DNA of 64,000 nt, from IMG/VR virus record IMGVR_UViG_3300032093_000012, positions 103,476 to 167,475 of that record; one strand, given 5' to 3'. The notes under the pieces were generated by a model. That model was not told the DNA's origin. It worked only from the letters and a program-made list of their open reading frames with translations, and did not search any database. Positions 1 through 64,000 of this stretch are shown here, in pieces. The translations under genes were made by a program, and so were the position numbers. Within the stretch, counting starts at the first letter, position 1; each line of letters starts with the position of its first letter. The stretch comes from a virus.

Positions 1-15
1 ATGATCTCATCTCCC

Positions 16-198
16 CTAGAACAAGAGACCAGCAGACTCACGTTCCTCAGCATCAAACCGCTTAACAACCGCCTCCTTGATCTCAGTCATACGAGCATGC
101 ATGCCCGGTACCTCAATAACCTCAGCGATACAGATCATCTCCTCAATAAAATCATGGATAGTCCAAGTGCTAGTCTTATTCTCAGAATAGGCAGACAT
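16..198 (-). CDS. small early protein, unknown
   Basis: A 60-residue acidic protein that I do not recognise. The ATG follows a GGAG ribosome site (start of mRNA reads GGAGTAAC-ATG) and lies about 40 bases downstream of a promoter of the early family on the same strand. That context is why this strand is preferred over the longer overlapping frame on the other strand. It is transcribed away from the rest of the early region, so the interval 199-793 is a divergent control region. Confidence 0.7.
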   Translation of the reverse strand: MSAYSENKTSTWTIHDFIEEMICIAEVIEVPGMHARMTEIKEAVVKRFDAEERESAGLLF

Positions 199-236
199 GT
201 GTTACTCCATAGGATATATTATGCTCGATACTGCTC

Positions 237-266
237 ATTATACAGTAGCAGTATATACCATGTACA
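237..266 (-). promoter_or_regulatory. early promoter, leftward
   Basis: Read on the minus strand: GCATGTACA supplies the -35 (TGTACA, 261-266), 18 bases follow, then TATAAT (237-242). It matches the rightward early promoters in the conserved GCA before TGTACA. It serves the gene ending at 16. Confidence 0.7.
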
Positions 267-546
267 TGCCCTGAAAGGGTCTATTATAGTATTACAAACC
301 AGAGAAATTGATAATTCTGACGTCCGCGCTAGGGTGTGTTTCTGTGGATGGAACACGATACCGCCTGCAGGAACACAACTACGCAGAGCTCTGTTCCGCA
401 TACAGGAACACGCGATGTGACACGAGCATGACTTGGCAATCCCAGTGTTTCGCATGGAGGAACACCGTGATCAGCAGCACGCATGACTGGCCTCCGGAGG
501 GTCCGGATCACCATTTATAGATCCATTCTATCACATCAGTTTTTTT

Positions 547-574
547 TGTACATAGCGCTTTAGTATAATGTACA
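547..574 (+). repeat. 28-bp element ending in TGTACA, copy 1
   Basis: The element begins and ends with the palindrome TGTACA and contains GCTTTAGTATAATG. Its right-hand TGTACA is the -35 of the promoter at 569-597. A copy in reverse orientation with a single mismatch is at 3151-3178, where again one end is a promoter -35. The arrangement suggests an operator that overlaps early promoters. Confidence 0.7.
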
Positions 575-597
575 CGTGCTGTGGGATGTGGTATAAT
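569..597 (+). promoter_or_regulatory. early promoter
   Basis: TGTACA (569-574), 17-base spacer, TATAAT (592-597), with TG two bases before the -10. There is no convincing gene immediately downstream. The transcript would run through the hairpin repeat at 610-628 towards the gene at 794. Confidence 0.7.
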
Positions 598-740
598 GAA
601 ATGAGGACATGTTTCGCATGGAGGAACACGGGATCTACCAACACTCCCAGCTCCCCGCTCTCCCCGGACTTCTATTATATCCTATCAAGTTTCCTGCCTA
701 TGTACACCGTTTTTTTTCGATTTTTTTTTCGAAATAAGCA

Positions 741-768
741 TGTACAATCCCGGTGAGCTTGATATAAT
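741..768 (+). promoter_or_regulatory. early promoter
   Basis: GAAATAAGCA precedes TGTACA (741-746); a 16-base spacer leads to TATAAT (763-768). This is the best match to the early family consensus. It serves the gene at 794. Confidence 0.8.
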
Positions 769-793
769 GATCTTATCGAATGGAGGAATGGTT

Positions 794-1099
794 ATGCAGT
801 TCACTCAGTCCCTCGCTTATACCCGCCTGCTGGCTAAGGGTGTGAAGATCATCGATTCCCGCTTCCGTCCTCTGGCTAAGCTGGATGATGATCGTCAGTT
901 TGAGGCCATAATGGAGATCGCGATGGAAACGATCGACGAATCCACTTTCGATCTCACGTACTTCCTCCGTAGTGAAGCTGAAGATGAGCTCGACGAGATG
1001 GAATACGAACTTCACATGACCCTCCAGGCTGATCTCACCTCATATCTCGTCAATGAGATTCGCGAGATCACCCGCCTCAAAAAAGAGATCGTCTTCTAA
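794..1099 (+). CDS. small acidic early protein, unknown
   Basis: A 101-residue acidic, mostly helical protein with no family I recognise. The start at 794 is chosen because GGAGG (782-786) is 7 bases upstream; the ATG at 788 would leave no spacing. It lies 26 bases downstream of a strong early promoter. Another promoter of the same family follows its stop codon, so it may be transcribed as a single gene. Confidence 0.75.
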   Translation: MQFTQSLAYTRLLAKGVKIIDSRFRPLAKLDDDRQFEAIMEIAMETIDESTFDLTYFLRSEAEDELDEMEYELHMTLQADLTSYLVNEIREITRLKKEIVF

Positions 1100-1107
1100 A
1101 AAAAGCA

Positions 1108-1135
1108 TGTACATGTCACCTGGATGTGGTACATT
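1108..1135 (+). promoter_or_regulatory. early promoter
   Basis: AAAAGCA then TGTACA (1108-1113), 16 bases, TACATT (1130-1135), a weaker -10 than its relatives, preceded by TG. Serves the gene at 1162. Confidence 0.65.
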
Positions 1136-1161
1136 TAGATAGTCAACTTGGAGAGAATCAC

Positions 1162-1500
1162 ATGAGCAAGTATCGTTCCTCGGCCTACGTGGCCACTGTG
1201 TATGACATCAATGATCCGCTCATTGCCGAGCAGAAGCGAATCGCACGTATCATCAATGCCAAGAAGCGAGTGTTCGAGTTGCAGGGTATTGGCAAGCAGG
1301 TGACGTATGGTGATCGCACCTACGTAGAACGCACGCGTGTCGTCGTTCGTCCTCGCCTTGGCAAGAACAATGTCCACGCACCACTCTATCGTCGTGGTGG
1401 AGCACTTAAGCGTATGAGTGCACAGACGATTCGTCCTGAACATGGCACACGCTTCGACGTGTACATGTCACCTGCCTTGGTCCAACGTAAAAAAGTTTGA
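1162..1500 (+). CDS. small basic early protein, unknown
   Basis: A 112-residue protein very rich in Arg and Lys, especially after residue 25. This fits a nucleic-acid-binding or host-takeover role, but no domain is recognised. The start at 1162 follows GGAGAGAATCAC; in-frame codons further upstream lack a ribosome site. It has its own early promoter upstream and another after its stop. Confidence 0.75.
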   Translation: MSKYRSSAYVATVYDINDPLIAEQKRIARIINAKKRVFELQGIGKQVTYGDRTYVERTRVVVRPRLGKNNVHAPLYRRGGALKRMSAQTIRPEHGTRFDVYMSPALVQRKKV

Positions 1501-1508
1501 AATAAGCA

Positions 1509-1537
1509 TGTACATATCACGGTGACTGTGGTAGGAT
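1509..1537 (+). promoter_or_regulatory. early promoter
   Basis: AAATAAGCA then TGTACA (1509-1514), 17 bases ending TGTGG, TAGGAT (1532-1537). Serves the genes at 1561 and 1813. Confidence 0.75.
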
Positions 1538-1560
1538 ATATCATGGTCAAGGAGAGAGAC

Positions 1561-1809
1561 ATGATACTGATCGAACTGACACTGCCCACCTTCTGGGCGT
1601 CTTCGCTGGTCAACGGTGACGACACCGGTCTAGATGACGAAGATCAAGCCCAGCTGGATGCCTTCATCGATGACATGGTCAACCAGTATGGCAAGTGCTG
1701 GTGCCTCGGCATCAAGGACGGCGATGAGCCTGTCTTCACCTCGTACCACGACGCCAATGCATTCGGTGTCCTGGCCTGTGACTGCGCAATCTTCGTATTT
1801 GAGGGCTGA
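1561..1809 (+). CDS. small acidic early protein, unknown
   Basis: An 82-residue acidic protein (Asp-rich around residues 18-40, with a later pair of Cys residues). The start is set by AAGGAGAGAGAC immediately before ATG 1561. It is followed after 3 bases by the next gene, so the two are probably co-transcribed. No function can be assigned. Confidence 0.75.
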   Translation: MILIELTLPTFWASSLVNGDDTGLDDEDQAQLDAFIDDMVNQYGKCWCLGIKDGDEPVFTSYHDANAFGVLACDCAIFVFEG

Positions 1810-1812
1810 ACC

Positions 1813-2049
1813 ATGCAAGCTGAACAACTCCACCTCGAGAACCTCCCATTGGCCGATGCACAGGCAAAGGCCATTGCCATCCTGAAGGACACCAAGACGA
1901 AACAGGCAAAAGTTAACAACCTGGTCCGAGACGTCCAGCGTGCCCGGTCCTCCCGCGAGGTCCAGCGCATCATGTGGAACACCCTGCTGGCAGGCACCGG
2001 CTTTGGCACGGTGGACAGCCCCTGGCAACAATTTCACAAAATGACGTAA
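1813..2049 (+). CDS. small early protein, unknown
   Basis: A 78-residue helical protein with alternating Lys/Arg and Glu, no recognised family. It starts 3 bases after the stop of the preceding gene, which suggests translational coupling. The following promoter at 2067 begins a new unit. Confidence 0.7.
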   Translation: MQAEQLHLENLPLADAQAKAIAILKDTKTKQAKVNNLVRDVQRARSSREVQRIMWNTLLAGTGFGTVDSPWQQFHKMT

Positions 2050-2066
2050 AAAACGCGAAATAAGCA

Positions 2067-2094
2067 TGTACAAGCATGCAGGACTTGATAAGAT
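2067..2094 (+). promoter_or_regulatory. early promoter
   Basis: CGAAATAAGCA then TGTACA (2067-2072), 16 bases, TAAGAT (2089-2094). Serves the genes at 2123 and 2234. Confidence 0.75.
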
Positions 2095-2122
2095 CAGATA
2101 GTAAGCAAATGGAGTACACACG

Positions 2123-2230
2123 ATGAGCACCTCAGATATCATGATTGTCCTGGCCCCGTTCGCGATCCTGTGGTCGGTCATGGCCATCGGGTTCCTCATC
2201 GTCCACATCTTTGAAGTGAAAGGAAACTAA
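2123..2230 (+). CDS. 35-residue membrane peptide
   Basis: A very short gene with GGAG 8 bases before its ATG. The product is one hydrophobic stretch (about residues 6-29, rich in Ile, Val, Leu, Ala) with a short polar tail, so a single-pass membrane peptide is likely. It directly follows an early promoter and is 3 bases upstream of the next gene. Small membrane peptides are common in phage early regions; no specific function is claimed. Confidence 0.6.
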   Translation: MSTSDIMIVLAPFAILWSVMAIGFLIVHIFEVKGN

Positions 2231-2233
2231 GTC

Positions 2234-2545
2234 ATGACTACTGCGACTGTTGAAGCCATCAAGGCCAAGAACCTCGACACCATGCGTGCTGTCACCCAGA
2301 TGCTCAAGGACGAGCAGCGCGCCCCTAAGCGTTCCACCAAGGAAGTCCCTGCTGCCAAGCTCCTGAAGGAAGTTGGTGTCAAGGTGCCCAAGCAGGCAGG
2401 TAAGGAAACGAAGCTGGCCTGTTCCCTGCGCTTGATCGAGACCTACAAGGTCCGTGATGAGTTTGTCAAGATGCTGCAGGGCCACTTCCCGGATCTGTCC
2501 GAGTTCAATGCCCGCTGCTACTTCAATAAGGTTCGTCAGGGGTGA
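2234..2545 (+). CDS. small basic early protein, unknown
   Basis: A 103-residue Lys-rich helical protein. The ATG at 2234 follows AAGGAAACTAAGTC, so the ribosome site overlaps the end of the preceding peptide gene. It is the last gene before a strong terminator at 2577, closing the unit that starts at the 2067 promoter. No family recognised. Confidence 0.75.
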   Translation: MTTATVEAIKAKNLDTMRAVTQMLKDEQRAPKRSTKEVPAAKLLKEVGVKVPKQAGKETKLACSLRLIETYKVRDEFVKMLQGHFPDLSEFNARCYFNKVRQG

Positions 2546-2576
2546 TCCCTCTCCTCCGTATACCCTGACGCTTGTT

Positions 2577-2613
2577 GGGGCCGGTTGCCTTAGCGCGCTG
2601 GCCCCACTTTTTT
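2577..2613 (+). terminator. rho-independent terminator
   Basis: GGGGCC (2577-2582) pairs with GGCCCC (2600-2605), followed by ACTTTTTT. It separates the 2067 unit from the promoter at 2626. Confidence 0.8.
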
Positions 2614-2625
2614 CGAAAATAAGCA

Positions 2626-2653
2626 TGTACAACCCCTCTGGATATGGTATTCT
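2626..2653 (+). promoter_or_regulatory. early promoter
   Basis: GAAAATAAGCA then TGTACA (2626-2631), 16 bases ending TATGG, TATTCT (2648-2653). Directly follows the terminator. Serves the genes at 2678 and 2880. Confidence 0.75.
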
Positions 2654-2677
2654 AGATTATACCAAGGAGAGAGCACC

Positions 2678-2878
2678 ATGTACACCGTTGACCAGATCCG
2701 CACCATCCTGGACGAGCTTGAGTCCAACTACTCGATGGCTATGGACTTCCAAGCCTATCCCCTGGCTAATCACCTCCTGAAGCAGATCGATGCCCTCCGG
2801 GATGAGTTGGTTGGCCTGATCATGGCCGAGGATCCTTATACGTCTGAGGCTGATGTCCGCTACTTCGAGGGGTTCTGA
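2678..2878 (+). CDS. small acidic early protein, unknown
   Basis: A 66-residue helical protein, start preceded by AAGGAGAGAGCACC, the same leader style as the genes at 1561 and 3225. It is one base upstream of the next gene. No family recognised. Confidence 0.75.
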   Translation: MYTVDQIRTILDELESNYSMAMDFQAYPLANHLLKQIDALRDELVGLIMAEDPYTSEADVRYFEGF

Positions 2879-2879
2879 G

Positions 2880-3146
2880 ATGCAGGTAATAGCCAACTGC
2901 CAGGCCGGTGGCCACAAGACCGGCGAGCTCAATGACATCACGGTCGAGGAGATCAGCGCCACCCTGGGCTTCGAGCCTAACGTGGATGATGATCCCTGTA
3001 AAGTGGTCAATTCCTGGGGCTTCACCGTCGATGGCCATGACTGTGGCATCTGGGACTATAAGGGCTCTCACAAGATCGGCATGTTCTCCACCTTCGGTCC
3101 GGACTACGTCTTCCGCGCACTGTTCTCACCATACTACAGCCGCTGA
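2880..3146 (+). CDS. small early protein, unknown
   Basis: An 88-residue protein with several Gly, Asp and aromatic residues in its second half, suggesting a small beta-rich fold. The start at 2880 lies one base after the upstream stop, with GAGGGG just before it. Function unknown. Confidence 0.7.
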   Translation: MQVIANCQAGGHKTGELNDITVEEISATLGFEPNVDDDPCKVVNSWGFTVDGHDCGIWDYKGSHKIGMFSTFGPDYVFRALFSPYYSR

Positions 3147-3150
3147 TTCC

Positions 3151-3178
3151 TGTACATTATACTAAAGCACTATGTACA
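3151..3178 (-). repeat. 28-bp element ending in TGTACA, copy 2 (inverted)
   Basis: Reverse-orientation copy of the element at 547-574 with one mismatch (GTGC against GCGC in the left half). Its right end is the -35 of the promoter at 3173. Confidence 0.7.
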
Positions 3179-3200
3179 AGGCACGTGACTGTGGTAGGAT
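3173..3200 (+). promoter_or_regulatory. early promoter
   Basis: TGTACA (3173-3178), 16 bases ending TGTGG, TAGGAT (3195-3200). Unlike its relatives it lacks GCA before TGTACA, because the -35 is the edge of the inverted 28-bp element. Serves the run of genes 3225-4131. Confidence 0.75.
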
Positions 3201-3224
3201 TAGATATCAAAAGGAGAGACTAAC

Positions 3225-3488
3225 ATGCAAGCACAGACCTACAGCATCATCGAAGCAGTCCAGGACTTTGGTCCGATCGTCCACGTGGACGAGGATCTTG
3301 GCTTCATCTTCTGCTGGAACCGCAACCACACCTTCAATGTCCTGACCAAGTTCAATGATCGTTATCAGGTGGTTGACGCTTTCCAGAACTACGACGTCGA
3401 ACGCACAGATTCGCTGACCAAAGTGATTAGCAAGTGCGAGTGCTATTGCATCAATCTCCATGACGAGCTCAACGAGGAGTATGCTTAA
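3225..3488 (+). CDS. small acidic early protein, unknown
   Basis: An 87-residue acidic protein with mixed alpha and beta character and a Cys-x-Cys near the end. AAAAGGAGAGACTAAC precedes the ATG. Its stop overlaps the next start (TAATG), indicating coupled translation in a four-gene unit. Not recognised. Confidence 0.75.
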   Translation: MQAQTYSIIEAVQDFGPIVHVDEDLGFIFCWNRNHTFNVLTKFNDRYQVVDAFQNYDVERTDSLTKVISKCECYCINLHDELNEEYA

Positions 3489-3673
3489 TGTCCAAGCTGT
3501 CTCAATTCATCGTCAAGCACAACGTCGAGGATGGCTACTCTGTGGCCTTTGCTGTGGAACGCATTGCCATCTTCCTTCGTTGTTCAGAGGACGAGATCCT
3601 CTCTGGTGCTCTTAATGACACCAAGGCTGCACAGTATCTTCTTAACCTTTCTCGGAGACTCGCTAATGTCTAA
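3488..3673 (+). CDS. small early protein, unknown
   Basis: A 61-residue protein translated by stop-start overlap with the gene before it and overlapping the next gene by 8 bases. It is not recognised; compact overlaps on both sides support it being real. Confidence 0.65.
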   Translation: MSKLSQFIVKHNVEDGYSVAFAVERIAIFLRCSEDEILSGALNDTKAAQYLLNLSRRLANV

Positions 3674-3941
3674 GAACCTCGAACTGGCGAAAGCCATCCG
3701 CCACGGCCTCTTCGCAGACCGCGCCACTGTCAAGGAAGCATTTGATTATGCCTTTGACGTCATCTCCCGCCTCCCTTCTTCTGAGCAGATCGCTGCCACG
3801 ACAGCCATGTACGTCGTCCTCAACACGATCTCCAAAGAGATTGAGAAGAACGAAGCGGCTGCAGAGGAATACCCTGCAGGCGGCGGCATCGAGAAGGCCT
3901 TTGCCACAGGCGACCACTCTCCCAAGAACGTCTGGCCATAA
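3666..3941 (+). CDS. small early protein, unknown
   Basis: A 91-residue helical protein. The start at 3666 is preferred over an upstream in-frame ATG at 3531, because CGGAG precedes it and it overlaps the previous stop in typical phage fashion. No function assigned. Confidence 0.7.
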   Translation: MSKNLELAKAIRHGLFADRATVKEAFDYAFDVISRLPSSEQIAATTAMYVVLNTISKEIEKNEAAAEEYPAGGGIEKAFATGDHSPKNVWP

Positions 3942-3951
3942 GGATAACACC

Positions 3952-4131
3952 ATGTCTGAGACACTGACTCCTACATCATGGACCATCATCGTCCGCAAGG
4001 GCTCCATTGGTGGCAACCTCATCATCCTCAAAGAGGAATACACCGACTATGACGCTGTCATGACCCGCCTTGACGAGGTCGAGCGCAACTACGGTAGCCG
4101 CTACTGGATCGACCTACGCACCCACTACTAG
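3952..4131 (+). CDS. small early protein, unknown
   Basis: A 59-residue protein with AAGGATAACACC before its ATG. Last gene of the 3225 unit. The 190 bases that follow (4132-4323) hold no gene I can support, only an AT-rich stretch and the promoter at 4289. Not recognised. Confidence 0.65.
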   Translation: MSETLTPTSWTIIVRKGSIGGNLIILKEEYTDYDAVMTRLDEVERNYGSRYWIDLRTHY

Positions 4132-4288
4132 GACTAGCCTAGAGCAGGACCAGTGACTATGGTAAGCTCTAGGTACCCTTTTACTATACTGGATCTAGTA
4201 CGTCGGTCTCCTATTAATAGACTTTGCGTTCCCTCACTTTGAAAATTTTTTCTGGAAATTTTTTTAGCTCTCCACGGTCATATAGCTG

Positions 4289-4317
4289 TTTACATCTGTC
4301 CTCATCTGGGGTATAAT
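4289..4317 (+). promoter_or_regulatory. sigma70-type promoter
   Basis: TTTACA (4289-4294), 17 bases, TATAAT (4312-4317). It lacks GCATGTACA, so it belongs to a different set from the promoters to its left. The predicted transcription start (about 7 bases after the -10) falls on the ATG of the next gene. Confidence 0.75.
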
Positions 4318-4323
4318 GATTTC

Positions 4324-4518
4324 ATGATCAAACATATTACTGATAAAGACAACTACTGGGTACGAGTTACCTGGCGTAAGACTGTGGTACCTTACGGTCC
4401 CCGTAAGGTACAGACTATTACCAACCTGAGTAGGGATAGAGCTTCTCAGTTGTACCGTAGGTATGACTATGAGATGGAAATCCTTGACATCTACAAGGTG
4501 GAGATGGGTCGAGGATGA
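4324..4518 (+). CDS. small basic protein, probably leaderless mRNA
   Basis: A 64-residue Arg-rich protein. Its ATG is 6 bases after the TATAAT box, exactly where transcription should begin, and no ribosome site precedes it. The next in-frame Met is near residue 50, so no sensible alternative start exists. The mRNA is therefore probably leaderless. It overlaps the next gene by an ATGA. Confidence 0.65.
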   Translation: MIKHITDKDNYWVRVTWRKTVVPYGPRKVQTITNLSRDRASQLYRRYDYEMEILDIYKVEMGRG

Positions 4519-4802
4519 GTAAGTATCGTTTAGAGGTATCTCATTGGACCCGTAGCCGTGATGGGGATGATTGGGTTGACTCAGAGTATTGGGTTAACTT
4601 TCAGTCTCTATCAGAGGGCATGGAGCGTATTGAGAGGATCTCCGATCCCTTGAACAGGAGTCTTATAGAGGTACGTCTCTACAACATGACTGATAGTAAG
4701 GACCTCGTTTACAGGAAAGACTTTATCTCAGGGAAGGTGGAGGATTATACTACTATCCCTGATTTCGATTATCACAACAAGGAGTATGACAATGGTAAGT
4801 AA
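4515..4802 (+). CDS. small protein, unknown
   Basis: A 95-residue protein rich in Asp, Ser and Tyr, probably a small beta-sheet fold. It starts by ATGA overlap with the preceding gene and overlaps the next by 11 bases, so 4324-5049 is one tightly coupled unit. Not recognised. Confidence 0.7.
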   Translation: MSKYRLEVSHWTRSRDGDDWVDSEYWVNFQSLSEGMERIERISDPLNRSLIEVRLYNMTDSKDLVYRKDFISGKVEDYTTIPDFDYHNKEYDNGK

Positions 4803-5049
4803 AGCAGCAGAATACACTAAGACTACAGATACTAAAGAGAAGAAGCCGGGCCGGTACGTGTTCTACGTGAACGTAGATCAGTACTGCAAGCAGGGTTGGT
4901 TGAACCAGATCTTCATGTCCGAGTCGCGCAGCGAGAAGCTGCTGCGTATCAAGGCTGAGATCGCTCGCTCAGGTTTCTTCAAGCCAGATGAGGAAGTCCT
5001 CATCGTCCCCTCTAACGGCACCCATCTCGAGAAGCTCTGGGAAGAGTAA
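4792..5049 (+). CDS. small basic protein, unknown
   Basis: An 85-residue protein; the first 20 residues are polar and Lys/Thr-rich, the rest looks globular. The ATG at 4792 has AAGGAG 7 bases upstream, making it better than the ATG at 4786. Function unknown. Confidence 0.7.
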   Translation: MVSKAAEYTKTTDTKEKKPGRYVFYVNVDQYCKQGWLNQIFMSESRSEKLLRIKAEIARSGFFKPDEEVLIVPSNGTHLEKLWEE

Positions 5050-5095
5050 GATCTCTCTGGAAATCTAGAAAAATGTGCCGTAATAGGATAGAGAA

Positions 5096-5302
5096 ATGAC
5101 AGACGTACTAGATGAACTGACACAGGCATATAGCTTTACCAGAGATGAACTTCTTGGTAAAGCTATCGACGAGATCGCTCAACAACGTAGACACATCGAG
5201 AACCTCTCTCGAGAACACTCAGACCTACGACATGAGAATCAGATCCTCGTAGAGATCAATCGAGACCTACACTGGAAAATGGAATATGAGAGGAAACACT
5301 AA
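5096..5302 (+). CDS. small coiled-coil protein, unknown
   Basis: A 68-residue protein dominated by Glu, Arg, His and Leu, which would form one long helix or coiled coil. It overlaps the start of the following phosphatase gene by one base (TAATG), suggesting joint expression. Confidence 0.7.
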   Translation: MTDVLDELTQAYSFTRDELLGKAIDEIAQQRRHIENLSREHSDLRHENQILVEINRDLHWKMEYERKH

Positions 5303-5760
5303 TGTCCGATGCATTTACACAGGAAGAAGCATGGATCTTCGACATGGATGGTACACTCGCTAACTCTAAATGGCGACAACACCACCTCATGGGCATCAAG
5401 AAAGACTGGAAAAGCTGGAATACCGGCATGATCCACGACCTGCCAAATCATGAGATCATCCAGTTTACTCATATCGCTAAGGAAAAAAACATCGCTGTCA
5501 TAGTCTGTACAGGCCGAGAGGATACATACAGAAAAGACACCGAAGATTGGCTCAAGATGCACTGCGTTTCCTACGATATGCTCTTCATGCGAAAGGCAAA
5601 AGACTATCGCAAGGATCAATTCATCAAGAAAGAAATGCTCGAGACTATCAAGTTTCTTAACTACAACCCTACACTCTCTTTCGACGATCGCGACCGAGTG
5701 GTCAAGATGTGGCGAGAAGAAGGTATCCGATGCTTTCAGGTCGACTACGGCGACTTTTAA
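5302..5760 (+). CDS. HAD-type 3'-phosphatase, like the C-terminal half of T4 polynucleotide kinase
   Basis: A 152-residue stand-alone HAD phosphatase. The catalytic motif FDMDGTLAN (D14 and D16) is near the start, CTGRE supplies motif II at about residue 72, and the C-terminal stretch with DDRDRVVKMW, then QV and GDF matches the end of T4 PseT (Pnkp), whose equivalent reads DDRTQVVEMW, QV, GDF. In T4 that domain removes 3'-phosphates and 2',3'-cyclic phosphates from broken tRNA before ligation; the kinase half is absent here. Its position just left of a tRNA array fits an RNA-repair or end-healing role, but a general nucleotide phosphatase cannot be excluded. Confidence 0.85.
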   Translation: MSDAFTQEEAWIFDMDGTLANSKWRQHHLMGIKKDWKSWNTGMIHDLPNHEIIQFTHIAKEKNIAVIVCTGREDTYRKDTEDWLKMHCVSYDMLFMRKAKDYRKDQFIKKEMLETIKFLNYNPTLSFDDRDRVVKMWREEGIRCFQVDYGDF

Positions 5761-5777
5761 CATAGAAAGGTGATAAT

Positions 5778-6050
5778 ATGCATATCAATGCCAACATCAG
5801 CGTAGAACTAGACGAAGATCAGGCTGACGAAGTCCTGCTTAACATCCTCAAGAGGGACTACGTACGTCTCTACGACGAACGTCAAGATCTCATGCAACGC
5901 GTCAATGAGCTTGCAGAGTACGAAAAAGAAGACCTTGAGCACATTAATGGCTACATAGTCGCTATCGAGACCCTCCTGAAGTACTACATGTACGTCGGAG
6001 ACGCTGAAGAGTTCATTCGAGGCGTAAAAGGGGTTTACATCTCTGAATAA
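5778..6050 (+). CDS. small acidic helical protein, unknown
   Basis: A 90-residue, Glu/Asp/Tyr-rich, helical protein starting after AAAGGTGATAAT. Similar small proteins are frequent in T4-like phages, but I cannot name it. The promoter at 6034 overlaps its last codons. Confidence 0.7.
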   Translation: MHINANISVELDEDQADEVLLNILKRDYVRLYDERQDLMQRVNELAEYEKEDLEHINGYIVAIETLLKYYMYVGDAEEFIRGVKGVYISE

Positions 6051-6062
6051 CCGTGGTATAAA
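6034..6062 (+). promoter_or_regulatory. sigma70-type promoter
   Basis: TTTACA (6034-6039), 17 bases, TATAAA (6057-6062); same class as the 4289 promoter. Serves the gene at 6091. Confidence 0.65.
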
Positions 6063-6090
6063 GAGTCTGTAAGTCACAAGGAGACACAAG

Positions 6091-6261
6091 ATGAACGTGT
6101 ATATCCAGTATCAAGACGTTACAGGCTCATGGTACCAAGTCATGGTCACAGAAAATGAGGGCCCTCGTATCCTCATGGCCATGAAGACAGTATCCAGCCA
6201 GTATCCTGGCTCACGTGTTCGTGCCGTTGATGAAAACGGGCGAGTAGTTGACATCCTCTAA
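6091..6261 (+). CDS. 56-residue protein, unknown
   Basis: A short gene with a strong AAGGAGACACAAG leader directly downstream of a promoter. The product is probably a small beta-sheet protein (alternating Val, Tyr, Gln) ending in VVDIL. Not recognised. Confidence 0.65.
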   Translation: MNVYIQYQDVTGSWYQVMVTENEGPRILMAMKTVSSQYPGSRVRAVDENGRVVDIL

Positions 6262-6270
6262 AAAAAGTTG

Positions 6271-6299
6271 TTGACAAATTTTCATCGTTGTAGTACTAT
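6271..6299 (+). promoter_or_regulatory. sigma70-type promoter
   Basis: TTGACA (6271-6276), 17 bases, TACTAT (6294-6299). Serves the winged-helix gene at 6343. Confidence 0.75.
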
Positions 6300-6342
6300 C
6301 TAAACAGTGGCAGTGAGCCACACAACTAGGAGAATATACATT

Positions 6343-6612
6343 ATGCGTAATACTCAGTCTACCAAGCTCGTCACCGCTCTCGAGAAGGGTGAAGAGCTCA
6401 CTGCCAAGCAGATCTCTGCTCGGTTCAACATCGCTAACCCTACCGCAGTCATCGCTAACCTTCGTTCCGAGGGTCATGTGATCTACACCAATACCCGCAA
6501 GAATCACCGCGGCGAAACGGTCTCTAAGTACCGTATCGGCAAGCCCACTAAGCGTCTCGTCGCCGCTGGTCTCGCTCTTCTCGGTGTCCAGGGTGCAGGA
6601 CTCGTCAACTAA
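6343..6612 (+). CDS. small helix-turn-helix protein
   Basis: An 89-residue basic protein. Residues 8-60 have the pattern of a winged helix-turn-helix: a helix, then LTAKQISARFNI as the first helix of the motif, NPTAVIANLRSEG as the recognition helix and a wing containing the Arg/His-rich turn. GGAGAATATACATT precedes the ATG. It would bind DNA and is a candidate regulator of the neighbouring early or tRNA genes; no target can be shown. Confidence 0.7.
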   Translation: MRNTQSTKLVTALEKGEELTAKQISARFNIANPTAVIANLRSEGHVIYTNTRKNHRGETVSKYRIGKPTKRLVAAGLALLGVQGAGLVN

Positions 6613-6638
6613 AAAATAATGTCTAATAGTTGACAGTT

Positions 6639-6680
6639 TTACAACTCTGGTGTATAAATAAAGTGATTCCAGAGTTGTAA
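6639..6680 (+). promoter_or_regulatory. late promoter inside a perfect 12-bp hairpin
   Basis: TTACAACTCTGG (6639-6650) pairs perfectly with CCAGAGTTGTAA (6669-6680). The 18-base loop holds TATAAATA (6653-6660), the T4-type late promoter element. As RNA read from upstream, the hairpin lacks a U tract. The element would start late transcripts just before the first tRNA. Confidence 0.65.
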
Positions 6681-6710
6681 TACTCTCGCTGTTTGACATT
6701 GTTGGTAAGA

Positions 6711-6858
6711 ATGTTGAGACAATCGAAAGGTTGTCTCTTCACGGATGCATCAGAACCCGAAGTGTGTGCACAATATTAACATAGAGGTAGGCTACTCAGC
6801 CCGTCTAAGTCGGCCGTAATTGACGGTGGTATTAGTAGTTAGATAGCTGGTGCATCTT
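6711..6858 (+). ncRNA. candidate structured RNA before the first tRNA
   Basis: No open frame of note. Several local hairpins are visible: GAGACAATC-GAAA-GGTTGTCTC (a GNRA tetraloop), GGCT-ACTC-AGCC and CCGT-AATTG-ACGG. A long-range pairing GATGCATC with GGTGCATC closes the last two. The pairs fit a folded RNA upstream of the tRNA array; identity unknown. Confidence 0.4.
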
Positions 6859-6870
6859 TGTAGAGACAAT

Positions 6871-6947
6871 GGACCCTTAGCTCATTTGGTTAGAGTAGCG
6901 GTCTTTTAAACCGTTGGTACTGGGTTCGAATCCCAGAGGGTCTACCA
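6871..6947 (+). tRNA. tRNA-Lys(UUU)
   Basis: Acceptor GGACCCT/AGGGTCT, anticodon arm GCGGT-CTTTTAA-ACCGT, standard T loop, encoded CCA. First gene of the tRNA array. Confidence 0.95.
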
Positions 6948-6964
6948 TAATATGGAGAAGTGTA

Positions 6965-7198
6965 ATGAAGAAGATCTTTTTAGCAAGCGCATGTGGATTA
7001 TTTTTGGCCGGTTGCAATGCAACTGTCTATGATAGTCGTCCATCAGTGTATGTTCCTCGGCCGGCAGTAGTCGTACCACCGGTGTATGCACCGTTGCCAC
7101 CGCCGCGTCCTTACTATGTTCGTCAACCTCGTAGAGAGTGTTTTACGACATGGGACCGTACTCCTTATGGGCTGCGCGAGCGAGTTGTCTGTCGTTAA
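6965..7198 (+). CDS. small proline-rich lipoprotein
   Basis: A 77-residue protein between two tRNA genes. The start at 6965 has GGAG 7 bases upstream; longer in-frame starts lie inside the tRNA. The N-terminus is a classic lipoprotein signal: MKK, a hydrophobic stretch, then lipobox LAGC with Cys at residue 17. The mature part is rich in Pro, Val, Tyr and Arg with two more Cys residues. It should be exported and lipid-anchored in the cell envelope. Envelope lipoproteins of this size in phages can block superinfection, but that is inference. Confidence 0.75.
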   Translation: MKKIFLASACGLFLAGCNATVYDSRPSVYVPRPAVVVPPVYAPLPPPRPYYVRQPRRECFTTWDRTPYGLRERVVCR

Positions 7199-7204
7199 AA
7201 GTTT

Positions 7205-7294
7205 GGAAGGGTGGCCGAGTGGTTTAAGGCTCCAGTCTTGAAAACTGGCGTAGGCGCAAGTCTACCGTGAGTTCGAATCTCACCTCTTCCGCCA
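7205..7294 (+). tRNA. tRNA-Ser(UGA)
   Basis: Long variable arm as expected for serine, anticodon arm CCAGT-CTTGAAA-ACTGG, encoded GCCA end. Confidence 0.95.
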
Positions 7295-7299
7295 AATAA

Positions 7300-7377
7300 C
7301 CCGTGTTAGTGTAGCGATCAAACATACCCGCCTTTCAAGCGTGGAGATCATGGGTTTGAATCCCATACGCGGGACCA
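7300..7377 (+). tRNA. tRNA-Glu(UUC)
   Basis: Acceptor CCCGTGT/ACGCGGG, anticodon loop CTTTCAA (one mismatch in the anticodon stem), T loop TTTGAAT, encoded CCA. Confidence 0.85.
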
Positions 7378-7381
7378 ATAC

Positions 7382-7457
7382 GGACCGTTAGCTGAGTTGG
7401 TTTTAGCAGGAGACTCTTAATCTCTTGACGGGGGTTCGAATCCCTCACGGTCTACCA
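7382..7457 (+). tRNA. tRNA-Lys(CUU)
   Basis: Acceptor GGACCGT/ACGGTCT, anticodon arm GGAGA-CTCTTAA-TCTCT, encoded CCA. Second lysine tRNA of the array. Confidence 0.92.
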
Positions 7458-7467
7458 AAAAGTTTAT

Positions 7468-7544
7468 TCGCTTGAACCCGAATGGGTATCGGGACCTGAC
7501 TGTTAATCAGGCCACTGTAGGTTCGAATCCTACCAAGCGAGCCA
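7468..7544 (+). tRNA. tRNA-Asn(GUU)
   Basis: Acceptor TCGCTTG/CAAGCGA, anticodon arm CCTGA-CTGTTAA-TCAGG, encoded GCCA. Confidence 0.95.
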
Positions 7545-7549
7545 AATTT

Positions 7550-7616
7550 GAAGTGTCGGCTTATAGCACTATAAATAAACCGATATATCATCACCGAGTG
7601 TTAGTGATGACGCTTC
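7550..7616 (+). ncRNA. candidate three-way-junction RNA
   Basis: GAAGTG (7550) pairs with CGCTTC (7611); directly inside are TCGG/CCGA (7556 and 7580) and TCATCAC/GTGATGA (7588 and 7604), an exact three-way junction between two tRNA genes. The AT-rich loop of the first arm also contains the late-promoter string TATAAATA (7570-7577), so part of this may be promoter rather than RNA. Confidence 0.4.
7570..7577 (+). promoter_or_regulatory. possible late promoter
   Basis: TATAAATA, exact T4-type late element, about 50 bases upstream of tRNA-Val and the 54-residue gene. It overlaps a candidate RNA fold. Confidence 0.5.
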
Positions 7617-7627
7617 AAGCCAATTAT

Positions 7628-7702
<75 letters not shown>

Positions 7703-7718
7703 TTTTATAGGATATATG

Positions 7719-7883
7719 ATGAATGAGTTTGTGATTGAAGTTGGTGATAAGCGTTTGCAAGTTCATGCAAACAATATGATTGAAGCTATTTACATAGCTA
7801 GATCATACAACCAAAAGCGACAAACTTATAGAGTAACAGATACAAAGACTGGAAAAACCGTAACAGGTATTCCACTTGATTAG
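7719..7883 (+). CDS. 54-residue protein between tRNAs, unknown
   Basis: A short gene between tRNA-Val and tRNA-Ala. AGGA lies 6 bases before ATG 7719 (an adjacent in-frame ATG at 7716 would sit too close). The product looks like a small alpha/beta protein with a Thr/Lys-rich end. Not recognised. Confidence 0.65.
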   Translation: MNEFVIEVGDKRLQVHANNMIEAIYIARSYNQKRQTYRVTDTKTGKTVTGIPLD

Positions 7884-7886
7884 TTC

Positions 7887-7962
7887 GGGGCCATAGCTCA
7901 GCTGGGAGAGCGCTTGATTTGCATTCAAGAGGTCTGCGGTTCGATCCCGCATGGCTCCACCA
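7887..7962 (+). tRNA. tRNA-Ala(UGC)
   Basis: Acceptor GGGGCCA/TGGCTCC, anticodon arm CTTGA-TTTGCAT-TCAAG, encoded CCA. Confidence 0.95.
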
Positions 7963-8022
7963 ATAACGGTTAGTCGCGATAAATAGACTCGCGTGGGCCC
8001 ACGGTTAGCCCATAACAGTTTC

Positions 8023-8098
<76 letters not shown>

Positions 8099-8104
8099 TA
8101 TTGA

Positions 8105-8179
8105 CGCAGAGTGGAGCAGTAGTAGCTCGTTTGGTTCATACCCAAAAGGCCGGTGGTGCAATTCCATCCTCTGCAACCA
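8105..8179 (+). tRNA. initiator tRNA-fMet(CAU)
   Basis: It has the unpaired C1-A72 ends that mark bacterial initiator tRNAs (acceptor CGCAGAG against CTCTGCA, then A and CCA), a D arm beginning TGGAGCAG as in bacterial initiators, and the anticodon loop TTCATAC. The T loop is TGCAATT rather than TTCAAAT. Phage-encoded initiators are uncommon. Confidence 0.9.
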
Positions 8180-8388
8180 ATTCACAGGGATGGGTTCCTG
8201 TGCGTCACCAACATCACCGATCGCACGGTCTGATGTTGGGTATAGTGACCAGCCACTGAGGTCTGGAGTGTGCGATCGTCTAACCCATAAAATCTGACAC
8301 GCGAAAAGGTGTCGCTGGATGGCAGTAACCAGCTATGTTATAAAACGGCTAATAGTAGCAAATATTAGTAGCCGTTTCATAACATATT
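8180..8388 (+). ncRNA. candidate structured RNA with pseudoknot
   Basis: Gene-free stretch of 209 bases. A hairpin 8204-8249 has arms GTCAC/GTGAC and CCAACATCA/TGATGTTGG. Its apical region CGATCGCAC (8218-8226) is perfectly complementary to GTGCGATCG (8270-8278), which would form a 9-bp pseudoknot. Further hairpins follow: GACAC/GTGTC, GCTGG/CCAGC and a long bulged one at 8337-8383. It matches no RNA family I can name. Confidence 0.5.
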
Positions 8389-8465
8389 GGCCTCGTAGCT
8401 CAGTTGGTTAGAGTGCCAGCCTGTCACGCTGGAAGTCGCCGGTTCGAGCCCGGTCGAGGTCGCCA
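8389..8465 (+). tRNA. tRNA-Asp(GUC)
   Basis: Acceptor GGCCTCG/CGAGGTC, anticodon arm CCAGC-CTGTCAC-GCTGG, encoded GCCA. Confidence 0.95.
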
Positions 8466-8466
8466 T

Positions 8467-8542
8467 TCCGGAATAGTTCAGCTGGTAGAACATCAGACTC
8501 TGAATCTGAGTGTCGGTGGTTCGAATCCATCTTCCGGATCCA
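8467..8542 (+). tRNA. tRNA-Gln(CUG)
   Basis: Acceptor TCCGGAA/TTCCGGA, anticodon arm TCAGA-CTCTGAA-TCTGA, encoded TCCA. Confidence 0.93.
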
Positions 8543-8547
8543 AGCTT

Positions 8548-8624
8548 GGGGAAGTGCGCTGGAGAGGCAACAGCAGGGTCTGCAAAACCTTCGAATGTCG
8601 GTTCGAATCCGATCTTCCCTTCCA
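8548..8624 (+). tRNA. tRNA-Cys(GCA)
   Basis: Acceptor GGGGAAG/CTTCCCT with discriminator T as usual for cysteine, anticodon arm AGGGT-CTGCAAA-ACCTT, encoded CCA. Confidence 0.93.
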
Positions 8625-8625
8625 T

Positions 8626-8702
8626 GTCTCGTTAGCTCAACTGAATAGAGCGTCGGTCTACGGAACCGAAGGTTGAGGGTTTGATTCCTTCACGGGACTC
8701 CA
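8626..8702 (+). tRNA. tRNA-Arg(ACG)
   Basis: Acceptor GTCTCGT/ACGGGAC, anticodon arm TCGGT-CT-ACG-GA-ACCGA, encoded TCCA. The A34 would need host TadA to become inosine. Confidence 0.93.
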
Positions 8703-8705
8703 TTT

Positions 8706-8780
8706 GCGGGTGTAGCTCAGTGGTAGAGCGTCACGTTGCCAACGTGAATGTCGTGGGTTCGACCCCCATTGCCCGCTCCA
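8706..8780 (+). tRNA. tRNA-Gly(GCC)
   Basis: Acceptor GCGGGTG/TGCCCGC with discriminator T, anticodon arm TCACG-TTGCCAA-CGTGA, encoded CCA. Confidence 0.95.
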
Positions 8781-8785
8781 ATAAT

Positions 8786-8862
8786 GCGCGTGTGACGGAA
8801 TTGGTATACGTATTAGTCTTAGAAACTAAGTTTTGCAGGTTCAAGTCCTGCCATGCGCACCA
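8786..8862 (+). tRNA. tRNA-Leu(UAG), short variable arm
   Basis: Acceptor GCGCGTG/CATGCGC, leucine-like D arm, anticodon arm TTAGT-CTTAGAA-ACTAA, encoded ACCA. The variable region is only about 5 bases, whereas leucine tRNAs normally carry a long variable arm. Confidence 0.88.
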
Positions 8863-8868
8863 TAAATT

Positions 8869-8980
8869 AGGTTCACTACAGCATATAGACATGATAATAG
8901 GAAAGTTCCGGTGTACAATTCCGGAGGACCTAAGGGTCTTAGTGTAATAGGCTAGCACGTCCTAACCTAAGTGTGAACCT
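8869..8980 (+). tRNA. permuted tRNA-Ile(GAU) in its closing stem
   Basis: The 3' half precedes the 5' half. Order: anticodon loop ATGATAA (8891-8897), stem TAGGA, T arm (8908-8924), acceptor 3' strand AGGACCT (8925-8931), two bases AA, acceptor 5' strand GGGTCTT (8934-8940), D arm GTGT/GCAC, anticodon 5' stem TCCTA (8960-8964). AGGACCT pairs fully with GGGTCTT (two G-U) and TCCTA with TAGGA. The whole is enclosed by AGGTTCAC (8869-8876) and GTGAACCT (8973-8980). TACAGCATAT follows the left arm. No CCA is encoded. The T loop is degenerate. Confidence 0.65.
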
Positions 8981-8991
8981 GCATAGTTTTA

Positions 8992-9108
8992 GGCTATCTA
9001 CAGCATATCTTTCGCCTTGTAAGCCGTAGGTCGTTGGTTCGAATCCAACTAGGAGCTCTTTGCTTCTATAGCTCAGCGGATAGAGCAACGTAAATGCATA
9101 GCCTGTTG
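8992..9108 (+). tRNA. permuted tRNA-Thr(UGU) in its closing stem
   Basis: The 3' half (9014-9057) precedes the 5' half (9062-9090). Acceptor strands TAGGAGC (9050-9056) and GCTTCTA (9062-9068) pair and are joined by only TCTTT. D arm GCTC/GAGC and T arm GTTGG-TTCGAAT-CCAAC are canonical. Joining G9090 to G9014 restores the anticodon arm ACGGC-CTTGTAA-GCCGT exactly. GGCTAT (8992-8997) and ATAGCC (9098-9103) close the unit; TACAGCATAT follows the left arm and TGTTGA the right arm. No CCA is encoded. Confidence 0.75.
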
Positions 9109-9118
9109 AAAATAAATG

Positions 9119-9146
9119 TTTACTTAATAAATCTTTATGGTATTAT
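9119..9146 (+). promoter_or_regulatory. candidate promoter for the Ro60-like gene
   Basis: TTTACT (9119-9124), 16 bases, TATTAT (9141-9146). It would give a structured leader of about 290 bases for the gene at 9442. Confidence 0.5.
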
Positions 9147-9163
9147 CAAGTTATAGAGTTTAA

Positions 9164-9226
9164 GGATCCGTACAGCATACTCGCCGTAAGGCACTTTTAT
9201 TGGAAAAAGCAAAGGGATCCTGTTGA
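9164..9226 (+). ncRNA. structured unit 3 (GGATCC-closed)
   Basis: GGATCC (9164-9169) and GGATCC (9215-9220) close a unit that begins with TACAGCATAC and ends with TGTTGA, as in the permuted Thr tRNA unit. The cargo is short: a GCC-GTAA-GGC hairpin and a CTTTT/AAAAG hairpin, no tRNA. Confidence 0.5.
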
Positions 9227-9231
9227 GTTTA

Positions 9232-9365
9232 AGATTGACCATACCGCAAAACATTTGACTCTTAGAGTCTTACAGCACTGATACAACTTTGCGAAGTTGT
9301 TATCCACGTGGATAGTTTCGAGGGTACACCACGTTAAAAAAGGAAAGTAGAAGTCAATCTGTTGA
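9232..9365 (+). ncRNA. structured unit 4
   Basis: AGATTGAC (9232-9239) pairs with GTCAATCT (9353-9360) and TGTTGA follows (9360-9365). Inside are GACTC/GAGTC, CAACTT/AAGTTG and the palindrome TATCCACGTGGATA, and the string TTACAGCA. Not recognised as a tRNA. Confidence 0.5.
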
Positions 9366-9370
9366 GTTTA

Positions 9371-9426
9371 GATTCAGTTCCGCATACATTACAGTCTCGA
9401 AAAACTGACAAAGTTGAATCTGTTGA
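9371..9426 (+). ncRNA. structured unit 5, at the Ro60-like start
   Basis: GATTCA (9371-9376) pairs with TGAATC (9415-9420), TGTTGA follows at once and then the ribosome site of the Ro60-like gene. CCGCATACATT followed by ACAG resembles the left part of unit 4. Confidence 0.45.
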
Positions 9427-9441
9427 AAAGGAGAAAGTGAA

Positions 9442-10875
9442 ATGACTACTTTTGTAAATGCTGTTGTTAATCAGTCTGCTCGTACTGAGAACGGGATGAA
9501 GGCTCGTCAGAATACTGCTAACGCACTTACTGACTTGTTTTTCAAGATCGGTGCTATGCGTGGCCAAAACGTAATCCCTGCTTGGACTGCAGCTCGCGTG
9601 CAAGATCCTGACTTAGCAGCTCGTGTTGCTCTGTGGGCACGTGACGTTCGTGGTGGGGCTGGCGAACGTAAGATCTTCCGCGATATTCTTGTTGATCTCG
9701 CTAACACTGACGCTTCTCAAGCAGCTGCTTTGGCACATAAGGTTCCTGAGCTTGGTCGCTGGGATGACCTACTTGTTCTCGTTGGTACTCCAATTGAAGA
9801 AGTAGCATTCTTTCGGATCAAGTGTGCCCTTGAAGATGAAAACGGTCTCTGCGCAAAGTGGATGCCTCGTCAGGGTGAAGTAGCTGCAAAGCTGCGTAAC
9901 TATCTTGGCTGGACTCCAAAGTTCTACCGTAAGCGTCTGGTTGAGCTGACTAAGGTTGTCGAGACTCAGATGTGTGCTAAGGACTGGGATAACATCAACT
10001 TCAGTCATGTTCCTTCTGTTGCATCTGCACGTTACAAGAAGGCTTTCGCTCGTCATACTGAAAAGTATAAGGAGTGGGCAGCTGCGCTTGTTTCTAAGGA
10101 TCCAGAAGTGCGCGAATCTGTAAAGGTTAACGCTGGTGCAGTGTATCCTTATGATGTATTGAAGGGTTTGTATAACGGTTATCATACTAACTATGATAAG
10201 GCAAACTACGATCACATCGTAGCGCAGTGGGAAGCACTTCCTAACTATATTGGCGATGCAAGCATCTTGCCATTGGTTGACGTTTCTGGATCTATGACTT
10301 CATCTGCGGGTGGTTATAGCTCTAAGTCAACTACTACATGTCTTGACGTAGCTGTGTCTCTTGGACTGTATCTTGCAGACAAGAACAAGGGTAAGTTCAA
10401 GGATACGTTCTTGACTTTCTCTAGCAAGCCTCAGCTGATGCACCTCAAGGGTAATATCCTTGATAAGCACCATCAGATGTGCACTTCTAAGTGGGAGATG
10501 AATACAAATCTCCACGTTGCTATCCAGAAGATCCTCGATGTAGCAATCGAGGGTTCTGTGCCTCAGGAAGAGATGCCTTCAATGCTTCTTATCCTGTCTG
10601 ATATGCAGTTTGATATGTGTACTAATTATGACGATTCTGCTATGCAGATGATCGCTCGTAAGTATGCTGATGCTGGTTATGTCGTGCCTAATATCGTGTT
10701 CTGGAACTTGAATGCACATGACAATGTGCCTGCTCGTTTCAACGATAAGGGTGTTGCGCTCGTGTCTGGTTTCTCACCAGCGATCGTCAAGGGTATCCTT
10801 GCCGCTGATCTTGATGACTTCACACCAGAAGCCATCATGCTAAAGACGATCATGAGTGATCGCTATGACTACTAA
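9442..10875 (+). CDS. DUF2828/Ro60 (TROVE)-like protein with vWA domain
   Basis: A 477-residue protein inside the tRNA array. The N-terminal two thirds are helical and start with the pattern TENGMKARQNTANALTDLFF, as in DUF2828 proteins, a family related in architecture to the TROVE/Ro60 RNA-binding proteins (helical-repeat ring plus vWA). The vWA domain begins near residue 275 with the metal-site motif DVSGSM. Ro60-type proteins bind Y RNAs and misfolded small RNAs, and bacterial Y RNAs often carry tRNA-like domains. GGAG precedes the ATG and follows the structured units directly. A role in handling the odd tRNAs next door is attractive but inferred; assignment to DUF2828 is from pattern only. 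Confidence 0.8.
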   Translation: MTTFVNAVVNQSARTENGMKARQNTANALTDLFFKIGAMRGQNVIPAWTAARVQDPDLAARVALWARDVRGGAGERKIFRDILVDLANTDASQAAALAHKVPELGRWDDLLVLVGTPIEEVAFFRIKCALEDENGLCAKWMPRQGEVAAKLRNYLGWTPKFYRKRLVELTKVVETQMCAKDWDNINFSHVPSVASARYKKAFARHTEKYKEWAAALVSKDPEVRESVKVNAGAVYPYDVLKGLYNGYHTNYDKANYDHIVAQWEALPNYIGDASILPLVDVSGSMTSSAGGYSSKSTTTCLDVAVSLGLYLADKNKGKFKDTFLTFSSKPQLMHLKGNILDKHHQMCTSKWEMNTNLHVAIQKILDVAIEGSVPQEEMPSMLLILSDMQFDMCTNYDDSAMQMIARKYADAGYVVPNIVFWNLNAHDNVPARFNDKGVALVSGFSPAIVKGILAADLDDFTPEAIMLKTIMSDRYDY

Positions 10876-10999
10876 ATGATGAGAGTTACGGCTCTTATTG
10901 TATGATCTAAGTACTAATTCTACGATCGGGTCGCGCGTAAGTTTCGTAGTACAGTCGCAATCTTAGACAACATTCGAGGTGACACGTGAGCCTCAGCAT
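10876..10999 (+). other. gene-free, structured stretch
   Basis: No open frame. Nested pairings TCTAAG/CTTAGA and CTACGA/TCGTAG, followed by TACAG as in the upstream units, then GAGG/CCTC. It may be part of the 3' untranslated region of the Ro60-like mRNA or another small RNA. Confidence 0.35.
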
Positions 11000-11090
11000 G
11001 GGTGGGCTGCAGAGACGGTGGTTCTGCGACGGACTGTAAATCCGTTCCCTAAGGGTAACACTGGAGGTTCGAATCCTTCCCCACCTACCA
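11000..11090 (+). tRNA. tRNA-Tyr(GUA)
   Basis: Acceptor GGGTGGG/CCCACCT, D stem GCAG/CTGC, anticodon arm ACGGA-CTGTAAA-TCCGT, long variable arm, encoded ACCA. Confidence 0.95.
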
Positions 11091-11091
11091 T

Positions 11092-11168
11092 GCCGTTGGG
11101 TCGGTAGTGGCTATCGAGACGGTTTCATACACCGTTTAAAGTTGTTTCGAGTACAACCCTCGGCACCA
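11092..11168 (+). tRNA. tRNA-Met(CAU), or Ile(CAU)
   Basis: D stem TCGG/TCGA, anticodon arm ACGGT-TTCATAC-ACCGT, T arm GTTGT-TTCGAGT-ACAAC, encoded ACCA. The acceptor GCCGTTG/CCTCGGC has mismatches at positions 5 and 6. It lacks the initiator C1-A72 feature. CAU could be elongator Met or, if lysidine-modified, Ile. Confidence 0.75.
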
Positions 11169-11174
11169 GTTTCT

Positions 11175-11332
11175 TGACGCATAGCTCAGAGGTAGAGCAA
11201 TAAAAGCAAAAAGAGCACTGCGACCCAGCTAGTGAAGGGGCTGTCCTGATAAGACAGTAGCAGCGAGGGGCGGAACCTCGGCGGTGCACCATAAGACAGG
11301 GGTGGAAGGATCGTTACCTTCTGCGCCAACCA
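11175..11332 (+). tRNA. outer tRNA split by a nested tRNA-Ile
   Basis: A 5' half (acceptor TGACGCA 11175-11181, D arm GCTC/GAGC to 11199) and a 3' half (GACAG, variable loop, T arm GAAGG-ATCGTTA-CCTTC 11305-11321, acceptor TGCGCCA 11322-11328, then ACCA) pair with one mismatch. They lack an anticodon 5' strand of their own, because a complete tRNA (11215-11291) sits between them. The nonamer ATAAGACAG occurs both in the inner anticodon arm (11249) and at the start of the outer 3' half (11291). It may be dead, or be rescued by processing. Confidence 0.5.
11215..11291 (+). tRNA. inner tRNA-Ile(GAU), aberrant D and T loops
   Basis: Acceptor GCACTGC/GCGGTGC, D stem CCC/GGG, anticodon arm CTGTC-CTGATAA-GACAG, T arm CGAGG-GGCGGAA-CCTCG, encoded ACCA. 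The D loop has no GG and the T loop no TTC, so both partners of the usual elbow contact are missing. Confidence 0.7.
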
Positions 11333-11368
11333 TTTACATAAATATTTTTTTATGTAGGAGTATTTTAG

Positions 11369-11989
11369 ATGGAAGATTTTTTAAACGCTGTTGAGAGCAG
11401 TCAACACTGTCAAAGAAATTGGGACTTAAGTAGAGAGATTGATCCAGAACATATCAAGATATTTGAAGAAGTAGTAAAGAATGTACCTAGTAAACAAAAC
11501 ATAGCTTATTATAAAGTACATTTTATTACTAACAGAAATATTATTGAAGAAATATATCAATGGACAATGACTGAGAGCTCTGAAGACACAGACTTTTATA
11601 ATCCTCAAGTATTAGCAAATTTGCTTGTAGCATTTGAAGCACATTGGGATACAAGCAAAGATGGAAGAGGTGAACGTATAATCGAAAGAACTATAAAAAC
11701 TATAGATTATAATGGATACACTATCAACGTTGATAGACATCAATCAATAGGAATAGCTTCAGGTGTTCTAGCTTTGATAGCAAACTATCTTGGTTATAAG
11801 ACTGGTTTTTGCAGATGTTTTAAACAAGATCCAGTTAATAACATAATTAAATCTGAAAATAATATTGATATGCTATTAGGAATAGGATATCCTAAAAATG
11901 ATAAACCACATACTGTACATCATATGTTAAGTATGGTAAATGTAGAACCAATTCCTAAAACTGAGATACCTATAATTAAGCTACCTTAG
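11369..11989 (+). CDS. nitroreductase-like protein
   Basis: A 206-residue protein resembling the FMN-dependent nitroreductase fold. An N-terminal helix precedes the segment NPQVLANLLVAFEAHW, then comes the conserved central helix around QSIGIASGVLALIANYLG and a late LLGIGYP strand. Cofactor residues cannot be verified by eye. AGGAG precedes the ATG. The base composition is AT-rich, unlike the early region. Its last three codons and stop lie inside tRNA-His. Proteins of this family in phages are poorly understood; a redox role is inferred only from family. Confidence 0.7.
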   Translation: MEDFLNAVESSQHCQRNWDLSREIDPEHIKIFEEVVKNVPSKQNIAYYKVHFITNRNIIEEIYQWTMTESSEDTDFYNPQVLANLLVAFEAHWDTSKDGRGERIIERTIKTIDYNGYTINVDRHQSIGIASGVLALIANYLGYKTGFCRCFKQDPVNNIIKSENNIDMLLGIGYPKNDKPHTVHHMLSMVNVEPIPKTEIPIIKLP

Positions 11990-12055
11990 TGTAATTGGAA
12001 AGCACCCGGTGTTGTGGACGCCGGAGTTCAAGTTCGAATCTTGGAGGTAGTACCA
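11980..12055 (+). tRNA. tRNA-His(GUG)
   Basis: Acceptor GCTACCT/AGGTAGT, anticodon arm CGGTG-TTGTGGA-CGCCG, encoded ACCA. Its first 10 bases overlap the end of the preceding protein gene, including the stop codon. Confidence 0.92.
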
Positions 12056-12063
12056 TATAAATA
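12056..12063 (+). promoter_or_regulatory. late promoter
   Basis: TATAAATA directly after the CCA of tRNA-His; transcription would start just before tRNA-Pro at 12072. Confidence 0.6.
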
Positions 12064-12071
12064 AAATATAA

Positions 12072-12148
<77 letters not shown>

Positions 12149-12152
12149 ATAT

Positions 12153-12228
12153 GCCGACTTGGTGAAGGTGGTCCTCACGCTAGTCTGAAGAACTAGAGAA
12201 CCTCGATCGAAACGAGGAGTCGGCACCA
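12153..12228 (+). tRNA. tRNA-Phe(GAA)
   Basis: Acceptor GCCGACT/AGTCGGC, anticodon arm CTAGT-CTGAAGA-ACTAG, T loop ATCGAAA, encoded ACCA. Confidence 0.95.
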
Positions 12229-12232
12229 TAAT

Positions 12233-12318
12233 GGAGCGTGGGCAGGATGGTAATGCAGCGGTTTGCTAAACCGTGCAACCGCAAGGTTGAATTGGTTCGA
12301 TTCCAATACGCTCCGCCA
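12233..12318 (+). tRNA. tRNA-Ser(GCU)
   Basis: Acceptor GGAGCGT/ACGCTCC, anticodon arm GCGGT-TTGCTAA-ACCGT, long variable arm, encoded GCCA. Confidence 0.95.
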
Positions 12319-12330
12319 TAAATAAGAAAT

Positions 12331-12404
12331 ATCGGTGAAGTGTTACGGTAGCACATCAGTCTCCAAAACTGAGGGCGAAGGTTCGACTCCTTCCACCGGT
12401 GCCA
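12331..12404 (+). tRNA. tRNA-Trp(CCA)
   Basis: Acceptor ATCGGTG/CACCGGT, anticodon arm TCAGT-CTCCAAA-ACTGA, encoded GCCA. Last gene of the array. Confidence 0.95.
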
Positions 12405-12421
12405 TTTAAAAGGGGCATCAC

Positions 12422-12844
12422 ATGTTAGAATGCATGATTCTAGGTGATAGCATTGCTGTTGGTATAGCACAGCACAAAAAAGAGTGTGTGAGTATTACGC
12501 GTGTCGGTATAACAAGCCATAAATGGTATAGCGAGTTTATTGAAAACCCTACTTATAATAAAAAATATAGAGTCGTAGTCATTAGTCTAAGTACTAATGA
12601 TTTTAAGAACATGTCTCCACATTCTACTGAAGAATTTTTATATAATATTAGGAAGAGAGCTAACGCTCAACTGGTTATCTGGATTCTTCCTAATCCAATT
12701 TTGAAACCAAACCAACATAAAGTTATTAAAGAACTAGCTAAAGAATTTGGTGATAAAACACTTGAAACTCTTAATCATGTTGGGTATGATTCTATCCATC
12801 CTACTGTTGAAGGCTATAAAGAATTAGCAAAGAATATAAAATGA
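12422..12844 (+). CDS. SGNH/GDSL hydrolase-like protein
   Basis: A 140-residue protein with the block order of SGNH hydrolases: ILGDSIAVG near the start (Ser nucleophile in GDS), SLSTNDF as the block III-type Asn motif at about residue 57, and DSIHPTVEGY with the catalytic Asp/His pair near residue 120. Such enzymes hydrolyse esters on lipids or carbohydrates. AGGGG precedes the ATG. It overlaps the next membrane-protein gene by ATGA, so the two may act together at the envelope. Confidence 0.8.
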   Translation: MLECMILGDSIAVGIAQHKKECVSITRVGITSHKWYSEFIENPTYNKKYRVVVISLSTNDFKNMSPHSTEEFLYNIRKRANAQLVIWILPNPILKPNQHKVIKELAKEFGDKTLETLNHVGYDSIHPTVEGYKELAKNIK

Positions 12845-13068
12845 ATCATGTTTTCTATATTAAGTGGTGTAGTGCTATAATTATATTATGTGCTATGGTT
12901 TTACACGTATTAGGTATAACTCCATATAATTCAATCCTACAACTTTTTGGAGCTGCAGGATGGACATATGTAGGTTATCGATGGAATGAAAAAGCAATCA
13001 TAGTAAATTTCTTACCACAATTTTTTATTATTATTCCCGGTCTGATATACCTTTTGTTTTATCGTTAA
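12841..13068 (+). CDS. small membrane protein
   Basis: A 75-residue protein with about three hydrophobic stretches (near residues 8-25, 28-42 and 52-73). It starts by ATGA overlap with the SGNH-like gene. Its last 38 bases overlap the end of the convergent gene on the other strand. Function unknown. Confidence 0.75.
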   Translation: MNHVFYIKWCSAIIILCAMVLHVLGITPYNSILQLFGAAGWTYVGYRWNEKAIIVNFLPQFFIIIPGLIYLLFYR

Positions 13069-13252
13069 GAAGCATTAAAAGAGCCTGTCTAAGTTGATTC
13101 TTAGCAGGCTCGTATTCTATCTCGCACAGATTATTTGCATAACGATAATTAGCATATTTCTTTTCTTCAAAGATCTTATCACTTGATAAAAGCATCTTAT
13201 CAAGAGCTGTTATGACTTCTTCTACTAAAACTTGATTATAATTGCTTTTCAT
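13031..13252 (-). CDS. small helical protein, unknown
   Basis: A 73-residue Lys/Glu/Leu-rich helical protein, end of the leftward operon. It overlaps the previous gene's stop by 17 bases and converges with the plus-strand membrane gene. A strong hairpin lies inside its last codons. Not recognised. Confidence 0.65.
   Translation of the reverse strand: MKSNYNQVLVEEVITALDKMLLSSDKIFEEKKYANYRYANNLCEIEYEPAKNQLRQALLMLLNDKTKGISDRE
13070..13111 (-). terminator. terminator-like hairpin
   Basis: GAGCCTG (13081) and CTAAG (13089) pair with CTTAG (13100) and CAGGCTC (13105), a 12-bp stem with one bulged base. On the minus strand it is followed by TTTTAATG. It lies inside the last codons of the gene ending at 13031 and between converging genes. 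Confidence 0.55.
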
Positions 13253-13961
13253 ATATTTTCAATGCCTCCAAACGGTTTTGACTATATTCAAAAAACATTC
13301 TTCTTACTGTGTTTTCATCTTCTACTTCGTATAATGATTTAAACTGTTTTATAAAAGAATCATAGTCTTGATTTAAAATATACTTTGTTATTGGAAATTT
13401 TATTACTTGATTTTTATATTCTAATAAAATTTCATTAACTTTATTTATCTCTTCTGAAAGATATTTTTTAATTCCACGAATTTTTTTAATATTATATCCA
13501 TATTTTTGATAAAAAAATAAATAATAATGGCAAAAAAATGTTAATTTGAATGATTCTGCAGAATCATCATGTAAGATTAGTAATCTACTATGATGATTCT
13601 TAACAATATAATCAATTATTTTTTCAAAATTTTTAATGGAATTATTTTCAATTCCTGGAGGATGGATATTCATCCTAATAAATAATTCATTTTTAAAATT
13701 TAATTTATAAATTTCTATTTCTTCAAATATTTTATTTTCTTGCAATATCTTATATTGATTATGTGATATATTATTTTGTAAACCGTATAAACCATAAGAA
13801 TACGTTTTTATATCACATAATAACCAATCAAAAGTATTTCTTTTACTTAATTCAGCACCTAAAAAAGCTTTATGATTTTTACAAGTTTTACCTATTAGAT
13901 ATGATAACCAATCACCGGAACCACCACTTGAATATATGATGCAATCAAATTGTTGCATCAT
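13236..13961 (-). CDS. unknown protein, sulfotransferase-like P-loop at N-terminus?
   Basis: A 241-residue, very AT-rich gene. Start 13961 overlaps the previous stop by ATGA; a GTG at 13973 is possible. The N-terminal strand and turn read IIYSSGGSGDWLSYLIG, reminiscent of the GAPGS-W motif in three other proteins of this window (28682, 53622, 55129), though without the Pro. The rest is Lys/Tyr/Phe-rich and unrecognised. It is coupled to the QueC-like gene upstream. Confidence 0.6.
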   Translation of the reverse strand: MMQQFDCIIYSSGGSGDWLSYLIGKTCKNHKAFLGAELSKRNTFDWLLCDIKTYSYGLYGLQNNISHNQYKILQENKIFEEIEIYKLNFKNELFIRMNIHPPGIENNSIKNFEKIIDYIVKNHHSRLLILHDDSAESFKLTFFCHYYLFFYQKYGYNIKKIRGIKKYLSEEINKVNEILLEYKNQVIKFPITKYILNQDYDSFIKQFKSLYEVEDENTVRRMFFEYSQNRLEALKIYEKQL

Positions 13962-14830
13962 ACTACCGAACACATTTTTTTCATTCGATCAGATGGTGGA
14001 ATATATTCTAGTGAATTTTCTTTATATTTTGTAAAAGCCCATTTTCTTTCTCTACACCACCAGCATGTTTTACATGTTTCTTTAAAAAAATTTGTGGATT
14101 TTATAAGACCTTCACATGATCTCGTATAAGGTAATAGTGAATCTAATAAATCATATTTTTTATACAAATTAGCAACAAATTCTTTTGTCAAAAACATAAG
14201 AGGATTTGCTACTAACTTTTCTTCAACATAGTTTATTGATTCAGTTCCTTTAAAGTGATTATCAGGTTCATCTCTGATAGTTTCTCTTTCATTTATAAGT
14301 TCTTCTGGAAGTGGATCAGGATTTTTTGTTAATCCACTATAAACTATAGTTATTAAACCGTTTCTTTTTAAACTGTCAATATGATTAAACATTTTTTTAC
14401 TGAATTCATCAACCAATTCATGATTGCCAAGATAACAATAATTATGACTTAAAAATATTTTACCTTTTTCAATTTCTAATATTTTTTCTATTTGTTCTAT
14501 AACATTTGTAGCTACAGCTAAGTTCCAAGGCTTATTATCTCTTTTAAAAGTCATTGGCATAATTTTAATATCTAGATTATAATCTTTTATAGTCTTAGCT
14601 AATAAAAATGCTAAAAGACTACTATCAGCTCCACCGCTGACCCATATACCAACTGGTCCTTTTAAAGGAATATAAAGATCAACATACTCTGTTTCTTCTA
14701 GATTATAATATCTAGCGCAAAACAAGTCATCACCATAATACGGTGTATGTCTATTATTATTTTTTACAGTTATTCTTTCGGCTTTTTTACTTTTTAATAT
14801 ATTACCGAATATTTTATTTAATGATAGCAT
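13958..14830 (-). CDS. PP-loop ATPase, QueC-like
   Basis: A 290-residue protein. SGGADSS near residue 65 is the PP-loop motif of N-type ATP pyrophosphatases. Near the C-terminus are a Cys (RSCEG) and the cluster CKTCWWCRER, which resembles the zinc site of QueC (7-cyano-7-deazaguanine synthase). Phages use QueC relatives to build 7-deazaguanine DNA bases, but the other pathway genes (FolE, QueD, QueE, DpdA) are not in this window, so the substrate is open. AGGAG precedes the ATG. It is next to regA, where T4 has gene 43. Confidence 0.7.
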   Translation of the reverse strand: MLSLNKIFGNILKSKKAERITVKNNNRHTPYYGDDLFCARYYNLEETEYVDLYIPLKGPVGIWVSGGADSSLLAFLLAKTIKDYNLDIKIMPMTFKRDNKPWNLAVATNVIEQIEKILEIEKGKIFLSHNYCYLGNHELVDEFSKKMFNHIDSLKRNGLITIVYSGLTKNPDPLPEELINERETIRDEPDNHFKGTESINYVEEKLVANPLMFLTKEFVANLYKKYDLLDSLLPYTRSCEGLIKSTNFFKETCKTCWWCRERKWAFTKYKENSLEYIPPSDRMKKMCSVV

Positions 14831-14848
14831 AACAAAAAAACTCCTATT

Positions 14849-15247
14849 TCAATTCTTTTTTCTTCCAATATTATATTTAGCAACAAGTTCCCAATCATTC
14901 TTTTCTTTATGATTAATGATTTTGATATGATTCATTTGTGCTTGATCATCTTTTATAGGATCTGGTTCTACTATCTTAAGTAGTCCCCATTCTTGGAGTA
15001 AGAATGCTATCTTATTTCTTCTAAGCTTATCTTCATCAGAGAAGTTAGTATCTTTACCATCAAGAGCAAATAACTCTTTAAAGTGAACTATATAATACTT
15101 ACCTTGTTTATGTAAGATATGGCATGATTGGTAAAGCTTCTTGTCTTTTCTAGAAGCCACTCCTATTCTAGTCAGTGTTTCTTTGATTTTTAGGAAGTCT
15201 TCTTCTTCAGCGATTTTCACTTCCACTAGCGAATTGATTAAACTCAT
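14849..15247 (-). CDS. regA: RegA translational repressor
   Basis: A 132-residue homologue of T4 RegA (122 residues). Shared blocks include KIKETLTRIG, LYQSCHILHK-GKYYIVHFKE and AFLLQEWGLLKIV. RegA binds the start regions of early mRNAs and blocks translation. Start 15247 is chosen because GGTGGGA precedes it; a GTG 9 bases upstream is a worse fit. Gene order 45-44-62-(oxygenase)-regA is T4-like apart from the inserted oxygenase. Confidence 0.95.
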   Translation of the reverse strand: MSLINSLVEVKIAEEEDFLKIKETLTRIGVASRKDKKLYQSCHILHKQGKYYIVHFKELFALDGKDTNFSDEDKLRRNKIAFLLQEWGLLKIVEPDPIKDDQAQMNHIKIINHKEKNDWELVAKYNIGRKKN

Positions 15248-15295
15248 AATTCCCACCTTTTTTAATTATTATTATCAGGTAGGAATATTTATGAA

Positions 15296-16372
15296 TTATT
15301 CAAACTCATCTTCTACATCATTCTTTTTATTACTAGTGCCCCAAATACCGCATAGTATAGGGTACTTGTCTTCTTTTAGAGACTTTTGATCATAAAGATT
15401 AGCTGCTTCCATGACTCTCAGTTCATCAAAAGCATATCTAGGAATGGTCATAGTTGTTTCGTCTCTCAACTTTACTACTGCTTCTGCGTCAGAAAGCATC
15501 TCAGGATTTTCTAATGTTTTTGGGCGATGTATAGTACTAAAGAGCTTGGCTAGTGATGCAGCCTTATCACCGAATTCTTGAGACAATTCTGCAAAATCAT
15601 CTTCTCTTAAGACACACTTGGTAAAAGCATTTGTGCCAAAAATTGAATGCAGGCCTGCAGCCAAACATAATTCTGTGTCGTAATTTCTTTCTTTTAATAA
15701 AGAAAAATTTCTCATAAGATGATCGTGTAAAGAACCTCTAGAATGTTTATGTTTATTAGCTCCCTTACTCACTAAGAATTCACTAAGTCTTTCAAAATCA
15801 TCACATCTTCTTGCTCTGAACTTAAACATTAGTGTTCTTCTGAGACTAAAACACGTGCGCGAGACCGCGCGCGCAGCATGAATATTATTACCAGGAAATA
15901 TTAGAGCTCTGTTTCTTTTTGGTATAACAGATTTAACTATTTCTCCGTCATCTACAACAATTGTTTCACCTGCCCAATCTATATTCCAATTATCTATAAG
16001 GTAAATTACTATAGTCCATTCATCATCTCTATGAGAATCTTTATGTGTATAACCATCAACACCATAAGTGTGTGCGTTGATATAGCATCTCAGCAATTTC
16101 GTATCTTGAAGAGAATATTTTTCTTGTATTGAATTCCAAGCAACTTTTAAATTATCCGGTAATGAGTATGTTATATCAGCTAAATTGGCACCACCTGCAA
16201 AAGCTTTTGCAAAATTGATATTCCAATGACCGTGAGGATCTGTCTTTTTTGATGATTTCCATCCAGGCGTGTATGATCCTCTATCGGCTATTTTAGATAA
16301 AGTATTATAAATCTCTTCATCTAGAAAATTTTCTATAACATGATATTTTTCGTTTTTTAAATCAATACTCAT
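15296..16372 (-). CDS. 2OG-Fe(II) oxygenase fused to an HD-like domain
   Basis: A 358-residue, two-domain protein. Residues about 10-190 are a prolyl-4-hydroxylase-type oxygenase: H110-K-D112 as the first two iron ligands, the third His in NNIHAARAVS and the following Arg for 2-oxoglutarate. The second part carries the helical pattern HDHLMRNFSLL, then LAAGLHSIFGT, like the HD-related DUF6817 family. Start overlaps gene 62 by ATGA, so it is made with the clamp loader. What it hydroxylates is unknown; nucleobase, protein or small molecule are all possible. Confidence 0.8.
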   Translation of the reverse strand: MSIDLKNEKYHVIENFLDEEIYNTLSKIADRGSYTPGWKSSKKTDPHGHWNINFAKAFAGGANLADITYSLPDNLKVAWNSIQEKYSLQDTKLLRCYINAHTYGVDGYTHKDSHRDDEWTIVIYLIDNWNIDWAGETIVVDDGEIVKSVIPKRNRALIFPGNNIHAARAVSRTCFSLRRTLMFKFRARRCDDFERLSEFLVSKGANKHKHSRGSLHDHLMRNFSLLKERNYDTELCLAAGLHSIFGTNAFTKCVLREDDFAELSQEFGDKAASLAKLFSTIHRPKTLENPEMLSDAEAVVKLRDETTMTIPRYAFDELRVMEAANLYDQKSLKEDKYPILCGIWGTSNKKNDVEDEFE

Positions 16373-16728
16373 TTGTTTCTAAATCTCTCAAGTTCTTTCT
16401 TATCTATTAGTGTCAAAGCAACTTTTGCTTTCGTTCTATTATAGTTAAACAGCTTACAAATAAGATCTATATCTTCATTTTCTGATGATTTTGCCCACTT
16501 AGAATATCTCTTTCCAGGCTTAATTGCATTAAGATAATAATCATACTGCATCCTATTTGAAAGATGTGAGTTCATATTAATTTCATTAGCATACAAGACG
16601 CTATCTTTAAAATAAGATAACGCCTTGTTAACTAGCCAAGGATTATAAGCTTTCTCTGCAAACTCATCTACCATAAGGTTCTCTTTCTTAGATGAGTTTA
16701 TTGAGTTTACGTAATCAAATGGGTTCAT
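16369..16728 (-). CDS. gp62: clamp-loader small subunit gp62
   Basis: A 119-residue homologue of gp62, shorter than the 187 residues of T4, as in many distant T4-like phages. Typical segments are NPFDYVNSIN, the YNPWLVNKALSYF region and RMQYDYYLNAI-KRYSKW. It joins four copies of gp44 to load the gp45 clamp. It overlaps gene 44 by ATGA, the same coupling as in T4. Confidence 0.9.
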   Translation of the reverse strand: MNPFDYVNSINSSKKENLMVDEFAEKAYNPWLVNKALSYFKDSVLYANEINMNSHLSNRMQYDYYLNAIKPGKRYSKWAKSSENEDIDLICKLFNYNRTKAKVALTLIDKKELERFRNK

Positions 16729-17669
16729 TTAAACTCGCAATTAATTAGGACTTCGGTGAAACACGCTATGATATTTATTTCAGGATCAGCCACGAAAGCA
16801 GCTTGATATTGATATTTTGATAGGATCAACACAAGTTGAGGTACACTGTTAACAGTCATATATTGATCTGCAGACTCATAGAGACGTCTAAAAATTTCAG
16901 TCTGTTCAATATCAACGTTCTCAGCTACCCACTTACGAAGAGATGTAAAGTCTTTCTCTTTAAGAAGTTTATAGATAGAGTTAACTTCAAGATCCTTGAT
17001 ATTGCCAAGGATTCCACTATCAATCTTACCAGTTGATGCATAACGCTGCAGTTCATTAAGAACACGTCGCCAATCTGGAAAGAACTTAGTAATAATCTCA
17101 GCAACTACTGCTCTATCATATTCCACATTTTGATTAGTTAAGATCTTCTCAACTCTCTTAAAGAATTGAGCAGCAAGTTTCGCCGTATCTTTCTTGCTTA
17201 TCCTAAAGTCCACAACGGAACAACGCGAATGAAGTGGTTCAATGATTCGAGTTTTAAAATTACAGGTGAGGATGAACCCGCAATTCTTGCTGAATTCTTC
17301 CATAAAATTTCGTAGAGCTGGTTGTGTTGAGTTTGCGTTAAGGTAATCTGCTTCATCGAGGATAACGTACTTACGACCTCCAGAGAGACTGACGGAAGAT
17401 GCGAAGTTGAGAATCTCATTACGCAAGGTATCGATATTGCCATTCATAGATCCGTTAATTACAATGTAATCGCATTCAAGTTCTTCTAACATGGCTCGCG
17501 CCACTGTTGTTTTACCAACACCGGCGCTGCCACTTAGAATAAGGTTAGGAATGTTCTTCTGATCTACAAACTGTTGAAACGTAGATTTAAGTTCTTCAGG
17601 CAAGATAGTATCAGCGATAGTCTTGGGGCGGTATTTCTCCACCCACAAGAACTGTTCTTTAACATCCAT
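16725..17669 (-). CDS. gp44: clamp-loader ATPase gp44
   Basis: A 314-residue AAA+ protein (T4: 319). Walker A GSAGVGKT at residues 47-54, Walker B with DEADYLN near 105, and the SRC arginine-finger motif near 153. With gp62 it opens and loads the sliding clamp gp45 onto DNA for replication and late transcription. GAGG precedes ATG 17669. Confidence 0.97.
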   Translation of the reverse strand: MDVKEQFLWVEKYRPKTIADTILPEELKSTFQQFVDQKNIPNLILSGSAGVGKTTVARAMLEELECDYIVINGSMNGNIDTLRNEILNFASSVSLSGGRKYVILDEADYLNANSTQPALRNFMEEFSKNCGFILTCNFKTRIIEPLHSRCSVVDFRISKKDTAKLAAQFFKRVEKILTNQNVEYDRAVVAEIITKFFPDWRRVLNELQRYASTGKIDSGILGNIKDLEVNSIYKLLKEKDFTSLRKWVAENVDIEQTEIFRRLYESADQYMTVNSVPQLVLILSKYQYQAAFVADPEINIIACFTEVLINCEFK

Positions 17670-17678
17670 TTGTTAACC

Positions 17679-18332
17679 TCAGAAAGTTGAATTGGACTCT
17701 ACAGCGATGAGATACATGATATCGCTACCAGTAAAGCGGGCGATACCCTTAGACGTGATATCAACATCATAGTCACCTGTCAAGAGCTTGATATTTTCAG
17801 CGCGAAGGATTGCTCTGAACTTCTTATCAGATTTACCAACAATGATTGAATAAACATCACCACTTGGGTTCTTAGAGTCGATAGCCTGAAGCATGATGTC
17901 TGTACCATCACCAGTAACTGCAATTTCAGGAAGACGAAGAACACCCATGCCTTTCATGACACTAGTAAGAGAGTCATTAGTAAGCTTGAAACTAACTTCA
18001 GGTTCAGGAATATCCTTTACAGTTTCAGGTGCAGAGATAATAGTAGCTGCTTCAGCGAGCGTGTAGTTAACTACATTATTCTTACCACGAATGGTAATAG
18101 TCTTCTCATTGATAGTCAATTCAGGGTCTTCGAAGAGAGAAAGCGTGCTAAGGAATTTAGATAGATCGTAGATAGCAAATGTACTATCAAACTCCATATC
18201 AACCTTAGCACGAGACATGATGCTCTTTACAGGTGATACTGTAGAGAGATAATTGCCCTTCCGAATAAGGATAGAAGGGTTAATCGTAGAGAAGTTCTTA
18301 AGAACTTGGATTGTTCGCGTATCGAGTTTCAT
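17679..18332 (-). CDS. gp45: sliding clamp gp45
   Basis: A 217-residue homologue of gp45 (T4: 228), placed directly upstream of gene 44. The opening LDTRTIQVLKNFSTINPSI and the two-domain alternating beta pattern fit. It forms the trimeric ring that tethers the polymerase and, in T4, also activates late promoters with gp55 and gp33. AGG precedes the ATG. Confidence 0.93.
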   Translation of the reverse strand: MKLDTRTIQVLKNFSTINPSILIRKGNYLSTVSPVKSIMSRAKVDMEFDSTFAIYDLSKFLSTLSLFEDPELTINEKTITIRGKNNVVNYTLAEAATIISAPETVKDIPEPEVSFKLTNDSLTSVMKGMGVLRLPEIAVTGDGTDIMLQAIDSKNPSGDVYSIIVGKSDKKFRAILRAENIKLLTGDYDVDITSKGIARFTGSDIMYLIAVESNSTF

Positions 18333-18348
18333 AATATAGACCTTTCAA

Positions 18349-19188
18349 TTACTTCTTAAGTTGATCAGAATCGGCAGTTGCAGAAGCACCAATAGATGCA
18401 AGATCTGCGAGTGAACCACCGAAGATATATGTTCCAACATGCTGGAGCTGCATCCACGGGCAAAGCCATGTACGAAGGTTTGCTTCTTGAAGCTTCTGAC
18501 AGAACCAATAATCTTCAGAGAGATAACGTTCAGACTTAGGATCTACTTCAGCTTGGAAGTACATCATGATCTTACGAGAACCATCGAAATGCTTTGTTCT
18601 AACATGATCCGGCTTATAAAGATACTGCGGGAACTTTTCATTGAAGGCTTCAAACGTCTTACGACGAATCATCATGAAGCCGGTGCCAATTTCTAGAACT
18701 TCTGCAGGTTCACCAATCGGAATAGCACCAGTGCCACTCTTAGGATTAAAGACGTAGTCACCAACAAACTTTTCTAGTACGCTAGGATCCTTGTCAGCAA
18801 CACCCTTATCGACAGCGTGCTTAATCTTTTCCCATGAGATACACTTCTTAGGATATGGACCACCAATGACGTCATAGTCTTCGTTTTGGATCTGCAGAGC
18901 AAGAAGTGCAATAACATCCTGCGGGTTGAATCCAATATCGGAGTCGATAAACAACATGTGAGTTGCATCTGAGCGCATGAACTCATCACAGCAATAATTT
19001 CTTGCTCGTGTAATCAACGATTCATTAAACAAGAAATACATTTGCAAAGGAATACCATGATGTGTGCATAGAGCAGAGAGATCTGCGATGCTACGTGCAA
19101 ACATACCAGCACACTGGCCACCATACATAGGTGTAGCTACAAATAGCTTGCACTTTCTAAGTTCGTCGGTGTTAATCTTAATTTCCAT
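18349..19188 (-). CDS. GT-A type glycosyltransferase-like protein
   Basis: A 279-residue protein with a GT-A layout: an N-terminal strand ending in VATPMYGG, and FIDSDIGF as the metal-binding DxD near residue 80. A late His/Trp-rich segment follows (near WLCPWMQLQHVG). Start 19188 is chosen because AAGGAG lies just before it. It sits between gp45 and the DNA-modification genes, so glycosylation of a modified base is one option; virion or LPS glycosylation is another. Confidence 0.75.
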   Translation of the reverse strand: MEIKINTDELRKCKLFVATPMYGGQCAGMFARSIADLSALCTHHGIPLQMYFLFNESLITRARNYCCDEFMRSDATHMLFIDSDIGFNPQDVIALLALQIQNEDYDVIGGPYPKKCISWEKIKHAVDKGVADKDPSVLEKFVGDYVFNPKSGTGAIPIGEPAEVLEIGTGFMMIRRKTFEAFNEKFPQYLYKPDHVRTKHFDGSRKIMMYFQAEVDPKSERYLSEDYWFCQKLQEANLRTWLCPWMQLQHVGTYIFGGSLADLASIGASATADSDQLKK

Positions 19189-19471
19189 TATTATTCTCCT
19201 TATCATGAATATAAAGTGCAAGAATACCGTAATGAAGGATCTTCAAAAGATCCTGTCTATTCCTACCGTTTTTCTTACCATATCTGGCTGCATACTTAAT
19301 AATATCACCGATGGTGAACCCAACACCGTGACCTGCAGAAGCAATTAGTTCAAACGCTTGAATATTATCAGGTCCGACATAATGCTTAGTATATGTATCA
19401 GCGATGTACTGATACAATTCATTAATTAGTTCTGGTTCATTAAATTTATAATTTGCTGACATTTTATCCAT
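19178..19471 (-). CDS. DUF3310-like small protein
   Basis: A 97-residue protein with the pattern of DUF3310: a YVGPDNIQAFELI start, an IIKYAARYGKK central motif, then RQDLLKILHYGILAL. The family is common in phages and is thought to be related to nucleotide metabolism, without a proven reaction. It overlaps the genes on both sides. Confidence 0.7.
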   Translation of the reverse strand: MDKMSANYKFNEPELINELYQYIADTYTKHYVGPDNIQAFELIASAGHGVGFTIGDIIKYAARYGKKNGRNRQDLLKILHYGILALYIHDKENNNGN

Positions 19472-20670
19472 TACATAAAATACTCCACCAGTGTACTAGT
19501 TTTTGTGCTAATAATTTCATTGGTACGATCATGATTATATTGATAAACCATAAAATTGTCAACATAATCTCTTTCACCATTCAATACTGCTTTAACTTCT
19601 GTTGCCATATCAGTTGCAGTCTTAACAGGAACGTTCTGACATATGTGATTATAACTTACCGATGGCTTAAGAAGCTCATAGTCTTCTGGCATTCCCATGA
19701 TACTGAGAGCTTCTCTGTAAGTAATGTATCTATCTTCATATGGATGTGTGAGCATCTTAGGATAGTGACCAACGAAAGCACCAATATGATCTTTTGGAAC
19801 GATAGTGCCGCGCCTCATGATGTTACCACCAGAGGCAAGTTTTTCGTGCATACGTTTACATTTTTCAACTTCTTTCTCATAACCTTGTTTCTGCATCCAT
19901 TCACCAACCTGTACGTATGAATGGTTATGATGTTCAATCAATGATTTAGCATCAAAATATCTAACAGCGATATCTCTTAGATCAAGAAGATCAAAGTGTT
20001 CACGATGAGTAACTCCACCATGAATGACTTCTAGCAGATAACGATAGTAAGGATCATTGCTTGGCGTGTTTTTATTAATTGGCTCCATCATAGTATTTGA
20101 TTTTACGCCAGTGATGACATCTTCAATCTTTTCATATTCACGACTATAGAAGTTAAGGAGAGGTGTCTTATTACCACGCCAGAAGAAATAGAATGTGCGT
20201 TCTCTAACCTGAGGAACACCATGAAGCAAACTCTTAGTACGATAAAGAGTCATAGTGTAACCGTTCTCTTTACCAATCTGTTGAAGTTGTTCTCTAATTG
20301 GCTTACCTACTTTACCAGCAAGAGCTGGTGCATTCTCACCCCAAAATACTTTTGGCTTAACTTCACCAAGAACATATTTTGCTGTTTCAATCATCCATTT
20401 ATTATTAGGATTATGTTCACCATATCCTAATGAAAACATAGAAAGACCTGCGCAAGGACATACACTAGAAACAATATCAACTTCATGAGGATGGCGTTGA
20501 CCCTCATCAAGAAGATAGTATGGAACTTCGTGGTTCCAATAATTTAGAAGGTGTGATTCGTTATCTTTGAATGCGCTATATGAAAGGATATAGTCTGGTC
20601 GACTTCCAAACACATTAGTCGAAGCAATTGCTTCTCCGCCAATAAGCGGGATAATCGTCGCATGTCTCAT
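19471..20670 (-). CDS. DNA cytosine-5 methyltransferase
   Basis: A 399-residue protein with the ordered motifs of C5 methyltransferases: PLIGGEAIAS as a motif I variant, catalytic PC at residues 72-73 (VCPCAGLS), ENA at 112-114, QVRER at 154-158, and a C-terminal NVPV-TA like motif X. It transfers a methyl group (or acts on another C5 position) of cytosine in DNA. The target site cannot be read from sequence. It overlaps the next gene by one base in a run of modification-type genes. Confidence 0.9.
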   Translation of the reverse strand: MRHATIIPLIGGEAIASTNVFGSRPDYILSYSAFKDNESHLLNYWNHEVPYYLLDEGQRHPHEVDIVSSVCPCAGLSMFSLGYGEHNPNNKWMIETAKYVLGEVKPKVFWGENAPALAGKVGKPIREQLQQIGKENGYTMTLYRTKSLLHGVPQVRERTFYFFWRGNKTPLLNFYSREYEKIEDVITGVKSNTMMEPINKNTPSNDPYYRYLLEVIHGGVTHREHFDLLDLRDIAVRYFDAKSLIEHHNHSYVQVGEWMQKQGYEKEVEKCKRMHEKLASGGNIMRRGTIVPKDHIGAFVGHYPKMLTHPYEDRYITYREALSIMGMPEDYELLKPSVSYNHICQNVPVKTATDMATEVKAVLNGERDYVDNFMVYQYNHDRTNEIISTKTSTLVEYFM

Positions 20671-21758
20671 ATAAAACTCTCAAGGCTGGCATGATGTACT
20701 TTAACTGGTTTATTTATAGGAGGATTAAGCCCGTTCCACTCCCAACCTTGCCAATGTGGATAAAATTCTCGAGAAAGATGAACTGATTGCGGCTTTTCCA
20801 TGTACTTAAAATCAAGTTCACCATGTTCGTTAATGAGACCGTCAACCCATTCAAATACACGAAGAGAAGAGCATTCATACTTCTTTAGTTCTTCTTTGAA
20901 GAGTCTACGAATATTATCACGTTCAACACGAGATCCATAGAATGGTGTTTTCTCATACCAACCAGTCTTTGGAATATGACGCTTCTCATTTTCGATAGGA
21001 AGAAGTTCATAGAGAGTAACGGTGGAATTATACATCTCTGCAACGCCAAGCGCTTGACGAGTATATTCTCTAACGAGTTCTTTAGTTGCTGCTACAGGAT
21101 CTGGTTGACGTAGAAGATGATGACGAACATCAATATTGCCGAAATAAAATTCTACATTTTCAAAATCATGATCGCATGGTTTAATGAAAGTATGAAGGCC
21201 CATCTTCAACGCGCCATGTAGAGTCTTAAATGGCATTGAATAATTTATCCATTCGGGGCGATACATACAAATAGCATGACTATCCCCAATTGCAATATTT
21301 GGGTATACTTTCAATAAGTTTGGTGTAATAGTCTCAGCTTCATTCTGCATGCGAATGATGTTGTTCCAATCAACTTGATTCCATCGAGGATCAATAGGTT
21401 TATTCTTGCTATTAGCTAGATCAACTTTATGTTTTAGTTGTTCATAATAATCAGGAAAATCAATTATTAACGAATAGACTTTACCCTTGAACTTAGAGAA
21501 GTTTAAGAAGTTATCTACGTGTGGAAATTCTTTCAATCCACCAAACAAGTTAAGATGACCTGACCAATCGTTGCCATGATACACATACATGGTATCAAAC
21601 GTGTTATGATCTTCTACATAACGATCAAGTGACATATTAACGTATAGATCGATACCAGCTTGTTTAAGCTGATCAGCATAAATCACACCCTGCGCAGCAC
21701 GATGTGAAGAAAGATTCTTAGCAATAGGAATGAAAGGAGCTGTTAAAACTGCTGTCAT
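20667..21758 (-). CDS. unknown protein with GDSH motif
   Basis: A 363-residue protein that I cannot assign to a named family. A strand ending in NIAIGDSHAI near residue 165 and a later NIDVRHH suggest an SGNH-type hydrolase core. An N-terminal segment has HGNDWSGHLNLFGG. It is translationally coupled (ATGA) to the PLP enzyme upstream and the methyltransferase downstream, so it probably serves the same pathway. Confidence 0.6.
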   Translation of the reverse strand: MTAVLTAPFIPIAKNLSSHRAAQGVIYADQLKQAGIDLYVNMSLDRYVEDHNTFDTMYVYHGNDWSGHLNLFGGLKEFPHVDNFLNFSKFKGKVYSLIIDFPDYYEQLKHKVDLANSKNKPIDPRWNQVDWNNIIRMQNEAETITPNLLKVYPNIAIGDSHAICMYRPEWINYSMPFKTLHGALKMGLHTFIKPCDHDFENVEFYFGNIDVRHHLLRQPDPVAATKELVREYTRQALGVAEMYNSTVTLYELLPIENEKRHIPKTGWYEKTPFYGSRVERDNIRRLFKEELKKYECSSLRVFEWVDGLINEHGELDFKYMEKPQSVHLSREFYPHWQGWEWNGLNPPINKPVKVHHASLESFI

Positions 21759-22624
21759 AGATTTTTATCCCAATCTTTATAAGATTTTACAGTATCATAG
21801 AGACTCAAATTTGTCAACTGTGGCTCAGTACCAACATTCCACATCAATATATTTCTTCCAGTATTCTTAGGAATATACTTCCACACTTTAGCATCATAAG
21901 ATTTTACCGTAGGAAATGGTGGCAATTCAGTTTCTTCTTGTGCAAATTCTAGAGGTTCTGATATGACTCTTGCTCTGCCAAGTTCACCTTGTTTAAGGTT
22001 ACGAGCTACAGCAACACAGTTAAACTTTGCATTTGGCCATGCGATCTGCAAGGCTCGAGAAAGTACACCAGTAGAGATTGCTACATAGACTTCTTCCGGT
22101 TCAGGAATCTTTGAAGCAGCATGTACAATTCCTGCGGTAGCTAGTTCATGTTTCAATCCAAGTGGTACGAAAAAAGCATTGTTCTTATCGGCCCACTCTT
22201 TAGCTTTCATGTTTAAGATTGGCATAGCCGCAATACGCTCGAACATAGGTACAGCACCTTGTTCAATGCAGCATGCTTGATGTAATGATATGCGCTTAGA
22301 TGCTGGCATAAACAAAACTATCTTCTTATTATGATGCTTTGCAACATCAAGCAAAGAAACTCCAGCCAAACCAACTCGTGGTTGTGAATAAACGATAGTA
22401 TCATTATTTAATTTTGAAGCAAGAAGATCACCTGCCCTAGTTTTTGTGCCAACGATTAGATCGTCACGCACTACTCTGACACCTTCATGATCGATTACTA
22501 CAGGATCCGGGTTATATGGAATCCACCCTTCTGCCAAAGAAAGATAGTATTCTTTAGCAGCTTCGTATCCAAAGACTCCTACGTCTTTATTGATACCATC
22601 AATTACGTGTTTATTATGACTCAT
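21755..22624 (-). CDS. fold-type II PLP enzyme
   Basis: A 289-residue protein like the tryptophan-synthase-beta / ACC-deaminase superfamily. The segment GTKTRAGD near residue 60 holds a candidate PLP lysine. It is followed by a stretch resembling the SNHG substrate motif (YSQPRVGLAGVSLLDVA) and a later phosphate-binding-type AISTGVLSRAL. Phages that hypermodify thymine use PLP enzymes to rework the amino acid attached to the base, and the neighbours fit that. The substrate is unknown. Confidence 0.75.
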   Translation of the reverse strand: MSHNKHVIDGINKDVGVFGYEAAKEYYLSLAEGWIPYNPDPVVIDHEGVRVVRDDLIVGTKTRAGDLLASKLNNDTIVYSQPRVGLAGVSLLDVAKHHNKKIVLFMPASKRISLHQACCIEQGAVPMFERIAAMPILNMKAKEWADKNNAFFVPLGLKHELATAGIVHAASKIPEPEEVYVAISTGVLSRALQIAWPNAKFNCVAVARNLKQGELGRARVISEPLEFAQEETELPPFPTVKSYDAKVWKYIPKNTGRNILMWNVGTEPQLTNLSLYDTVKSYKDWDKNL

Positions 22625-23603
22625 ATGTGTTTGTCTTCAATGACCAGTTTTTAGGATACACCCAATCATATGGGATCTGTTTAGTAGTTTGTTTGATAGC
22701 ATTTCTAATAGCTATATGCTTGTAGAAGAAACAAAGTTTATCTTCCAAGTTTAGAAACTTTTGATGTTTAATAGGATTACTAGGATGTTCATAGAGATAT
22801 AGCATCTTATCATAGAAAGATTGACCAGCATTATTTGTTGGCACATATCTTCCATCGTCTGCAATCTCATATTTTGCTTTACTCATATACTGTGGACAAT
22901 CAAACACTTGGCTGAGACCATCAAAAAATCCCGTACCACCATGTAAGAAACTTTCAGGATCAACCCAGCTTGGATGACTCATGGCAACGTGTCGAGCAGC
23001 ATTTTTAGATGGATACATTGCATTTCTAAAACCATATTCATCAACGAATATTTGATTTAGCTTCTTAGCAAACTCCATCATAGTATACTTGCTTTTAACA
23101 TTAAAGATTTTCATCGAATGCTTCTGCGCAAAGTCTTTTGGTACTTCACACAACCACTCTTTAACATTTGTATCTTTTGGATAATATATCTGAAATAGAT
23201 CGCTGCGCGCATGTCTTTCTGTTAAAAATCTTTCTCTCATGGCATCAGATCCGCCTTTACGCCATGCTCTAAATGTTTGCCAGTGTTCATTAGTAAATGA
23301 GAATACCAAGCAAGCTTCTAGAACAGTCGTTGGATCATTTATTAGTTTAACTTCATCAACAAATGGACATTCATCCCAATGTAAGCGGTGTGAGAACTGC
23401 TGATAATTATCTCTAAGAAGTGAGTCTTCTCTCTTATCATAAGCATTGCAAAACTCAAAGAACTTTTCTGTACGTTCTTCTTGAGACCATTTCCACATCC
23501 AACTACGAACTGGTTTACCAGCATCATCTAAATCAACTTCAGCAAGATTCTCGTACTTAATATCATGAGTACGATCTGTCATGAATTCAGCTAACGAGTT
23601 CAT
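22614..23603 (-). CDS. unknown, possible DNA-base hypermodification protein
   Basis: A 329-residue, Trp/Phe/Lys-rich helical protein. It is sandwiched between the PLP enzyme and the 23587 protein with overlaps on both sides. The helical make-up recalls the aGPT-PPlase / HMUDK-helical group of phage thymine-modification proteins, but no diagnostic motif is certain. The assignment rests mainly on context. Confidence 0.5.
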   Translation of the reverse strand: MNSLAEFMTDRTHDIKYENLAEVDLDDAGKPVRSWMWKWSQEERTEKFFEFCNAYDKREDSLLRDNYQQFSHRLHWDECPFVDEVKLINDPTTVLEACLVFSFTNEHWQTFRAWRKGGSDAMRERFLTERHARSDLFQIYYPKDTNVKEWLCEVPKDFAQKHSMKIFNVKSKYTMMEFAKKLNQIFVDEYGFRNAMYPSKNAARHVAMSHPSWVDPESFLHGGTGFFDGLSQVFDCPQYMSKAKYEIADDGRYVPTNNAGQSFYDKMLYLYEHPSNPIKHQKFLNLEDKLCFFYKHIAIRNAIKQTTKQIPYDWVYPKNWSLKTNTYES

Positions 23604-24750
23604 ACTCTCTTACCTTCTGTTTATATTCTTTAACACTCATACTATGCATATCTAAAACAAAACTGTCTGCTGGATGGTGATTAATTCTATTAAAAGAATC
23701 AACAAGACCAAGTGTTAACATTGATTTCTGACGACCAAAAGGATGATCTTTTATTCGACACGAAGACCAGATGGCATCACGATCTAGATGATCGTAATCT
23801 GCACCTGGCTTTATATAATTTTCAACCCAACGAATAAAGTCACAACAAACGTCTTCTGCATTGTATGGATAAGCACCGGTGTCTTCATAGATTTTATCCA
23901 TTACTGCATCTAAGAACTGTTCTTGTTTTAGTTTCTTGGTATTCACTGCAAGATAAGAGATACATTCTACAGCATTTGATCCATAATAGAAAGGACTTTC
24001 TTTATTAACATATTGTGGATACCAGTCAGCAATATCTGCAACTACAGCAGCATACTGAAAATGATACTGTTTAAGACCATTTGCTACGTTCCACTTCAAC
24101 ATGAAGTCGCCGATTTCACGCAGATCTTTTCTTGCATTACTCTTTTCTAAGAATTCTGCTAAGTCTCTTGCAAGTCTAGGAGCAAACTCTGTAAGATAGT
24201 AGTCACCTGCTCTTTTATAACCAACTGGAGGTTTAGGAAACTGAGGAAACTGATATCCAACAGAAGTATAAAAAGATGTAGGATAGTTATTCACCATCTT
24301 AGTCATCTCTTCAATAGTCTTACAGTTATATAAGTTAAATAAAATGGTATTGTGATAACCAGAAGGTTTAAAGGAATAATTAATACCAGATCCACACACT
24401 CTATGTAAAATGAATATGTAAAGCCATTCAGCTAATTTAAAGTCTGCGTGTTTTCCAGTCCAATCTTTGGCTACCACTTCACGTTGACGCGTATAGAATC
24501 CTTGTTCCATCTTGTGCCAATATGGATGTTCTGGTGTCCATCCGTAAAAAACGTCGTTGACGATTTGCGAGAATCCTGCAAACTTTCGCTCAACAACATC
24601 GTAGAGCTCGACATTCTCGAGTAAATCATCTCCCATACAGGAATTCTTGTATGATATCGTACCAAGATTGCACTTAGCTTGCTGATCTCTGGCGAGATTA
24701 AAGTACCTAATATACTCATCATAGTACTCCGTTGTTTCAAGTGTTGACAT
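23587..24750 (-). CDS. aGPT-PPlase/ADDT-like protein (tentative)
   Basis: A 387-residue helical protein. The conserved-looking blocks LHRVCGSGINY and YHFQYAAVVADIADWYPQYV with YYGSNAVECISYL resemble the alpha-glutamyl/putrescinyl-thymine pyrophosphorylase group, which transfers amino acids or amines to activated 5-hydroxymethyl-uracil in DNA. The gene lies downstream of the ThyA-like and dCMP deaminase genes. The likeness is by pattern and neighbourhood, not alignment. Confidence 0.55.
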   Translation of the reverse strand: MSTLETTEYYDEYIRYFNLARDQQAKCNLGTISYKNSCMGDDLLENVELYDVVERKFAGFSQIVNDVFYGWTPEHPYWHKMEQGFYTRQREVVAKDWTGKHADFKLAEWLYIFILHRVCGSGINYSFKPSGYHNTILFNLYNCKTIEEMTKMVNNYPTSFYTSVGYQFPQFPKPPVGYKRAGDYYLTEFAPRLARDLAEFLEKSNARKDLREIGDFMLKWNVANGLKQYHFQYAAVVADIADWYPQYVNKESPFYYGSNAVECISYLAVNTKKLKQEQFLDAVMDKIYEDTGAYPYNAEDVCCDFIRWVENYIKPGADYDHLDRDAIWSSCRIKDHPFGRQKSMLTLGLVDSFNRINHHPADSFVLDMHSMSVKEYKQKVREYELVS

Positions 24751-25150
24751 ATATTCTTAGTCTTTCAATCATGGCTTTTTCATAATCTTTATTATTAAGA
24801 TTACGATTTCGCGGAGAAGGATGATCAATCTTAAAATGATCGACGTTGTATTTAGTGCACACACGACTAACAAAGTTACCAAGAGCTATAACTTTTGTCT
24901 TATTTTTCGTGCGTGTGATTAAAAGATCGCTATTAACATCATTAATAGAATAGCTATTAATCTTATCAGGAATAACGTTATGAAAGTCCCATTCATGAAG
25001 ACCAACTTCATCACACCAACTTTTAAGTCTAGCAAAAGTGCCATTCTTAAAAGGTTGTGTTTTACTAGAAGGACACTGTCCTAATATGATAACTTCATCT
25101 GATATGACATGATCTTCAAGAAAGTTCAATACGTTTTTCATCATATGCAT
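24737..25150 (-). CDS. uracil-DNA-glycosylase-like protein
   Basis: A 137-residue protein with a UDG-superfamily look: IILGQCPSSKTQPF near the start in place of the GEAPG-type motif, a central VIALGNFVS strand, and HPSPRNRN as the C-terminal HPS motif. It might recognise uracil or a modified pyrimidine. The start is ambiguous: 25150, 25144 and 25141 are all in-frame, none with a clear ribosome site. It overlaps the deaminase gene by about 35 bases. Confidence 0.65.
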   Translation of the reverse strand: MHMMKNVLNFLEDHVISDEVIILGQCPSSKTQPFKNGTFARLKSWCDEVGLHEWDFHNVIPDKINSYSINDVNSDLLITRTKNKTKVIALGNFVSRVCTKYNVDHFKIDHPSPRNRNLNNKDYEKAMIERLRIYVNT

Positions 25151-25583
25151 GAAATACTACACCTGTTTCAGAAAACATCTTTGATGTATCTTCGAACGAT
25201 GCTTGCCATCTATCAGTAGTATCTGAAGGATAACACATGAATACACGTTTGACACCGACCTGTATGACTCCTTTTGCGCAATCCGAACAGACTGGCAAAC
25301 CATAGACATACAGATCGGAGTCTTTTAAAGATACACCATTTAAACATGCATTGTATATGCAATTCATCTCTGCATGAACAACATATTTTAATTTCGTGGG
25401 ACGATCATTTAATCTATTTTCGTTGTCATCCATATTTCGTGGGAAACCATTATAACCCTGCGAAAGGATTTGACCTTGATTACCAACAGTCACAGCTCCA
25501 ACTTTTGTGCTAGGATCTTTCGACCATTGCGCAATGCTTTTAGCTAACTGAAGATATCGTTTATCCCACTTATGTATAATCAT
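25116..25583 (-). CDS. dCMP deaminase
   Basis: A 155-residue cytidine/deoxycytidylate deaminase. HAE at residues 70-72 and PVCSDC at 97-102 are the zinc and catalytic motifs; the early GAVTV and GYNGFPR segments are typical of dCMP deaminases. It makes dUMP from dCMP, the substrate for the ThyA-like enzyme whose stop overlaps its start (ATGA). Confidence 0.95.
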   Translation of the reverse strand: MIIHKWDKRYLQLAKSIAQWSKDPSTKVGAVTVGNQGQILSQGYNGFPRNMDDNENRLNDRPTKLKYVVHAEMNCIYNACLNGVSLKDSDLYVYGLPVCSDCAKGVIQVGVKRVFMCYPSDTTDRWQASFEDTSKMFSETGVVFHAYDEKRIELS

Positions 25584-26236
25584 TTTACTAGATCGAAATG
25601 ACGTTCATAGACATGAAGGCTACCAACATTCCAATGAATATCACCACGTTGTACACCAAGATCAAGACACAGCTTGTCTAATACATGTGATTGCCATGCA
25701 TAATCGTTCTTATATCCAAACACAACATCGTTAGAACGCATCTGTACAACAGCATGAAGAGCATTATATCTGATCATGTATTGCACAGCATTAGTGCACA
25801 TAAAATCAGACCTACCATCAAAATTATAATCTTTCCACATCTCTGGACGTGTATAGATCATAGTAGCTCTGCGCGATTCTGGATTTTTATCCAGTTCACG
25901 CTTAACATGTTCATATTGGTAATTGTTTTCTGGAGACCAGATGCACCAACCATAATTAGAATTGATATATCCTTGACTATCTGCTACCTGCTTCCAGATA
26001 GCAGGAGGACCACCGGGAATATCATTAACGTTAAGAGACATAGACTCATACCATTCGAGTTCACGCTCTACGTAGTCGTAATTGACATTACCAAAAATGG
26101 CTTTCTCGTCGGCAACAAAGTTTGCACCGACGAGCTCAATCATCTTAACACCAGTCTTATCAGTAACAAAAAGCTTCTGACGAAGAAGCTCTTTGAAGTG
26201 TTGTCTGATATCTTCAACGGTGTTTCTCATATGCAT
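25580..26236 (-). CDS. thymidylate synthase / pyrimidine hydroxymethylase family enzyme
   Basis: A 218-residue member of the ThyA superfamily. DFMCTNAVQ holds the likely catalytic Cys, QMRSNDVVFGYKND corresponds to the RS-D-LG-PFN block, and HWNVGSLHVYERH to the C-terminal GD-H-Y block. The Asn of the substrate-binding block appears retained, which favours dUMP over dCMP. It could make dTMP or 5-hydroxymethyl-dUMP; the surrounding modification-type genes favour the latter. AGGAG precedes ATG 26236. Confidence 0.85.
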   Translation of the reverse strand: MHMRNTVEDIRQHFKELLRQKLFVTDKTGVKMIELVGANFVADEKAIFGNVNYDYVERELEWYESMSLNVNDIPGGPPAIWKQVADSQGYINSNYGWCIWSPENNYQYEHVKRELDKNPESRRATMIYTRPEMWKDYNFDGRSDFMCTNAVQYMIRYNALHAVVQMRSNDVVFGYKNDYAWQSHVLDKLCLDLGVQRGDIHWNVGSLHVYERHFDLVK

Positions 26237-26239
26237 CTA

Positions 26240-26647
26240 TTATTCTCCTACTGGAACAGATACACTCATGATGCCATATTGATTGACATTAGACTGTGTA
26301 GTTTCAGAGACATGAATCTTGCGATTAAGGAAGTCACGATCTGTTCGTTGGCCTTCGATCTTACCACGAAGATAAGAAACAAAGAATGATGCATAATTAA
26401 TCAAGTCTTTAGCAGAATCTTCAAGAGATTCAAAGTTCGGAGAATAATTAGGATCGTTTTGCATAGCTTCCATGACTGACTGCATACGAAGCATTTTACC
26501 ATTCATGATATCATGAATTGTAGCACAACCGTTTGTATAATAGTCTGCCTGTAAGATACGAGAGTTTTTGTTTTGATAATCGTTTGCTTTTGCGTTTTGC
26601 AACGCAATGCATTCACTCAAAACTTGTACTGAATGGCGCTCTGTCAT
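26240..26647 (-). CDS. DUF1599 (nucleotide-modification-associated domain 1) protein
   Basis: A 135-residue helical protein with the DUF1599 pattern: ALQNAKANDYQNKN near the start, then IHDIMNGKMLRM, and NFESLEDSAKDLINYASFFVSYL. This domain is recurrently found in phage DNA-modification loci. ATG 26647 is preferred over the GTG at 26653 because of the GAGG spacing. It lies 3 bases upstream of the ThyA-like gene. Confidence 0.8.
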   Translation of the reverse strand: MTERHSVQVLSECIALQNAKANDYQNKNSRILQADYYTNGCATIHDIMNGKMLRMQSVMEAMQNDPNYSPNFESLEDSAKDLINYASFFVSYLRGKIEGQRTDRDFLNRKIHVSETTQSNVNQYGIMSVSVPVGE

Positions 26648-27089
26648 TTTCACCTCTTATAATAAAGTTAGAATCAGTGTAGTTACGTAGTGTTCTTTCA
26701 ACATCATTATCACGAATTACGCAGAACTTACGCATTCGATCTTTTGGATAGAATCTCTTTATACCACCATTAAATGATTCTGTAAAATGGTATTTTTCAA
26801 TAGCTTCATAAACTATGATAGGATTACCATAGTCCGGAATCTCTACGAAAAAGAGTCTATCTACGTTATCAAGCTTTTTCCACTGACTTGGTTCCATGCA
26901 AAAAGCCTTAAACTTCTTGATAAGTGTGAGTGTTTTTACTTCAACGGTCTCACCCTCCACCATCATATCTTTAATACGATCGTATTGGTTTTCGCTCATC
27001 ATGACCTGAAGCCCAAGAGCTTCAAGACTAGTCTTCACGATGTTTTCACCAAGAGCACCAACGATCTTGATATCAGTATCTCTAGACAT
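26613..27089 (-). CDS. PD-(D/E)XK nuclease-like protein
   Basis: A 158-residue protein. E15 in GALGENIVK, an acidic residue at D37 or D41, and E50-V-K52 are spaced as in the restriction-endonuclease-like fold, with the strand TVEVKTL. The C-terminal half is basic. It may be a resolvase or nuclease; target unknown. It overlaps both neighbours. Confidence 0.65.
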   Translation of the reverse strand: MSRDTDIKIVGALGENIVKTSLEALGLQVMMSENQYDRIKDMMVEGETVEVKTLTLIKKFKAFCMEPSQWKKLDNVDRLFFVEIPDYGNPIIVYEAIEKYHFTESFNGGIKRFYPKDRMRKFCVIRDNDVERTLRNYTDSNFIIRGENDRAPFSTSFE

Positions 27090-27487
27090 TAGAAGATCTC
27101 TTTAAGTTTGCCTTCATTATCGGCATGTGAAGGAGCAACCCAACCAGCTGGCTTAATAAGATCTGGCAAGCCAAGAGGATTAGGACGTGACTCTTTAACA
27201 CCAACTTCTTTATTCATGTTTGCAATCAAGACCGCATCCCATGCTTTATGAGAGTCAACACCAAAACCGTCAAGTGTACCAATGGCTACAACGCATAGAT
27301 CAATAAGTGCATCTACAACATCATCAGCATTGGTAGCAGTTTTAAGTTCGGTAAGTTCTTCTTCCAAGAAACGAACTCTAAACTCAAGAAACTTCTTGAG
27401 AGTATCAGCATCCATCTTTGCAACTACTGGATGAACACCATACTTCTCATGCATCATAGCAATATCAAAAGCCCAATCTCTACTCAT
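27089..27487 (-). CDS. MazG-like NTP pyrophosphohydrolase
   Basis: A 132-residue all-alpha protein. FRVRFLEEELTEL and DDVVDALIDLCVVAIG form the EExxE/ExxD-type metal motifs of the MazG/dUTPase-like family, followed by the AWDAVLIANMNK helix. It hydrolyses (d)NTPs, and may clean up non-canonical nucleotides. ATG 27487 (ATGA overlap, GGAG 8 bases upstream) is preferred over GTG 27496. Confidence 0.85.
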   Translation of the reverse strand: MSRDWAFDIAMMHEKYGVHPVVAKMDADTLKKFLEFRVRFLEEELTELKTATNADDVVDALIDLCVVAIGTLDGFGVDSHKAWDAVLIANMNKEVGVKESRPNPLGLPDLIKPAGWVAPSHADNEGKLKEIF

Positions 27488-28020
27488 ATAATCCACTCCG
27501 GGGGTTGTCGATTAGTCCACTTGTGCATAGTGGCTTTACCAATCTTATAATAGTTTCTGTAATTTGTTAATGGGTCATTACTAATTTTATATTCATCAGC
27601 CATAGCAGATGGCATAAGTGTCCAGTAATAATCTTTTAACTTATGTGGAGGTGACTGAAGCATATAACTGAGGTCACCAAAGCAAGCGTGTTTTTTAGTA
27701 TAGCGATGTGTGTATTCGTCCATGAGTGCAAAGAAATGTTCGACAAGCCAAGAGTAATTTTCTACTGACTGACGACACCACACTGCAGATGGATGATTAA
27801 TATGTGTAGCCTGATACAATACGTCTTGACGACCATCATGAAGGATCCAGCGTTTAGCTTTACGACCAGTTTTAGATGTACCTTCAATCTGTGTACCATC
27901 AAGCAAGCGGTGCGCAGTAGATAAAAGTTGTGCTGACTCAAGAATCATCTTGACAACATGCTTATCTACCATGCTTTGCGCTGCTTTTACAGGATCAGTA
28001 TCAATGTAGAATATGTTCAC
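27484..28020 (-). CDS. conserved phage protein, possibly DenV-like DNA glycosylase
   Basis: A 178-residue protein. The start VDKHVVKMILESAQLLSTAHR and the NHPSAVWCRQSVENY motif belong to a protein widespread in T4-like phages. The C-terminus YRNYYKIGKATMHKW resembles the end of T4 endonuclease V (DenV). A pyrimidine-dimer glycosylase role is possible but not proven. It is the first gene downstream of the promoter at 28061. Confidence 0.7.
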   Translation of the reverse strand: MNIFYIDTDPVKAAQSMVDKHVVKMILESAQLLSTAHRLLDGTQIEGTSKTGRKAKRWILHDGRQDVLYQATHINHPSAVWCRQSVENYSWLVEHFFALMDEYTHRYTKKHACFGDLSYMLQSPPHKLKDYYWTLMPSAMADEYKISNDPLTNYRNYYKIGKATMHKWTNRQPPEWII

Positions 28021-28060
28021 TCACCAGCTCCCATCATCAAGTACTATGCTTATTCTGACC

Positions 28061-28088
28061 ATTATAACCTTAATGACAAGAAAGTACA
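28061..28088 (-). promoter_or_regulatory. early-type promoter, leftward
   Basis: On the minus strand: TGTACT (28083-28088), 16 bases, TATAAT (28061-28066). The spacing matches the left-arm early promoters; the -35 differs in one base. It lies in a 176-base gap between peptide deformylase and the nucleotide-metabolism operon that runs left from 28020. Confidence 0.65.
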
Positions 28089-28196
28089 TAGCTGGATCCA
28101 TAGTTGTTGGACCGCCATACTCGAGATGGAATCCCCATGAGAATGGGTTCAGATTAATAGCTACCTGTATATTACTGAATTTTAAGTAGTTCCACA

Positions 28197-28670
28197 TTAC
28201 TTGACTTTCTTAAAAGCCTTTTCACGATGAAAGCGGTTTGCACGTGTATAAAATAATACACCGTTTAAATGATCTAATTCATGTTGAAATACACGCGCAG
28301 TCATGCCTGTGAATTGCTGTGTTACTGTTTCACCCGTAGGGCTTTGAAATCTAACACGCACGTGTCTTGGTCTCTTTATTTTAACAATTAATCTTGGAAA
28401 TGACAGGCATGATTCTTCAAGAGTTATAACTTCTTCTGAAGGCATGACTACTCTGGGGTTAAAACACACGAAGTCAGCAGGTTTCCCTCTCATAGCAAAA
28501 ATCTTATATGATACACCAACTTGATTTGCGGCAAGTCCAATACCGTTGTTATCATACATATTTTGTACTAAGTTTTTAGAAAACTCAATAGGATCGAATG
28601 GAGGATTTGCAAAATCAAATTCTTCACATTCTTTTTTCAAGATAGGATCATCACCAATAACTAAATTCAT
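28197..28670 (-). CDS. def: peptide deformylase
   Basis: A 157-residue enzyme with all three motifs: GIGLAANQVG, ESCLSFP (metal Cys) and HELDHLNG (two metal His and catalytic Glu). It removes the formyl group from new proteins. Phage deformylases are known in cyanophages. Here it accompanies a phage initiator tRNA (8105). AGGAT precedes the ATG. Confidence 0.97.
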   Translation of the reverse strand: MNLVIGDDPILKKECEEFDFANPPFDPIEFSKNLVQNMYDNNGIGLAANQVGVSYKIFAMRGKPADFVCFNPRVVMPSEEVITLEESCLSFPRLIVKIKRPRHVRVRFQSPTGETVTQQFTGMTARVFQHELDHLNGVLFYTRANRFHREKAFKKVK

Positions 28671-28681
28671 TTTTTATTATC

Positions 28682-29323
28682 CTATAATTTAACTAAACAC
28701 ACCATACACTTGTCAAAAAAGGAAGAGAAATTATTCAAGTTTGTTTTATTATTCAATATAGACATATTTTCTTCTGTTAAAGTATGGCCAAAATTTTCTT
28801 TTATCCAACGAGGACTAAAATATTCCCATCTCTGATCATGCTTTTGTGCAAAACGACTATACTTATCATTTAAGATCATGATTTCGCTCATCATCTTAGC
28901 ATTACCTTCGTATGTTTCATAGCTAGGATATTTTGTAATAAAACCACCATGATTATTCCACCAAGCAAAACAATCTGTATCAGGTCTCATAACCATTAGC
29001 AACCAATTGCCTTTACTTTTTTCTTTAAGCTCATCAAGCATATAAGCCCAATCGTGACCTTTAACAAACTTGCCAGGACTATATTGATCATCAAAAGCTG
29101 TATTGATATACGAATCTTGAACACTTATATCAAATTCATATTTTCTAAATGGTAAAGCAAAATAAGAACCATGATGTCCTTGAAAGACATTGTGATCATA
29201 ATGACGATTTGGATTTCTATCTGTTATATTTGCTAGTGGGTGTGTTTCTAAAAGATGTGTAACACTAGTCCATTTAGATCCGGGTGCACCAGTAATAAAA
29301 ATTTTGTCTGGTAATTCTATCAT
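28682..29323 (-). CDS. sulfotransferase-like P-loop protein
   Basis: A 213-residue protein starting with a strand and FITGAPGSKWTS, a PAPS/P-loop-type turn (GAPGS-W). It is shared with the plus-strand proteins at 53622 and 55129. A later strand with MVMRPD and a Trp-rich segment follow as in those relatives. ATG 29323 has AAGGAA upstream; the longer frame to 29380 lacks a good site. Nucleotide-dependent transfer (sulfate or phosphate) is inferred; the acceptor is unknown. Confidence 0.7.
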   Translation of the reverse strand: MIELPDKIFITGAPGSKWTSVTHLLETHPLANITDRNPNRHYDHNVFQGHHGSYFALPFRKYEFDISVQDSYINTAFDDQYSPGKFVKGHDWAYMLDELKEKSKGNWLLMVMRPDTDCFAWWNNHGGFITKYPSYETYEGNAKMMSEIMILNDKYSRFAQKHDQRWEYFSPRWIKENFGHTLTEENMSILNNKTNLNNFSSFFDKCMVCLVKL

Positions 29324-29387
29324 GATTTCCTTATAGCATGTTGTCATTTCATTGTCTAAATTTCTAGCATCAAACATCATTACATAT

Positions 29388-29975
29388 TCACCACGATTTA
29401 TGATTTTTTTTAATATAGATATCTGCTTCTTGATATTTTTTTTCTGATATAAGTTCTTTAAGATTATGTCTTTGAAGATTTATAAAAGAAATAACATTTT
29501 TCTTATCTTCTATTCTTAATAGTTCTTTTTCAATAATATCATCGGCAGAATAGTTATTCGAATCCAGTTCGATTAAATTCTTTATAATAGATCCAATAAT
29601 TTTAGTTTCTTTATAAGTTTTAATTTCATCTATAATATATGTGTCATACATTATATCTATAGGTGATTTAGCATAAAATCTAGTGTATCTCAGAATAAAA
29701 TTTTCAAATTTTTCCCAAAGATCTAACTCTATAGCTTCTTCTTGACATTTCTGTAGAATATTAGGTGAATATTGTTGTCTAAATACAATCACCTCTTCAC
29801 CATCTCTAGTATTCCACCCATAGTTATGAATATCATTAAATACTTCTGGCTTTATATGACCATCATAAATGATGTAATCAAATTCTCTAATAGGAATATA
29901 CCAGTGCTTGTATTCACGTATTCCTATGATTCTTTTATCATTGCCACGATATATGTAATATCTATTAGATTCCAT
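29388..29975 (-). CDS. unknown protein
   Basis: A 195-residue, Ile/Lys/Tyr-rich protein, beta-rich in the first third and helical later. ATG 29975 overlaps the stop of the asparagine-synthase-like gene, with GAGG upstream. It is probably part of the same pathway as its neighbours, but nothing in it is recognisable. Confidence 0.7.
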   Translation of the reverse strand: MESNRYYIYRGNDKRIIGIREYKHWYIPIREFDYIIYDGHIKPEVFNDIHNYGWNTRDGEEVIVFRQQYSPNILQKCQEEAIELDLWEKFENFILRYTRFYAKSPIDIMYDTYIIDEIKTYKETKIIGSIIKNLIELDSNNYSADDIIEKELLRIEDKKNVISFINLQRHNLKELISEKKYQEADIYIKKNHKSW

Positions 29976-31044
29976 GATTAATACATCCTCTAAGATCATC
30001 AAGACCTATTTCATTGAAGTCTGTATCAATAGCAATATTCTTATCAAAATTGCTCCAGATAAATTGCAAACTTCCTACTTTTGGTTTTTTAAGATAATTT
30101 GTATGATTTGTATGCTTAACTATAAATTCTTTTGCTGTATATTTATAAGTGTTTAAAGTATTTTGTATTTTTTTATCTTGATTATCTAATGACCATCTTT
30201 GAAATTCTGGAGTATCAAAGAAGTGCATTATATGAGAGAACTTATTTTTAGGATCACTAAATCCTTTTTGAGCTAAATGTCTATATTTTACTAATTGCCA
30301 TTTGTTTGTAAAACTAAACCACCAAACAAAATCAAAACATGTTTTTATCTGAAACGGACAATATTCGAGTGTAGTCGAATACATATCAACAAATAAATCT
30401 ACATTTGGTCTAAATGTAGATCCAAAAAATCTTTTATAAAAATGATTAATATTATTTTTCCAAGGAAGATTTATAGCCTGTTCACCATACAAGTCGACTA
30501 ATGGAATAATAACATCGCTGCCGAATACTTGATCACCAAGTTCTCCAGTAATAATATATCCATCATCTAAAAACTTATCAGTATTTGTTAGTGAATTAAT
30601 AATTCTTCCTTTAAAAATCCTATTAATATCTTTCCACATATCAGGAAATTCTTCGATTGATCTATAAGACATTAAAATATGAAGTCTCTCTAGATCTTCT
30701 TTTGGCCATGAATTAATCATAGAAACTAAAGCAGTTGAACTGTCTATTCCACCACTATACATTAGATAAACTTTAGAGTTATTTGTTTTATTTTTTATAT
30801 CAATAGCTCTGCTAAATGCTAAGTCTTCAAAAGAAGAGTTTACATTTTTGATTTTTAAAATATCTTCAATTGTTTCGCTAGCAACTACAGATTTAAATGG
30901 ATTAATTTGATCTGCAATTTCTAAGCTTACTCTATTAACTGCTTGTACCCATGGCAATTTAGATGTAGGTATCCACCTTGGTAGACCTAACTCTTTAGGC
31001 TTTGGATTATTACCACCAAAGTATAATAAAAGTTTCTTTTCCAT
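29965..31044 (-). CDS. asparagine-synthase-like PP-loop enzyme
   Basis: A 359-residue protein. YSGGIDSSTAL near residue 95 is the ATP-pyrophosphatase motif and TGELGDQVFGSD near 165 the second motif of asparagine synthetase C-terminal domains. The N-terminal glutaminase domain (Cys2) is absent. Stand-alone relatives make amide or lactam bonds, including in beta-lactam and lasso-peptide pathways. It overlaps gene 46 (TAATG), an unusual place for such a gene. Confidence 0.85.
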   Translation of the reverse strand: MEKKLLLYFGGNNPKPKELGLPRWIPTSKLPWVQAVNRVSLEIADQINPFKSVVASETIEDILKIKNVNSSFEDLAFSRAIDIKNKTNNSKVYLMYSGGIDSSTALVSMINSWPKEDLERLHILMSYRSIEEFPDMWKDINRIFKGRIINSLTNTDKFLDDGYIITGELGDQVFGSDVIIPLVDLYGEQAINLPWKNNINHFYKRFFGSTFRPNVDLFVDMYSTTLEYCPFQIKTCFDFVWWFSFTNKWQLVKYRHLAQKGFSDPKNKFSHIMHFFDTPEFQRWSLDNQDKKIQNTLNTYKYTAKEFIVKHTNHTNYLKKPKVGSLQFIWSNFDKNIAIDTDFNEIGLDDLRGCINHGI

Positions 31045-32753
31045 TAAGCTGCTACCTTACTAAAGTTCTTGTGTTTTTCAAACTTAATAACAGATGTAAA
31101 CTTATCGTAGAATTGATCTGTCTTATGACTAATAATAAAAGTATTAGTATCAATAGCAAGTTGTGTTAATACTTTCATGAATTCTTCTGTACCATTAGAG
31201 TCAAGAGACGAATCCATTACTTCATCCATAATAAGAATGTTTGTAGAGATAGAGTTACGCAACTTAGCAACAGCACGCCACGTGAAAAGTATAGCAAGAT
31301 TAATACGCATCTTTTCTCCTTCTGAGAAAGATGCATAGCTAAACTCATCTCTAAATCTAGACTTAATAGTCTCGTTGAATTCTTCATTCAGTTCAAACTG
31401 TACAAAGAAGTCCATAGAAGACAAATACTTATTAATGAGTTTATTGATGATTGGTATATACTGTTTAATGATCTTAGCTTTGATGCCACCATCTTTTAAC
31501 AATACTGAAACTGCTTGATACGTTTGTTTTAAATCATGCAATTCACTCAATACATCTTCTGCTTCTTTAAGTTCATCAACAAGCTTATTTAGTTGATCAG
31601 AATTATCTTCTCTTACATTTTTTTGTATAGTATTAATTTCATTCTCTAGTTGTGTCCTATATTCAATTAAAGAAGAAATCTTTGTAGATATTTTATGTAT
31701 ATCCATTTTTGTGTTATTAATTTCAGTCTGGATATTCATCATCTCATTAATTTTATCATTAGTCTCTACATAGTTCTTAGCAACAACTTCTAAGTTATCT
31801 TCAAGTTCTTTGACGCGTTCTTGATTGCTCTGAACCATGTCACACTTAAATGTTTCATCAATCTCTTGCTTACATGTAGGACAATTATCATGATCAGTAA
31901 AGAACTTTATTTGTTCTTTCTGCGATGATAGATGTGCTTCGAACTTATGTTTAAGAGCTGTAAGTTTTTTCATTGAAGATGCTAGTTCTTTTTCATCAAC
32001 CATCTTCTCTTCAAGATCTTTTCTTTTATTCTCTAGTTTCCAATATTCATCATCTAATTCATTAATTTGTATATTAGTCTGTTCTTTACGTTCATTCTTC
32101 TCACTAATAATTTTTTCATTATTATTTTGTATCTCTATAAGATGCTTCTTAACAAGCTTCATCTTTTCTTCTATAATAGTCTTATTTGCTTCTTGCTTAA
32201 TAAGATCTTCAGCGTTTGTTACAATCTTTTGCTTAAGGATTGCATTCATACTTGTAAAGATCTGCAGATCTAATAGATCCTCAATAATCTCTCTGCGTTG
32301 ACCTGCGGGAAGAGACATAAATGGAACGAAAGAAGCTGAACCAAGCACAACTACTTGACAGAAAGACTTGAAGTTAATCTTCAAGATTTGTTTTTCCAAG
32401 ATATCTTGATAGTCTTTACTGTCGGCAGATTGATTTAATAAAGATCCATTCTGATAAACTTCAAATATATTTGGTTTTATACCCCTAACAATCTTATAGT
32501 TGTTAGATCCAATAGAGAATTCAATCTCTACTACAAGATCTTTTTTAGTAATAGAATTAAGAAGTAAAGGTTTATTAATCTTTCTAAAAGGTTTATTAAA
32601 CAATGCAAATGACAAAGCATCTAGCAAAGTTGATTTGCCAGCGCCATTTTCACCAACGATGAGTGTAGTTGCAGACTTATTAAGTTCTATTTCAGTAAAG
32701 ATATTACCTGTACTTAAGAAGTTTTTCCATCTAATCTTTTTAAAAACAATCAT
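31044..32753 (-). CDS. gp46: recombination nuclease subunit gp46 (Rad50-like)
   Basis: A 569-residue SMC-type ATPase (T4: 560). Walker A GENGAGKST near residue 35, a long coiled coil with the zinc-hook CPTC near 290, signature FSEGEKMR near 485, and Walker B MDEVMDSSLD near 525. With gp47 it resects DNA ends for recombination-dependent replication. Confidence 0.97.
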   Translation of the reverse strand: MIVFKKIRWKNFLSTGNIFTEIELNKSATTLIVGENGAGKSTLLDALSFALFNKPFRKINKPLLLNSITKKDLVVEIEFSIGSNNYKIVRGIKPNIFEVYQNGSLLNQSADSKDYQDILEKQILKINFKSFCQVVVLGSASFVPFMSLPAGQRREIIEDLLDLQIFTSMNAILKQKIVTNAEDLIKQEANKTIIEEKMKLVKKHLIEIQNNNEKIISEKNERKEQTNIQINELDDEYWKLENKRKDLEEKMVDEKELASSMKKLTALKHKFEAHLSSQKEQIKFFTDHDNCPTCKQEIDETFKCDMVQSNQERVKELEDNLEVVAKNYVETNDKINEMMNIQTEINNTKMDIHKISTKISSLIEYRTQLENEINTIQKNVREDNSDQLNKLVDELKEAEDVLSELHDLKQTYQAVSVLLKDGGIKAKIIKQYIPIINKLINKYLSSMDFFVQFELNEEFNETIKSRFRDEFSYASFSEGEKMRINLAILFTWRAVAKLRNSISTNILIMDEVMDSSLDSNGTEEFMKVLTQLAIDTNTFIISHKTDQFYDKFTSVIKFEKHKNFSKVAA

Positions 32754-33817
32754 TCAACAGACAATGCCTCATTGTATAGAGAGTGTACAGTATTTTCTAT
32801 TTTCTTTTTGATATCATCACTCGTATTAATTTGACTTATATACGTTTTAAAGATAGATAATGTATCTTCAGCTTCGTTAACAATATCTTCATCTTGTTCT
32901 AGATTTAGATTAAGATGGTCTTCAACTACTTGAAGTTCAAGAATACCGGACTTCTCTAAGTTATCAACAAACATATCAAACCAGTATGGGTTAGTCTTGT
33001 TTTGCACAATTACTTTTATAATTTTGTTTTTATACTTTTCATAATCACGAGAAGCAATATCTTCAATAGTATAATCAGTATCATTATACCATATCTTCTC
33101 AAATATAGTATATGGATTTCTAATAAATTTTAGTTCTCTCGTTTCAGTATCAAAGATATGAAATCCTTTAGGGTCATTATAATCGCTCCAAGTAAACTCA
33201 CCATGATTGCCAAGGTAATGAATATTGCCAGAAGAGGACTTATGATGATAATGACCAGAGCAAACAAGATCAAACTTATTAAAAATGCTAGCATCATCCC
33301 CGTGCGACACCATCGACCCCCGGTACATCTCGAATCCAGCAAGTTCCAGATGTCCAAAACAGACTTGCGCGTTTGTTCCACGAATCTTCTCCAGTGTTAG
33401 TTTTCTATTCTCATCACATATCCAAGGCATCATCAATATGATGAGACCATCGAAGTCTACTTCTCTTGGAAGCTGATCATAGATATGAAACGGGTATTGG
33501 CCCCTAACGAGTTCGTTAAGAGCATTTACAGAATTTGTGTTTTTATAGTATGTATCATGATTACCAGCCACAATATGAACATCGTAATTCTTTCCTGCAA
33601 TTGGGTCCAGAAAATCTTGTCGAAGACGCCTAGCAGTGTTAATATTAATGTACTTACGACGGTCAACAAGATCACCAAGATGGCAGATCGTTGATACTCC
33701 TTCCTGTTCCAGAGTAGGAAGAAAGATGCTGTCAATAAATTGTTTACTATTATCGAGAAAAGCAATCCCGTCATTGCGAACACCCCAATGCGTATCAGTA
33801 ATTAGAGCAATCTTCAA
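32750..33817 (-). CDS. gp47: recombination nuclease subunit gp47 (Mre11-like)
   Basis: A 355-residue metallophosphoesterase (T4: 339) with DTHWG, GDLVDRR, GNHDTY and GHYHH motifs. The start codon is TTG (33817), overlapping the preceding stop as TTGA; the product then begins with the MKI conserved in T4, and no ATG is in frame nearby. It is the nuclease partner of gp46. Confidence 0.95.
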   Translation of the reverse strand: MKIALITDTHWGVRNDGIAFLDNSKQFIDSIFLPTLEQEGVSTICHLGDLVDRRKYININTARRLRQDFLDPIAGKNYDVHIVAGNHDTYYKNTNSVNALNELVRGQYPFHIYDQLPREVDFDGLIILMMPWICDENRKLTLEKIRGTNAQVCFGHLELAGFEMYRGSMVSHGDDASIFNKFDLVCSGHYHHKSSSGNIHYLGNHGEFTWSDYNDPKGFHIFDTETRELKFIRNPYTIFEKIWYNDTDYTIEDIASRDYEKYKNKIIKVIVQNKTNPYWFDMFVDNLEKSGILELQVVEDHLNLNLEQDEDIVNEAEDTLSIFKTYISQINTSDDIKKKIENTVHSLYNEALSVE

Positions 33818-34017
33818 CGCATAGCTCTTGTGTTAGACTTATTAACTGGTCTAGCAGTATTATATTTCGTAACTGCTGCGTTACAATAATCACGAATTGC
33901 TTCGATCCTATGAATATAGTTTGTTCTTTCATTTTCATGTTTAGTTTCATTGAATGCACTTTCAACTAGATCCAGTACAACTTGTGGAACTAGATGCATA
34001 TTATGCTTTAAGTTCAT
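33814..34017 (-). CDS. small conserved protein between 47 and 55
   Basis: A 67-residue protein. ATG 34017 is chosen because GGAG lies upstream. It overlaps the end of gene 55 by 17 bases and its stop overlaps the TTG start of gene 47. The HLVPQVVLDLVESAFN segment looks like a small protein found beside gene 47 in other T4-like phages; function unknown. Confidence 0.7.
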   Translation of the reverse strand: MNLKHNMHLVPQVVLDLVESAFNETKHENERTNYIHRIEAIRDYCNAAVTKYNTARPVNKSNTRAMR

Positions 34018-34561
34018 CTTCAATCTCCATAGTATTATCAATTATAAGTTCTTCTAACTTATTCTTTTTCTTCTGTTTTGTCAACAATTCTTTCTCTTCG
34101 AAAGAACGAATGATCTCAGAAGAATATTCATTAGTATGACTACCAACTACGGCTTGTCTATCGTGAAATATAGAATCCATTTCTTCGTTAGTAAATTGAT
34201 TCTCAAAATTTTTGTGTTTAATATATGTTTGTTTTTTCTCTTTTGCTATTCTACGTAAGAAGGCATTCCAAGCAATCTGTGTAAAATATGCAAAAGGATT
34301 TGTAGACTTTTCAGGATTAAAGTTATCAACTGAAGCAATACAATTCTCAATGCCATCAGCAATCATATCATCTCTGTATGAATAGTTCATGAAATTTGGT
34401 TTGTATGATAGCTTAGTACAAATCAATAGTACACATTCACCGATATAATTTGGAATCGGTGGCTTAGAAGTATTATCTTCTTTAGATAACATGAGTTTCT
34501 CATGGTACACTTTCATGTGTTCATAAAGAGTTTTGTTATTAACATAATGTTTTGTTGCCAT
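34001..34561 (-). CDS. gp55: late sigma factor gp55
   Basis: A 186-residue homologue of gp55 (T4: 185). The core DDMIADGIENCIASVDNFNPEKSTNPFAYF-type region, written here in parts as GIENCIASVDNF and NPFAYFTQIAWNAFLRRI, is the sigma-2-like domain that recognises TATAAATA. The acidic C-terminus is the clamp-binding part. It explains the late promoters listed in this window. Confidence 0.95.
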   Translation of the reverse strand: MATKHYVNNKTLYEHMKVYHEKLMLSKEDNTSKPPIPNYIGECVLLICTKLSYKPNFMNYSYRDDMIADGIENCIASVDNFNPEKSTNPFAYFTQIAWNAFLRRIAKEKKQTYIKHKNFENQFTNEEMDSIFHDRQAVVGSHTNEYSSEIIRSFEEKELLTKQKKKNKLEELIIDNTMEIEDELKA

Positions 34562-34989
34562 TAATTTACCGTATTGCTTGCTGCCTGTGACATAAAAAAA
34601 TTTATTACGTCTTCTTTGATATCTGGTTTTTTCTTTGGTTTTCTTGTACTATTAAGATAGTTTTCGAGATATTCTGTAGATCTTAATAGATTTGCTCTAA
34701 AATTTTTATCAAATGTTTTTTGACAATATAACTTAGATAAAAAGTAATATTTAATCATTTCATCATTTAATGGTATAATTGCTATTACATTTTCACTATT
34801 AAAAGTGACATAGTCTGTAGATGAAAAAGGATTATAACTAATAAGCAATGCTCCGCTTTCATCTGACTCTTGATCATGTTTTATTACAAGAATCATTGGA
34901 TCTTTAATTATAATTTTATTATCGTTTTCAGATTCTAAAATGCCAACTATATCATCTCTATTAGATAGCTTTATTAGAACATGACTCAT
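34561..34989 (-). CDS. LSm-like small protein (tentative)
   Basis: A 142-residue protein. The first 75 residues alternate strands in the style of an Sm/LSm barrel: VLIKLSNRDDIVGILES, then IIIKDPMILVI, and later VIAIIPLNDEMIKYY. The rest is a Lys-rich helical tail. LSm proteins bind RNA; conserved in T4-like phages near uvsW but not characterised. Joined by overlaps to both neighbours. Confidence 0.6.
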   Translation of the reverse strand: MSHVLIKLSNRDDIVGILESENDNKIIIKDPMILVIKHDQESDESGALLISYNPFSSTDYVTFNSENVIAIIPLNDEMIKYYFLSKLYCQKTFDKNFRANLLRSTEYLENYLNSTRKPKKKPDIKEDVINFFMSQAASNTVN

Positions 34990-36437
34990 GATTTCAAACC
35001 TACCTTATATATCTTATACACAAATTTTTCTTCATTGTAAATGTTTATTCTCTCAACGAAGTGTAGTAGTGTATGATTATTTTTTGATTTCCATGATAAA
35101 TCATCAGCTATATCATATAGAGTACTAGATGTTTTTGTTTCTGATTTTCTAAGACCACGACCAATTGACTGCAAGTTTCTTATCCGTGACTTCGAAGGAG
35201 AAGAAAATATAACGTTATGCAGATTACGAATGTTAACGCCGGTGGAGAAAGTCCCGTAACTAGCGACGATAATTGCATTCTGTTCTGTTTCAACAATCTT
35301 ACGAATTTGCTCACGTTCTTCTCCATCTACTTCACCGGATACAAAGAATATCTTTCTATCGTCGGCATCATTTTTAATCATGTCATAGAGAATCTTGCCA
35401 TGTTTCTCTACATATTGAAAAAGTAATAATGTATTTCCATTATCTAATGATAATGCTAAATTTTTAATAAACTTGTTTCTTGCATCGTTGCGAACTATGA
35501 AATCAATTTCGTCTTGATATGATGCATCTTTAAGCATCTTTTTTATTTCATCTGGATATTTAAGAACTATTGCTTTGATACTAAAATCAGCAAGATACTT
35601 TTGTTCTATTAGTTCAGATGTAGATACAACTTTCTTTACAGCTCCAAATAAACCTTCTAGAACCAACCTATGGGTTTGAGTCCCGTCGAGAGTACCTGTA
35701 AAACCAAACTTATAACGGCAGCGATACAACTTGGAAATGATAGAAGTAAGAGAAGATGCTTTAAATAAGTGCGCTTCATCGCCTATGACCACATCAAATT
35801 GTTCGAAATATTCTTTAGGAAGTTTGTAAATCGATTGCCACGTTGAGATGACAATAGGTTTATCTGTTTGTTTATCTTGTCCTGAAAATATTCTATGTAC
35901 GTACCTATCAGATTCAAAGCCATAATCGGCAAAATCAGAAGCAAGTTGACTAACCAAAGAAGTAGTTGGCACAATAATAAGAGTACGGGCATTATAGTAT
36001 CTCGCTAATAGATAGATAATAAACGATTTACCTGATGCTGTCGGTGATAATAAAAGTGCTCTTCTATTTCTAACAGCATAAACAAAAGCATCTAATTGAT
36101 AATCTCTTGGTTGCATGGTAGGTTTGATTTTAGTTACAAAATCTTTTGCTTCTTTTAAAGAAAACTCTTCGCAAGAAAAATCATCTATATAGTCAATAAG
36201 ATAGTTTCTTTCCTTACAAAAATTTTCAATGTATGGTATAAGGCCAGTATATATTAAACACGTTAATGGATTAAATAAACGTATCTTACCATCCCAATAC
36301 TTATTTTTATAAGCTGGCATAAATTTATAACCGGGCACAAAGAAAGTGAAGTAATCACTTAATTCTTGCGCAACTCCGGGTTCACACTTTACTTTAATGT
36401 AAACTTCATCATGACGACTTATTTCTAATGAATCCAA
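34986..36437 (-). CDS. uvsW: RNA-DNA and DNA helicase UvsW
   Basis: A 483-residue superfamily-2 helicase (T4: 503). The N-terminal UvsW domain has KYWDGKIRLF. Helicase motif I is SPTASGKSF, motif II DEAH, and motif VI QSIGRGLRKS. It unwinds R-loops and branched DNA and shuts off origin replication in T4. The start codon is TTG 36437 just after the uvsY stop; no in-frame ATG lies nearby. Confidence 0.96.
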   Translation of the reverse strand: MDSLEISRHDEVYIKVKCEPGVAQELSDYFTFFVPGYKFMPAYKNKYWDGKIRLFNPLTCLIYTGLIPYIENFCKERNYLIDYIDDFSCEEFSLKEAKDFVTKIKPTMQPRDYQLDAFVYAVRNRRALLLSPTASGKSFIIYLLARYYNARTLIIVPTTSLVSQLASDFADYGFESDRYVHRIFSGQDKQTDKPIVISTWQSIYKLPKEYFEQFDVVIGDEAHLFKASSLTSIISKLYRCRYKFGFTGTLDGTQTHRLVLEGLFGAVKKVVSTSELIEQKYLADFSIKAIVLKYPDEIKKMLKDASYQDEIDFIVRNDARNKFIKNLALSLDNGNTLLLFQYVEKHGKILYDMIKNDADDRKIFFVSGEVDGEEREQIRKIVETEQNAIIVASYGTFSTGVNIRNLHNVIFSSPSKSRIRNLQSIGRGLRKSETKTSSTLYDIADDLSWKSKNNHTLLHFVERINIYNEEKFVYKIYKVGLKS

Positions 36438-36872
36438 TTAACCACCCATAACGAATCGATTCCAATCTATTGCATTTTTAATAATAAAGTTTCTATTACT
36501 TATAGACTTAACAATAGTCTCTAATAATTCTACTTTTTCATTTTGGTATGCTATCTTAAGATTCATTTCAATGATATCTTTATCAGCATCCATATACATT
36601 GGAATATCTTGTTTTAAAATAATGCCTTTAGCAGGCAGCTGCCAACCTTTTTCTTGTGATTCTTTTGTAGGACCAAGAGTATAAAACTCGTACTTATCGA
36701 GCTTTAAAGATTTGGATTCCGACTCCATCTTTTTAAGTCTGAGTCTTTCTTCTAAGAATACACGATAATATTTATTATGCAGTGCAGGTATCTTTAAACT
36801 TTCAGAAGCTAGTTCGGTACTATCGATCTTTGTGTCGGTAGCCCACATATCTACAATATCTTCAATTTTCAT
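36438..36872 (-). CDS. uvsY: recombination mediator UvsY
   Basis: A 144-residue helical protein matching UvsY (T4: 137) in layout and in the segments KYYRVFLEERLRLKKME and SADKDI-like MDADKDIIEMN near residue 100. It loads the UvsX recombinase on gp32-coated DNA. ATG 36872 follows AAGAGA; the longer frame to 36911 has no site. Confidence 0.85.
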   Translation of the reverse strand: MKIEDIVDMWATDTKIDSTELASESLKIPALHNKYYRVFLEERLRLKKMESESKSLKLDKYEFYTLGPTKESQEKGWQLPAKGIILKQDIPMYMDADKDIIEMNLKIAYQNEKVELLETIVKSISNRNFIIKNAIDWNRFVMGG

Positions 36873-36933
36873 GATATATCTCTTGTCAGTAATATTTTTA
36901 TATATTACCACGTAAGTTTATGTTTGTAAACAG

Positions 36934-37455
36934 TTAAATGTTTATTATTTCGAATAAGAGATACTTGAATGTAGCTGTAGCTTCTATGTATTCTACATCG
37001 CTTTTTGTTGTATCAAATACTAATTCGCTCAAATCTGTAGGATATGCTTCAGTGAATGTAAGCTCATAGTTTGGCACTTTTGCACTTGATAATATTAAAA
37101 GTGATATGTCAGATCTAATACCATCACCCGTATAAGCTGGATTTTGTGAAAGTGTACGATACTCTTTGAAATCTTTTGGTTTACCTAGTGCACGTAACCA
37201 GTTATGAATTTCAAGATAGTTTTGTATATTCTCATCAACCCTAAAAGTTATCTGAAGATCACCATAATCTAAGTGTTCACCGGGTTCAGGTATCTTTACA
37301 AAAGGATTAGGTGACTCATATGTCGGCAAACTTAAAGATGGTATTCCTATCTTTTGTATAAAGAAGTTAATATGCGGCGCGCGCTTAATTGAAAATTTAA
37401 AATTAAGCGGTGAAAGAAAATTTGGATTAGTCGGTGTATTTTCTAAAGCTGACAT
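36934..37455 (-). CDS. tail-tube-like structural protein
   Basis: A 173-residue protein. LNFKFSIKRAPHINFFIQKI with the following GIPSLSLP is the strand pattern of gp19-type tail-tube proteins. NPFVKIPEPGEHLDYGDLQ and NYLEIHNWLRALGKP match a conserved T4-like phage protein. A tail terminator or completion role (as T4 gp3) is plausible. ATG 37455 has GGAG 6 bases upstream. It is driven by the late promoter at 37475. Confidence 0.7.
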   Translation of the reverse strand: MSALENTPTNPNFLSPLNFKFSIKRAPHINFFIQKIGIPSLSLPTYESPNPFVKIPEPGEHLDYGDLQITFRVDENIQNYLEIHNWLRALGKPKDFKEYRTLSQNPAYTGDGIRSDISLLILSSAKVPNYELTFTEAYPTDLSELVFDTTKSDVEYIEATATFKYLLFEIINI

Positions 37456-37474
37456 ATGACTCCTCACTTTTTAC

Positions 37475-37482
37475 TATTTATA
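37475..37482 (-). promoter_or_regulatory. late promoter
   Basis: TATAAATA on the minus strand, 20 bases upstream of the start at 37455 and just after the gene 23 terminator. Confidence 0.85.
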
Positions 37483-37483
37483 T

Positions 37484-37508
37484 AAAAAAAGGGCACCCGA
37501 AGGCGCCC
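37484..37508 (-). terminator. rho-independent terminator after gene 23
   Basis: On the minus strand GGGCGCC-TTCG-GGTGCCC followed by seven T. A UUCG tetraloop with a 7-bp GC stem: a strong terminator directly between the capsid gene and the next late promoter. Confidence 0.95.
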
Positions 37509-37539
37509 TTTGTAGGTGATCGGTTGACCCGATTCTTTA

Positions 37540-38880
37540 TTACATAAGGTTGTTAACAATAACTCTACGATAGTAGACGTTAGAATCCTTAGTAAGAGCA
37601 CCAGCACCAGCTGTTTCACCCTGCGCGAATGGGTTTGCAACCATTCCGTAACGTGTCTTGAAGCCGATCTTTGGCTGGAAGCTGTTCTGGTCAACTGCAC
37701 GAACCATCTGAAGAGGAACGTATGGGCAATAGAAGAGACCAGCGTCGAATGCTGAAGCACCCTTATAACCAACGGTGAGATAATTACCACCGATTGCATA
37801 TGGGTCGATATAAACACGTAGGCGACCGTTAAGAACACCAGCGAATGTGTTACCTGTGTCATCTACCTGAAGGTTGTTGCTGTTAAGAGCTGGTGTATAG
37901 TCAAGAACACCGGCCATCTGAAGAGCTGAAGCAACGTCTGAAGAACAGATAACAATGTTACCCTTACCTCTACGTGTCTGCTTAGCAATCTGATTAGCTT
38001 CTCTTTCAAGCTGGAACATAAGACCCTTGAACTTTTCAACTGACCAACGGCCGTTTGAGTCTGTATCGAGGTCGAAGATACCTGCAGTTGTTGTGCCTTC
38101 CTGTGCACCAGAAACAGCTGTTACGTTGATTGTACGAACAACTTCACGGTTGATTTCAGCCATGATTTCTGCAGAAAGAATGTTTGAAAGCTCTGTTTCA
38201 GCATCAAGGCCGTGAATTGCCTTAAGATCCTGAGCGAGTTCCATTGTATATTCTGCCTTGAGAGCACGTGACTTAGCAGTTACAGTCACCTTCTCAATGC
38301 TGAATGCCATTTCAGCGAATGCTGAGTTGGAATCAGTACCAAGAGCTTCAGCCTGAGCTGTTGACATGCCTGAACCGAAGTTATAAGCACCGTTAGCAGC
38401 GTTGTTAGAAACAGCTGGAAGCTGACCAACATGCTTCTGACCAAGTGTGTTAGCACCTGTTGTAACAGAAGAGAATGCTGTGTTAACTTCGTTATAGAAT
38501 GTTTCTGTACCAGCGTTATTTGAATAACGTGAACGCATTGCGAAGATAAGTCCTGTTGGACCTGTCATCGTCTGAACACCAGCAATGTCATAAGCAATGA
38601 GGTTAGGCATTGCACGACGAACGAGTGAGATCAATACTGGATCGAAAGTATCGATTGCACCTGTTGAAGAGTCAGAGCTTGATGCGCCCATGAAGTTTGC
38701 AGGAATTGGTGATGCTTCTGAAAGAAGGAACTGGCTGTGAGCACCTGACTCACGGAGAGCTCTCTCTGTATTTTCTAAAAGCTGTGCAGTTACTGAACGC
38801 TTATGAGCATCCTTAATTGGATTAAGGTCGTTGTGCTCGATAATTGGCGCCCATTTCTTTTGAAGTTCTTCTACTAACAT
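37540..38880 (-). CDS. gp23: major capsid protein gp23
   Basis: A 446-residue homologue of gp23 (T4: 521). It is recognised by its place after 21-22, its opening EELQKKWAPIIEH, the VRRAMPNLIAYDIAGVQ segment and the central GPTGLIFAMRSRY. The N-terminal part before FLLSEASP is likely removed by the gp21 protease. It has its own late promoter and terminator, in keeping with a very abundant product. Confidence 0.96.
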   Translation of the reverse strand: MLVEELQKKWAPIIEHNDLNPIKDAHKRSVTAQLLENTERALRESGAHSQFLLSEASPIPANFMGASSSDSSTGAIDTFDPVLISLVRRAMPNLIAYDIAGVQTMTGPTGLIFAMRSRYSNNAGTETFYNEVNTAFSSVTTGANTLGQKHVGQLPAVSNNAANGAYNFGSGMSTAQAEALGTDSNSAFAEMAFSIEKVTVTAKSRALKAEYTMELAQDLKAIHGLDAETELSNILSAEIMAEINREVVRTINVTAVSGAQEGTTTAGIFDLDTDSNGRWSVEKFKGLMFQLEREANQIAKQTRRGKGNIVICSSDVASALQMAGVLDYTPALNSNNLQVDDTGNTFAGVLNGRLRVYIDPYAIGGNYLTVGYKGASAFDAGLFYCPYVPLQMVRAVDQNSFQPKIGFKTRYGMVANPFAQGETAGAGALTKDSNVYYRRVIVNNLM

Positions 38881-38912
38881 TTATCTTTCTCCTTTTAGCG
38901 AAGGTTCTAAAT

Positions 38913-38920
38913 TATTTATA
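38913..38920 (-). promoter_or_regulatory. late promoter for gene 23
   Basis: TATAAATA on the minus strand, 33 bases before the gene 23 start, with AAGGAGAAAG between. Confidence 0.85.
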
Positions 38921-38925
38921 TTAAC

Positions 38926-39996
38926 TTATCTTTTAATAGTTCTAGAGATTGCCTGCACGTATGACTTGACACGTGGATCGGTATAGACCACATCAGTTGT
39001 TGCATCGGACTCTTCGAGTTCTTCTGTAACTACAGTCTGTGTGGGCGCCTTTTCAGTTGACTTAAAGTAAGTTTCCTTAATGATGGAAAGTTTCTTCTCG
39101 TACGTGTCAAGGTCACCGTCAAATTCGATGCCTTCTGAAAGAGCACGGAACTTTTCTATCTGTGTAAGAGCAAGATCTGAACAAAATGATTCAAACACTT
39201 CATTCTTTTCGTGATCTACTACAGAAGACTTAAGTTCACTATTCTCATTGATAACTTCATCTAGCTTTTCTTCTAGTTCTTGTACACGAATAGCTAGTGT
39301 TTCAAGTACGTCTGTCTTTTCAGCAGGTACTTCGATATAATGCTCTTCGAATACATTCTTGAGGCTACCAATGAATTCTTCCATAATCTCATTACGAAGT
39401 GTTGATTCAATGGCTACTTCATTGTCTTTTAGCCATGTTTCAACAACGTAATCTAGATATGAGTCTAACTTTGCTGCAAGCTGCTCTTCAATTGAAGTAA
39501 CTTCTACTGCAAGCTTCTCTTCAAATTCTTCTTCAAGACGAGCTGTTTCAACAGTTAAGCGTGCTGATACAGCAGCTTCAAACAATGTTGATGCTTTATC
39601 TTTAAATTCTTCAGAAAGATCTTGGCCAGCAAACATTTCTTCAACATCTTCTTTTACTGAAAGTTTTGGCATTGGATCTTTTGTCTTTGGACCCTTGCCG
39701 CCCTTCATATCAACTGAAGCTTGATTAGATGCTGACTTATCACCAACACCCCAATCTTTGCCAGGACCATAGAGAGATTGTGTCTGATCAAACCACTTAA
39801 CAAGATCACGCTTTGGCATTTCAGCCATTGCGCCAATCATAGTCTTCATGATTTCAACACGAGACTTAGGATCTGCAGCTGGTTGTGAATCTGGCTTAAG
39901 AGTATCTGCTGCCTTAGAAGCTTCATCAATCTCGACTGCTTCGAGATCAACAACTTCCTTAGCTTCGATATCTTTTATTTTTTGTTCTTTACTCAT
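38926..39996 (-). CDS. gp22: prohead scaffold protein gp22
   Basis: A 356-residue, Glu/Lys/Ala-rich coiled-coil protein (T4: 269) between the protease and capsid genes. The start is acidic and disordered; residues 120-330 are heptad-rich. It forms the scaffold core degraded by gp21. AGGAG precedes the ATG. Confidence 0.9.
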   Translation of the reverse strand: MSKEQKIKDIEAKEVVDLEAVEIDEASKAADTLKPDSQPAADPKSRVEIMKTMIGAMAEMPKRDLVKWFDQTQSLYGPGKDWGVGDKSASNQASVDMKGGKGPKTKDPMPKLSVKEDVEEMFAGQDLSEEFKDKASTLFEAAVSARLTVETARLEEEFEEKLAVEVTSIEEQLAAKLDSYLDYVVETWLKDNEVAIESTLRNEIMEEFIGSLKNVFEEHYIEVPAEKTDVLETLAIRVQELEEKLDEVINENSELKSSVVDHEKNEVFESFCSDLALTQIEKFRALSEGIEFDGDLDTYEKKLSIIKETYFKSTEKAPTQTVVTEELEESDATTDVVYTDPRVKSYVQAISRTIKR

Positions 39997-40026
39997 TTTA
40001 AGGATCTCCTTAGTATTTTTAATAAT

Positions 40027-40034
40027 TATTTATA
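40027..40034 (-). promoter_or_regulatory. late promoter for gene 22
   Basis: TATAAATA on the minus strand, 31 bases before gene 22. A second copy at 40036-40043 lies inside the end of gene 21. Confidence 0.8.
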
Positions 40035-40709
40035 TTATTTATAATTCTTAGTTGCAACCATATTGCTGATGAACTCTTCGAAGACAGAAAACTTGTTTGA
40101 TTCTATTTCATCCATCGTCATTCTTTTCATTCTCTGTTTCATTTTCTCAGCAGTTTCTTGCATCCAAATACCGTTCTTCTCGTCATAGACCCAATCTACA
40201 TTTTCCATGATACCTTCAACGAATGCATTTGGTGCAGAAGGATCTGCAACTATATCGGCAGCAGTAGCTAAATGAAAATCATTCTGAACTTCCATCACAC
40301 CATTCTTTTCAACTAAAGATCCCATACCTCTTGAAGATACGCCAAGATTTGCACCTGACTTTAGAAGACCCTTAACAATATTACCCATCGGTGTTTCGGT
40401 AATTTTTGCTTTTCCAACAACGTCATTACCTGACCACTTAAGTTCAGTGATCATGTGTGAAACTCTATCAAGATTAATTGTTGGTCCTTGTGGATGACCT
40501 AACTCACCATAAGCACGATTATTTGTTACATTTTCTTTGATGTATCTATTAACTTCTTTTTCTAGAACAGGCTTTCTATAAACTCTGCCATTGCGATTTA
40601 CTTGTTCTGATTGAAGAAAAATACCCTTGATGAAGTGTTCTTTCTCTCCGCTTTCTTTAGCTTCAGAAATATATTCTACATCTACGATTTGTTCTGCGAT
40701 AAGTTTCAT
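40035..40709 (-). CDS. gp21: prohead protease gp21
   Basis: A 224-residue serine protease of the assemblin type (T4: 212). GELGHPQGPTINLDRVSH carries the catalytic His, LGVSSRGMGSL the catalytic Ser. It cleaves scaffold and capsid proteins during head maturation. Confidence 0.95.
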   Translation of the reverse strand: MKLIAEQIVDVEYISEAKESGEKEHFIKGIFLQSEQVNRNGRVYRKPVLEKEVNRYIKENVTNNRAYGELGHPQGPTINLDRVSHMITELKWSGNDVVGKAKITETPMGNIVKGLLKSGANLGVSSRGMGSLVEKNGVMEVQNDFHLATAADIVADPSAPNAFVEGIMENVDWVYDEKNGIWMQETAEKMKQRMKRMTMDEIESNKFSVFEEFISNMVATKNYK

Positions 40710-40711
40710 TT

Positions 40712-40957
40712 TTAACCCCTGTATGATGCAGCAGTTGCTAACACTGCAACGTTAGCAGCAATCGTATCAGTTGGATTTTTTGCTACAAAGATATACTGAT
40801 TTGCTGGCAGTGTGAACGTTCCAATAGTAACGCTGCTGTTTGCTACTGTTATAATTGCTGCTGCCGTTGCGCTAATATATACAATCGGTGAGTTGTATAC
40901 TGTATTGGCAGTAGTTAATGAAATTTGATTGGCAACAGGTTTAATTACAGTAGTCAT
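40712..40957 (-). CDS. small virion-type protein, unknown
   Basis: An 81-residue protein rich in Ala, Thr, Val and Ile with a regular strand pattern, like small beta-structured decoration proteins. It lies between gene 21 and the 41796 gene with tight overlaps, so a head role is likely. Not recognised. Confidence 0.65.
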   Translation of the reverse strand: MTTVIKPVANQISLTTANTVYNSPIVYISATAAAIITVANSSVTIGTFTLPANQYIFVAKNPTDTIAANVAVLATAASYRG

Positions 40958-41796
40958 ACGTTGAATCCTGCGTTATCTACGTTGACGTGTGGAAACTGCA
41001 TTGCAGTATCTGTACCTTCAACTGGTTTTTCTCTATGAATTAGATAATCGTGGATCGCATCGATATCGTGCTTAGCGTTTGTAATCTTTGATTGAACCCA
41101 TGATTCAAGATCTTGATTGTCCTGCATCATGTTAACAAGATCATTTGCTTTTGATGCTAGAGCACGAAGCTGTGTCTTCGCCATCTCGCCTTCTGCATCT
41201 TCAAAGCCTTCTTTCATTGCCTGTTTAGTTGCAGTAGCATACATAACTGATTTTGCTTTATCGCCATAACGTTGTTTGAAACCAGCATAATTCTTTTTCA
41301 TACCCTTTACAATGTCTTCTCTCTTCTTCATCTGAGAGTCAGACATTTCGCCCATTTCTTTATTATGAGCGTAAGTATCTTCGGCCATACATTCTTTTAG
41401 ACCATGCATTGGACACATTGTTCCAGCTTCAGTCATGTTGCATTTTGCTTCAGAAACAGTACTGCCTGTTGATGTATAACCATAATCTGTTGCATTAACG
41501 TTTCTATCGTCTTCTGATCCAACTTTCTTACCAGAAGTTTTCTTTTTTGCTTCTTCTACTGAAGTTTCTTCATAAGCTTTTTCCGCAGCTTTAATGCTAC
41601 GATATCCATGTCTAGAACCTGGATCATTTTTTTGAATTTCTTGTTCTGCTTTTACATTTCCTGCAGTAAAGACATTTTTGTTCTTATGTACGTCTTCATG
41701 ATCTTTTACAGGATGCGAGGCAAGAAAGTCTTCTTCGCCTTTTGGAACGTTTCGACCAGCTCTATCTTTTATAATATCTTTAAGACTCTTCGCCAT
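40954..41796 (-). CDS. prohead-region protein, unknown
   Basis: A 280-residue, Lys/Glu/Met-rich, mostly helical protein with a Cys/His-containing segment (KCNMTEAGTMCPMHGLKEC) near residue 120. It occupies the place of T4 gene 68 between 67 and 21, but I see no sequence likeness. A prohead core role is inferred from position. ATG 41796 has GAGGAAG upstream. Confidence 0.65.
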   Translation of the reverse strand: MAKSLKDIIKDRAGRNVPKGEEDFLASHPVKDHEDVHKNKNVFTAGNVKAEQEIQKNDPGSRHGYRSIKAAEKAYEETSVEEAKKKTSGKKVGSEDDRNVNATDYGYTSTGSTVSEAKCNMTEAGTMCPMHGLKECMAEDTYAHNKEMGEMSDSQMKKREDIVKGMKKNYAGFKQRYGDKAKSVMYATATKQAMKEGFEDAEGEMAKTQLRALASKANDLVNMMQDNQDLESWVQSKITNAKHDIDAIHDYLIHREKPVEGTDTAMQFPHVNVDNAGFNV

Positions 41797-42031
41797 TAGA
41801 TTCTTCCTCTTCGGTATTTTCTTCTGTAGCAACGTCTTCAGATTGTTCTGCATCTTCAACTTCTTCGAAGTCTTCTTCAGAATTTTTAAATATGTTTTGC
41901 GCTACTTCTATTTTCTTATTATTTATAGCATCAGTAATACGATCTAACATAACATCTTTAAATGATGCTTCAAAGTCTAAAGCATTTTCTGTTTTAGAAT
42001 GATTAATCATATTTAATATTGCATCACTCAT
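41780..42031 (-). CDS. gp67: prohead core protein gp67
   Basis: An 83-residue protein. The first half has a helical FKDVMLDRITDAINNKKIEVAQN region and the second half is almost all Glu/Asp, the same build as T4 gp67 (80 residues, acidic tail). It is directly downstream of gene 20 as in T4. Confidence 0.85.
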   Translation of the reverse strand: MSDAILNMINHSKTENALDFEASFKDVMLDRITDAINNKKIEVAQNIFKNSEEDFEEVEDAEQSEDVATEENTEEEESNGEES

Positions 42032-43782
42032 AATTTAACTCCACTTTGATATTTTTGTAAGACTTTCTTAGCATTTCCACCACCAGATTTAGCTATAATC
42101 TGTGAAGCAGATTTCAACTTAGACATATCTTGCAATGATTTATTATCTTTATTTATTAAACGCTGATACGTATTTTGTGCATCTATAAGTTTCTTAGAAC
42201 CATCATCTTGACCTGTAGATGCATCACCACCTGTTTGTTGAGGAGCTCCACCACCGCCGGCAGATGGATCCATAGTACCATCATCCATCATTGGTGGATT
42301 AAAGATTTCATCTTCTTGTTCTTCTATGATTTTTGCTCTTTGCTCTTCAATATCTTCATCTGTTTGCTTTAAGATATTTTTCTGTACCCATTCATTCGAA
42401 TAATACTTACCAATTAGTGGCATCATATTATTATAAACATCAATTCTTGAACTTAAGATTTCATTGTCTTTGAGTTCGGTAAAGAATCCGTCATTAGTAA
42501 AGTCAATCTTCATATCTTTACAAATGTCATTCCAATCTTCTATGGTAATAACACCCTTAAGAACGAGTTGTCTTTCTAATAGTTTAAGAAATAATGATGA
42601 AAACTTTCTTCTAAGTCTTGAAACAAACTTACTAAACTTTACTTCTTCTCGTGTAATTTCAGAAGATCTGCCAATATTAAAAGCAGTGTTTTCTTGTTCA
42701 ATACGACTTACTGGAACATTAAGTGATCTATATAATTTCTTTTGGAAATAAAGAACATCATCCATTTCGCCGAGATTTTGACCCGCTGGGAGGGTAGTAA
42801 CTTCCGTACCTCTTCCTCCTTCACGACGTGGAAGCCAATAGTCTTCTAACATCGTCATGAACTTACGATCGTCTCTGATCTCGCCTGAAGCAGCGTCATA
42901 GACAAGACGATTCTTATGTTTAACCATAATTTCTCTTACGTACTGTTCGGCTTTCATCTTTGGAAGATTACCAACATCGATATACCAAAGACGACGTTCT
43001 GGTGCGCGTGAGATACGATAGATTACTGTAGCATCTTCAAGAGTACGAAGCTGATTTAAAGGTTTAATACCTTTATGAAGATGTGATAAGACCATAGTCC
43101 CATATGTATCAGTTAAACCTGATGTAACATGCACTACAGCATCTTTAGCAATCTTTAAACCTGATTGTGTTGTTGGTCCACTCTGTTTGTTACCAACGTT
43201 AAAGCCTCTGTCATTAAAAATGTAGTATTCTGCTTCAGTCTTAGTAACTGTTGCATCGCCATTCTTAACTCTCTTTTTAGAGACTTCTTTGATCTTTCTA
43301 ATCTTACGAGGATCAATATATCTAACTTCTTTAATACCATCTCTAACATTAACATCATCAATAACTACATGATAATAAAGACGGCCATCAATGTACCATC
43401 TTTTGTAAATATCATAGGCATGATTATTAAAATCTATGAGTCTTAAGACTTCTTTAAACTCGGATTGTATTGCTTTCTTAATATTTGGTGCAACTTGTAC
43501 ATCATCTAAAACTAGTTTAAGAATATCTTCTTCATCTACACATATAGAAGCATTAACAATCTCATCAACTGCAGCATCAATTTCTGGCTGCACTGACATT
43601 TCTCTATATTTCGTGACTAATTCTGCCTCAGTTCTTACGGTTCCATCTAAGTCGACGTATGTTCCGTAAGAACCTCCGGCAGATATCGTTACCGCCCCGT
43701 CGTCTGCTTCTTTTGGAACAAACGACGGGAACGATTCTTCTTTTTCTTTTCTTTTGAATTCAAATCCAAAAAGCTCTGCCAT
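42028..43782 (-). CDS. gp20: portal protein gp20
   Basis: A 584-residue portal (T4: 524). Typical blocks include DGRLYYHVVID, RYIDPRKIRKIKEV, RAPERRLWYIDVGNLPK and MLEDYWLPRREGGRGTEVTTLPAGQNLG, given here in pieces. It forms the dodecameric DNA gate at one head vertex. ATG 43782 is preferred over TTG 43785. The C-terminal 100 residues are Gly/Asp/Gln-rich. Confidence 0.96.
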   Translation of the reverse strand: MAELFGFEFKRKEKEESFPSFVPKEADDGAVTISAGGSYGTYVDLDGTVRTEAELVTKYREMSVQPEIDAAVDEIVNASICVDEEDILKLVLDDVQVAPNIKKAIQSEFKEVLRLIDFNNHAYDIYKRWYIDGRLYYHVVIDDVNVRDGIKEVRYIDPRKIRKIKEVSKKRVKNGDATVTKTEAEYYIFNDRGFNVGNKQSGPTTQSGLKIAKDAVVHVTSGLTDTYGTMVLSHLHKGIKPLNQLRTLEDATVIYRISRAPERRLWYIDVGNLPKMKAEQYVREIMVKHKNRLVYDAASGEIRDDRKFMTMLEDYWLPRREGGRGTEVTTLPAGQNLGEMDDVLYFQKKLYRSLNVPVSRIEQENTAFNIGRSSEITREEVKFSKFVSRLRRKFSSLFLKLLERQLVLKGVITIEDWNDICKDMKIDFTNDGFFTELKDNEILSSRIDVYNNMMPLIGKYYSNEWVQKNILKQTDEDIEEQRAKIIEEQEDEIFNPPMMDDGTMDPSAGGGGAPQQTGGDASTGQDDGSKKLIDAQNTYQRLINKDNKSLQDMSKLKSASQIIAKSGGGNAKKVLQKYQSGVKL

Positions 43783-43827
43783 CAAATCCTACTTTGTTTA
43801 AAGTTGTTTCATAATATATATTAATTA

Positions 43828-44427
43828 TTAAATATCGCCTGCCAACTGTACTGGATAACTTGATGGAGATGGACCAGCAACCATAGGTTCCCAATAATCA
43901 TAAGCAAAAGTAACATCAAAAGTTTCGATTGTGTTAGTTGTATCCCAATCTAATGAGATAGCATCTACAGTAGTTGGGAAAGCTCCAACAAGATTATAAG
44001 ATCTAATGACACCAGCATCATCTCCAGGACCAGCTTTACCGAATTGGTAGACTTGAATATCTACTTTATAGCTTTCTGGCGAGCCTGTACCTGAAGCAGA
44101 TCTGTTTGAAACATGTGTGTTAATCCAGTTTAACCATGCTTCGAAGTCATTACGAAGTTTAAAATCTTCGTCGTTCATTACTGTGATAGTCCAATCAGCA
44201 AATGTTCTATCACCTGCAATTTTAATCTTTCTACCAAAGTATGGGACATCGACGGGATCAACCGTCGATGCTGGTAATTGAGCTGCTCTAATTAAGAAAG
44301 AAGCTCTTTCTCCATCACCCTCAATACCGGGTGCTGCAGGAAATTGCATAATTACTTTGAAAAGTGATGGTCTTGCGCCACCATTAATCAAACCATTTGC
44401 TTTAAAGCTGTCTATATTGAAACCCAT
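43828..44427 (-). CDS. gp19: tail tube protein gp19
   Basis: A 199-residue tail tube protein (T4: 163) recognised by its place between 18 and 20. It has the strand pattern RPSLFKVIMQFP, FLIRAAQLPASTV and IKIAGDRTFADWTITVMNDED. It polymerises as the inner tail tube. AAGGAG precedes the ATG; a variant late element AATAAATA lies upstream near 44450. Confidence 0.93.
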   Translation of the reverse strand: MGFNIDSFKANGLINGGARPSLFKVIMQFPAAPGIEGDGERASFLIRAAQLPASTVDPVDVPYFGRKIKIAGDRTFADWTITVMNDEDFKLRNDFEAWLNWINTHVSNRSASGTGSPESYKVDIQVYQFGKAGPGDDAGVIRSYNLVGAFPTTVDAISLDWDTTNTIETFDVTFAYDYWEPMVAGPSPSSYPVQLAGDI

Positions 44428-44456
44428 CTGTTAAACTCCTTTTTTATTTCTATTTA

Positions 44457-47024
44457 TTAGAACTTGCCAACGACTTCAGAGAAGGCAACACCAGTTCTAA
44501 CAGCAACGAAGTTCAACTGAATGAAATTGATTGAGCGAGCTGGCTTAATGTAGATATCACCGACAAACTCGTTACGATCAATTACTTCAGGTGTATTGTT
44601 TGTTTGATCACAAACAACTAAGAAGTCTGTGATACCACGACGGCCTTTAACATCTCTCAAATACGGTACTACTAAGTTCTTAAACTGAGCTCTTGTAAAT
44701 TCATCGTTGAATTCGAAGAGAGTAAACTTAGCAGCTGTAGCAATAGCTTTTTCAAGAACAATGAACAATCTACGAACATTAATTCTATCAAATGCTGATG
44801 GCTTGTTAAGAGCAGTCTTATCGCCGAAGAGTACAATACCCTGACCAGGGAATGCAACTACAGGATTTACACCAGCTTTATAGAGTTGGTCTCTTTCTGC
44901 TTTGTTAGGATTATAAGCTAGCTTAACAATATTCTTGATGTTACCACGGTTGAAACCAGCTGGTGACCACCAAGGATCATTTGTATTGTCTGTACGAACA
45001 CAGAGGCCAGCAATATCACCGTTTAGAGGTACCCAACGATAAACATCATTGTACTTGTCGTACATGTACTTATAACCAGAATCAACAACTGCATAAGAAG
45101 TACTTCTTATATTGTTCTTGAAGTCTAAGATTGCATTCATTTCATCGCCAACATTGTTGACAACATCTGCCTTTAGTGGTGAAACAAATGCTACGCAGTC
45201 TTTTCTTACTTCGCAAATATTATCGATAATATAGTTAGCAAGATCTGCACTCGATTTACCCTTACCCTGAAGGATAAGTGATACATCAACGTCTTCAGCT
45301 GAGGCAAACTTATCATAACCAGAAGCTATGACTGCAAGAGTAGCATTAAGTTCGCCGTAACCGTCTTGACCACCATTGAATTGAAGATTCAATGGATTAT
45401 CATTTGTTGAACTTACGATGTTTATAGCATTATTATGAACAGCACCAATTCTATCGTTTGCAAACCAAATATACTTTGACTGTTCATTAACTATTGTCTT
45501 ATAATATAGAGCTCCACCATCAGCGGTCTTAGCATCGTCTACTCTTGAAACGCCTTTGTATGTTTCCAATATTGTTCCACTAACACCTGTAAATCTTCCA
45601 TTTTCATCAACTATTACAATGTGCATTTCGTCGTTTGCAGAAGTATTACCAAATTCTGTAACATATTCTGACTGTCCAGGAGCTCTATCAAATGTGTTAT
45701 AGAATTCCCAATAACGAGTAATGCTATTAGATGTATATGCAGACTTAAGTCTGTAGTTATCTTCTGTAGTTACTGCAATTGTTAGAGTTGTATTTGAAGC
45801 AGTAACGTTACTTCCTACTGAAGTAACCTTCATAAACTGTTCGCCGATTGATGCGTTACCAACTTTAATCAAATCACCAGCAATAATTGAAGATGAGAGT
45901 GATAGGATAGCAGTCTGAGCAGCGCTCCATGCTACAAAAGTGTGGCTTTCTGAGTTTGCTTTTGCTGTTGGAACGATTAATCTTTCAACTGCAGTTAAGC
46001 TGTGACCACTTTCTGTTGCACCCTTTGTTATATTAACATTGGCGCCGCCATATGTTGCTGCAAGAGTAACTGTTGTTGTGTTGGCAGTTGCAATCCAATA
46101 GTATGAACCATTAGATAGACCGCTGACAGCAGTATTACCAGCTGCAACTAAGTATTGTACTTTATCACCAACAGCATACTTTGTATTTGCAGAAGCAATT
46201 GCAATGGTTTCATCTGCATCAGTAACATCTGAGTTAGCATTGAATGAAACAGCATTTGCGAAATAACTTGTGTTACCAAGCTGAAGACCTGAGCTATTTG
46301 AAGAAATAACTAGATAAAGAGAATTGTTTGTTAAGCCTGTTGGAGCAGTGTTTCCAGCTGCTGTAAGGTACTTAACATAAGTTCCGTTACCAATTGGGTT
46401 TGTAGCAATACTAATGAAACCGTTTGAACCGATATCAGTGTTTGTATTAAATGCTACGCTGTTAGCACCAACAGAAATTGATAATCCTGATGAGTTTGCG
46501 GTAAATGTACCGCTATAATCATTTTCAACATTTGATAGTTGAACTGTTGATTGATAAGCATTAGCTGTATCGCAGACTGAAATTCTTAGTGAGTTACCAA
46601 GATGACCAGGATATCTGGCTACATATAATACATCGGCATCAAAAGAACCATCCATTTCTTCATAGTGTTCTTCGTTCTTAACAACCTGAGCTAAAGCGTT
46701 TGCAACAGTTCCAACATTAGCAAATGCTGTAAGAGTTCCTATGTTTGCTGTATCAGTGGTTGTATTAGCAACACGAACAACATAAAGCTTGTTTCCATAT
46801 GAAAGAAAGCTTGCAGCTGTAAAGAATGTTTCTTCAGCGAAGTTCTTATGTGGCTTACCAAAGCGTGATACTAGAGCATTTTCTGAATCAATCAATACTC
46901 TCTTGTCTAGAGGACCCCATCTGAAGATACCTGCAATAGCACCTTCAGTCGTTGATACTGCAGGCACTACCGTTGTTAGGTCAATTTCAGAAACGTTTAC
47001 ACCTGGACTAACTTGAAATGGCAT
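44457..47024 (-). CDS. gp18: tail sheath protein gp18, enlarged
   Basis: An 855-residue contractile sheath protein (T4: 659). The N-terminal FQVSPGVNVSEIDLTT and the C-terminal half with PWWSPAGFNRG and GVVLFGDKTAL-type segments are standard. Residues of about 150-360 are an Asn/Ser/Thr-rich insertion with two copies of a YL-AAGNTA-GL-N-S-Y pattern, probably exposed on the tail surface. GGAG precedes the ATG. Confidence 0.95.
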   Translation of the reverse strand: MPFQVSPGVNVSEIDLTTVVPAVSTTEGAIAGIFRWGPLDKRVLIDSENALVSRFGKPHKNFAEETFFTAASFLSYGNKLYVVRVANTTTDTANIGTLTAFANVGTVANALAQVVKNEEHYEEMDGSFDADVLYVARYPGHLGNSLRISVCDTANAYQSTVQLSNVENDYSGTFTANSSGLSISVGANSVAFNTNTDIGSNGFISIATNPIGNGTYVKYLTAAGNTAPTGLTNNSLYLVISSNSSGLQLGNTSYFANAVSFNANSDVTDADETIAIASANTKYAVGDKVQYLVAAGNTAVSGLSNGSYYWIATANTTTVTLAATYGGANVNITKGATESGHSLTAVERLIVPTAKANSESHTFVAWSAAQTAILSLSSSIIAGDLIKVGNASIGEQFMKVTSVGSNVTASNTTLTIAVTTEDNYRLKSAYTSNSITRYWEFYNTFDRAPGQSEYVTEFGNTSANDEMHIVIVDENGRFTGVSGTILETYKGVSRVDDAKTADGGALYYKTIVNEQSKYIWFANDRIGAVHNNAINIVSSTNDNPLNLQFNGGQDGYGELNATLAVIASGYDKFASAEDVDVSLILQGKGKSSADLANYIIDNICEVRKDCVAFVSPLKADVVNNVGDEMNAILDFKNNIRSTSYAVVDSGYKYMYDKYNDVYRWVPLNGDIAGLCVRTDNTNDPWWSPAGFNRGNIKNIVKLAYNPNKAERDQLYKAGVNPVVAFPGQGIVLFGDKTALNKPSAFDRINVRRLFIVLEKAIATAAKFTLFEFNDEFTRAQFKNLVVPYLRDVKGRRGITDFLVVCDQTNNTPEVIDRNEFVGDIYIKPARSINFIQLNFVAVRTGVAFSEVVGKF

Positions 47025-47034
47025 TTTTTTCTCC

Positions 47035-47048
47035 TTCCATGCATGGAA
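47035..47048 (-). promoter_or_regulatory. hairpin next to the gp18 ribosome site
   Basis: The palindrome TTCCATGCATGGAA directly abuts AAGGAG of gene 18 in the late transcript starting near 47065. It could affect translation of the sheath mRNA. Confidence 0.4.
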
Positions 47049-47070
47049 ATATTATTATTAACGTTTAATT

Positions 47071-47078
47071 TATTTATA
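47071..47078 (-). promoter_or_regulatory. late promoter for gene 18
   Basis: TATAAATA on the minus strand, 47 bases before gene 18. Confidence 0.85.
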
Positions 47079-47090
47079 ATAAGAGATATT

Positions 47091-48731
47091 TCATGTTAAT
47101 TTCTCATTAGCCCACATCCAGTTTTCAGATTTAGGTAGATCTAAATCTGGTTCATCATCACCTTCAGAAAAAAATCCAAATGGTGTTAGTTCACTGGCTA
47201 TTTGATCGTCATCTTTATCTCTAATTTTAGTCAAAGTATTAATATCTGTCATCTCTCTGAAGTAATGTTGATCAGAGAGCCAAGCAAAAAGGACCAAGCC
47301 CATAACCAAATCGTCATGATTGCCGGATTCTGCTTCGTATGACTTTCCTTTCCTTGAAAATACAGAAAGTTCATGAATAGTTTCATGATCATTAATAATC
47401 AATTGGTTTTGTTCTATAAGTAGTTTCATTATAGAACAACCTACAGATTTGACTGTCTTAGTTGTTCTAATACCTTTATCGGCGCTCGAGCCGCTAAACC
47501 CAGAAGAGATTCTCTTTCCAGCTCTACCATCATTTTCAGATGATAAAAGAGTATCCATATCATATTCATAATATAACATGTCTGCTACTTGTCCGCCAAT
47601 ATCATTAATTTCGACAAGTACAGAAGCATTATTGTAAGATTTGCTAATCCTATGAATTATAGAGCAATAATCAGTAGGAGTAATCATATTATCTCTAAAA
47701 GTACAAACTTGTTCATATGGCATTTTAGATACGTCTATGACTTGAAATGCCGAATAGTCCAATCCTTTTCCACGTGAAACGTCGACAACCATAACATATG
47801 AATGTCCTTGCTTAGGCTCTGCATATTGTTTGACACCGTTTTTATCAAAAAGTAGTGTCTTAGCTACAAGTTCTTTTAATTTCCAACCAGCAATTAGAGT
47901 ACCAGAACTACCAAGAAACTCTACACAATATTCCTGTTCGAACTTCTCTGTATCGAAGCTCATGGCAGCTATTGTATCTGTCTTCCATGTTTCATCTCTA
48001 CCGGGAACATCATACCACATAACCTTGATAGGTTTATATTGGTTCTTTTCCTGTTCGGCTTCTACCCATATTTTATGAAAATGATTTAATCCATTTGGAG
48101 TAGAAACTAGTACGATCTTAGAATCACTACCAGATGAAATAGTAGGATAAACTGATGTAAAGAACTCATCCCATGTATCGATAAATGCTGCTTCGTCTAT
48201 GAATAGAAGGTTAATAGAGTAACCACGAATGGCATCTGATGATGTAGCAGCTGCTATGACTCTTGAATTGTTTTCAAGGACGAATGAACCCTTATTCCAT
48301 TCAATGATACCCTGTTGTAACCACTTTGGAAGATGCTGATAAGCAAGTTGAATACGTCCAAGAATTTCTCTTGCCGTGTCACCCTTGTTAGCAAGAAGAG
48401 CTACAGTCTTATCTGCATGGAATATAATATACCATAAAATGAAACCACATGTCGTAGTTGACTTACCAGCCTGACGAGCAGTAGCAATGACCGTATATCT
48501 ATTTTCGGCCATTGATTTTACCATTTCTTTCTGGTAATCATAAAGTTTAAAATTAATTAAACCTTCATTGATGCTAATGATCTTCATATACTTTTCAATA
48601 AAATATACAGGATCTTTGGCGCATCTAACATATTCTTGTACAAGTTCCGGAGTCCATTGTATCTCGACAGAACGTCTTTTAAGATTTACGTTACCCTTAT
48701 AACCACCTTCAATTAAGACTTCTTCAGTCAT
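47091..48731 (-). CDS. gp17: terminase large subunit gp17
   Basis: A 546-residue packaging motor (T4: 610). Walker A is in TARQAGKST near residue 85 and Walker B in LLFIDEAAF near 175. The nuclease domain has VVDVSRGKGLDYSAF, VEINDIGG and NHDDLVMGLVLFAW. It drives DNA into the head through gp20 and cuts concatemers. Confidence 0.97.
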   Translation of the reverse strand: MTEEVLIEGGYKGNVNLKRRSVEIQWTPELVQEYVRCAKDPVYFIEKYMKIISINEGLINFKLYDYQKEMVKSMAENRYTVIATARQAGKSTTTCGFILWYIIFHADKTVALLANKGDTAREILGRIQLAYQHLPKWLQQGIIEWNKGSFVLENNSRVIAAATSSDAIRGYSINLLFIDEAAFIDTWDEFFTSVYPTISSGSDSKIVLVSTPNGLNHFHKIWVEAEQEKNQYKPIKVMWYDVPGRDETWKTDTIAAMSFDTEKFEQEYCVEFLGSSGTLIAGWKLKELVAKTLLFDKNGVKQYAEPKQGHSYVMVVDVSRGKGLDYSAFQVIDVSKMPYEQVCTFRDNMITPTDYCSIIHRISKSYNNASVLVEINDIGGQVADMLYYEYDMDTLLSSENDGRAGKRISSGFSGSSADKGIRTTKTVKSVGCSIMKLLIEQNQLIINDHETIHELSVFSRKGKSYEAESGNHDDLVMGLVLFAWLSDQHYFREMTDINTLTKIRDKDDDQIASELTPFGFFSEGDDEPDLDLPKSENWMWANEKLT

Positions 48732-49131
48732 TCTTTTTCATGTCCTGAATTACTTTTTGAAGTTCTGCAGTTGATCCAACAAACAAATTGTTATTATGCA
48801 CAGTGGTATTATTAGTTGGTTTTTCGATATCTTCAATCTCTCTTATAGTTTTCTGTATACCTAAGAGATCTTTGTTTGCATCGAGTAAGTTCTTCATTAA
48901 GATAGCTACAACTTCATAAGCACGTGCGGACTGTGATTGATCTGCAAGTTGCATGAGTTTATCAAGAGCGTCAGAGCCAGTTTCAATGATATTGTGTATA
49001 TTAGCGCGTGCTACTGTAAAGTCATCTTTCGCTGTATCATCATTGGCTGTTTTTTCAATGTATTTTACCATACTACTTATGGGGCTAACACCTAAAGCAT
49101 TAGCTATTGGATCATTATTAGCTGTTGACAT
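48724..49131 (-). CDS. gp16: terminase small subunit gp16
   Basis: A 135-residue helical protein (T4: 164). A central coiled coil is followed by NNLFVGSTAELQKV, matching the ATVFMGSPTELMDEI end of T4 gp16. It overlaps gene 17 by 8 bases and regulates its ATPase. Confidence 0.9.
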   Translation of the reverse strand: MSTANNDPIANALGVSPISSMVKYIEKTANDDTAKDDFTVARANIHNIIETGSDALDKLMQLADQSQSARAYEVVAILMKNLLDANKDLLGIQKTIREIEDIEKPTNNTTVHNNNLFVGSTAELQKVIQDMKKND

Positions 49132-49138
49132 TTTTTAC

Positions 49139-49978
49139 TCACTCTGTTATAATAGTATCTATGCTGATGCAATAACCAAAATCATCATCTGCTTCAATAA
49201 CTGACAATGCTACAGATTCTGCTACATTTGATGTAGGAGTTCCATTCGCAGTTAAGCCGGGTCTAACTGTTACTCTTTCAGATACATCAGTATTACCTAC
49301 TGCACTTGCCAATTCTCCATCTGCAACCGGTGGAATATAGAAATTAGTATTTGCAAACTTGATTATACCAGACTTCTTAACTGGACCATAGATATACCCT
49401 TTTAATGTAAAGTCAAGTGTCCATATTAGAGCTCTTCTCTGATCAAAATCACCCTCATACGTATCTTCTATATTTACAGATTCTAGTACAACAGGAATAT
49501 CCATGTTGATTCCCATTTCCGGAATCAACTGAACTGTAGTAGTCCAATCTGGTGTGAAGAATGGAAGTATTTGTTCTACAATCTTAGTACCATCTTCTGC
49601 ATTTTTAACGTATATATAAAGTCTAAATGATATATTATATGGAACAGGATTATATTGATATTTTAATCTACTTGTAGAATCTGCATCTTTTACAACTCTT
49701 CTTCCAGTAGTTCCTAATTTTCTACTAGAATCATATCTCATATCGGTCATTTCAAATGACATACGAGGCAATACTATTGCAGTTTGTCTATCTATATTCG
49801 GATCAGCATCTACTCTGGCTAAAACTTTTTCTTTTGGTGCATATGCTAATGGAACTTTCAATAAAGCTACAGTCGTGTTACTAGCATCAGTTCTAGTAAT
49901 ATGGATATCATTAAACAATGTTCCAAATAAAGTTACGTATTTTCGTATTGTGCTAAAATAAAATGTATGTCCAAACAT
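49139..49978 (-). CDS. gp15: tail terminator/connector gp15
   Basis: A 279-residue homologue of gp15 (T4: 272). It shares FGHTFYFSTIRKYVTLFGTLFND at the start (here shortened) and the IVEQILPFFTPDW-TTV block with T4. It caps the tail and joins it to the neck. Confidence 0.93.
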   Translation of the reverse strand: MFGHTFYFSTIRKYVTLFGTLFNDIHITRTDASNTTVALLKVPLAYAPKEKVLARVDADPNIDRQTAIVLPRMSFEMTDMRYDSSRKLGTTGRRVVKDADSTSRLKYQYNPVPYNISFRLYIYVKNAEDGTKIVEQILPFFTPDWTTTVQLIPEMGINMDIPVVLESVNIEDTYEGDFDQRRALIWTLDFTLKGYIYGPVKKSGIIKFANTNFYIPPVADGELASAVGNTDVSERVTVRPGLTANGTPTSNVAESVALSVIEADDDFGYCISIDTIITE

Positions 49979-50703
49979 TAATATGTTCCGTTCTCAGAGA
50001 ATGGATCTTTTTCAGTGAAATCTAAGAAATCATCTGTTTCATCTTGGATGAATTTATTATCTGATAGATCATCTATCTCTTCTATAGTGAAGTTTTCTAG
50101 AACAATATAATCACTATCTTCTGTCATTATTCTTTCTTCGCTTTCATTCAAGAGCGCCCAGTCGAACGCATTCAATGAAAAGTTCTTTTGTATAGAATCT
50201 ATTTCAGCTATACCAGTATTAAATTTTTCACTAGAATAATCAAAGAGTTCACATGTAAGTTCCCACGTTTGTAAAGCTCCAAGCTGATAAAACATTTCGA
50301 ATTTATTTACAAACATGATTTTAAATAGTTTATTATTTAATGGGAAATATATTAAATCACCTTCGTTTGGTCTAATTAGTGCACTATCCATACCAACTTC
50401 TTCATAAAATACTCTCTGTGCAATAGAGAATACTACTTGATCTCTAATTTCAAGACCAAACTTAGACATAAAGTTGCCATCACCACTGAAGCCATCAATA
50501 GATTTTATGTATAGTTCTACAGGATATGCTCTATTATATTCAGAAATATCATCTGCACCGTAGATTTCATCTTTATTTTTAATAACTCTCGGCACATAAT
50601 ACATATCTTGACCATAAATTTTTATGGTCTCAATGATTAAATTTTCAATGAGAAGTTGTTCTTGACTGTTATGAAAATTATTAAAATAAAAATTTGTAGC
50701 CAT
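49978..50703 (-). CDS. gp14: neck protein gp14
   Basis: A 241-residue homologue of gp14 (T4: 256), beginning ATNFYFNNFHNSQEQLLIENL; the middle has DLIYFPLNNKLFKIMFVNK. It forms the collar with gp13. Start and stop overlap both neighbours (TAATG). Confidence 0.9.
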   Translation of the reverse strand: MATNFYFNNFHNSQEQLLIENLIIETIKIYGQDMYYVPRVIKNKDEIYGADDISEYNRAYPVELYIKSIDGFSGDGNFMSKFGLEIRDQVVFSIAQRVFYEEVGMDSALIRPNEGDLIYFPLNNKLFKIMFVNKFEMFYQLGALQTWELTCELFDYSSEKFNTGIAEIDSIQKNFSLNAFDWALLNESEERIMTEDSDYIVLENFTIEEIDDLSDNKFIQDETDDFLDFTEKDPFSENGTY

Positions 50704-51443
50704 TAGCCTATCATATCTGTTACTGGCAGACTATAGCTGCTGATCATTTCTTTTTCTAATTCTTTTATTTCTTCATCGGCTTCATCATAGATCTTTTGAC
50801 CATTGAACTTAATACCTCCAGGCAAAGTCATGCCTTCAAACTTCTTCATATTTGTTCCCCACTGCTTCTTAATAAGAGCAGTCGTATATTGCGCAAGCCA
50901 ACGATCACCCCATGCATCGGTATATGTATCCGGATCAATTACTTCATATGCTTCTACTATAAGATAATGATTATCTTCAAGTTTATTCCAATCCATATCG
51001 ATATGTAATTTATCAGTATGTCTATTATATCTGATAGGCTGTTTACCCACTAATAAATATTCTAACATCTGGATGTGTTGAAGAGCCATATAGTATGGTA
51101 CCATTGAAACTGATGTTAGTGTGTAGAGATCATTAAGAGCTATCTGATATCTAATATTAAACATATTATTGGTATTTAAAGCATCACCAATATCAAATAT
51201 ATTAATTGCACCAATAATATTTTCAGGTAAAGTTATATACTTATTTACTTTATCTTGAGCCGTTACTTGGTGTTTATAATAGATCTTTTCAGAGCCGTCA
51301 AAGTGATAGTCCCAGTAATATCTTAAAGCTTGGTCTATACGGTCTTCAACTTGGTCATCATCAACATTGATTTCCAATACAGGCTTGCCAAGTGTACGGA
51401 GACAATATTCTTTGAATTGTGATCTTGATGCTGGTACTGCCAT
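50703..51443 (-). CDS. gp13: neck protein gp13
   Basis: A 246-residue homologue of gp13 (T4: 309). The N-terminal SQFKEYCLRTLGKPVLEINVDDDQ with VEDRIDQALRYYWDYH, taken in pieces, is characteristic. First gene of the leftward structural operon, directly after the divergent late promoter at 51469. Confidence 0.92.
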   Translation of the reverse strand: MAVPASRSQFKEYCLRTLGKPVLEINVDDDQVEDRIDQALRYYWDYHFDGSEKIYYKHQVTAQDKVNKYITLPENIIGAINIFDIGDALNTNNMFNIRYQIALNDLYTLTSVSMVPYYMALQHIQMLEYLLVGKQPIRYNRHTDKLHIDMDWNKLEDNHYLIVEAYEVIDPDTYTDAWGDRWLAQYTTALIKKQWGTNMKKFEGMTLPGGIKFNGQKIYDEADEEIKELEKEMISSYSLPVTDMIG

Positions 51444-51468
51444 TTTTAACTCCGGTATGCCTTTTAAG

Positions 51469-51480
51469 TATTTATAAATA
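51469..51480. promoter_or_regulatory. overlapping divergent late promoters
   Basis: The 12-base palindrome TATTTATAAATA holds TATAAATA on the plus strand (51473-51480) and on the minus strand (51469-51476), sharing four base pairs. It faces gene 13 (start 51443) on one side and the cassette at 51513 on the other. Confidence 0.85.
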
Positions 51481-51512
51481 AGACAGAGTAATAATTATAT
51501 TATGGAGAAAAC

Positions 51513-52214
51513 ATGAAAATACTCAATTATATCAAGAATGAATTCCCCAAGATCAATAATAAGAACTTTAATAAGTTTCTTACCCCAGAATGGGTAGATG
51601 AAAACTTTATGTTTGATCTAAAAGCTGAAGATTACCAAACATTACAAGAATTTTGTGATGCTATGCATGTGAAGTATATTTCTAGATACTTTTCTGGAGT
51701 CTGGAAATCTAAGCATGGATACCCAGAGTCAGGTAGGTATCTCATAAAGTTTGCTAATATGCAGAAACCAAAGTCTGTTTTGGATGTTGGTTGTGGTGAT
51801 AACTATTACAAAGATAAAGTTCAAAATCTAGTAGGTTTGGACCCATATCATCCTAAAGCAGATATTAAGAAGACTCTTGAAGAGTTTGAACCAAAGAAGC
51901 AATATGATCAAGTATTGGCACTTGGTAGCTTAAACTTTGGAACTGATAAAAAACACATCGATACTATGTTTGCTAAAGTTGTAAACATGACTAAGATTGA
52001 TGGTTATCTTTATTTTAGATTTAATCCCGGTATTGATCATAAACCTTTTACTAAAGATAAGACTAGCTTTAAGTTTATTGATTGGTTCCCATGGACTCAA
52101 GAACACATTTTCATGTTAATGAAAGAACATAATCTTAAGATGATTAGATTTGCTATTGAAACAAATCAACAGGGTGATGAAAGATACTTCTATATAATGA
52201 AGAGGTTAGGATGA
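51513..52214 (+). CDS. SAM-dependent methyltransferase-like protein
   Basis: A 233-residue class I methyltransferase. VLDVGCGDNYYK near residue 90 is the SAM motif I and GLDPYH follows as motif II. A later LYFRFNPG strand and a long substrate-side helix complete the fold. It is the first gene of the plus-strand late cassette, with GGAG before the ATG. Substrate unknown. Confidence 0.8.
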   Translation: MKILNYIKNEFPKINNKNFNKFLTPEWVDENFMFDLKAEDYQTLQEFCDAMHVKYISRYFSGVWKSKHGYPESGRYLIKFANMQKPKSVLDVGCGDNYYKDKVQNLVGLDPYHPKADIKKTLEEFEPKKQYDQVLALGSLNFGTDKKHIDTMFAKVVNMTKIDGYLYFRFNPGIDHKPFTKDKTSFKFIDWFPWTQEHIFMLMKEHNLKMIRFAIETNQQGDERYFYIMKRLG

Positions 52215-53020
52215 TAAGTTATACAAATTCACCATATGATCAGTGGACATCTTTAAAAACTAAAGAACCAGTAACATATCATGGTTTCAATGGTCTATAT
52301 GAATTCTGTAAAGCAACAAGTCTATATAATTTTAATAAAAAAGTTGGAGATGATGTAGGTAATATACCAAATTATATTCCAATATGTAAGTTTGAAGGTG
52401 ACTGGCAAGAAGACGTAAAGAAAATGATGTCTCAATCTGAACCAGCTACATTTGACTATAGATCAAACCCACGTTTCGATAACAATAATAACTTAGAATA
52501 TAATGATTTCAAAAAGTGGGGTTATAAAGTAGATGGTGATGATGATTCATATGCTGTCTTAAATAGAATAAGACATGCAGATTTGCCAGACAGCATGACA
52601 AAGATAGCAGAATTGTTTCAATTTGATCATCCTGCTGGAAAAAAGAGTAAAAAACCAAATATAAAGTTTGATGTGCAGATGCCTGGACAAATGTTTTATT
52701 GGCACTTAGATAATTTTGGTGGAATATTAAAAGAACAGAGAGAAGACTATAATACTTTTGCTTCGTGTGATCATGATCAAAGGCTAATCATGAGAGTTAT
52801 AGTATTTTTAGATGATCAAAAAGAAGGTCAAGTTTGGAAACAAGGCAATGAATATATTCACTGGTCAAAAGGTGATTGCATTACTTGGCCTTGGAGAGAT
52901 GTGCCACATGGTACTTGTAACTTTGGTCATGAACCAAGACCTACTTTGAATATTACTGGCGCAGTGACAGAGAAAACATATGAATTTATGAAGTCATGTC
53001 CAAGAGTAATTAGTATATGA
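52211..53020 (+). CDS. 2OG-Fe(II) oxygenase-like protein
   Basis: A 269-residue protein. YWHLDNFGG near residue 160 supplies the His and Asp iron ligands. PWRDVPHGTCNFGH holds the third His, and the following PRPTLNITG the 2-oxoglutarate-binding Arg. It overlaps the first methyltransferase gene by ATGA and the next one likewise. Hydroxylation of a sugar, lipid or amino acid is possible. Confidence 0.75.
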   Translation: MISYTNSPYDQWTSLKTKEPVTYHGFNGLYEFCKATSLYNFNKKVGDDVGNIPNYIPICKFEGDWQEDVKKMMSQSEPATFDYRSNPRFDNNNNLEYNDFKKWGYKVDGDDDSYAVLNRIRHADLPDSMTKIAELFQFDHPAGKKSKKPNIKFDVQMPGQMFYWHLDNFGGILKEQREDYNTFASCDHDQRLIMRVIVFLDDQKEGQVWKQGNEYIHWSKGDCITWPWRDVPHGTCNFGHEPRPTLNITGAVTEKTYEFMKSCPRVISI

Positions 53021-53625
53021 ATGAATTAAACGAATCAATAAAAAAAGTGTTTGATCGTTCCGATCCTAAATTTAGAAAGTTTCATTACAATAAATTCGAA
53101 AAATGTGGTGATGAAACAATACAACTTATTAATCGTATGATTCCAGATTTAGTTTTAGATTTAGGTTGTGGTGACAATCAATATAAAGAACATATAATAA
53201 ATTTAATTGGTATTGATATAACAAATGACCGAGCAGATATTATAACTGATATATCTTCTCTGCCATATGAAGATAATTCAGTCGATGCTTGTTTATGTTA
53301 TGGAAGTATAAATTTTGGTGATGATAATTTAATACATACACAACTTACAGAAATGAATAGAGTATTAAAGAATGGTGGAATATCAGTTTTTAGAGGTAAT
53401 ATTCATAAGAGTGACATGATACCATATTATATTTGGACTGAAGAAAAGATAAAATATTGGACTAATTATTTTAATTTTACATTACAAGTAGAACCTACTA
53501 TAATTCGTAGATTAAAAAGAGATGGCAAAGGTATTAATGATAAATGGAGAGATAGAGCATCAGAACAGGCTGGTGTTTCTCCAAGACCTATTGAAAGATT
53601 ATATTGGATATGGAGAAAACAATGA
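53017..53625 (+). CDS. SAM-dependent methyltransferase-like protein
   Basis: A 202-residue class I methyltransferase with VLDLGCGDNQYK near residue 48 and IGIDITND as motif II, then SLPYEDNSVDACLCYGSINFG. It is a clear relative of the 51513 protein (both share GCGDN-YK and a GSLNFG/GSINFG strand). The pair may methylate sequentially. Confidence 0.8.
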   Translation: MNELNESIKKVFDRSDPKFRKFHYNKFEKCGDETIQLINRMIPDLVLDLGCGDNQYKEHIINLIGIDITNDRADIITDISSLPYEDNSVDACLCYGSINFGDDNLIHTQLTEMNRVLKNGGISVFRGNIHKSDMIPYYIWTEEKIKYWTNYFNFTLQVEPTIIRRLKRDGKGINDKWRDRASEQAGVSPRPIERLYWIWRKQ

Positions 53626-54479
53626 CTGATGGCCATGATCTTATATTTGCTGCTGGAGCTCCTGGTAGCAAATGGAGTAGAGTATTAAGTATACTTGCTC
53701 ATCACAAAGATATTAATTCCTCAGATAAAGAAAAGTTTCCAACCTATCAAACAAAAGTAAGTTTTCATGGTCATGAAAAAAATGTTGGAATGCATTCATC
53801 AGCATACTTTGGACCTGAACATGGTATAGGTGAATTTTTTGATGATTTGACTAATCATACAAAAGAAGAGTTTTTAGAAGAAATTAAGAAAGCTTTTAAT
53901 GATTTTGATCATGGTTATAAAATAATAAAATCACACTGGTTTTCATATAATTTAGATTGGTTAAAAGAAAACTTTCCTAAAGCTAAAATTATAATGGTTT
54001 ATAATGGAGACAATGAAGCTTTTAAATGGTGGCATCTTGTAGGTGGTTGGAATATTAAATTTCCATATTATGGCTGGTATGGCACTGATGAAAAATTGTA
54101 TGAACATATAAAGATAGAGAACAGATTAATATTTGAATTTATGAGAAAGAATAAGCTAAGCTTTAGCATGAAAGACTTTAAACAATTAGTTGATTCACTT
54201 GGCTTAGAAGATGACTTACAATTTTATGATACCATGTTTGAAGAAGATGCTGAATATTTTATAGGCAGAAAAGGATTTAAAAAATATGGCATAGGAACTA
54301 CTATAGCTGTATATAATCCAGATGTGCAAACTAATAGTAATTTAGATGATTTATTACCAAGCATAAATACTAAGATTGCAGATAAACACAATGAATGGCG
54401 TATAGACGAAGTCTTGATAGATCTCTATGGTAAAGATTGGTTAGACAGAATACACGCTATTATAGAAGGAGAGAAATAA
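53622..54479 (+). CDS. sulfotransferase-like P-loop protein
   Basis: A 285-residue protein starting LIFAAGAPGSKWSRVLSIL, the GAPGS-WS turn also seen at 28682 and 55129. A middle segment KIIKSHWFSYNLDWLKENFPKAKIIMVY corresponds to the 3'-phosphate-binding region of sulfotransferases (shown here as a pattern). ATG 53622 overlaps the previous stop and has GGAG upstream. Confidence 0.7.
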   Translation: MTDGHDLIFAAGAPGSKWSRVLSILAHHKDINSSDKEKFPTYQTKVSFHGHEKNVGMHSSAYFGPEHGIGEFFDDLTNHTKEEFLEEIKKAFNDFDHGYKIIKSHWFSYNLDWLKENFPKAKIIMVYNGDNEAFKWWHLVGGWNIKFPYYGWYGTDEKLYEHIKIENRLIFEFMRKNKLSFSMKDFKQLVDSLGLEDDLQFYDTMFEEDAEYFIGRKGFKKYGIGTTIAVYNPDVQTNSNLDDLLPSINTKIADKHNEWRIDEVLIDLYGKDWLDRIHAIIEGEK

Positions 54480-55103
54480 ATGAGAATTAATGCTTTTGTG
54501 TCATTTGATCCCTTGTTTTCAGAGATCAACACAATATTAGAACATCCTTCTACGGCTGATATTGTAGAAGATAAGAATGGTGAACTTTTTGAATTCCCGT
54601 ATCAGAATATAAATGTTATTTCCGGAAGAACATATAGGTCCAGTATAGAGACCGGTGCTCTACCAACTATGGTAGAAAATATGTTTGATACTACTGGAAA
54701 AAATGAAGCAAATTTTGGTATTAGAATAATGAATGGTCTTGCACCAACATCAAGACTAATTTCGGCTTTTAAAGATAATCTTCCATCTGGTTCTAGACTC
54801 TTTTTTATTAAGAAACAAGATCTAAGTGGTGTTGTTGAATATTATCAGAATCTTTATGATACACTAACAGCATCTACTGCTCGCCCAGATCAAATGAGAA
54901 GAAAAGTATTATTTTGTTTGCCGGCTGAAAGTGTAACACATCAACAAATTTCTGATGCAATTTATGAAACTGTCAATTATGTTGATGCTTATTTTTCAAC
55001 ATTAAATGCATCTTCTTTTGCACCATTTACACAATCGCAGTTTGTTTCTGGAGGTTCAGAAATAGATACTGGTTTACTTTATAGAGCAAATGTGATAGTT
55101 TAA
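54480..55103 (+). CDS. unknown protein
   Basis: A 207-residue protein with mixed alpha and beta content, Ser/Thr/Ala-rich towards the end. It starts immediately after the stop of the P-loop gene. Not recognised; it could be a structural or assembly protein because it differs in style from the enzymes around it. Confidence 0.7.
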   Translation: MRINAFVSFDPLFSEINTILEHPSTADIVEDKNGELFEFPYQNINVISGRTYRSSIETGALPTMVENMFDTTGKNEANFGIRIMNGLAPTSRLISAFKDNLPSGSRLFFIKKQDLSGVVEYYQNLYDTLTASTARPDQMRRKVLFCLPAESVTHQQISDAIYETVNYVDAYFSTLNASSFAPFTQSQFVSGGSEIDTGLLYRANVIV

Positions 55104-55128
55104 CAAATTAAACTGTGAATTATATATT

Positions 55129-55833
55129 ATGAGAGATGATCAACTTATATTTTTTATTGGAGCTCCTGGAAGTTCTTGGTCTAGAATAGCATCAATATTA
55201 GAATATTCACCAAAACTTTTATTGAATCTTTCAGATCACACTTCTGAGAGAGAATATTATATTAAGAATAGTAAGTCTTGGTCTCATCTTGTCAATCACC
55301 AAGGTTCTTATTTTGGAACTGGCATGGAATTTGGTTATAGATTCGAATCACCACAAGACTTCTATAATAAAATCTCTTTTAAAAAAGAAATAGCTAAAGC
55401 TTTTTCTGAGCATGATGATTTTCGTAATTATCTAATTAAGAGTCATTCACTAGCCTATAATTTAGATTGGTTAGTAGAAACGTTTCCAACAAGTAAAATT
55501 ATTTTTGTTATAAAACAACCTATAGAAGAATGTGTTGAGTGGTGGCAAAGCGCTGGTGGTTTTGATATATCATATCCAAAATATGATTGGTATAAAAATA
55601 AAGATCTATTGAAAGAATTTAATAGACAACAATATAATATTAAAAAGTTTATAAATGATTGTGAATATCCTGTATATGCTCCGACTAATTCATTTTTCAA
55701 GAATAAACTTAATATAGATATTGATAATAAGCCAGTTAGTGAATATATAAAAGCTATACAATTACTGCCACCAAATGGTGATGGAGATCCTGATCTAAGA
55801 ACTCAGATGTGTTTTTACAATATGGAGATATAA
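55129..55833 (+). CDS. sulfotransferase-like P-loop protein
   Basis: A 234-residue paralogue of the 53622 protein: FFIGAPGSSWSRIASIL at the start, YLIKSHSLAYNLDWLVETFP in the middle and SAGGFDISYPKYDWY later, where 53622 has VGGWNIKFPYYGWY. Two copies in one cassette suggest two related transfer steps. Confidence 0.7.
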   Translation: MRDDQLIFFIGAPGSSWSRIASILEYSPKLLLNLSDHTSEREYYIKNSKSWSHLVNHQGSYFGTGMEFGYRFESPQDFYNKISFKKEIAKAFSEHDDFRNYLIKSHSLAYNLDWLVETFPTSKIIFVIKQPIEECVEWWQSAGGFDISYPKYDWYKNKDLLKEFNRQQYNIKKFINDCEYPVYAPTNSFFKNKLNIDIDNKPVSEYIKAIQLLPPNGDGDPDLRTQMCFYNMEI

Positions 55834-55834
55834 T

Positions 55835-56164
55835 ATGGAATATGATGAAGAAGAACAAAGAAAGATAATTCCTAAGTGCAGAAATAACACTGAACACTTT
55901 GTTGCAGCAAACGGTAGATGGCTTCCATGTTGTGTTTTTCCAACTCATGGACAACAATATGAATCGTCTATATTTAACGATGATAGATATAATATAGACA
56001 ATAACGATGTTCACACCTTTCATTTAGATCTAAAATATTTAGATTGGCTTAACTTTATTTCCAAATCTTATTATGACGCGCCAAAATGTTGTCAGAAGAA
56101 ATGTGGAGTGAACGCTTCTAAGACTACTAGTCATAATCATGAGATACTTCGCTATGAAAAATAG
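55835..56164 (+). CDS. Cys-rich SPASM-like partner of the radical SAM protein
   Basis: A 109-residue protein with Cys residues in the order C15, C32-C33, and a late PKCCQKKCG cluster, the middle written as NGRWLPCCVFP. This resembles the SPASM auxiliary iron-sulfur domain, which is normally fused to radical SAM enzymes. Here it is a separate gene overlapping the radical SAM gene that follows. GGAGATATAAT precedes the ATG. Confidence 0.6.
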   Translation: MEYDEEEQRKIIPKCRNNTEHFVAANGRWLPCCVFPTHGQQYESSIFNDDRYNIDNNDVHTFHLDLKYLDWLNFISKSYYDAPKCCQKKCGVNASKTTSHNHEILRYEK

Positions 56165-56771
56165 TATTCATATTGAACTTACAAATAGATGTAGAATTTC
56201 TTGTCCAAAATGTATTAGAACAATATTGGTCAAGAAAGGTGAACTTAAAAGACAAGACTTATCAATAGAAGCTTGCAAGAAATATGCTGATAGTTTCTAT
56301 GAAAGTTTTATGTTCTGCGGAACATATGGTGATCCTATCTATCATCCACAATTTTTAGAGATAATAAAGCTATTTAAAGACAAAAACAAAGTTGTTAAGA
56401 TTCATACAAATGGGTCAGGAAAAACAATTGAGTGGTGGGAAAATTTCTTCTCTGTGCTCAAAGAACGAGATGAAGTTATTTTTTCTGTAGATGGTCTTCG
56501 AGATACTGCTGGTCTTTATAGAGTCAATATGAGTTCTGAAGATCATGATCAAATTATTGAAGTAATGAAGATGACTACAAAATATAAGTTTAGAGCGAGA
56601 TGGGTATTCATACCATTTAAGACGAATGAACACCAGATTGATGAAGCTATAAAGATGGCTGAGAATATCGGTATAACATTTGAACTTAAGAAGTCTTCAA
56701 GATGGGATGGTTCAAATGACCCATATCTACCAACAGATAAATCACTGATATCATCGTATAGTACAATATGA
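56154..56771 (+). CDS. radical SAM protein
   Basis: A 205-residue protein. C13-x3-C17-x2-C20 (ELTNRCRISCPKC) is the radical SAM cluster site; FCGTYGDPIYHP and IHTNGSG follow as SAM-binding elements. It lacks a C-terminal auxiliary-cluster domain, which the preceding small gene may provide. ATG 56154 is preferred over 56139. Peptide or sugar modification is likely; substrate unknown. Confidence 0.8.
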   Translation: MKNSIHIELTNRCRISCPKCIRTILVKKGELKRQDLSIEACKKYADSFYESFMFCGTYGDPIYHPQFLEIIKLFKDKNKVVKIHTNGSGKTIEWWENFFSVLKERDEVIFSVDGLRDTAGLYRVNMSSEDHDQIIEVMKMTTKYKFRARWVFIPFKTNEHQIDEAIKMAENIGITFELKKSSRWDGSNDPYLPTDKSLISSYSTI

Positions 56772-57490
56772 CTATTAAAGTCTACTGCTTTAAATGGGGT
56801 ACAAAATACGGTCCTGAATATGTAAACAGATTATTATACTCTGTACTTAAAAACTATAGAGGTGATGTCATGTTTACATGCATCACTGATGACAAGTCTG
56901 GATTAGATCCTAGCATCAATATTATTGATTATGATAGTAGTAAAATACTTGGTCTTGGTAATGTTTTTACTATAGAAAAACTAAAATTATTTGACCCACA
57001 TTTTATTGGCGCAGGTCAAAATATATTATTTGATATCGACATACTTTGTCTAAAAGACTTCACTGATTATATAAAAAAATATAACTTCGAAGAACCTAGA
57101 TTTATTAAGAATTATTGGGCTGATCCTAATCAATGCGATGCATATTTTCATAAGGGTGCATGCGACATTAATAGTTCATTTATTACATGGAAAGATGATC
57201 AGTTAGAACCACTATATAAGTTCTATATTGATAATATGAAGAAGATTAATTTTCTCTTCACTAGTTTTGATAAATCTTTATTTGGTATATTTAGAGATAA
57301 ATTGAAGTATCATCCAAAAAATATTGTGTACGCATATAATTTTGGAGCAGATCACAAAGATGATATGAAACCAGAAGTGTTACGTAATGATTATTATTTT
57401 TGTTTATTTAATACATCTCATGGAGTTGGTAAAGAACTTCATGAAGTAGATGGGTGGGCGAAAACAATGTGGGAATCAAAAAGTGTTTAG
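56768..57490 (+). CDS. glycosyltransferase-like protein
   Basis: A 240-residue GT-A-type protein: FKWGTKYGPEYVNRL at the start, FTCITDD and ILFDIDILCL as the DxD region near residue 90. It is a paralogue of the 58187 protein (KWG at the start, TDD, then FDLDVI). ATGA overlap with the radical SAM gene. Confidence 0.7.
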   Translation: MTIKVYCFKWGTKYGPEYVNRLLYSVLKNYRGDVMFTCITDDKSGLDPSINIIDYDSSKILGLGNVFTIEKLKLFDPHFIGAGQNILFDIDILCLKDFTDYIKKYNFEEPRFIKNYWADPNQCDAYFHKGACDINSSFITWKDDQLEPLYKFYIDNMKKINFLFTSFDKSLFGIFRDKLKYHPKNIVYAYNFGADHKDDMKPEVLRNDYYFCLFNTSHGVGKELHEVDGWAKTMWESKSV

Positions 57491-58190
57491 TGTTTTTACT
57501 TTAAAAAAGCAAATAGAAAAATACAATAAAAATTATATTCCCAGATTGAAGATATTTCTTTCTGATTACGAAAAAACAAGAGCTAATATCTTTAGAAGTA
57601 TATTAAATGAATATGATTTTGTTAAGTCAGAGACTGTAACATTTATTGCTAGTGGCTTACCATATTATATATTTGATATATTAAACACGAGATATGAAAC
57701 AGATATTAGTTTTCTAAACAATAGTAAAAAAATAATTAATAAACAAGATGAATTATTTGAAATAACATTAATAAACAATTTAGATTTAGAAACAAAAAAA
57801 CAAAGTAGTATAACTACACAAGTTAAATTGATAGATTATAGCCCTCTAATAAGATCTACATATAATATTGTTAAAGAACATTTTAGTAATTTGTCGTTCG
57901 AATACTTTAATAAAAATGTAAATTTTGAAGATATACGAGATATAACAAAGGACAGTCTCATCATAATACCATACAGCGAATATCTTTATACATTAAAAGA
58001 ACTTAAAATATTCAATAAAGGTCAATATGTACTAGTTTTTAATCAAAAAGAAGATGAAGAAAGAAGAAAAGTAAACACAGCATTTTGTGTAGAAGATCTA
58101 GTTGAACAATGTGGATTTAGTGAAAATATATTTGCACAAAAATATGATGTATGTGGTGTAAGAATGTATGTAGCATTGGGGAAAATATGA
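57483..58190 (+). CDS. unknown protein
   Basis: A 235-residue, Lys/Asn/Ile-rich protein. A GTG at 57483 overlapping the previous stop is the likely start (GGGA upstream); an ATG at 57450 would overlap more. The EYDFVKSETVTFIASGLPYY region and a later LIIIPYSEYLYTLKEL strand hint at a nucleotide-binding or transferase fold, but no family is recognised. It overlaps the next gene by ATGA. Confidence 0.65.
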   Translation: MFSVFTLKKQIEKYNKNYIPRLKIFLSDYEKTRANIFRSILNEYDFVKSETVTFIASGLPYYIFDILNTRYETDISFLNNSKKIINKQDELFEITLINNLDLETKKQSSITTQVKLIDYSPLIRSTYNIVKEHFSNLSFEYFNKNVNFEDIRDITKDSLIIIPYSEYLYTLKELKIFNKGQYVLVFNQKEDEERRKVNTAFCVEDLVEQCGFSENIFAQKYDVCGVRMYVALGKI

Positions 58191-58855
58191 AAAATATAGT
58201 ATGCATAAAGTGGGGGCATCTGTACTCTGCAGAAGATGTAAACATGTTAGAATACATGCTGAAACAAACAGTCACATATCCTTTTCAACTCTACTGTTTA
58301 ACAGATGATTGTTTTGATATCAACAGAAGCATAGAGATAATATCACTACCAAAAGATAATGATCTTGAAGGTCATTGGAATAAGATGTATCTTTTTAATA
58401 AAGATATCATGAAGCTTAATAATTTTACGTACTTTGACTTAGATGTTATTATTCAAAATAATATAGATGATATATTAGATTATGAAAAGAGATTAACTCT
58501 AATTAAAGCTTGGTGGAAAAAATCAGAGGTATGGAAAAACACTTTTAATTCAAGTGTGATGTCCATAGATACGACGAGAGATGCTTATATATGGGGAAGA
58601 TTTATAGAGAATACAGATTATCATATGTGTAAAAACATAGGAGATGATGATTTTCTATTTAATAACTTTGAGTTTGATCACTATCAGCAAAGCTGGTTTT
58701 ATTCAAGAGTATATGGTGAAGAAAAAACTAAAACTAGATACTATAAACCAGAAAAGAAGATATGTCTTTTGAATAGTATGAAGAAGTTTTATTCTAAAGA
58801 ATACTACAAGTTGTTTGTAGAGTTGTATCCGGAATACCAATATCAGCAATCATAG
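58187..58855 (+). CDS. glycosyltransferase-like protein
   Basis: A 222-residue paralogue of the 56768 protein: VCIKWGHLYSAEDVN start, CLTDD, then FTYFDLDVII as the DxD region. Last gene of the plus-strand cassette; its final 62 bases overlap the convergent oxygenase-like gene on the minus strand. Confidence 0.7.
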   Translation: MKNIVCIKWGHLYSAEDVNMLEYMLKQTVTYPFQLYCLTDDCFDINRSIEIISLPKDNDLEGHWNKMYLFNKDIMKLNNFTYFDLDVIIQNNIDDILDYEKRLTLIKAWWKKSEVWKNTFNSSVMSIDTTRDAYIWGRFIENTDYHMCKNIGDDDFLFNNFEFDHYQQSWFYSRVYGEEKTKTRYYKPEKKICLLNSMKKFYSKEYYKLFVELYPEYQYQQS

Positions 58856-59468
58856 ACTGCCATATATCTGCATGCGGGACGATATAACTCAAAGTTAATC
58901 TTGGTGATCTAGTTCTTGCGCAATGCCAATACATTTTTTCTGGTTCTTCAAATGAACCAAAGTAACCTACTTTAACAAACCATCCTTTTTTATCAGGATA
59001 TCTTGTTATTAGATTTGTATTTTTATCATAGTGTTCGAACTCTCCGTCGCCATCTGGATTACATGTTATGACTATATTATAACCAGGAGCGTTTGCATTA
59101 TGATGCCAACCAATATAACCACTTGGTGGATAGTATGCTCTTAACGCATTATTTCTTGCACCAAAGTAGTTGATGAGTTTTTTATCAACACTATCACAAG
59201 CTTCTCTGTAAGTTTTAGATTGCAATTGTTTTGATTTTAAATTATTTTCCATCACAGCGCCTAGCATGTGCTTAGGATAACCATATGCTTTTGGATCTTT
59301 TAATGCTTCCTTTAAATAATTACCAGATGTAGCATATTCACCTTTTTCATTGTCATCGAGTTTTTCATGTGGTATTAACTCTGTCTGATAATCAGAATTA
59401 AAAAACCAACTACTAAACTCTTCTAGAATGACTTTGAGTTCAGGATTTATGTTTGATATGACCTGCAT
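58794..59468 (-). CDS. 2OG oxygenase-like protein with HHN in place of HxD
   Basis: A 224-residue protein with a jelly-roll pattern: YYPPSGYIGWHHNANAPGYN, then GDGEFEHYD, GWFVKVGYFG, a late YWHCARTRSPRLTLSY containing His and the 2-oxoglutarate-type Arg. Where classic enzymes have HxD this has HHNAN, as in some phage oxygenases. Activity is uncertain. ATG 59468 has AGGA upstream. Confidence 0.65.
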   Translation of the reverse strand: MQVISNINPELKVILEEFSSWFFNSDYQTELIPHEKLDDNEKGEYATSGNYLKEALKDPKAYGYPKHMLGAVMENNLKSKQLQSKTYREACDSVDKKLINYFGARNNALRAYYPPSGYIGWHHNANAPGYNIVITCNPDGDGEFEHYDKNTNLITRYPDKKGWFVKVGYFGSFEEPEKMYWHCARTRSPRLTLSYIVPHADIWQSMIADIGIPDTTLQTTCSIL

Positions 59469-60156
59469 GAACAATCCTATCTGGTATAGTATGATGATAT
59501 ATTATTGGTGACTTATCACCATCTGCGCCCTTTATGTCATAGAGCCAAATATAATTCCATCTATAATCATCTGGCATGATTCCAATCTTATATTTGTATT
59601 CACTTTCTTTCAGAAGTCTCCAGAGAGTAAATTGATCCCAACGTTTCATCGATGGAAAATACTCAGGATAGTTCCACTCAGATTTATCTTGTATTAAAAA
59701 CTCTTCGTACCAATCTTTTAAAAGCTTCATGGTATTTTCATTCTTTTTATAGAGCATGAACCCACCATGATACTGCATCTTCTGAGTCTTATTCTTATCT
59801 ATGAATACTTCTTTGCTTACATGTTCTCTTATATTAGTTAACATGATTTCGTTATCTTCGAAGTAATCAAATATAGTATTGAACTCTGATGACATGACTT
59901 CCATATCAGCATCAATGTAGGCTGTAATGTCATATGGTGACATGTACATACCCTTCATCTTGGCTCTTCTATGATATGGAATATCATAACTGATATGATC
60001 AAAATACTTCATATCACGCTCTTTCATAAACTCTTGATGAGTAAAGAGCGTGATACTAGTTTTTGGAGAGTAGTCTTTTATTGATACAGCGCATCTTACT
60101 GCAGAATTATAATATGCAGTAGACATTGAAGCTATAAGAACAACACCACTTTTCAT
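59440..60156 (-). CDS. glycosyltransferase-like protein
   Basis: A 238-residue GT-A-type protein: ASMSTAYYNSAVRCAVSIKDYSP at the start, given in part, then ITAYIDADMEVM as the DxD near residue 85, and a Trp-rich acceptor region with RWDQFTLWRL. It overlaps the oxygenase-like gene by 29 bases. Together they face the tail-fibre genes, so glycosylation of fibres is possible. Confidence 0.75.
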   Translation of the reverse strand: MKSGVVLIASMSTAYYNSAVRCAVSIKDYSPKTSITLFTHQEFMKERDMKYFDHISYDIPYHRRAKMKGMYMSPYDITAYIDADMEVMSSEFNTIFDYFEDNEIMLTNIREHVSKEVFIDKNKTQKMQYHGGFMLYKKNENTMKLLKDWYEEFLIQDKSEWNYPEYFPSMKRWDQFTLWRLLKESEYKYKIGIMPDDYRWNYIWLYDIKGADGDKSPIIYHHTIPDRIVHAGHIKHKS

Positions 60157-60171
60157 CACAAAATAATTATA

Positions 60172-60591
60172 TCAAGAGTTCTTAATAGTCTCTAGTGCTA
60201 CTATTGCTCCAGCATATGCATGGATTTCTGTAAGAGTAGATGCTTTTCTAAGACTAGACTTTAGATCGGTATAAGTTGAATCTCTAATAATAGACATATC
60301 AAAAGCTTCAGACTTAGCTAAGAACAAGATGTTCTGCTTTGCAATCTCATCTTCTTGCTTTTGTTGTTCTTCTCTCTGAGCTTTTCTTTCATTATGAAGT
60401 GCAAGATCATTAGCAGTGTTTTGATCTATAAGTTCAAGTGGAAAAGTTTCTAAGATTTCTTTCCAATCTGGATTACCTTCTTCGGTATCGGTAACACTAG
60501 CTGTTAAGATCCTACCATCTTCATATTCAAATTGACATATGATATGTGTCTTTTCTGTATTTGCCCATCTTGGTGATCTAATAATTCTCAT
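60172..60591 (-). CDS. tail-fibre-associated protein, unknown
   Basis: A 139-residue protein. The N-terminal 50 residues form a small beta domain (RIIRSPRWANTEKTHI), the middle is a Gln/Glu/Lys-rich coiled coil, the end helical. It is the gene directly after a tail-fibre gene, where T4-like phages often encode fibre chaperones; that role is inferred. GAGG precedes the ATG. Confidence 0.6.
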   Translation of the reverse strand: MRIIRSPRWANTEKTHIICQFEYEDGRILTASVTDTEEGNPDWKEILETFPLELIDQNTANDLALHNERKAQREEQQKQEDEIAKQNILFLAKSEAFDMSIIRDSTYTDLKSSLRKASTLTEIHAYAGAIVALETIKNS

Positions 60592-60592
60592 G

Positions 60593-61537
60593 TTAAGCTG
60601 TCCTCACCCATAATGAAACCGTAGAAACGGTTTCTGTACCTGCATTTAATGTTAAACCTGAATATGAACCAGAATAAGATCCAGTATAAAATCCTGTATA
60701 AGTTCCTGAGAAGAAACCGCCAATACTTCCAGCGAAGAATCTTGTATAAGCACCAGTATAGTTACCCGTGTATGCTCCAGAATAGGAACCAGTGTAACTT
60801 ACAGTTGAAGTAGTTTCTCTTGTATCAGAGAATGCCGATCCTCTTGATACCCAAGTACCACCAGAGACAGGAGCAGTTGACTGGACTGCATACTGACCAA
60901 TACCAGTAGCTACTATTCTATTTCTTAATCTCTCAGTAAGAGTCTGTATCTCTGCATCACTCATTTCTTTTACAGAAATCGGTGATGTAGTATTTACTTT
61001 TAAAGTTCTAGATGTACTTGGCGCAGTAGCTGCAGTCTTTCTCCAAAGATATGTAACATTGTTTGCAGCCGCTGTAGTATTCTGGATAGTTCTTTCAGCA
61101 ACCCATGTACCGCCGACAGGAGTAGTAGGAGACAATGAATAACTGCCAACACCAGAATTTACTAGATTGGCCAATGCATTTGAAATTATTGTCGTATTAA
61201 GAGTTGTATCATCTTGTTCAAAAGTATTAGCGCCGGCGCTATAATGAACTGGTCTAACTAAATTTTCAGTAGCAGCTCCCAGATCCTGATAGAAGTTATA
61301 CGTTACTGTCGTGATATCAGTACCAACTGGGTGTTGGCCAACAGTGTATGGTCTATATGTATCACTAAATGTACCTATTAATGTAAAAGAACTATTAGGA
61401 GATACAGTACCAACACCCGTGTTAGAAGCAGCAAATTGTGTTAGAACGATATGCGTTGCATAATCGTAATCAGCATCGCTCATCTCTTTAAAAGAGACTG
61501 GTGAAGTAGAAGTATCTATTTTAAGCGGTCTTCCCAT
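60593..61537 (-). CDS. tail-fibre-type protein with YTG repeats
   Basis: A 314-residue protein. Two copies of an N-terminal module (LK-x-(D/N)-T-S-P-x-S-x-KEMSDA, near residues 5 and 180), followed by VGxGTVS or GQYAVQS segments. Residues about 245-295 are a run of Y/F-T/S-G triplets (YTGSYSGAYTG and so on). Such Gly/Ser/Thr/aromatic repeats suit an elongated fibre or adhesive surface. ATG 61537 has AAGGTG upstream. Confidence 0.75.
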   Translation of the reverse strand: MGRPLKIDTSTSPVSFKEMSDADYDYATHIVLTQFAASNTGVGTVSPNSSFTLIGTFSDTYRPYTVGQHPVGTDITTVTYNFYQDLGAATENLVRPVHYSAGANTFEQDDTTLNTTIISNALANLVNSGVGSYSLSPTTPVGGTWVAERTIQNTTAAANNVTYLWRKTAATAPSTSRTLKVNTTSPISVKEMSDAEIQTLTERLRNRIVATGIGQYAVQSTAPVSGGTWVSRGSAFSDTRETTSTVSYTGSYSGAYTGNYTGAYTRFFAGSIGGFFSGTYTGFYTGSYSGSYSGLTLNAGTETVSTVSLWVRTA

Positions 61538-61556
61538 CAATACACCTTAAACATTA

Positions 61557-61823
61557 TTAAGTTGGAAAAGCTATCGTATTATTTGCATAATACACTTTTA
61601 GTGTAGTAGCGTATGTCATGACATTAGATGTTGACACAGTTACCATACTAGTATTTATATTAACACTACCAACCTGAATATTTGCTGTTGCAGAGATGTT
61701 GCCATTTACTGCAAGAGTAGCTCCTGGTGTAGTAGTCATGATACCAACATTCGATCCAGAAGTATAGATCAAGTTTGTATTAACTATTAGACCGTTTTTT
61801 ACTATAAAAGCTTTGTCTGCCAT
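61557..61823 (-). CDS. small fibre-type structural protein
   Basis: An 88-residue protein with the fibre phrase NVGIMTTTPGATLAVNGNIS (a pattern common in phage and viral fibre stalks, usually VGIGTTSPGAKLDV). Probably a short stalk or adaptor. GGGAACC precedes the ATG and a late promoter lies 34 bases upstream. Confidence 0.75.
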   Translation of the reverse strand: MADKAFIVKNGLIVNTNLIYTSGSNVGIMTTTPGATLAVNGNISATANIQVGSVNINTSMVTVSTSNVMTYATTLKVYYANNTIAFPT

Positions 61824-61856
61824 TAATAGGTTCCCTTTCCCCTATTTTATTATTAC

Positions 61857-61864
61857 TATTTATA
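61857..61864 (-). promoter_or_regulatory. late promoter
   Basis: TATAAATA on the minus strand, 34 bases before the start at 61823. Confidence 0.8.
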
Positions 61865-61880
61865 TGTTGTATATTTAATA

Positions 61881-64000
61881 CTATGGAAAAAAGAATGCTA
61901 AAAATGCTGAAGTTGCTGCGACAACAAAATTTGTAAATAACCAACCCGTATTATTACCGCCATTTGTTGAAGTAGTTCCAGCATACCACGCAGCACCGCC
62001 GGTTGCAATAGAGTCACTGATACTACAGAACGAAACGTCTACTGTTCCTGAAGATTTAGATAGTGTGAAATTAGAAGCAGGAGTATCACTGCCTATTGTA
62101 ATTAAGTTTCCGCTAGTACCATTCAAATCAAAATCATTTGTAAAAGTATTAGTCGTACCAGCTGTAAACAATATAGTAGCTGGTTGAACGCTATTTGTGA
62201 TATTTCGAAAAGTGTTTGTCCCGCTAATAGTAAGTGTTCCTGCACCGCCCTGATTGAGAGTGTTATATGAGTTATCACCACCGACGAATGTTTTTGCAGT
62301 AGCAGAGGTCATATTTATTTTACCAGTACCTGTTGAAGTAAGCGTCCCTGCTGAAATAAGATTTTGTTGAACCAATATTGAAGTTCCAGAAACTGCGGTC
62401 ACTGGTGATGTAGATGGTGTGAAGTTAGCTGTATAAACTGCTGTTCCTTTTACAATTCTAAAGTTTGTAATTTGCCCCGGAAAGTAGCCAGTAGTATCAG
62501 AACCTACACCAATTTTTAAAGGTTTGGCGGAGCCATCATAATAATACATTGTCATACCAGTGGCATTAAATGTAGTAGCATCTGCAACTCCATTTACATA
62601 TAATGTTATAGTATTGCCATTCCTAACTACTGCTACATGATTCCAAGAATTTGCTGTTACTTGTCGAGTTGTTCCGGTAAAACTAACGGTTGAAATACCC
62701 GAAGCGGCGTTAGTGAATGCAAAGTTTAAATATCTGCCAGATGTAACGTTCCAATTCCATGCACCACCTAGTTGCCAAGTGTTAGCGATACCCCTGAGTG
62801 CTCCTAAAGAAGTCGGACGTATCCATGCTTCAATAGTAAAGTTACCAGCATCGAATAAAAATGCATTATTAGCAGGGACATTCAAGAATTGACTTGTGCC
62901 ATTGAACAATATACTACCACTAGCCCCACTGACAAACGGAGTAGCATGATCGTATAAGGCTGTTCCGCTATTTGTTATAGTAACTGGAGCAGCACTTCCA
63001 TCAGTGACGCCAAGATCGTTGCCGTTGAACGCAGCTGCTCCTGCTAGGCTTATTACTAAATCTCCAGTTCCATGAGCCAATACTTTACTGCCTGATCCAG
63101 TAGCAGTAAATCCGCCAGCAGCAGTACATGTATAATTATTTAAATTGAAAGTCCCATTGGTTAGAGTTATAACTCTAGAAGAATTCATTGTAAGAGCATC
63201 TTGAAGTGCCCAAGTACCACCAACACCATTAAACGTAAGTGGAAAAACTAATGTTGCACCATTTGTTGTGATTGTTTTAGTACCACTAGTAGCAGCAAAT
63301 GTCCAAATGTTGGTGCCAGCGGTTAATGTGACTGTTGTTCCTCCAATAAGCAAATTTCCATATATTGTAAGCGCAATATTGCTAACAGTAAAAGAGTTGT
63401 TGTCGATTGTGAGATTTTTAATTGTGTTAGAGGTTGTAAAAGTTGTTGTTGAAGCAGTGTTAGATAATTGAAAACTAATTGAATTTGCTTCTGATAATGC
63501 ACCAGCAGAAATTGTTTTAACTTGATTTGTACCACCACCAGTTAATTGAACAAGAATATTACCGTCAGTAGTCATATTAGTTACAGTAGGAGTACTCCAT
63601 ACAGTCGCAGCAGTATTTAAACTCAATACTATTTTACCACCGGAACCAGTTGTTTGTATTCTTCTAGTGTTTGAATTTGAAGAACTGAAAATACCAAATA
63701 TAGTCATTGTATATGAATTTAAATCTAAAGTGCCGTTTGTTAATGTTACTGTTCTAGAAGTTGATGTGCCTATTGTTAATGCGTCCTGAAGTGCCCAAGT
63801 ACCACCAACGCCATTAAACGTGATTGGAAAATCTAAAATTTTTCCATTTGTTGTTATTGATTGTGTACCAGTAGTAGCAGCAAATGTCCAAATATTTGTA
63901 CCTGCAGTAAGTGTTGGTGTAGTACCAGCAATTGTTAAATCACCGTAAATTGTAATTGCAACGTTTGATAGTGTAAAGGAATTGTTGTCAATTATAAGAT
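61881..64000 (-). CDS. large repetitive tail-fibre protein with LamG-like domain (partial, 5' end outside window)
   Basis: The frame stays open from the stop at 61881 to the window edge. An ATG at 63707 lies in the middle of a repeat and has no ribosome site, so the real start is beyond 64000. At least 706 residues are visible. Two copies of a repeat of about 195 residues (GGTWALQDALT blocks near 63210 and 63795) are followed by a concanavalin/LamG-like domain (FTIEAWIRPTSLG, SWNHVAVVRNGNTITLYVNG). The C-terminus is hydrophobic. LamG-type domains bind glycans, so host recognition is likely. Confidence 0.85.
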   Translation of the reverse strand, partial: LIIDNNSFTLSNVAITIYGDLTIAGTTPTLTAGTNIWTFAATTGTQSITTNGKILDFPITFNGVGGTWALQDALTIGTSTSRTVTLTNGTLDLNSYTMTIFGIFSSSNSNTRRIQTTGSGGKIVLSLNTAATVWSTPTVTNMTTDGNILVQLTGGGTNQVKTISAGALSEANSISFQLSNTASTTTFTTSNTIKNLTIDNNSFTVSNIALTIYGNLLIGGTTVTLTAGTNIWTFAATSGTKTITTNGATLVFPLTFNGVGGTWALQDALTMNSSRVITLTNGTFNLNNYTCTAAGGFTATGSGSKVLAHGTGDLVISLAGAAAFNGNDLGVTDGSAAPVTITNSGTALYDHATPFVSGASGSILFNGTSQFLNVPANNAFLFDAGNFTIEAWIRPTSLGALRGIANTWQLGGAWNWNVTSGRYLNFAFTNAASGISTVSFTGTTRQVTANSWNHVAVVRNGNTITLYVNGVADATTFNATGMTMYYYDGSAKPLKIGVGSDTTGYFPGQITNFRIVKGTAVYTANFTPSTSPVTAVSGTSILVQQNLISAGTLTSTGTGKINMTSATAKTFVGGDNSYNTLNQGGAGTLTISGTNTFRNITNSVQPATILFTAGTTNTFTNDFDLNGTSGNLITIGSDTPASNFTLSKSSGTVDVSFCSISDSIATGGAAWYAGTTSTNGGNNTGWLFTNFVVAATSAFLAFFFP

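What the first reader, a model, noticed from the sequence alone, without database searches (positions are those of the whole stretch)
51513..60156. Late-expressed tailoring cassette between neck genes and tail fibres
Two related methyltransferases, two oxygenase-like proteins, two GAPGS P-loop proteins, a radical SAM protein, two paralogous GT-like proteins plus a third GT, and several unknowns form one coupled run from a late promoter. This enzyme mix is typical of glycan or natural-product tailoring. Expression with virion genes suggests decoration of the virion or fibres, or a released compound.
Basis: partly seen in the sequence, partly recalled or inferred. Interest (0 to 1): 0.75.

Follow-up and report, generated by a model that had tools for sequence, protein, structure and literature searches.

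The report
Late enzyme island beside phage tail fibres
A T4-like environmental virus of bacteria carries, between its tail-fibre genes and a neck gene, a swappable set of thirteen soluble, mostly enzyme-like proteins apparently switched on late with the virion genes, which may decorate the fibres it uses to grip its host.

Summary
The genes are real, conserved and under purifying selection, but they are not one run. c1-c11 (51513-58855, +) form one coupled operon diverging from neck gene g13. c12 and c13 (58794-60159, -) belong to the tail-fibre side and converge on it. The gap 51444-51512 holds GTATTTATAAATAA, the T4 late promoter on both strands, identical in 11 of 11 sequences. This supports late, virion-linked expression. 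Enzyme classes: two methyltransferases, one 2OG oxygenase (AspH-like fold), two divergent sulfotransferase-like P-loop proteins (the 'GAPGS' proteins), a radical SAM protein with a separate SPASM-like partner, GT-A-like proteins and a second oxygenase-like protein (c12). c5 and c10 stay unknown. No isolate phage was found with the + cassette; it recurs at the same place in related IMG/VR contigs. Its c1-c5 part is swapped between two alleles. Sulfotransferase-like, oxygenase and methyltransferase genes form a recurrent kit in aquatic phages. c13/c12 sit beside a YxG-repeat fibre in seven contexts, including phage C48C1. The place corresponds to the known 'host recognition cluster' of pelagimyophages. 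Best reading: tailoring of fibres or virion (0.42). Host-surface and small-molecule readings remain open. No substrate is shown. New variant of a known kind.

The parts
51444..51512 (.). divergent intergenic region with a T4-type late promoter on both strands (GTATTTATAAATAA; TATAAATA + at 51473-51480, - at 51469-51476), about 33 nt before both c1 and g13
   Evidence: (block identical in 11/11 sequences)
51513..52214 (+). c1: class I SAM methyltransferase-like (DVGCGDN), paralogue of c3; lies in the exchanged block
   Evidence: (sub-threshold Methyltransf_23)
52211..53020 (+). c2: Fe(II)/2OG oxygenase; H165xD167, H233, R243 invariant in 31 members; AF2 pLDDT 90; closest fold AspH
53017..53625 (+). 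c3: SAM methyltransferase (PF08241)
53604..54479 (+). c4: divergent sulfotransferase-like P-loop protein (GAPGSKWS); likely start ATG 53622
54480..55103 (+). c5: unknown 207-aa protein, among the fastest-evolving of the run, exchanged together with c1-c4
55129..55833 (+). c6: divergent sulfotransferase-like P-loop protein (GAPGSSWS), paralogue of c4; AF2 pLDDT 92.5
55835..56164 (+). c7: 109-aa Cys-rich SPASM/Twitch-like domain, stand-alone partner of c8; gained or lost together with c8
56139..56771 (+). c8: radical SAM protein (CxxxCxxC), nearest to SPASM maturase type families
56768..57490 (+). c9: GT-A-like glycosyltransferase with invariant DxD (D89, D91), weak GT8 similarity
57450..58190 (+). 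c10: unknown; possible start GTG 57483
58151..58855 (+). c11: glycosyltransferase (phrog_1962), paralogue of c9; likely start ATG 58187
58794..59474 (-). c12: oxygenase-like protein with invariant HxN in place of HxD; reads with the fibre genes
59440..60159 (-). c13: GT-A-like protein (DAD), partner of c12 beside the YxG-repeat fibre
60172..60591 (-). c14: probable tail-fibre assembly protein, by position and conserved block
60593..61540 (-). c15: fibre-like protein with [YF][TSNA]G repeats, candidate acceptor
61557..63707 (-). c16 and c17: tail protein (phrog_3269) and fibre-type virion protein; TATAAATA at 61857-61864 (-) upstream of c16

Best explanation
This is a late-expressed tailoring island inserted between the tail-fibre genes and neck gene g13, inside the phage's host-recognition region. 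Late RNA polymerase fires from one near-palindromic TATTTATAAATA site in both directions, so c1-c11 are made together with the neck, terminase and tail genes (sequence shown, timing inferred). c12 and c13 are made with the fibres (inferred from orientation). Probable mechanism, inferred: the soluble enzymes act in the cytoplasm on newly made fibre or adhesin proteins before assembly. c13 and c12 modify the neighbouring YxG-repeat fibre c15. c2 (AspH/prolyl-hydroxylase-type oxygenase), c7+c8 (radical SAM with a SPASM-like partner), c9/c11 (GTs), c1/c3 (methyltransferases) and c4/c6 (sulfotransferase-like) hydroxylate, glycosylate, methylate and perhaps sulfate the same or other virion proteins. 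Exchange of the c1-c5 allele would change the decoration, and with it binding to hosts or recognition of the virion.
For: Promoter block identical in 11/11 sequences and late-promoter placement. Position between fibres and g13, where Sinorhizobium phage phiM12 and phage Melnitz have fibre or fibre-assembly genes directly beside g13. Block c15-c14-c13-c12 kept in the window, L015, L019, L022, L038, L041 and C48C1, always beside a [YF][TSNA]G-rich protein (9-28 per 315-402 aa; 129 in 2903 aa of C48C1; background 0.15 per 100 aa). ST+MT shortly before g13 in L064, L082 and L107. c2 fold nearest to AspH, with proline hydroxylases and PHD among the hits. c8 nearest to SPASM maturases. Highest-probability fold hit of c6 is tyrosylprotein sulfotransferase, not significant. 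No transmembrane-like segment in c1-c16. Purifying selection. Allele exchange of c1-c5. No NDP-sugar epimerase-family gene found in the record.
Against: No acceptor, product or activity is shown. In many non-T4 phage records the ST/OX/MT families sit with TctA/TctC transporters, AMP-ligases and other metabolic genes, with few virion genes among neighbours. C48C1 has the c12/c13/fibre block but no ST, c2-type OX or MT, so the two parts are separable. An ST-like paralogue (28682-29380) lies in the DNA-metabolism cluster. ST-like proteins lack the canonical 5'-PSB Lys/Arg. c5 and c10 are unexplained.
Confidence: 0.42

Rival explanations
1. Host-surface remodelling: the enzymes alter LPS or another envelope glycan (sugar transfer, sulfation, O-methylation) late in infection, so that progeny do not stick to debris or rival phages are excluded. 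This is the published reading of glycosyltransferases in pelagimyophage host recognition clusters.
For: GT-A enzymes with weak similarity to LgtC-type GT8. PMC7029224 notes GT8 as the commonest family in pelagimyophages and proposes O-chain modification. Methylation and sulfation occur on envelope glycans (general knowledge).
Against: No membrane protein, flippase, polymerase or lipid-carrier enzyme recognised in the run. No epimerase-family nucleotide-sugar gene found in the record. Late promoter rather than early expression, although late timing would still fit prevention of adsorption to debris.
Confidence: 0.2
2. Small-molecule or peptide tailoring: the run makes a compound (modified amino acid, sulfonated or methylated metabolite) that is used inside the cell or released at lysis.
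For: Enzyme mix resembles natural-product tailoring. In other phages the same families sit with TctA/TctC transporters, AMP-binding ligases, GNAT-like and glutamine amidotransferase-like genes. The c2 fold also resembles WelO5, SnoK and free-proline hydroxylases.
Against: In the window cassette no adenylating enzyme, carrier protein, precursor-peptide gene or transporter was recognised. Location is tied to fibres and late promoters.
Confidence: 0.18
3. Mixed cargo: a hypervariable landing site beside the fibres collects unrelated selfish or accessory genes; c1-c11 are two or three independent modules without one pathway.
For: c1-c5 exchange as one allele block while c6-c11 do not. c7/c8 come and go. 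c2+c3 occur elsewhere without the rest (L020, L021). AT-rich composition, 29.8% GC against 35.6% for the late region.
Against: Tight translational coupling, conserved order and purifying selection. ST, MT and OX co-occur far above background (MT in 29/37 and OX in 19/37 ST loci; 75 OX and MT genes in 616 kb against 1 in 312 kb of control).
Confidence: 0.15
4. Nucleic-acid modification: the run hypermodifies phage DNA or RNA.
For: An ST-like paralogue lies near C5-methyltransferase and thymidylate-synthase-family genes at 19471-29380, and L086 shares that neighbourhood.
Against: The cassette itself has no recognised DNA-binding or base-modifying family and late timing would miss much of replication. 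The separate cluster already has such genes.
Confidence: 0.05

Closest known systems
Host recognition cluster (HRC) of pelagimyophages and cyanomyophages (PMC7029224)
   Same: Large variable island in the structural region between fibre-side genes and the neck gene, holding tail fibres plus glycosyltransferases and radical SAM cassettes
   Different: Here a divergent cassette with a conserved two-way late promoter and a sulfotransferase-like/2OG-oxygenase/methyltransferase kit that the passages read do not describe; alleles exchange as a block in one phage group
Sulfotransferase superfamily (Pfam PF13469/PF17784)
   Same: 25 and 4 of 59 family members match at E<=0.1 and no unrelated family matches more than one; APS-kinase-like genes beside some relatives
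   Different: c6 stays below the gathering score and c4 further below; 5'-PSB Lys/Arg replaced by invariant Gly; no Foldseek PDB match at E<=1e-3
Aspartyl/asparaginyl beta-hydroxylase (AspH) and related 2OG oxygenases
   Same: c2: double-stranded beta-helix, HxD...H and invariant Arg; top PDB fold matches
   Different: No Pfam or NCBIfam match; substrate unknown; only a partial alignment to AspH (TM about 0.3)
Radical SAM/SPASM maturases
   Same: c8 radical SAM domain with SPASM-type nearest families
   Different: SPASM-like part encoded apart (c7) and before c8
GT8 / GT-A glycosyltransferases (LgtC, glycogenin)
   Same: DxD motif; best though weak profile matches
   Different: PF01501 not reached in the record
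c12/c13-fibre block of Phage C48C1 (OQ984149)
   Same: fibre with YxG repeats, assembly-like gene, c13 homologue (34%), c12 homologue (28%), same order, also between fibres and g13
   Different: no ST, c2-type OX or MT genes; fibre ORF of about 3350 aa

Membership tests
T4 late promoter | TATAAATA at the -10 position upstream of late genes | tested here: met
   transcription start itself not tested
Host recognition cluster (PMC7029224) | variable island beside tail fibres, bounded by the neck genes | tested here: met
Host recognition cluster (PMC7029224) | other boundary is the VrlC gene | not tested
   VrlC was not looked for in the record
Host recognition cluster (PMC7029224) | glycosyltransferases and radical SAM genes inside | tested here: met
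   c8 PF04055; c11 phrog_1962
PAPS sulfotransferase | match to sulfotransferase Pfam models | tested here: inconclusive
   PF13469 in 25/59 and PF17784 in 4/59 members at E<=0.1; c6 25.0 bits against cut-off 27
PAPS sulfotransferase | 5'-PSB Lys/Arg-Ser-Gly-Thr loop and 3'-PB Arg...Ser | tested here: not met
   GAPGS[K/S/R]WS with invariant Gly14; 3' Arg in many relatives but not in c4/c6, Ser not conserved
PAPS sulfotransferase | sulfotransferase fold | tested here: inconclusive
   AF2 pLDDT 92.5; Foldseek PDB has nothing at E<=1e-3, sulfotransferases recur among top hits (best prob 0.72, TPST-1) beside P-loop kinases
PAPS sulfotransferase | PAPS-dependent sulfonation | not testable with these tools
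   APS-kinase-like neighbours in relatives only; none found in G000
Fe(II)/2OG oxygenase (c2) | HxD...H metal triad and distal Arg | tested here: met
   invariant in 31 sequences
Fe(II)/2OG oxygenase (c2) | double-stranded beta-helix fold | tested here: met
   Foldseek to AspH E 1.6e-5
Fe(II)/2OG oxygenase (c12) | HxD metal motif | tested here: not met
   invariant HxN in 8 sequences
Radical SAM (c8) | CxxxCxxC and Radical_SAM domain | tested here: met
   CRISCPKC in sequence; PF04055 43.7 bits, cut-off 29.5
SPASM domain (c7) | spaced Cys ligands as at the C-terminus of SPASM proteins | tested here: inconclusive
   alignment to L020 protein E 0.032; co-loss with c8
GT8 (c9/c11) | DxD motif | tested here: met
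   invariant D89/D91
GT8 (c9/c11) | PF01501 above cut-off | tested here: not met
SAM methyltransferase (c1/c3) | class I SAM-binding motif and family match | tested here: met
   (c1 only through the joint profile)

The most novel reading that the evidence does not exclude
A phage-encoded system for post-translational sulfation, hydroxylation and glycosylation of its own tail fibres, with the YxG-repeat fibre as acceptor and with alleles of the ST-OX-MT block exchanged between phages to switch the decoration. It would give a function to a large unassigned family of sulfotransferase-like genes in aquatic phages.
Probability: 0.17. Interest if true: 0.85.

Novelty: new variant of a known kind. 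Interest (0 to 1): 0.52.

Why it matters
[quoted passage not shown] One pattern scan found at least 573 IMG/VR stretches encoding this sulfotransferase-like family, and 29 of 37 sampled loci also carry the methyltransferase family. A defined operon with a readable late promoter, a named candidate acceptor fibre and natural allele variants makes the question testable. If the fibres are modified, host range of abundant aquatic phages could not be predicted from fibre sequence alone.

Tried and rejected
Related bacterial genomes for c2: genome-contig scan with A1 gave six pattern matches and no relative. Isolate phages for c2 and c9: none; for c4/c6 only Marine virus AG-345-D19. PDB sequence searches for the ST and c13 profiles: nothing significant; for OX only AtsK at E 0.033 over the H...R part. 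Idea that c5 is a degenerate sulfotransferase: no support from profile-profile comparison. Idea that c10 is a degenerate methyltransferase: same. Homology of c12 to c2: not supported. Idea that the kit is always beside virion genes: rejected; neck protein in only 4 of 27 long records, and recognised neighbours are mainly transporters and metabolic enzymes. APS kinase next to ST as proof of PAPS chemistry: weakened, because matches fall below NCBIfam equivalog cut-offs and none was found in this record. Sigma-70 promoters and terminators inside the run: at chance level. Papers on phage sulfotransferases by exact phrase: none.
Full report
The window is the right-hand part (103476-167475) of a 167,475-bp virus record. 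Core genes are T4-like: g13, g14, g15 and gp17 homologues. The nearest isolates by terminase are Sinorhizobium phages phiM12 and phiN3 at about 58%.

Anatomy. On the plus strand 51513-58855 carries eleven tightly packed genes, c1-c11. ATGA overlaps join c1/c2, c2/c3, c3/c4, c8/c9 and c10/c11 once the likely starts of c4 (ATG 53622) and c11 (ATG 58187) are taken. On the minus strand c12 and c13 (58794-60159) run with the fibre-side genes c14-c17 and overlap c11 by 62 nt. In phiM12 and Melnitz fibre or fibre-assembly genes adjoin g13 directly, so the run looks like an insertion at that junction. Its GC content is 29.8% against 35.6% for the late region.

Promoter. The 69-nt gap between g13 and c1 contains GTATTTATAAATAA. 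This holds TATAAATA on both strands, each about 33 nt from the start codon it faces. The block is identical in 11 of 11 sequences while the flanking bases vary (three of the eleven are the same allele as the window). On the minus strand between 34001 and 63707, eight of nine TATAAATA copies lie within 70 nt upstream of a gene (P about 1e-9). Over the whole window the motif is only mildly enriched (15 found, 8.85 expected). Late expression of c1-c11 is thus well supported by sequence; it has not been measured.

Enzymes. c3 is a clear SAM methyltransferase. c1 belongs to the same family by a joint profile. c2 has invariant HxD, H and R in 31 relatives, and its AlphaFold model (pLDDT 90) matches AspH and other 2OG oxygenases in the PDB. 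c4 and c6 belong to a family of GAPGSxWS proteins; Sulfotransfer_3 is matched by 25 of 59 members and no unrelated family by more than one. Fold search for c6 is not significant, with sulfotransferases and P-loop kinases among the top hits. The canonical 5'-PSB Lys/Arg is absent (invariant Gly14). I therefore call them sulfotransferase-like and do not file them as PAPS sulfotransferases. c8 is radical SAM, nearest to SPASM-type families. c7 carries a similar Cys pattern and is gained or lost with c8. c9 and c11 have an invariant DxD and weak GT8 similarity; c13 is a weaker GT-like protein. c12 shows weak similarity to phage 2OG oxygenases but has HxN in place of HxD. c5 and c10 are unknown. 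None of c1-c16 has a transmembrane-like segment by hydropathy.

Conservation and exchange. The cassette recurs at the same place in L009-L019, L022 and L024 (L009-L012 are near-identical to the window, and several contigs are cut short). All genes compared show Ka/Ks of 0.02-0.45. L022 is 97% identical to L015 in g17 and g13 but 65% and 59% in c2 and c3, where it is 93% and 89% identical to L019. Two alleles of the c1-c5 block are therefore exchanged between otherwise similar phages, while c6-c11 and g13-g18 show no such partition.

A wider kit. Pattern searches found at least 573 stretches with the ST-like family in IMG/VR. Of 37 sampled loci, 29 carry the methyltransferase family and 19 the oxygenase family, often directly adjacent. 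That is 75 such genes in 616 kb, against one in 312 kb of control phage sequence. In L097 and L101 the ST-like gene lies beside an APS-kinase-like gene (PF01583 58 and 56 bits, cut-off 21.1), a small nucleotidyltransferase and a sodium:solute symporter-like gene; NCBIfam equivalog cut-offs are not reached. Many kit loci are not beside virion genes: the T4 neck family was found in 4 of 27 long records, and neighbours include TctA, TctC and AMP-binding enzymes.

Link to fibres. The order c15 fibre - c14 - c13 - c12 is kept in the window, L015, L019, L022, L038, L041 and Phage C48C1. In each the c15 homologue is unusually rich in [YF][TSNA]G repeats: 9-28 in 315-402 aa, and 129 in a 2903-aa stretch of C48C1, against 0.15 per 100 aa in the ORFs of the record. 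ST and MT lie shortly before g13 in L064, L082 and L107. This makes c15 the leading candidate acceptor of c12 and c13. It says less about c1-c11.

Interpretation. The best-supported reading is a late tailoring island acting on fibres or other virion proteins. Steps shown: gene content, operon layout, conserved promoter sequence, conserved fibre block, exchange. Steps inferred: enzyme activities, acceptor, effect on adsorption. The published reading of such islands is LPS modification against coinfection (PMC7029224). The absence of recognised membrane proteins, flippases and epimerase-family genes and the late promoter weigh against it but do not exclude it. A small-molecule product is also possible, given the company these families keep in other phages.

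Novelty. The location and the presence of GT and radical SAM genes there are known for pelagimyophages. The cassette itself, the two-way late promoter, the allele exchange and the ST/OX/MT kit with its fibre-linked c12/c13 partner were not found in the papers I read; the paper search covers open-access papers only. I rate it a new variant of a known kind.

Noticed in passing
window 13236-30002 (-): Cluster interleaved with clamp, clamp-loader and regA genes: C5 cytosine methylase (19471-20670), thymidylate-synthase family (25580-26236), threonine-dehydratase-like (21755-22624), Anp1-like GT (18349-19221), QueC-like (13958-14830), 2OG oxygenase with DUF6817 (15296-16372). Looks like a base hypermodification pathway; L086 shares several of its genes next to an ST-like gene.
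   Followed up: partly
window 28682-31044 (-): Third ST-like protein (28682-29380) near a 359-aa protein (29965-31044) weakly matching PAPS reductase (phrog_424, E 9e-4).
   Followed up: partly
L097:6484-8736, L101:5931-8193: Sodium:solute symporter-like, APS-kinase-like and nucleotidyltransferase-like genes in a row next to ST-like genes; possible sulfur-activation module in phages.
   Followed up: partly
L081:5180-8602, L023:5247-8668, L104: TctA and TctC transporter genes with a small membrane protein (TctB-like by size), an AMP-binding ligase and GNAT-like genes between phage genes in ST/OX/MT islands.
   Followed up: no
window 58797-59474 (-), L027, L041, L097: Oxygenase-like family with invariant HxN instead of HxD; metal binding and chemistry may differ.
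   Followed up: no
L048:3548-4520 and window 55835-56771: Radical SAM and SPASM-like parts encoded as separate overlapping genes, in opposite order in the two phages.
   Followed up: partly
G000:51490-52245 (-): Paralogue of c2 (29% identity) elsewhere in the genome, outside the cassette.
   Followed up: no
L022:18912-19757: Extra ST-like gene on the far side of c16 in a close relative, within the fibre region.
   Followed up: no
window 6871-12404: 21 tRNA genes in one stretch.
   Followed up: no
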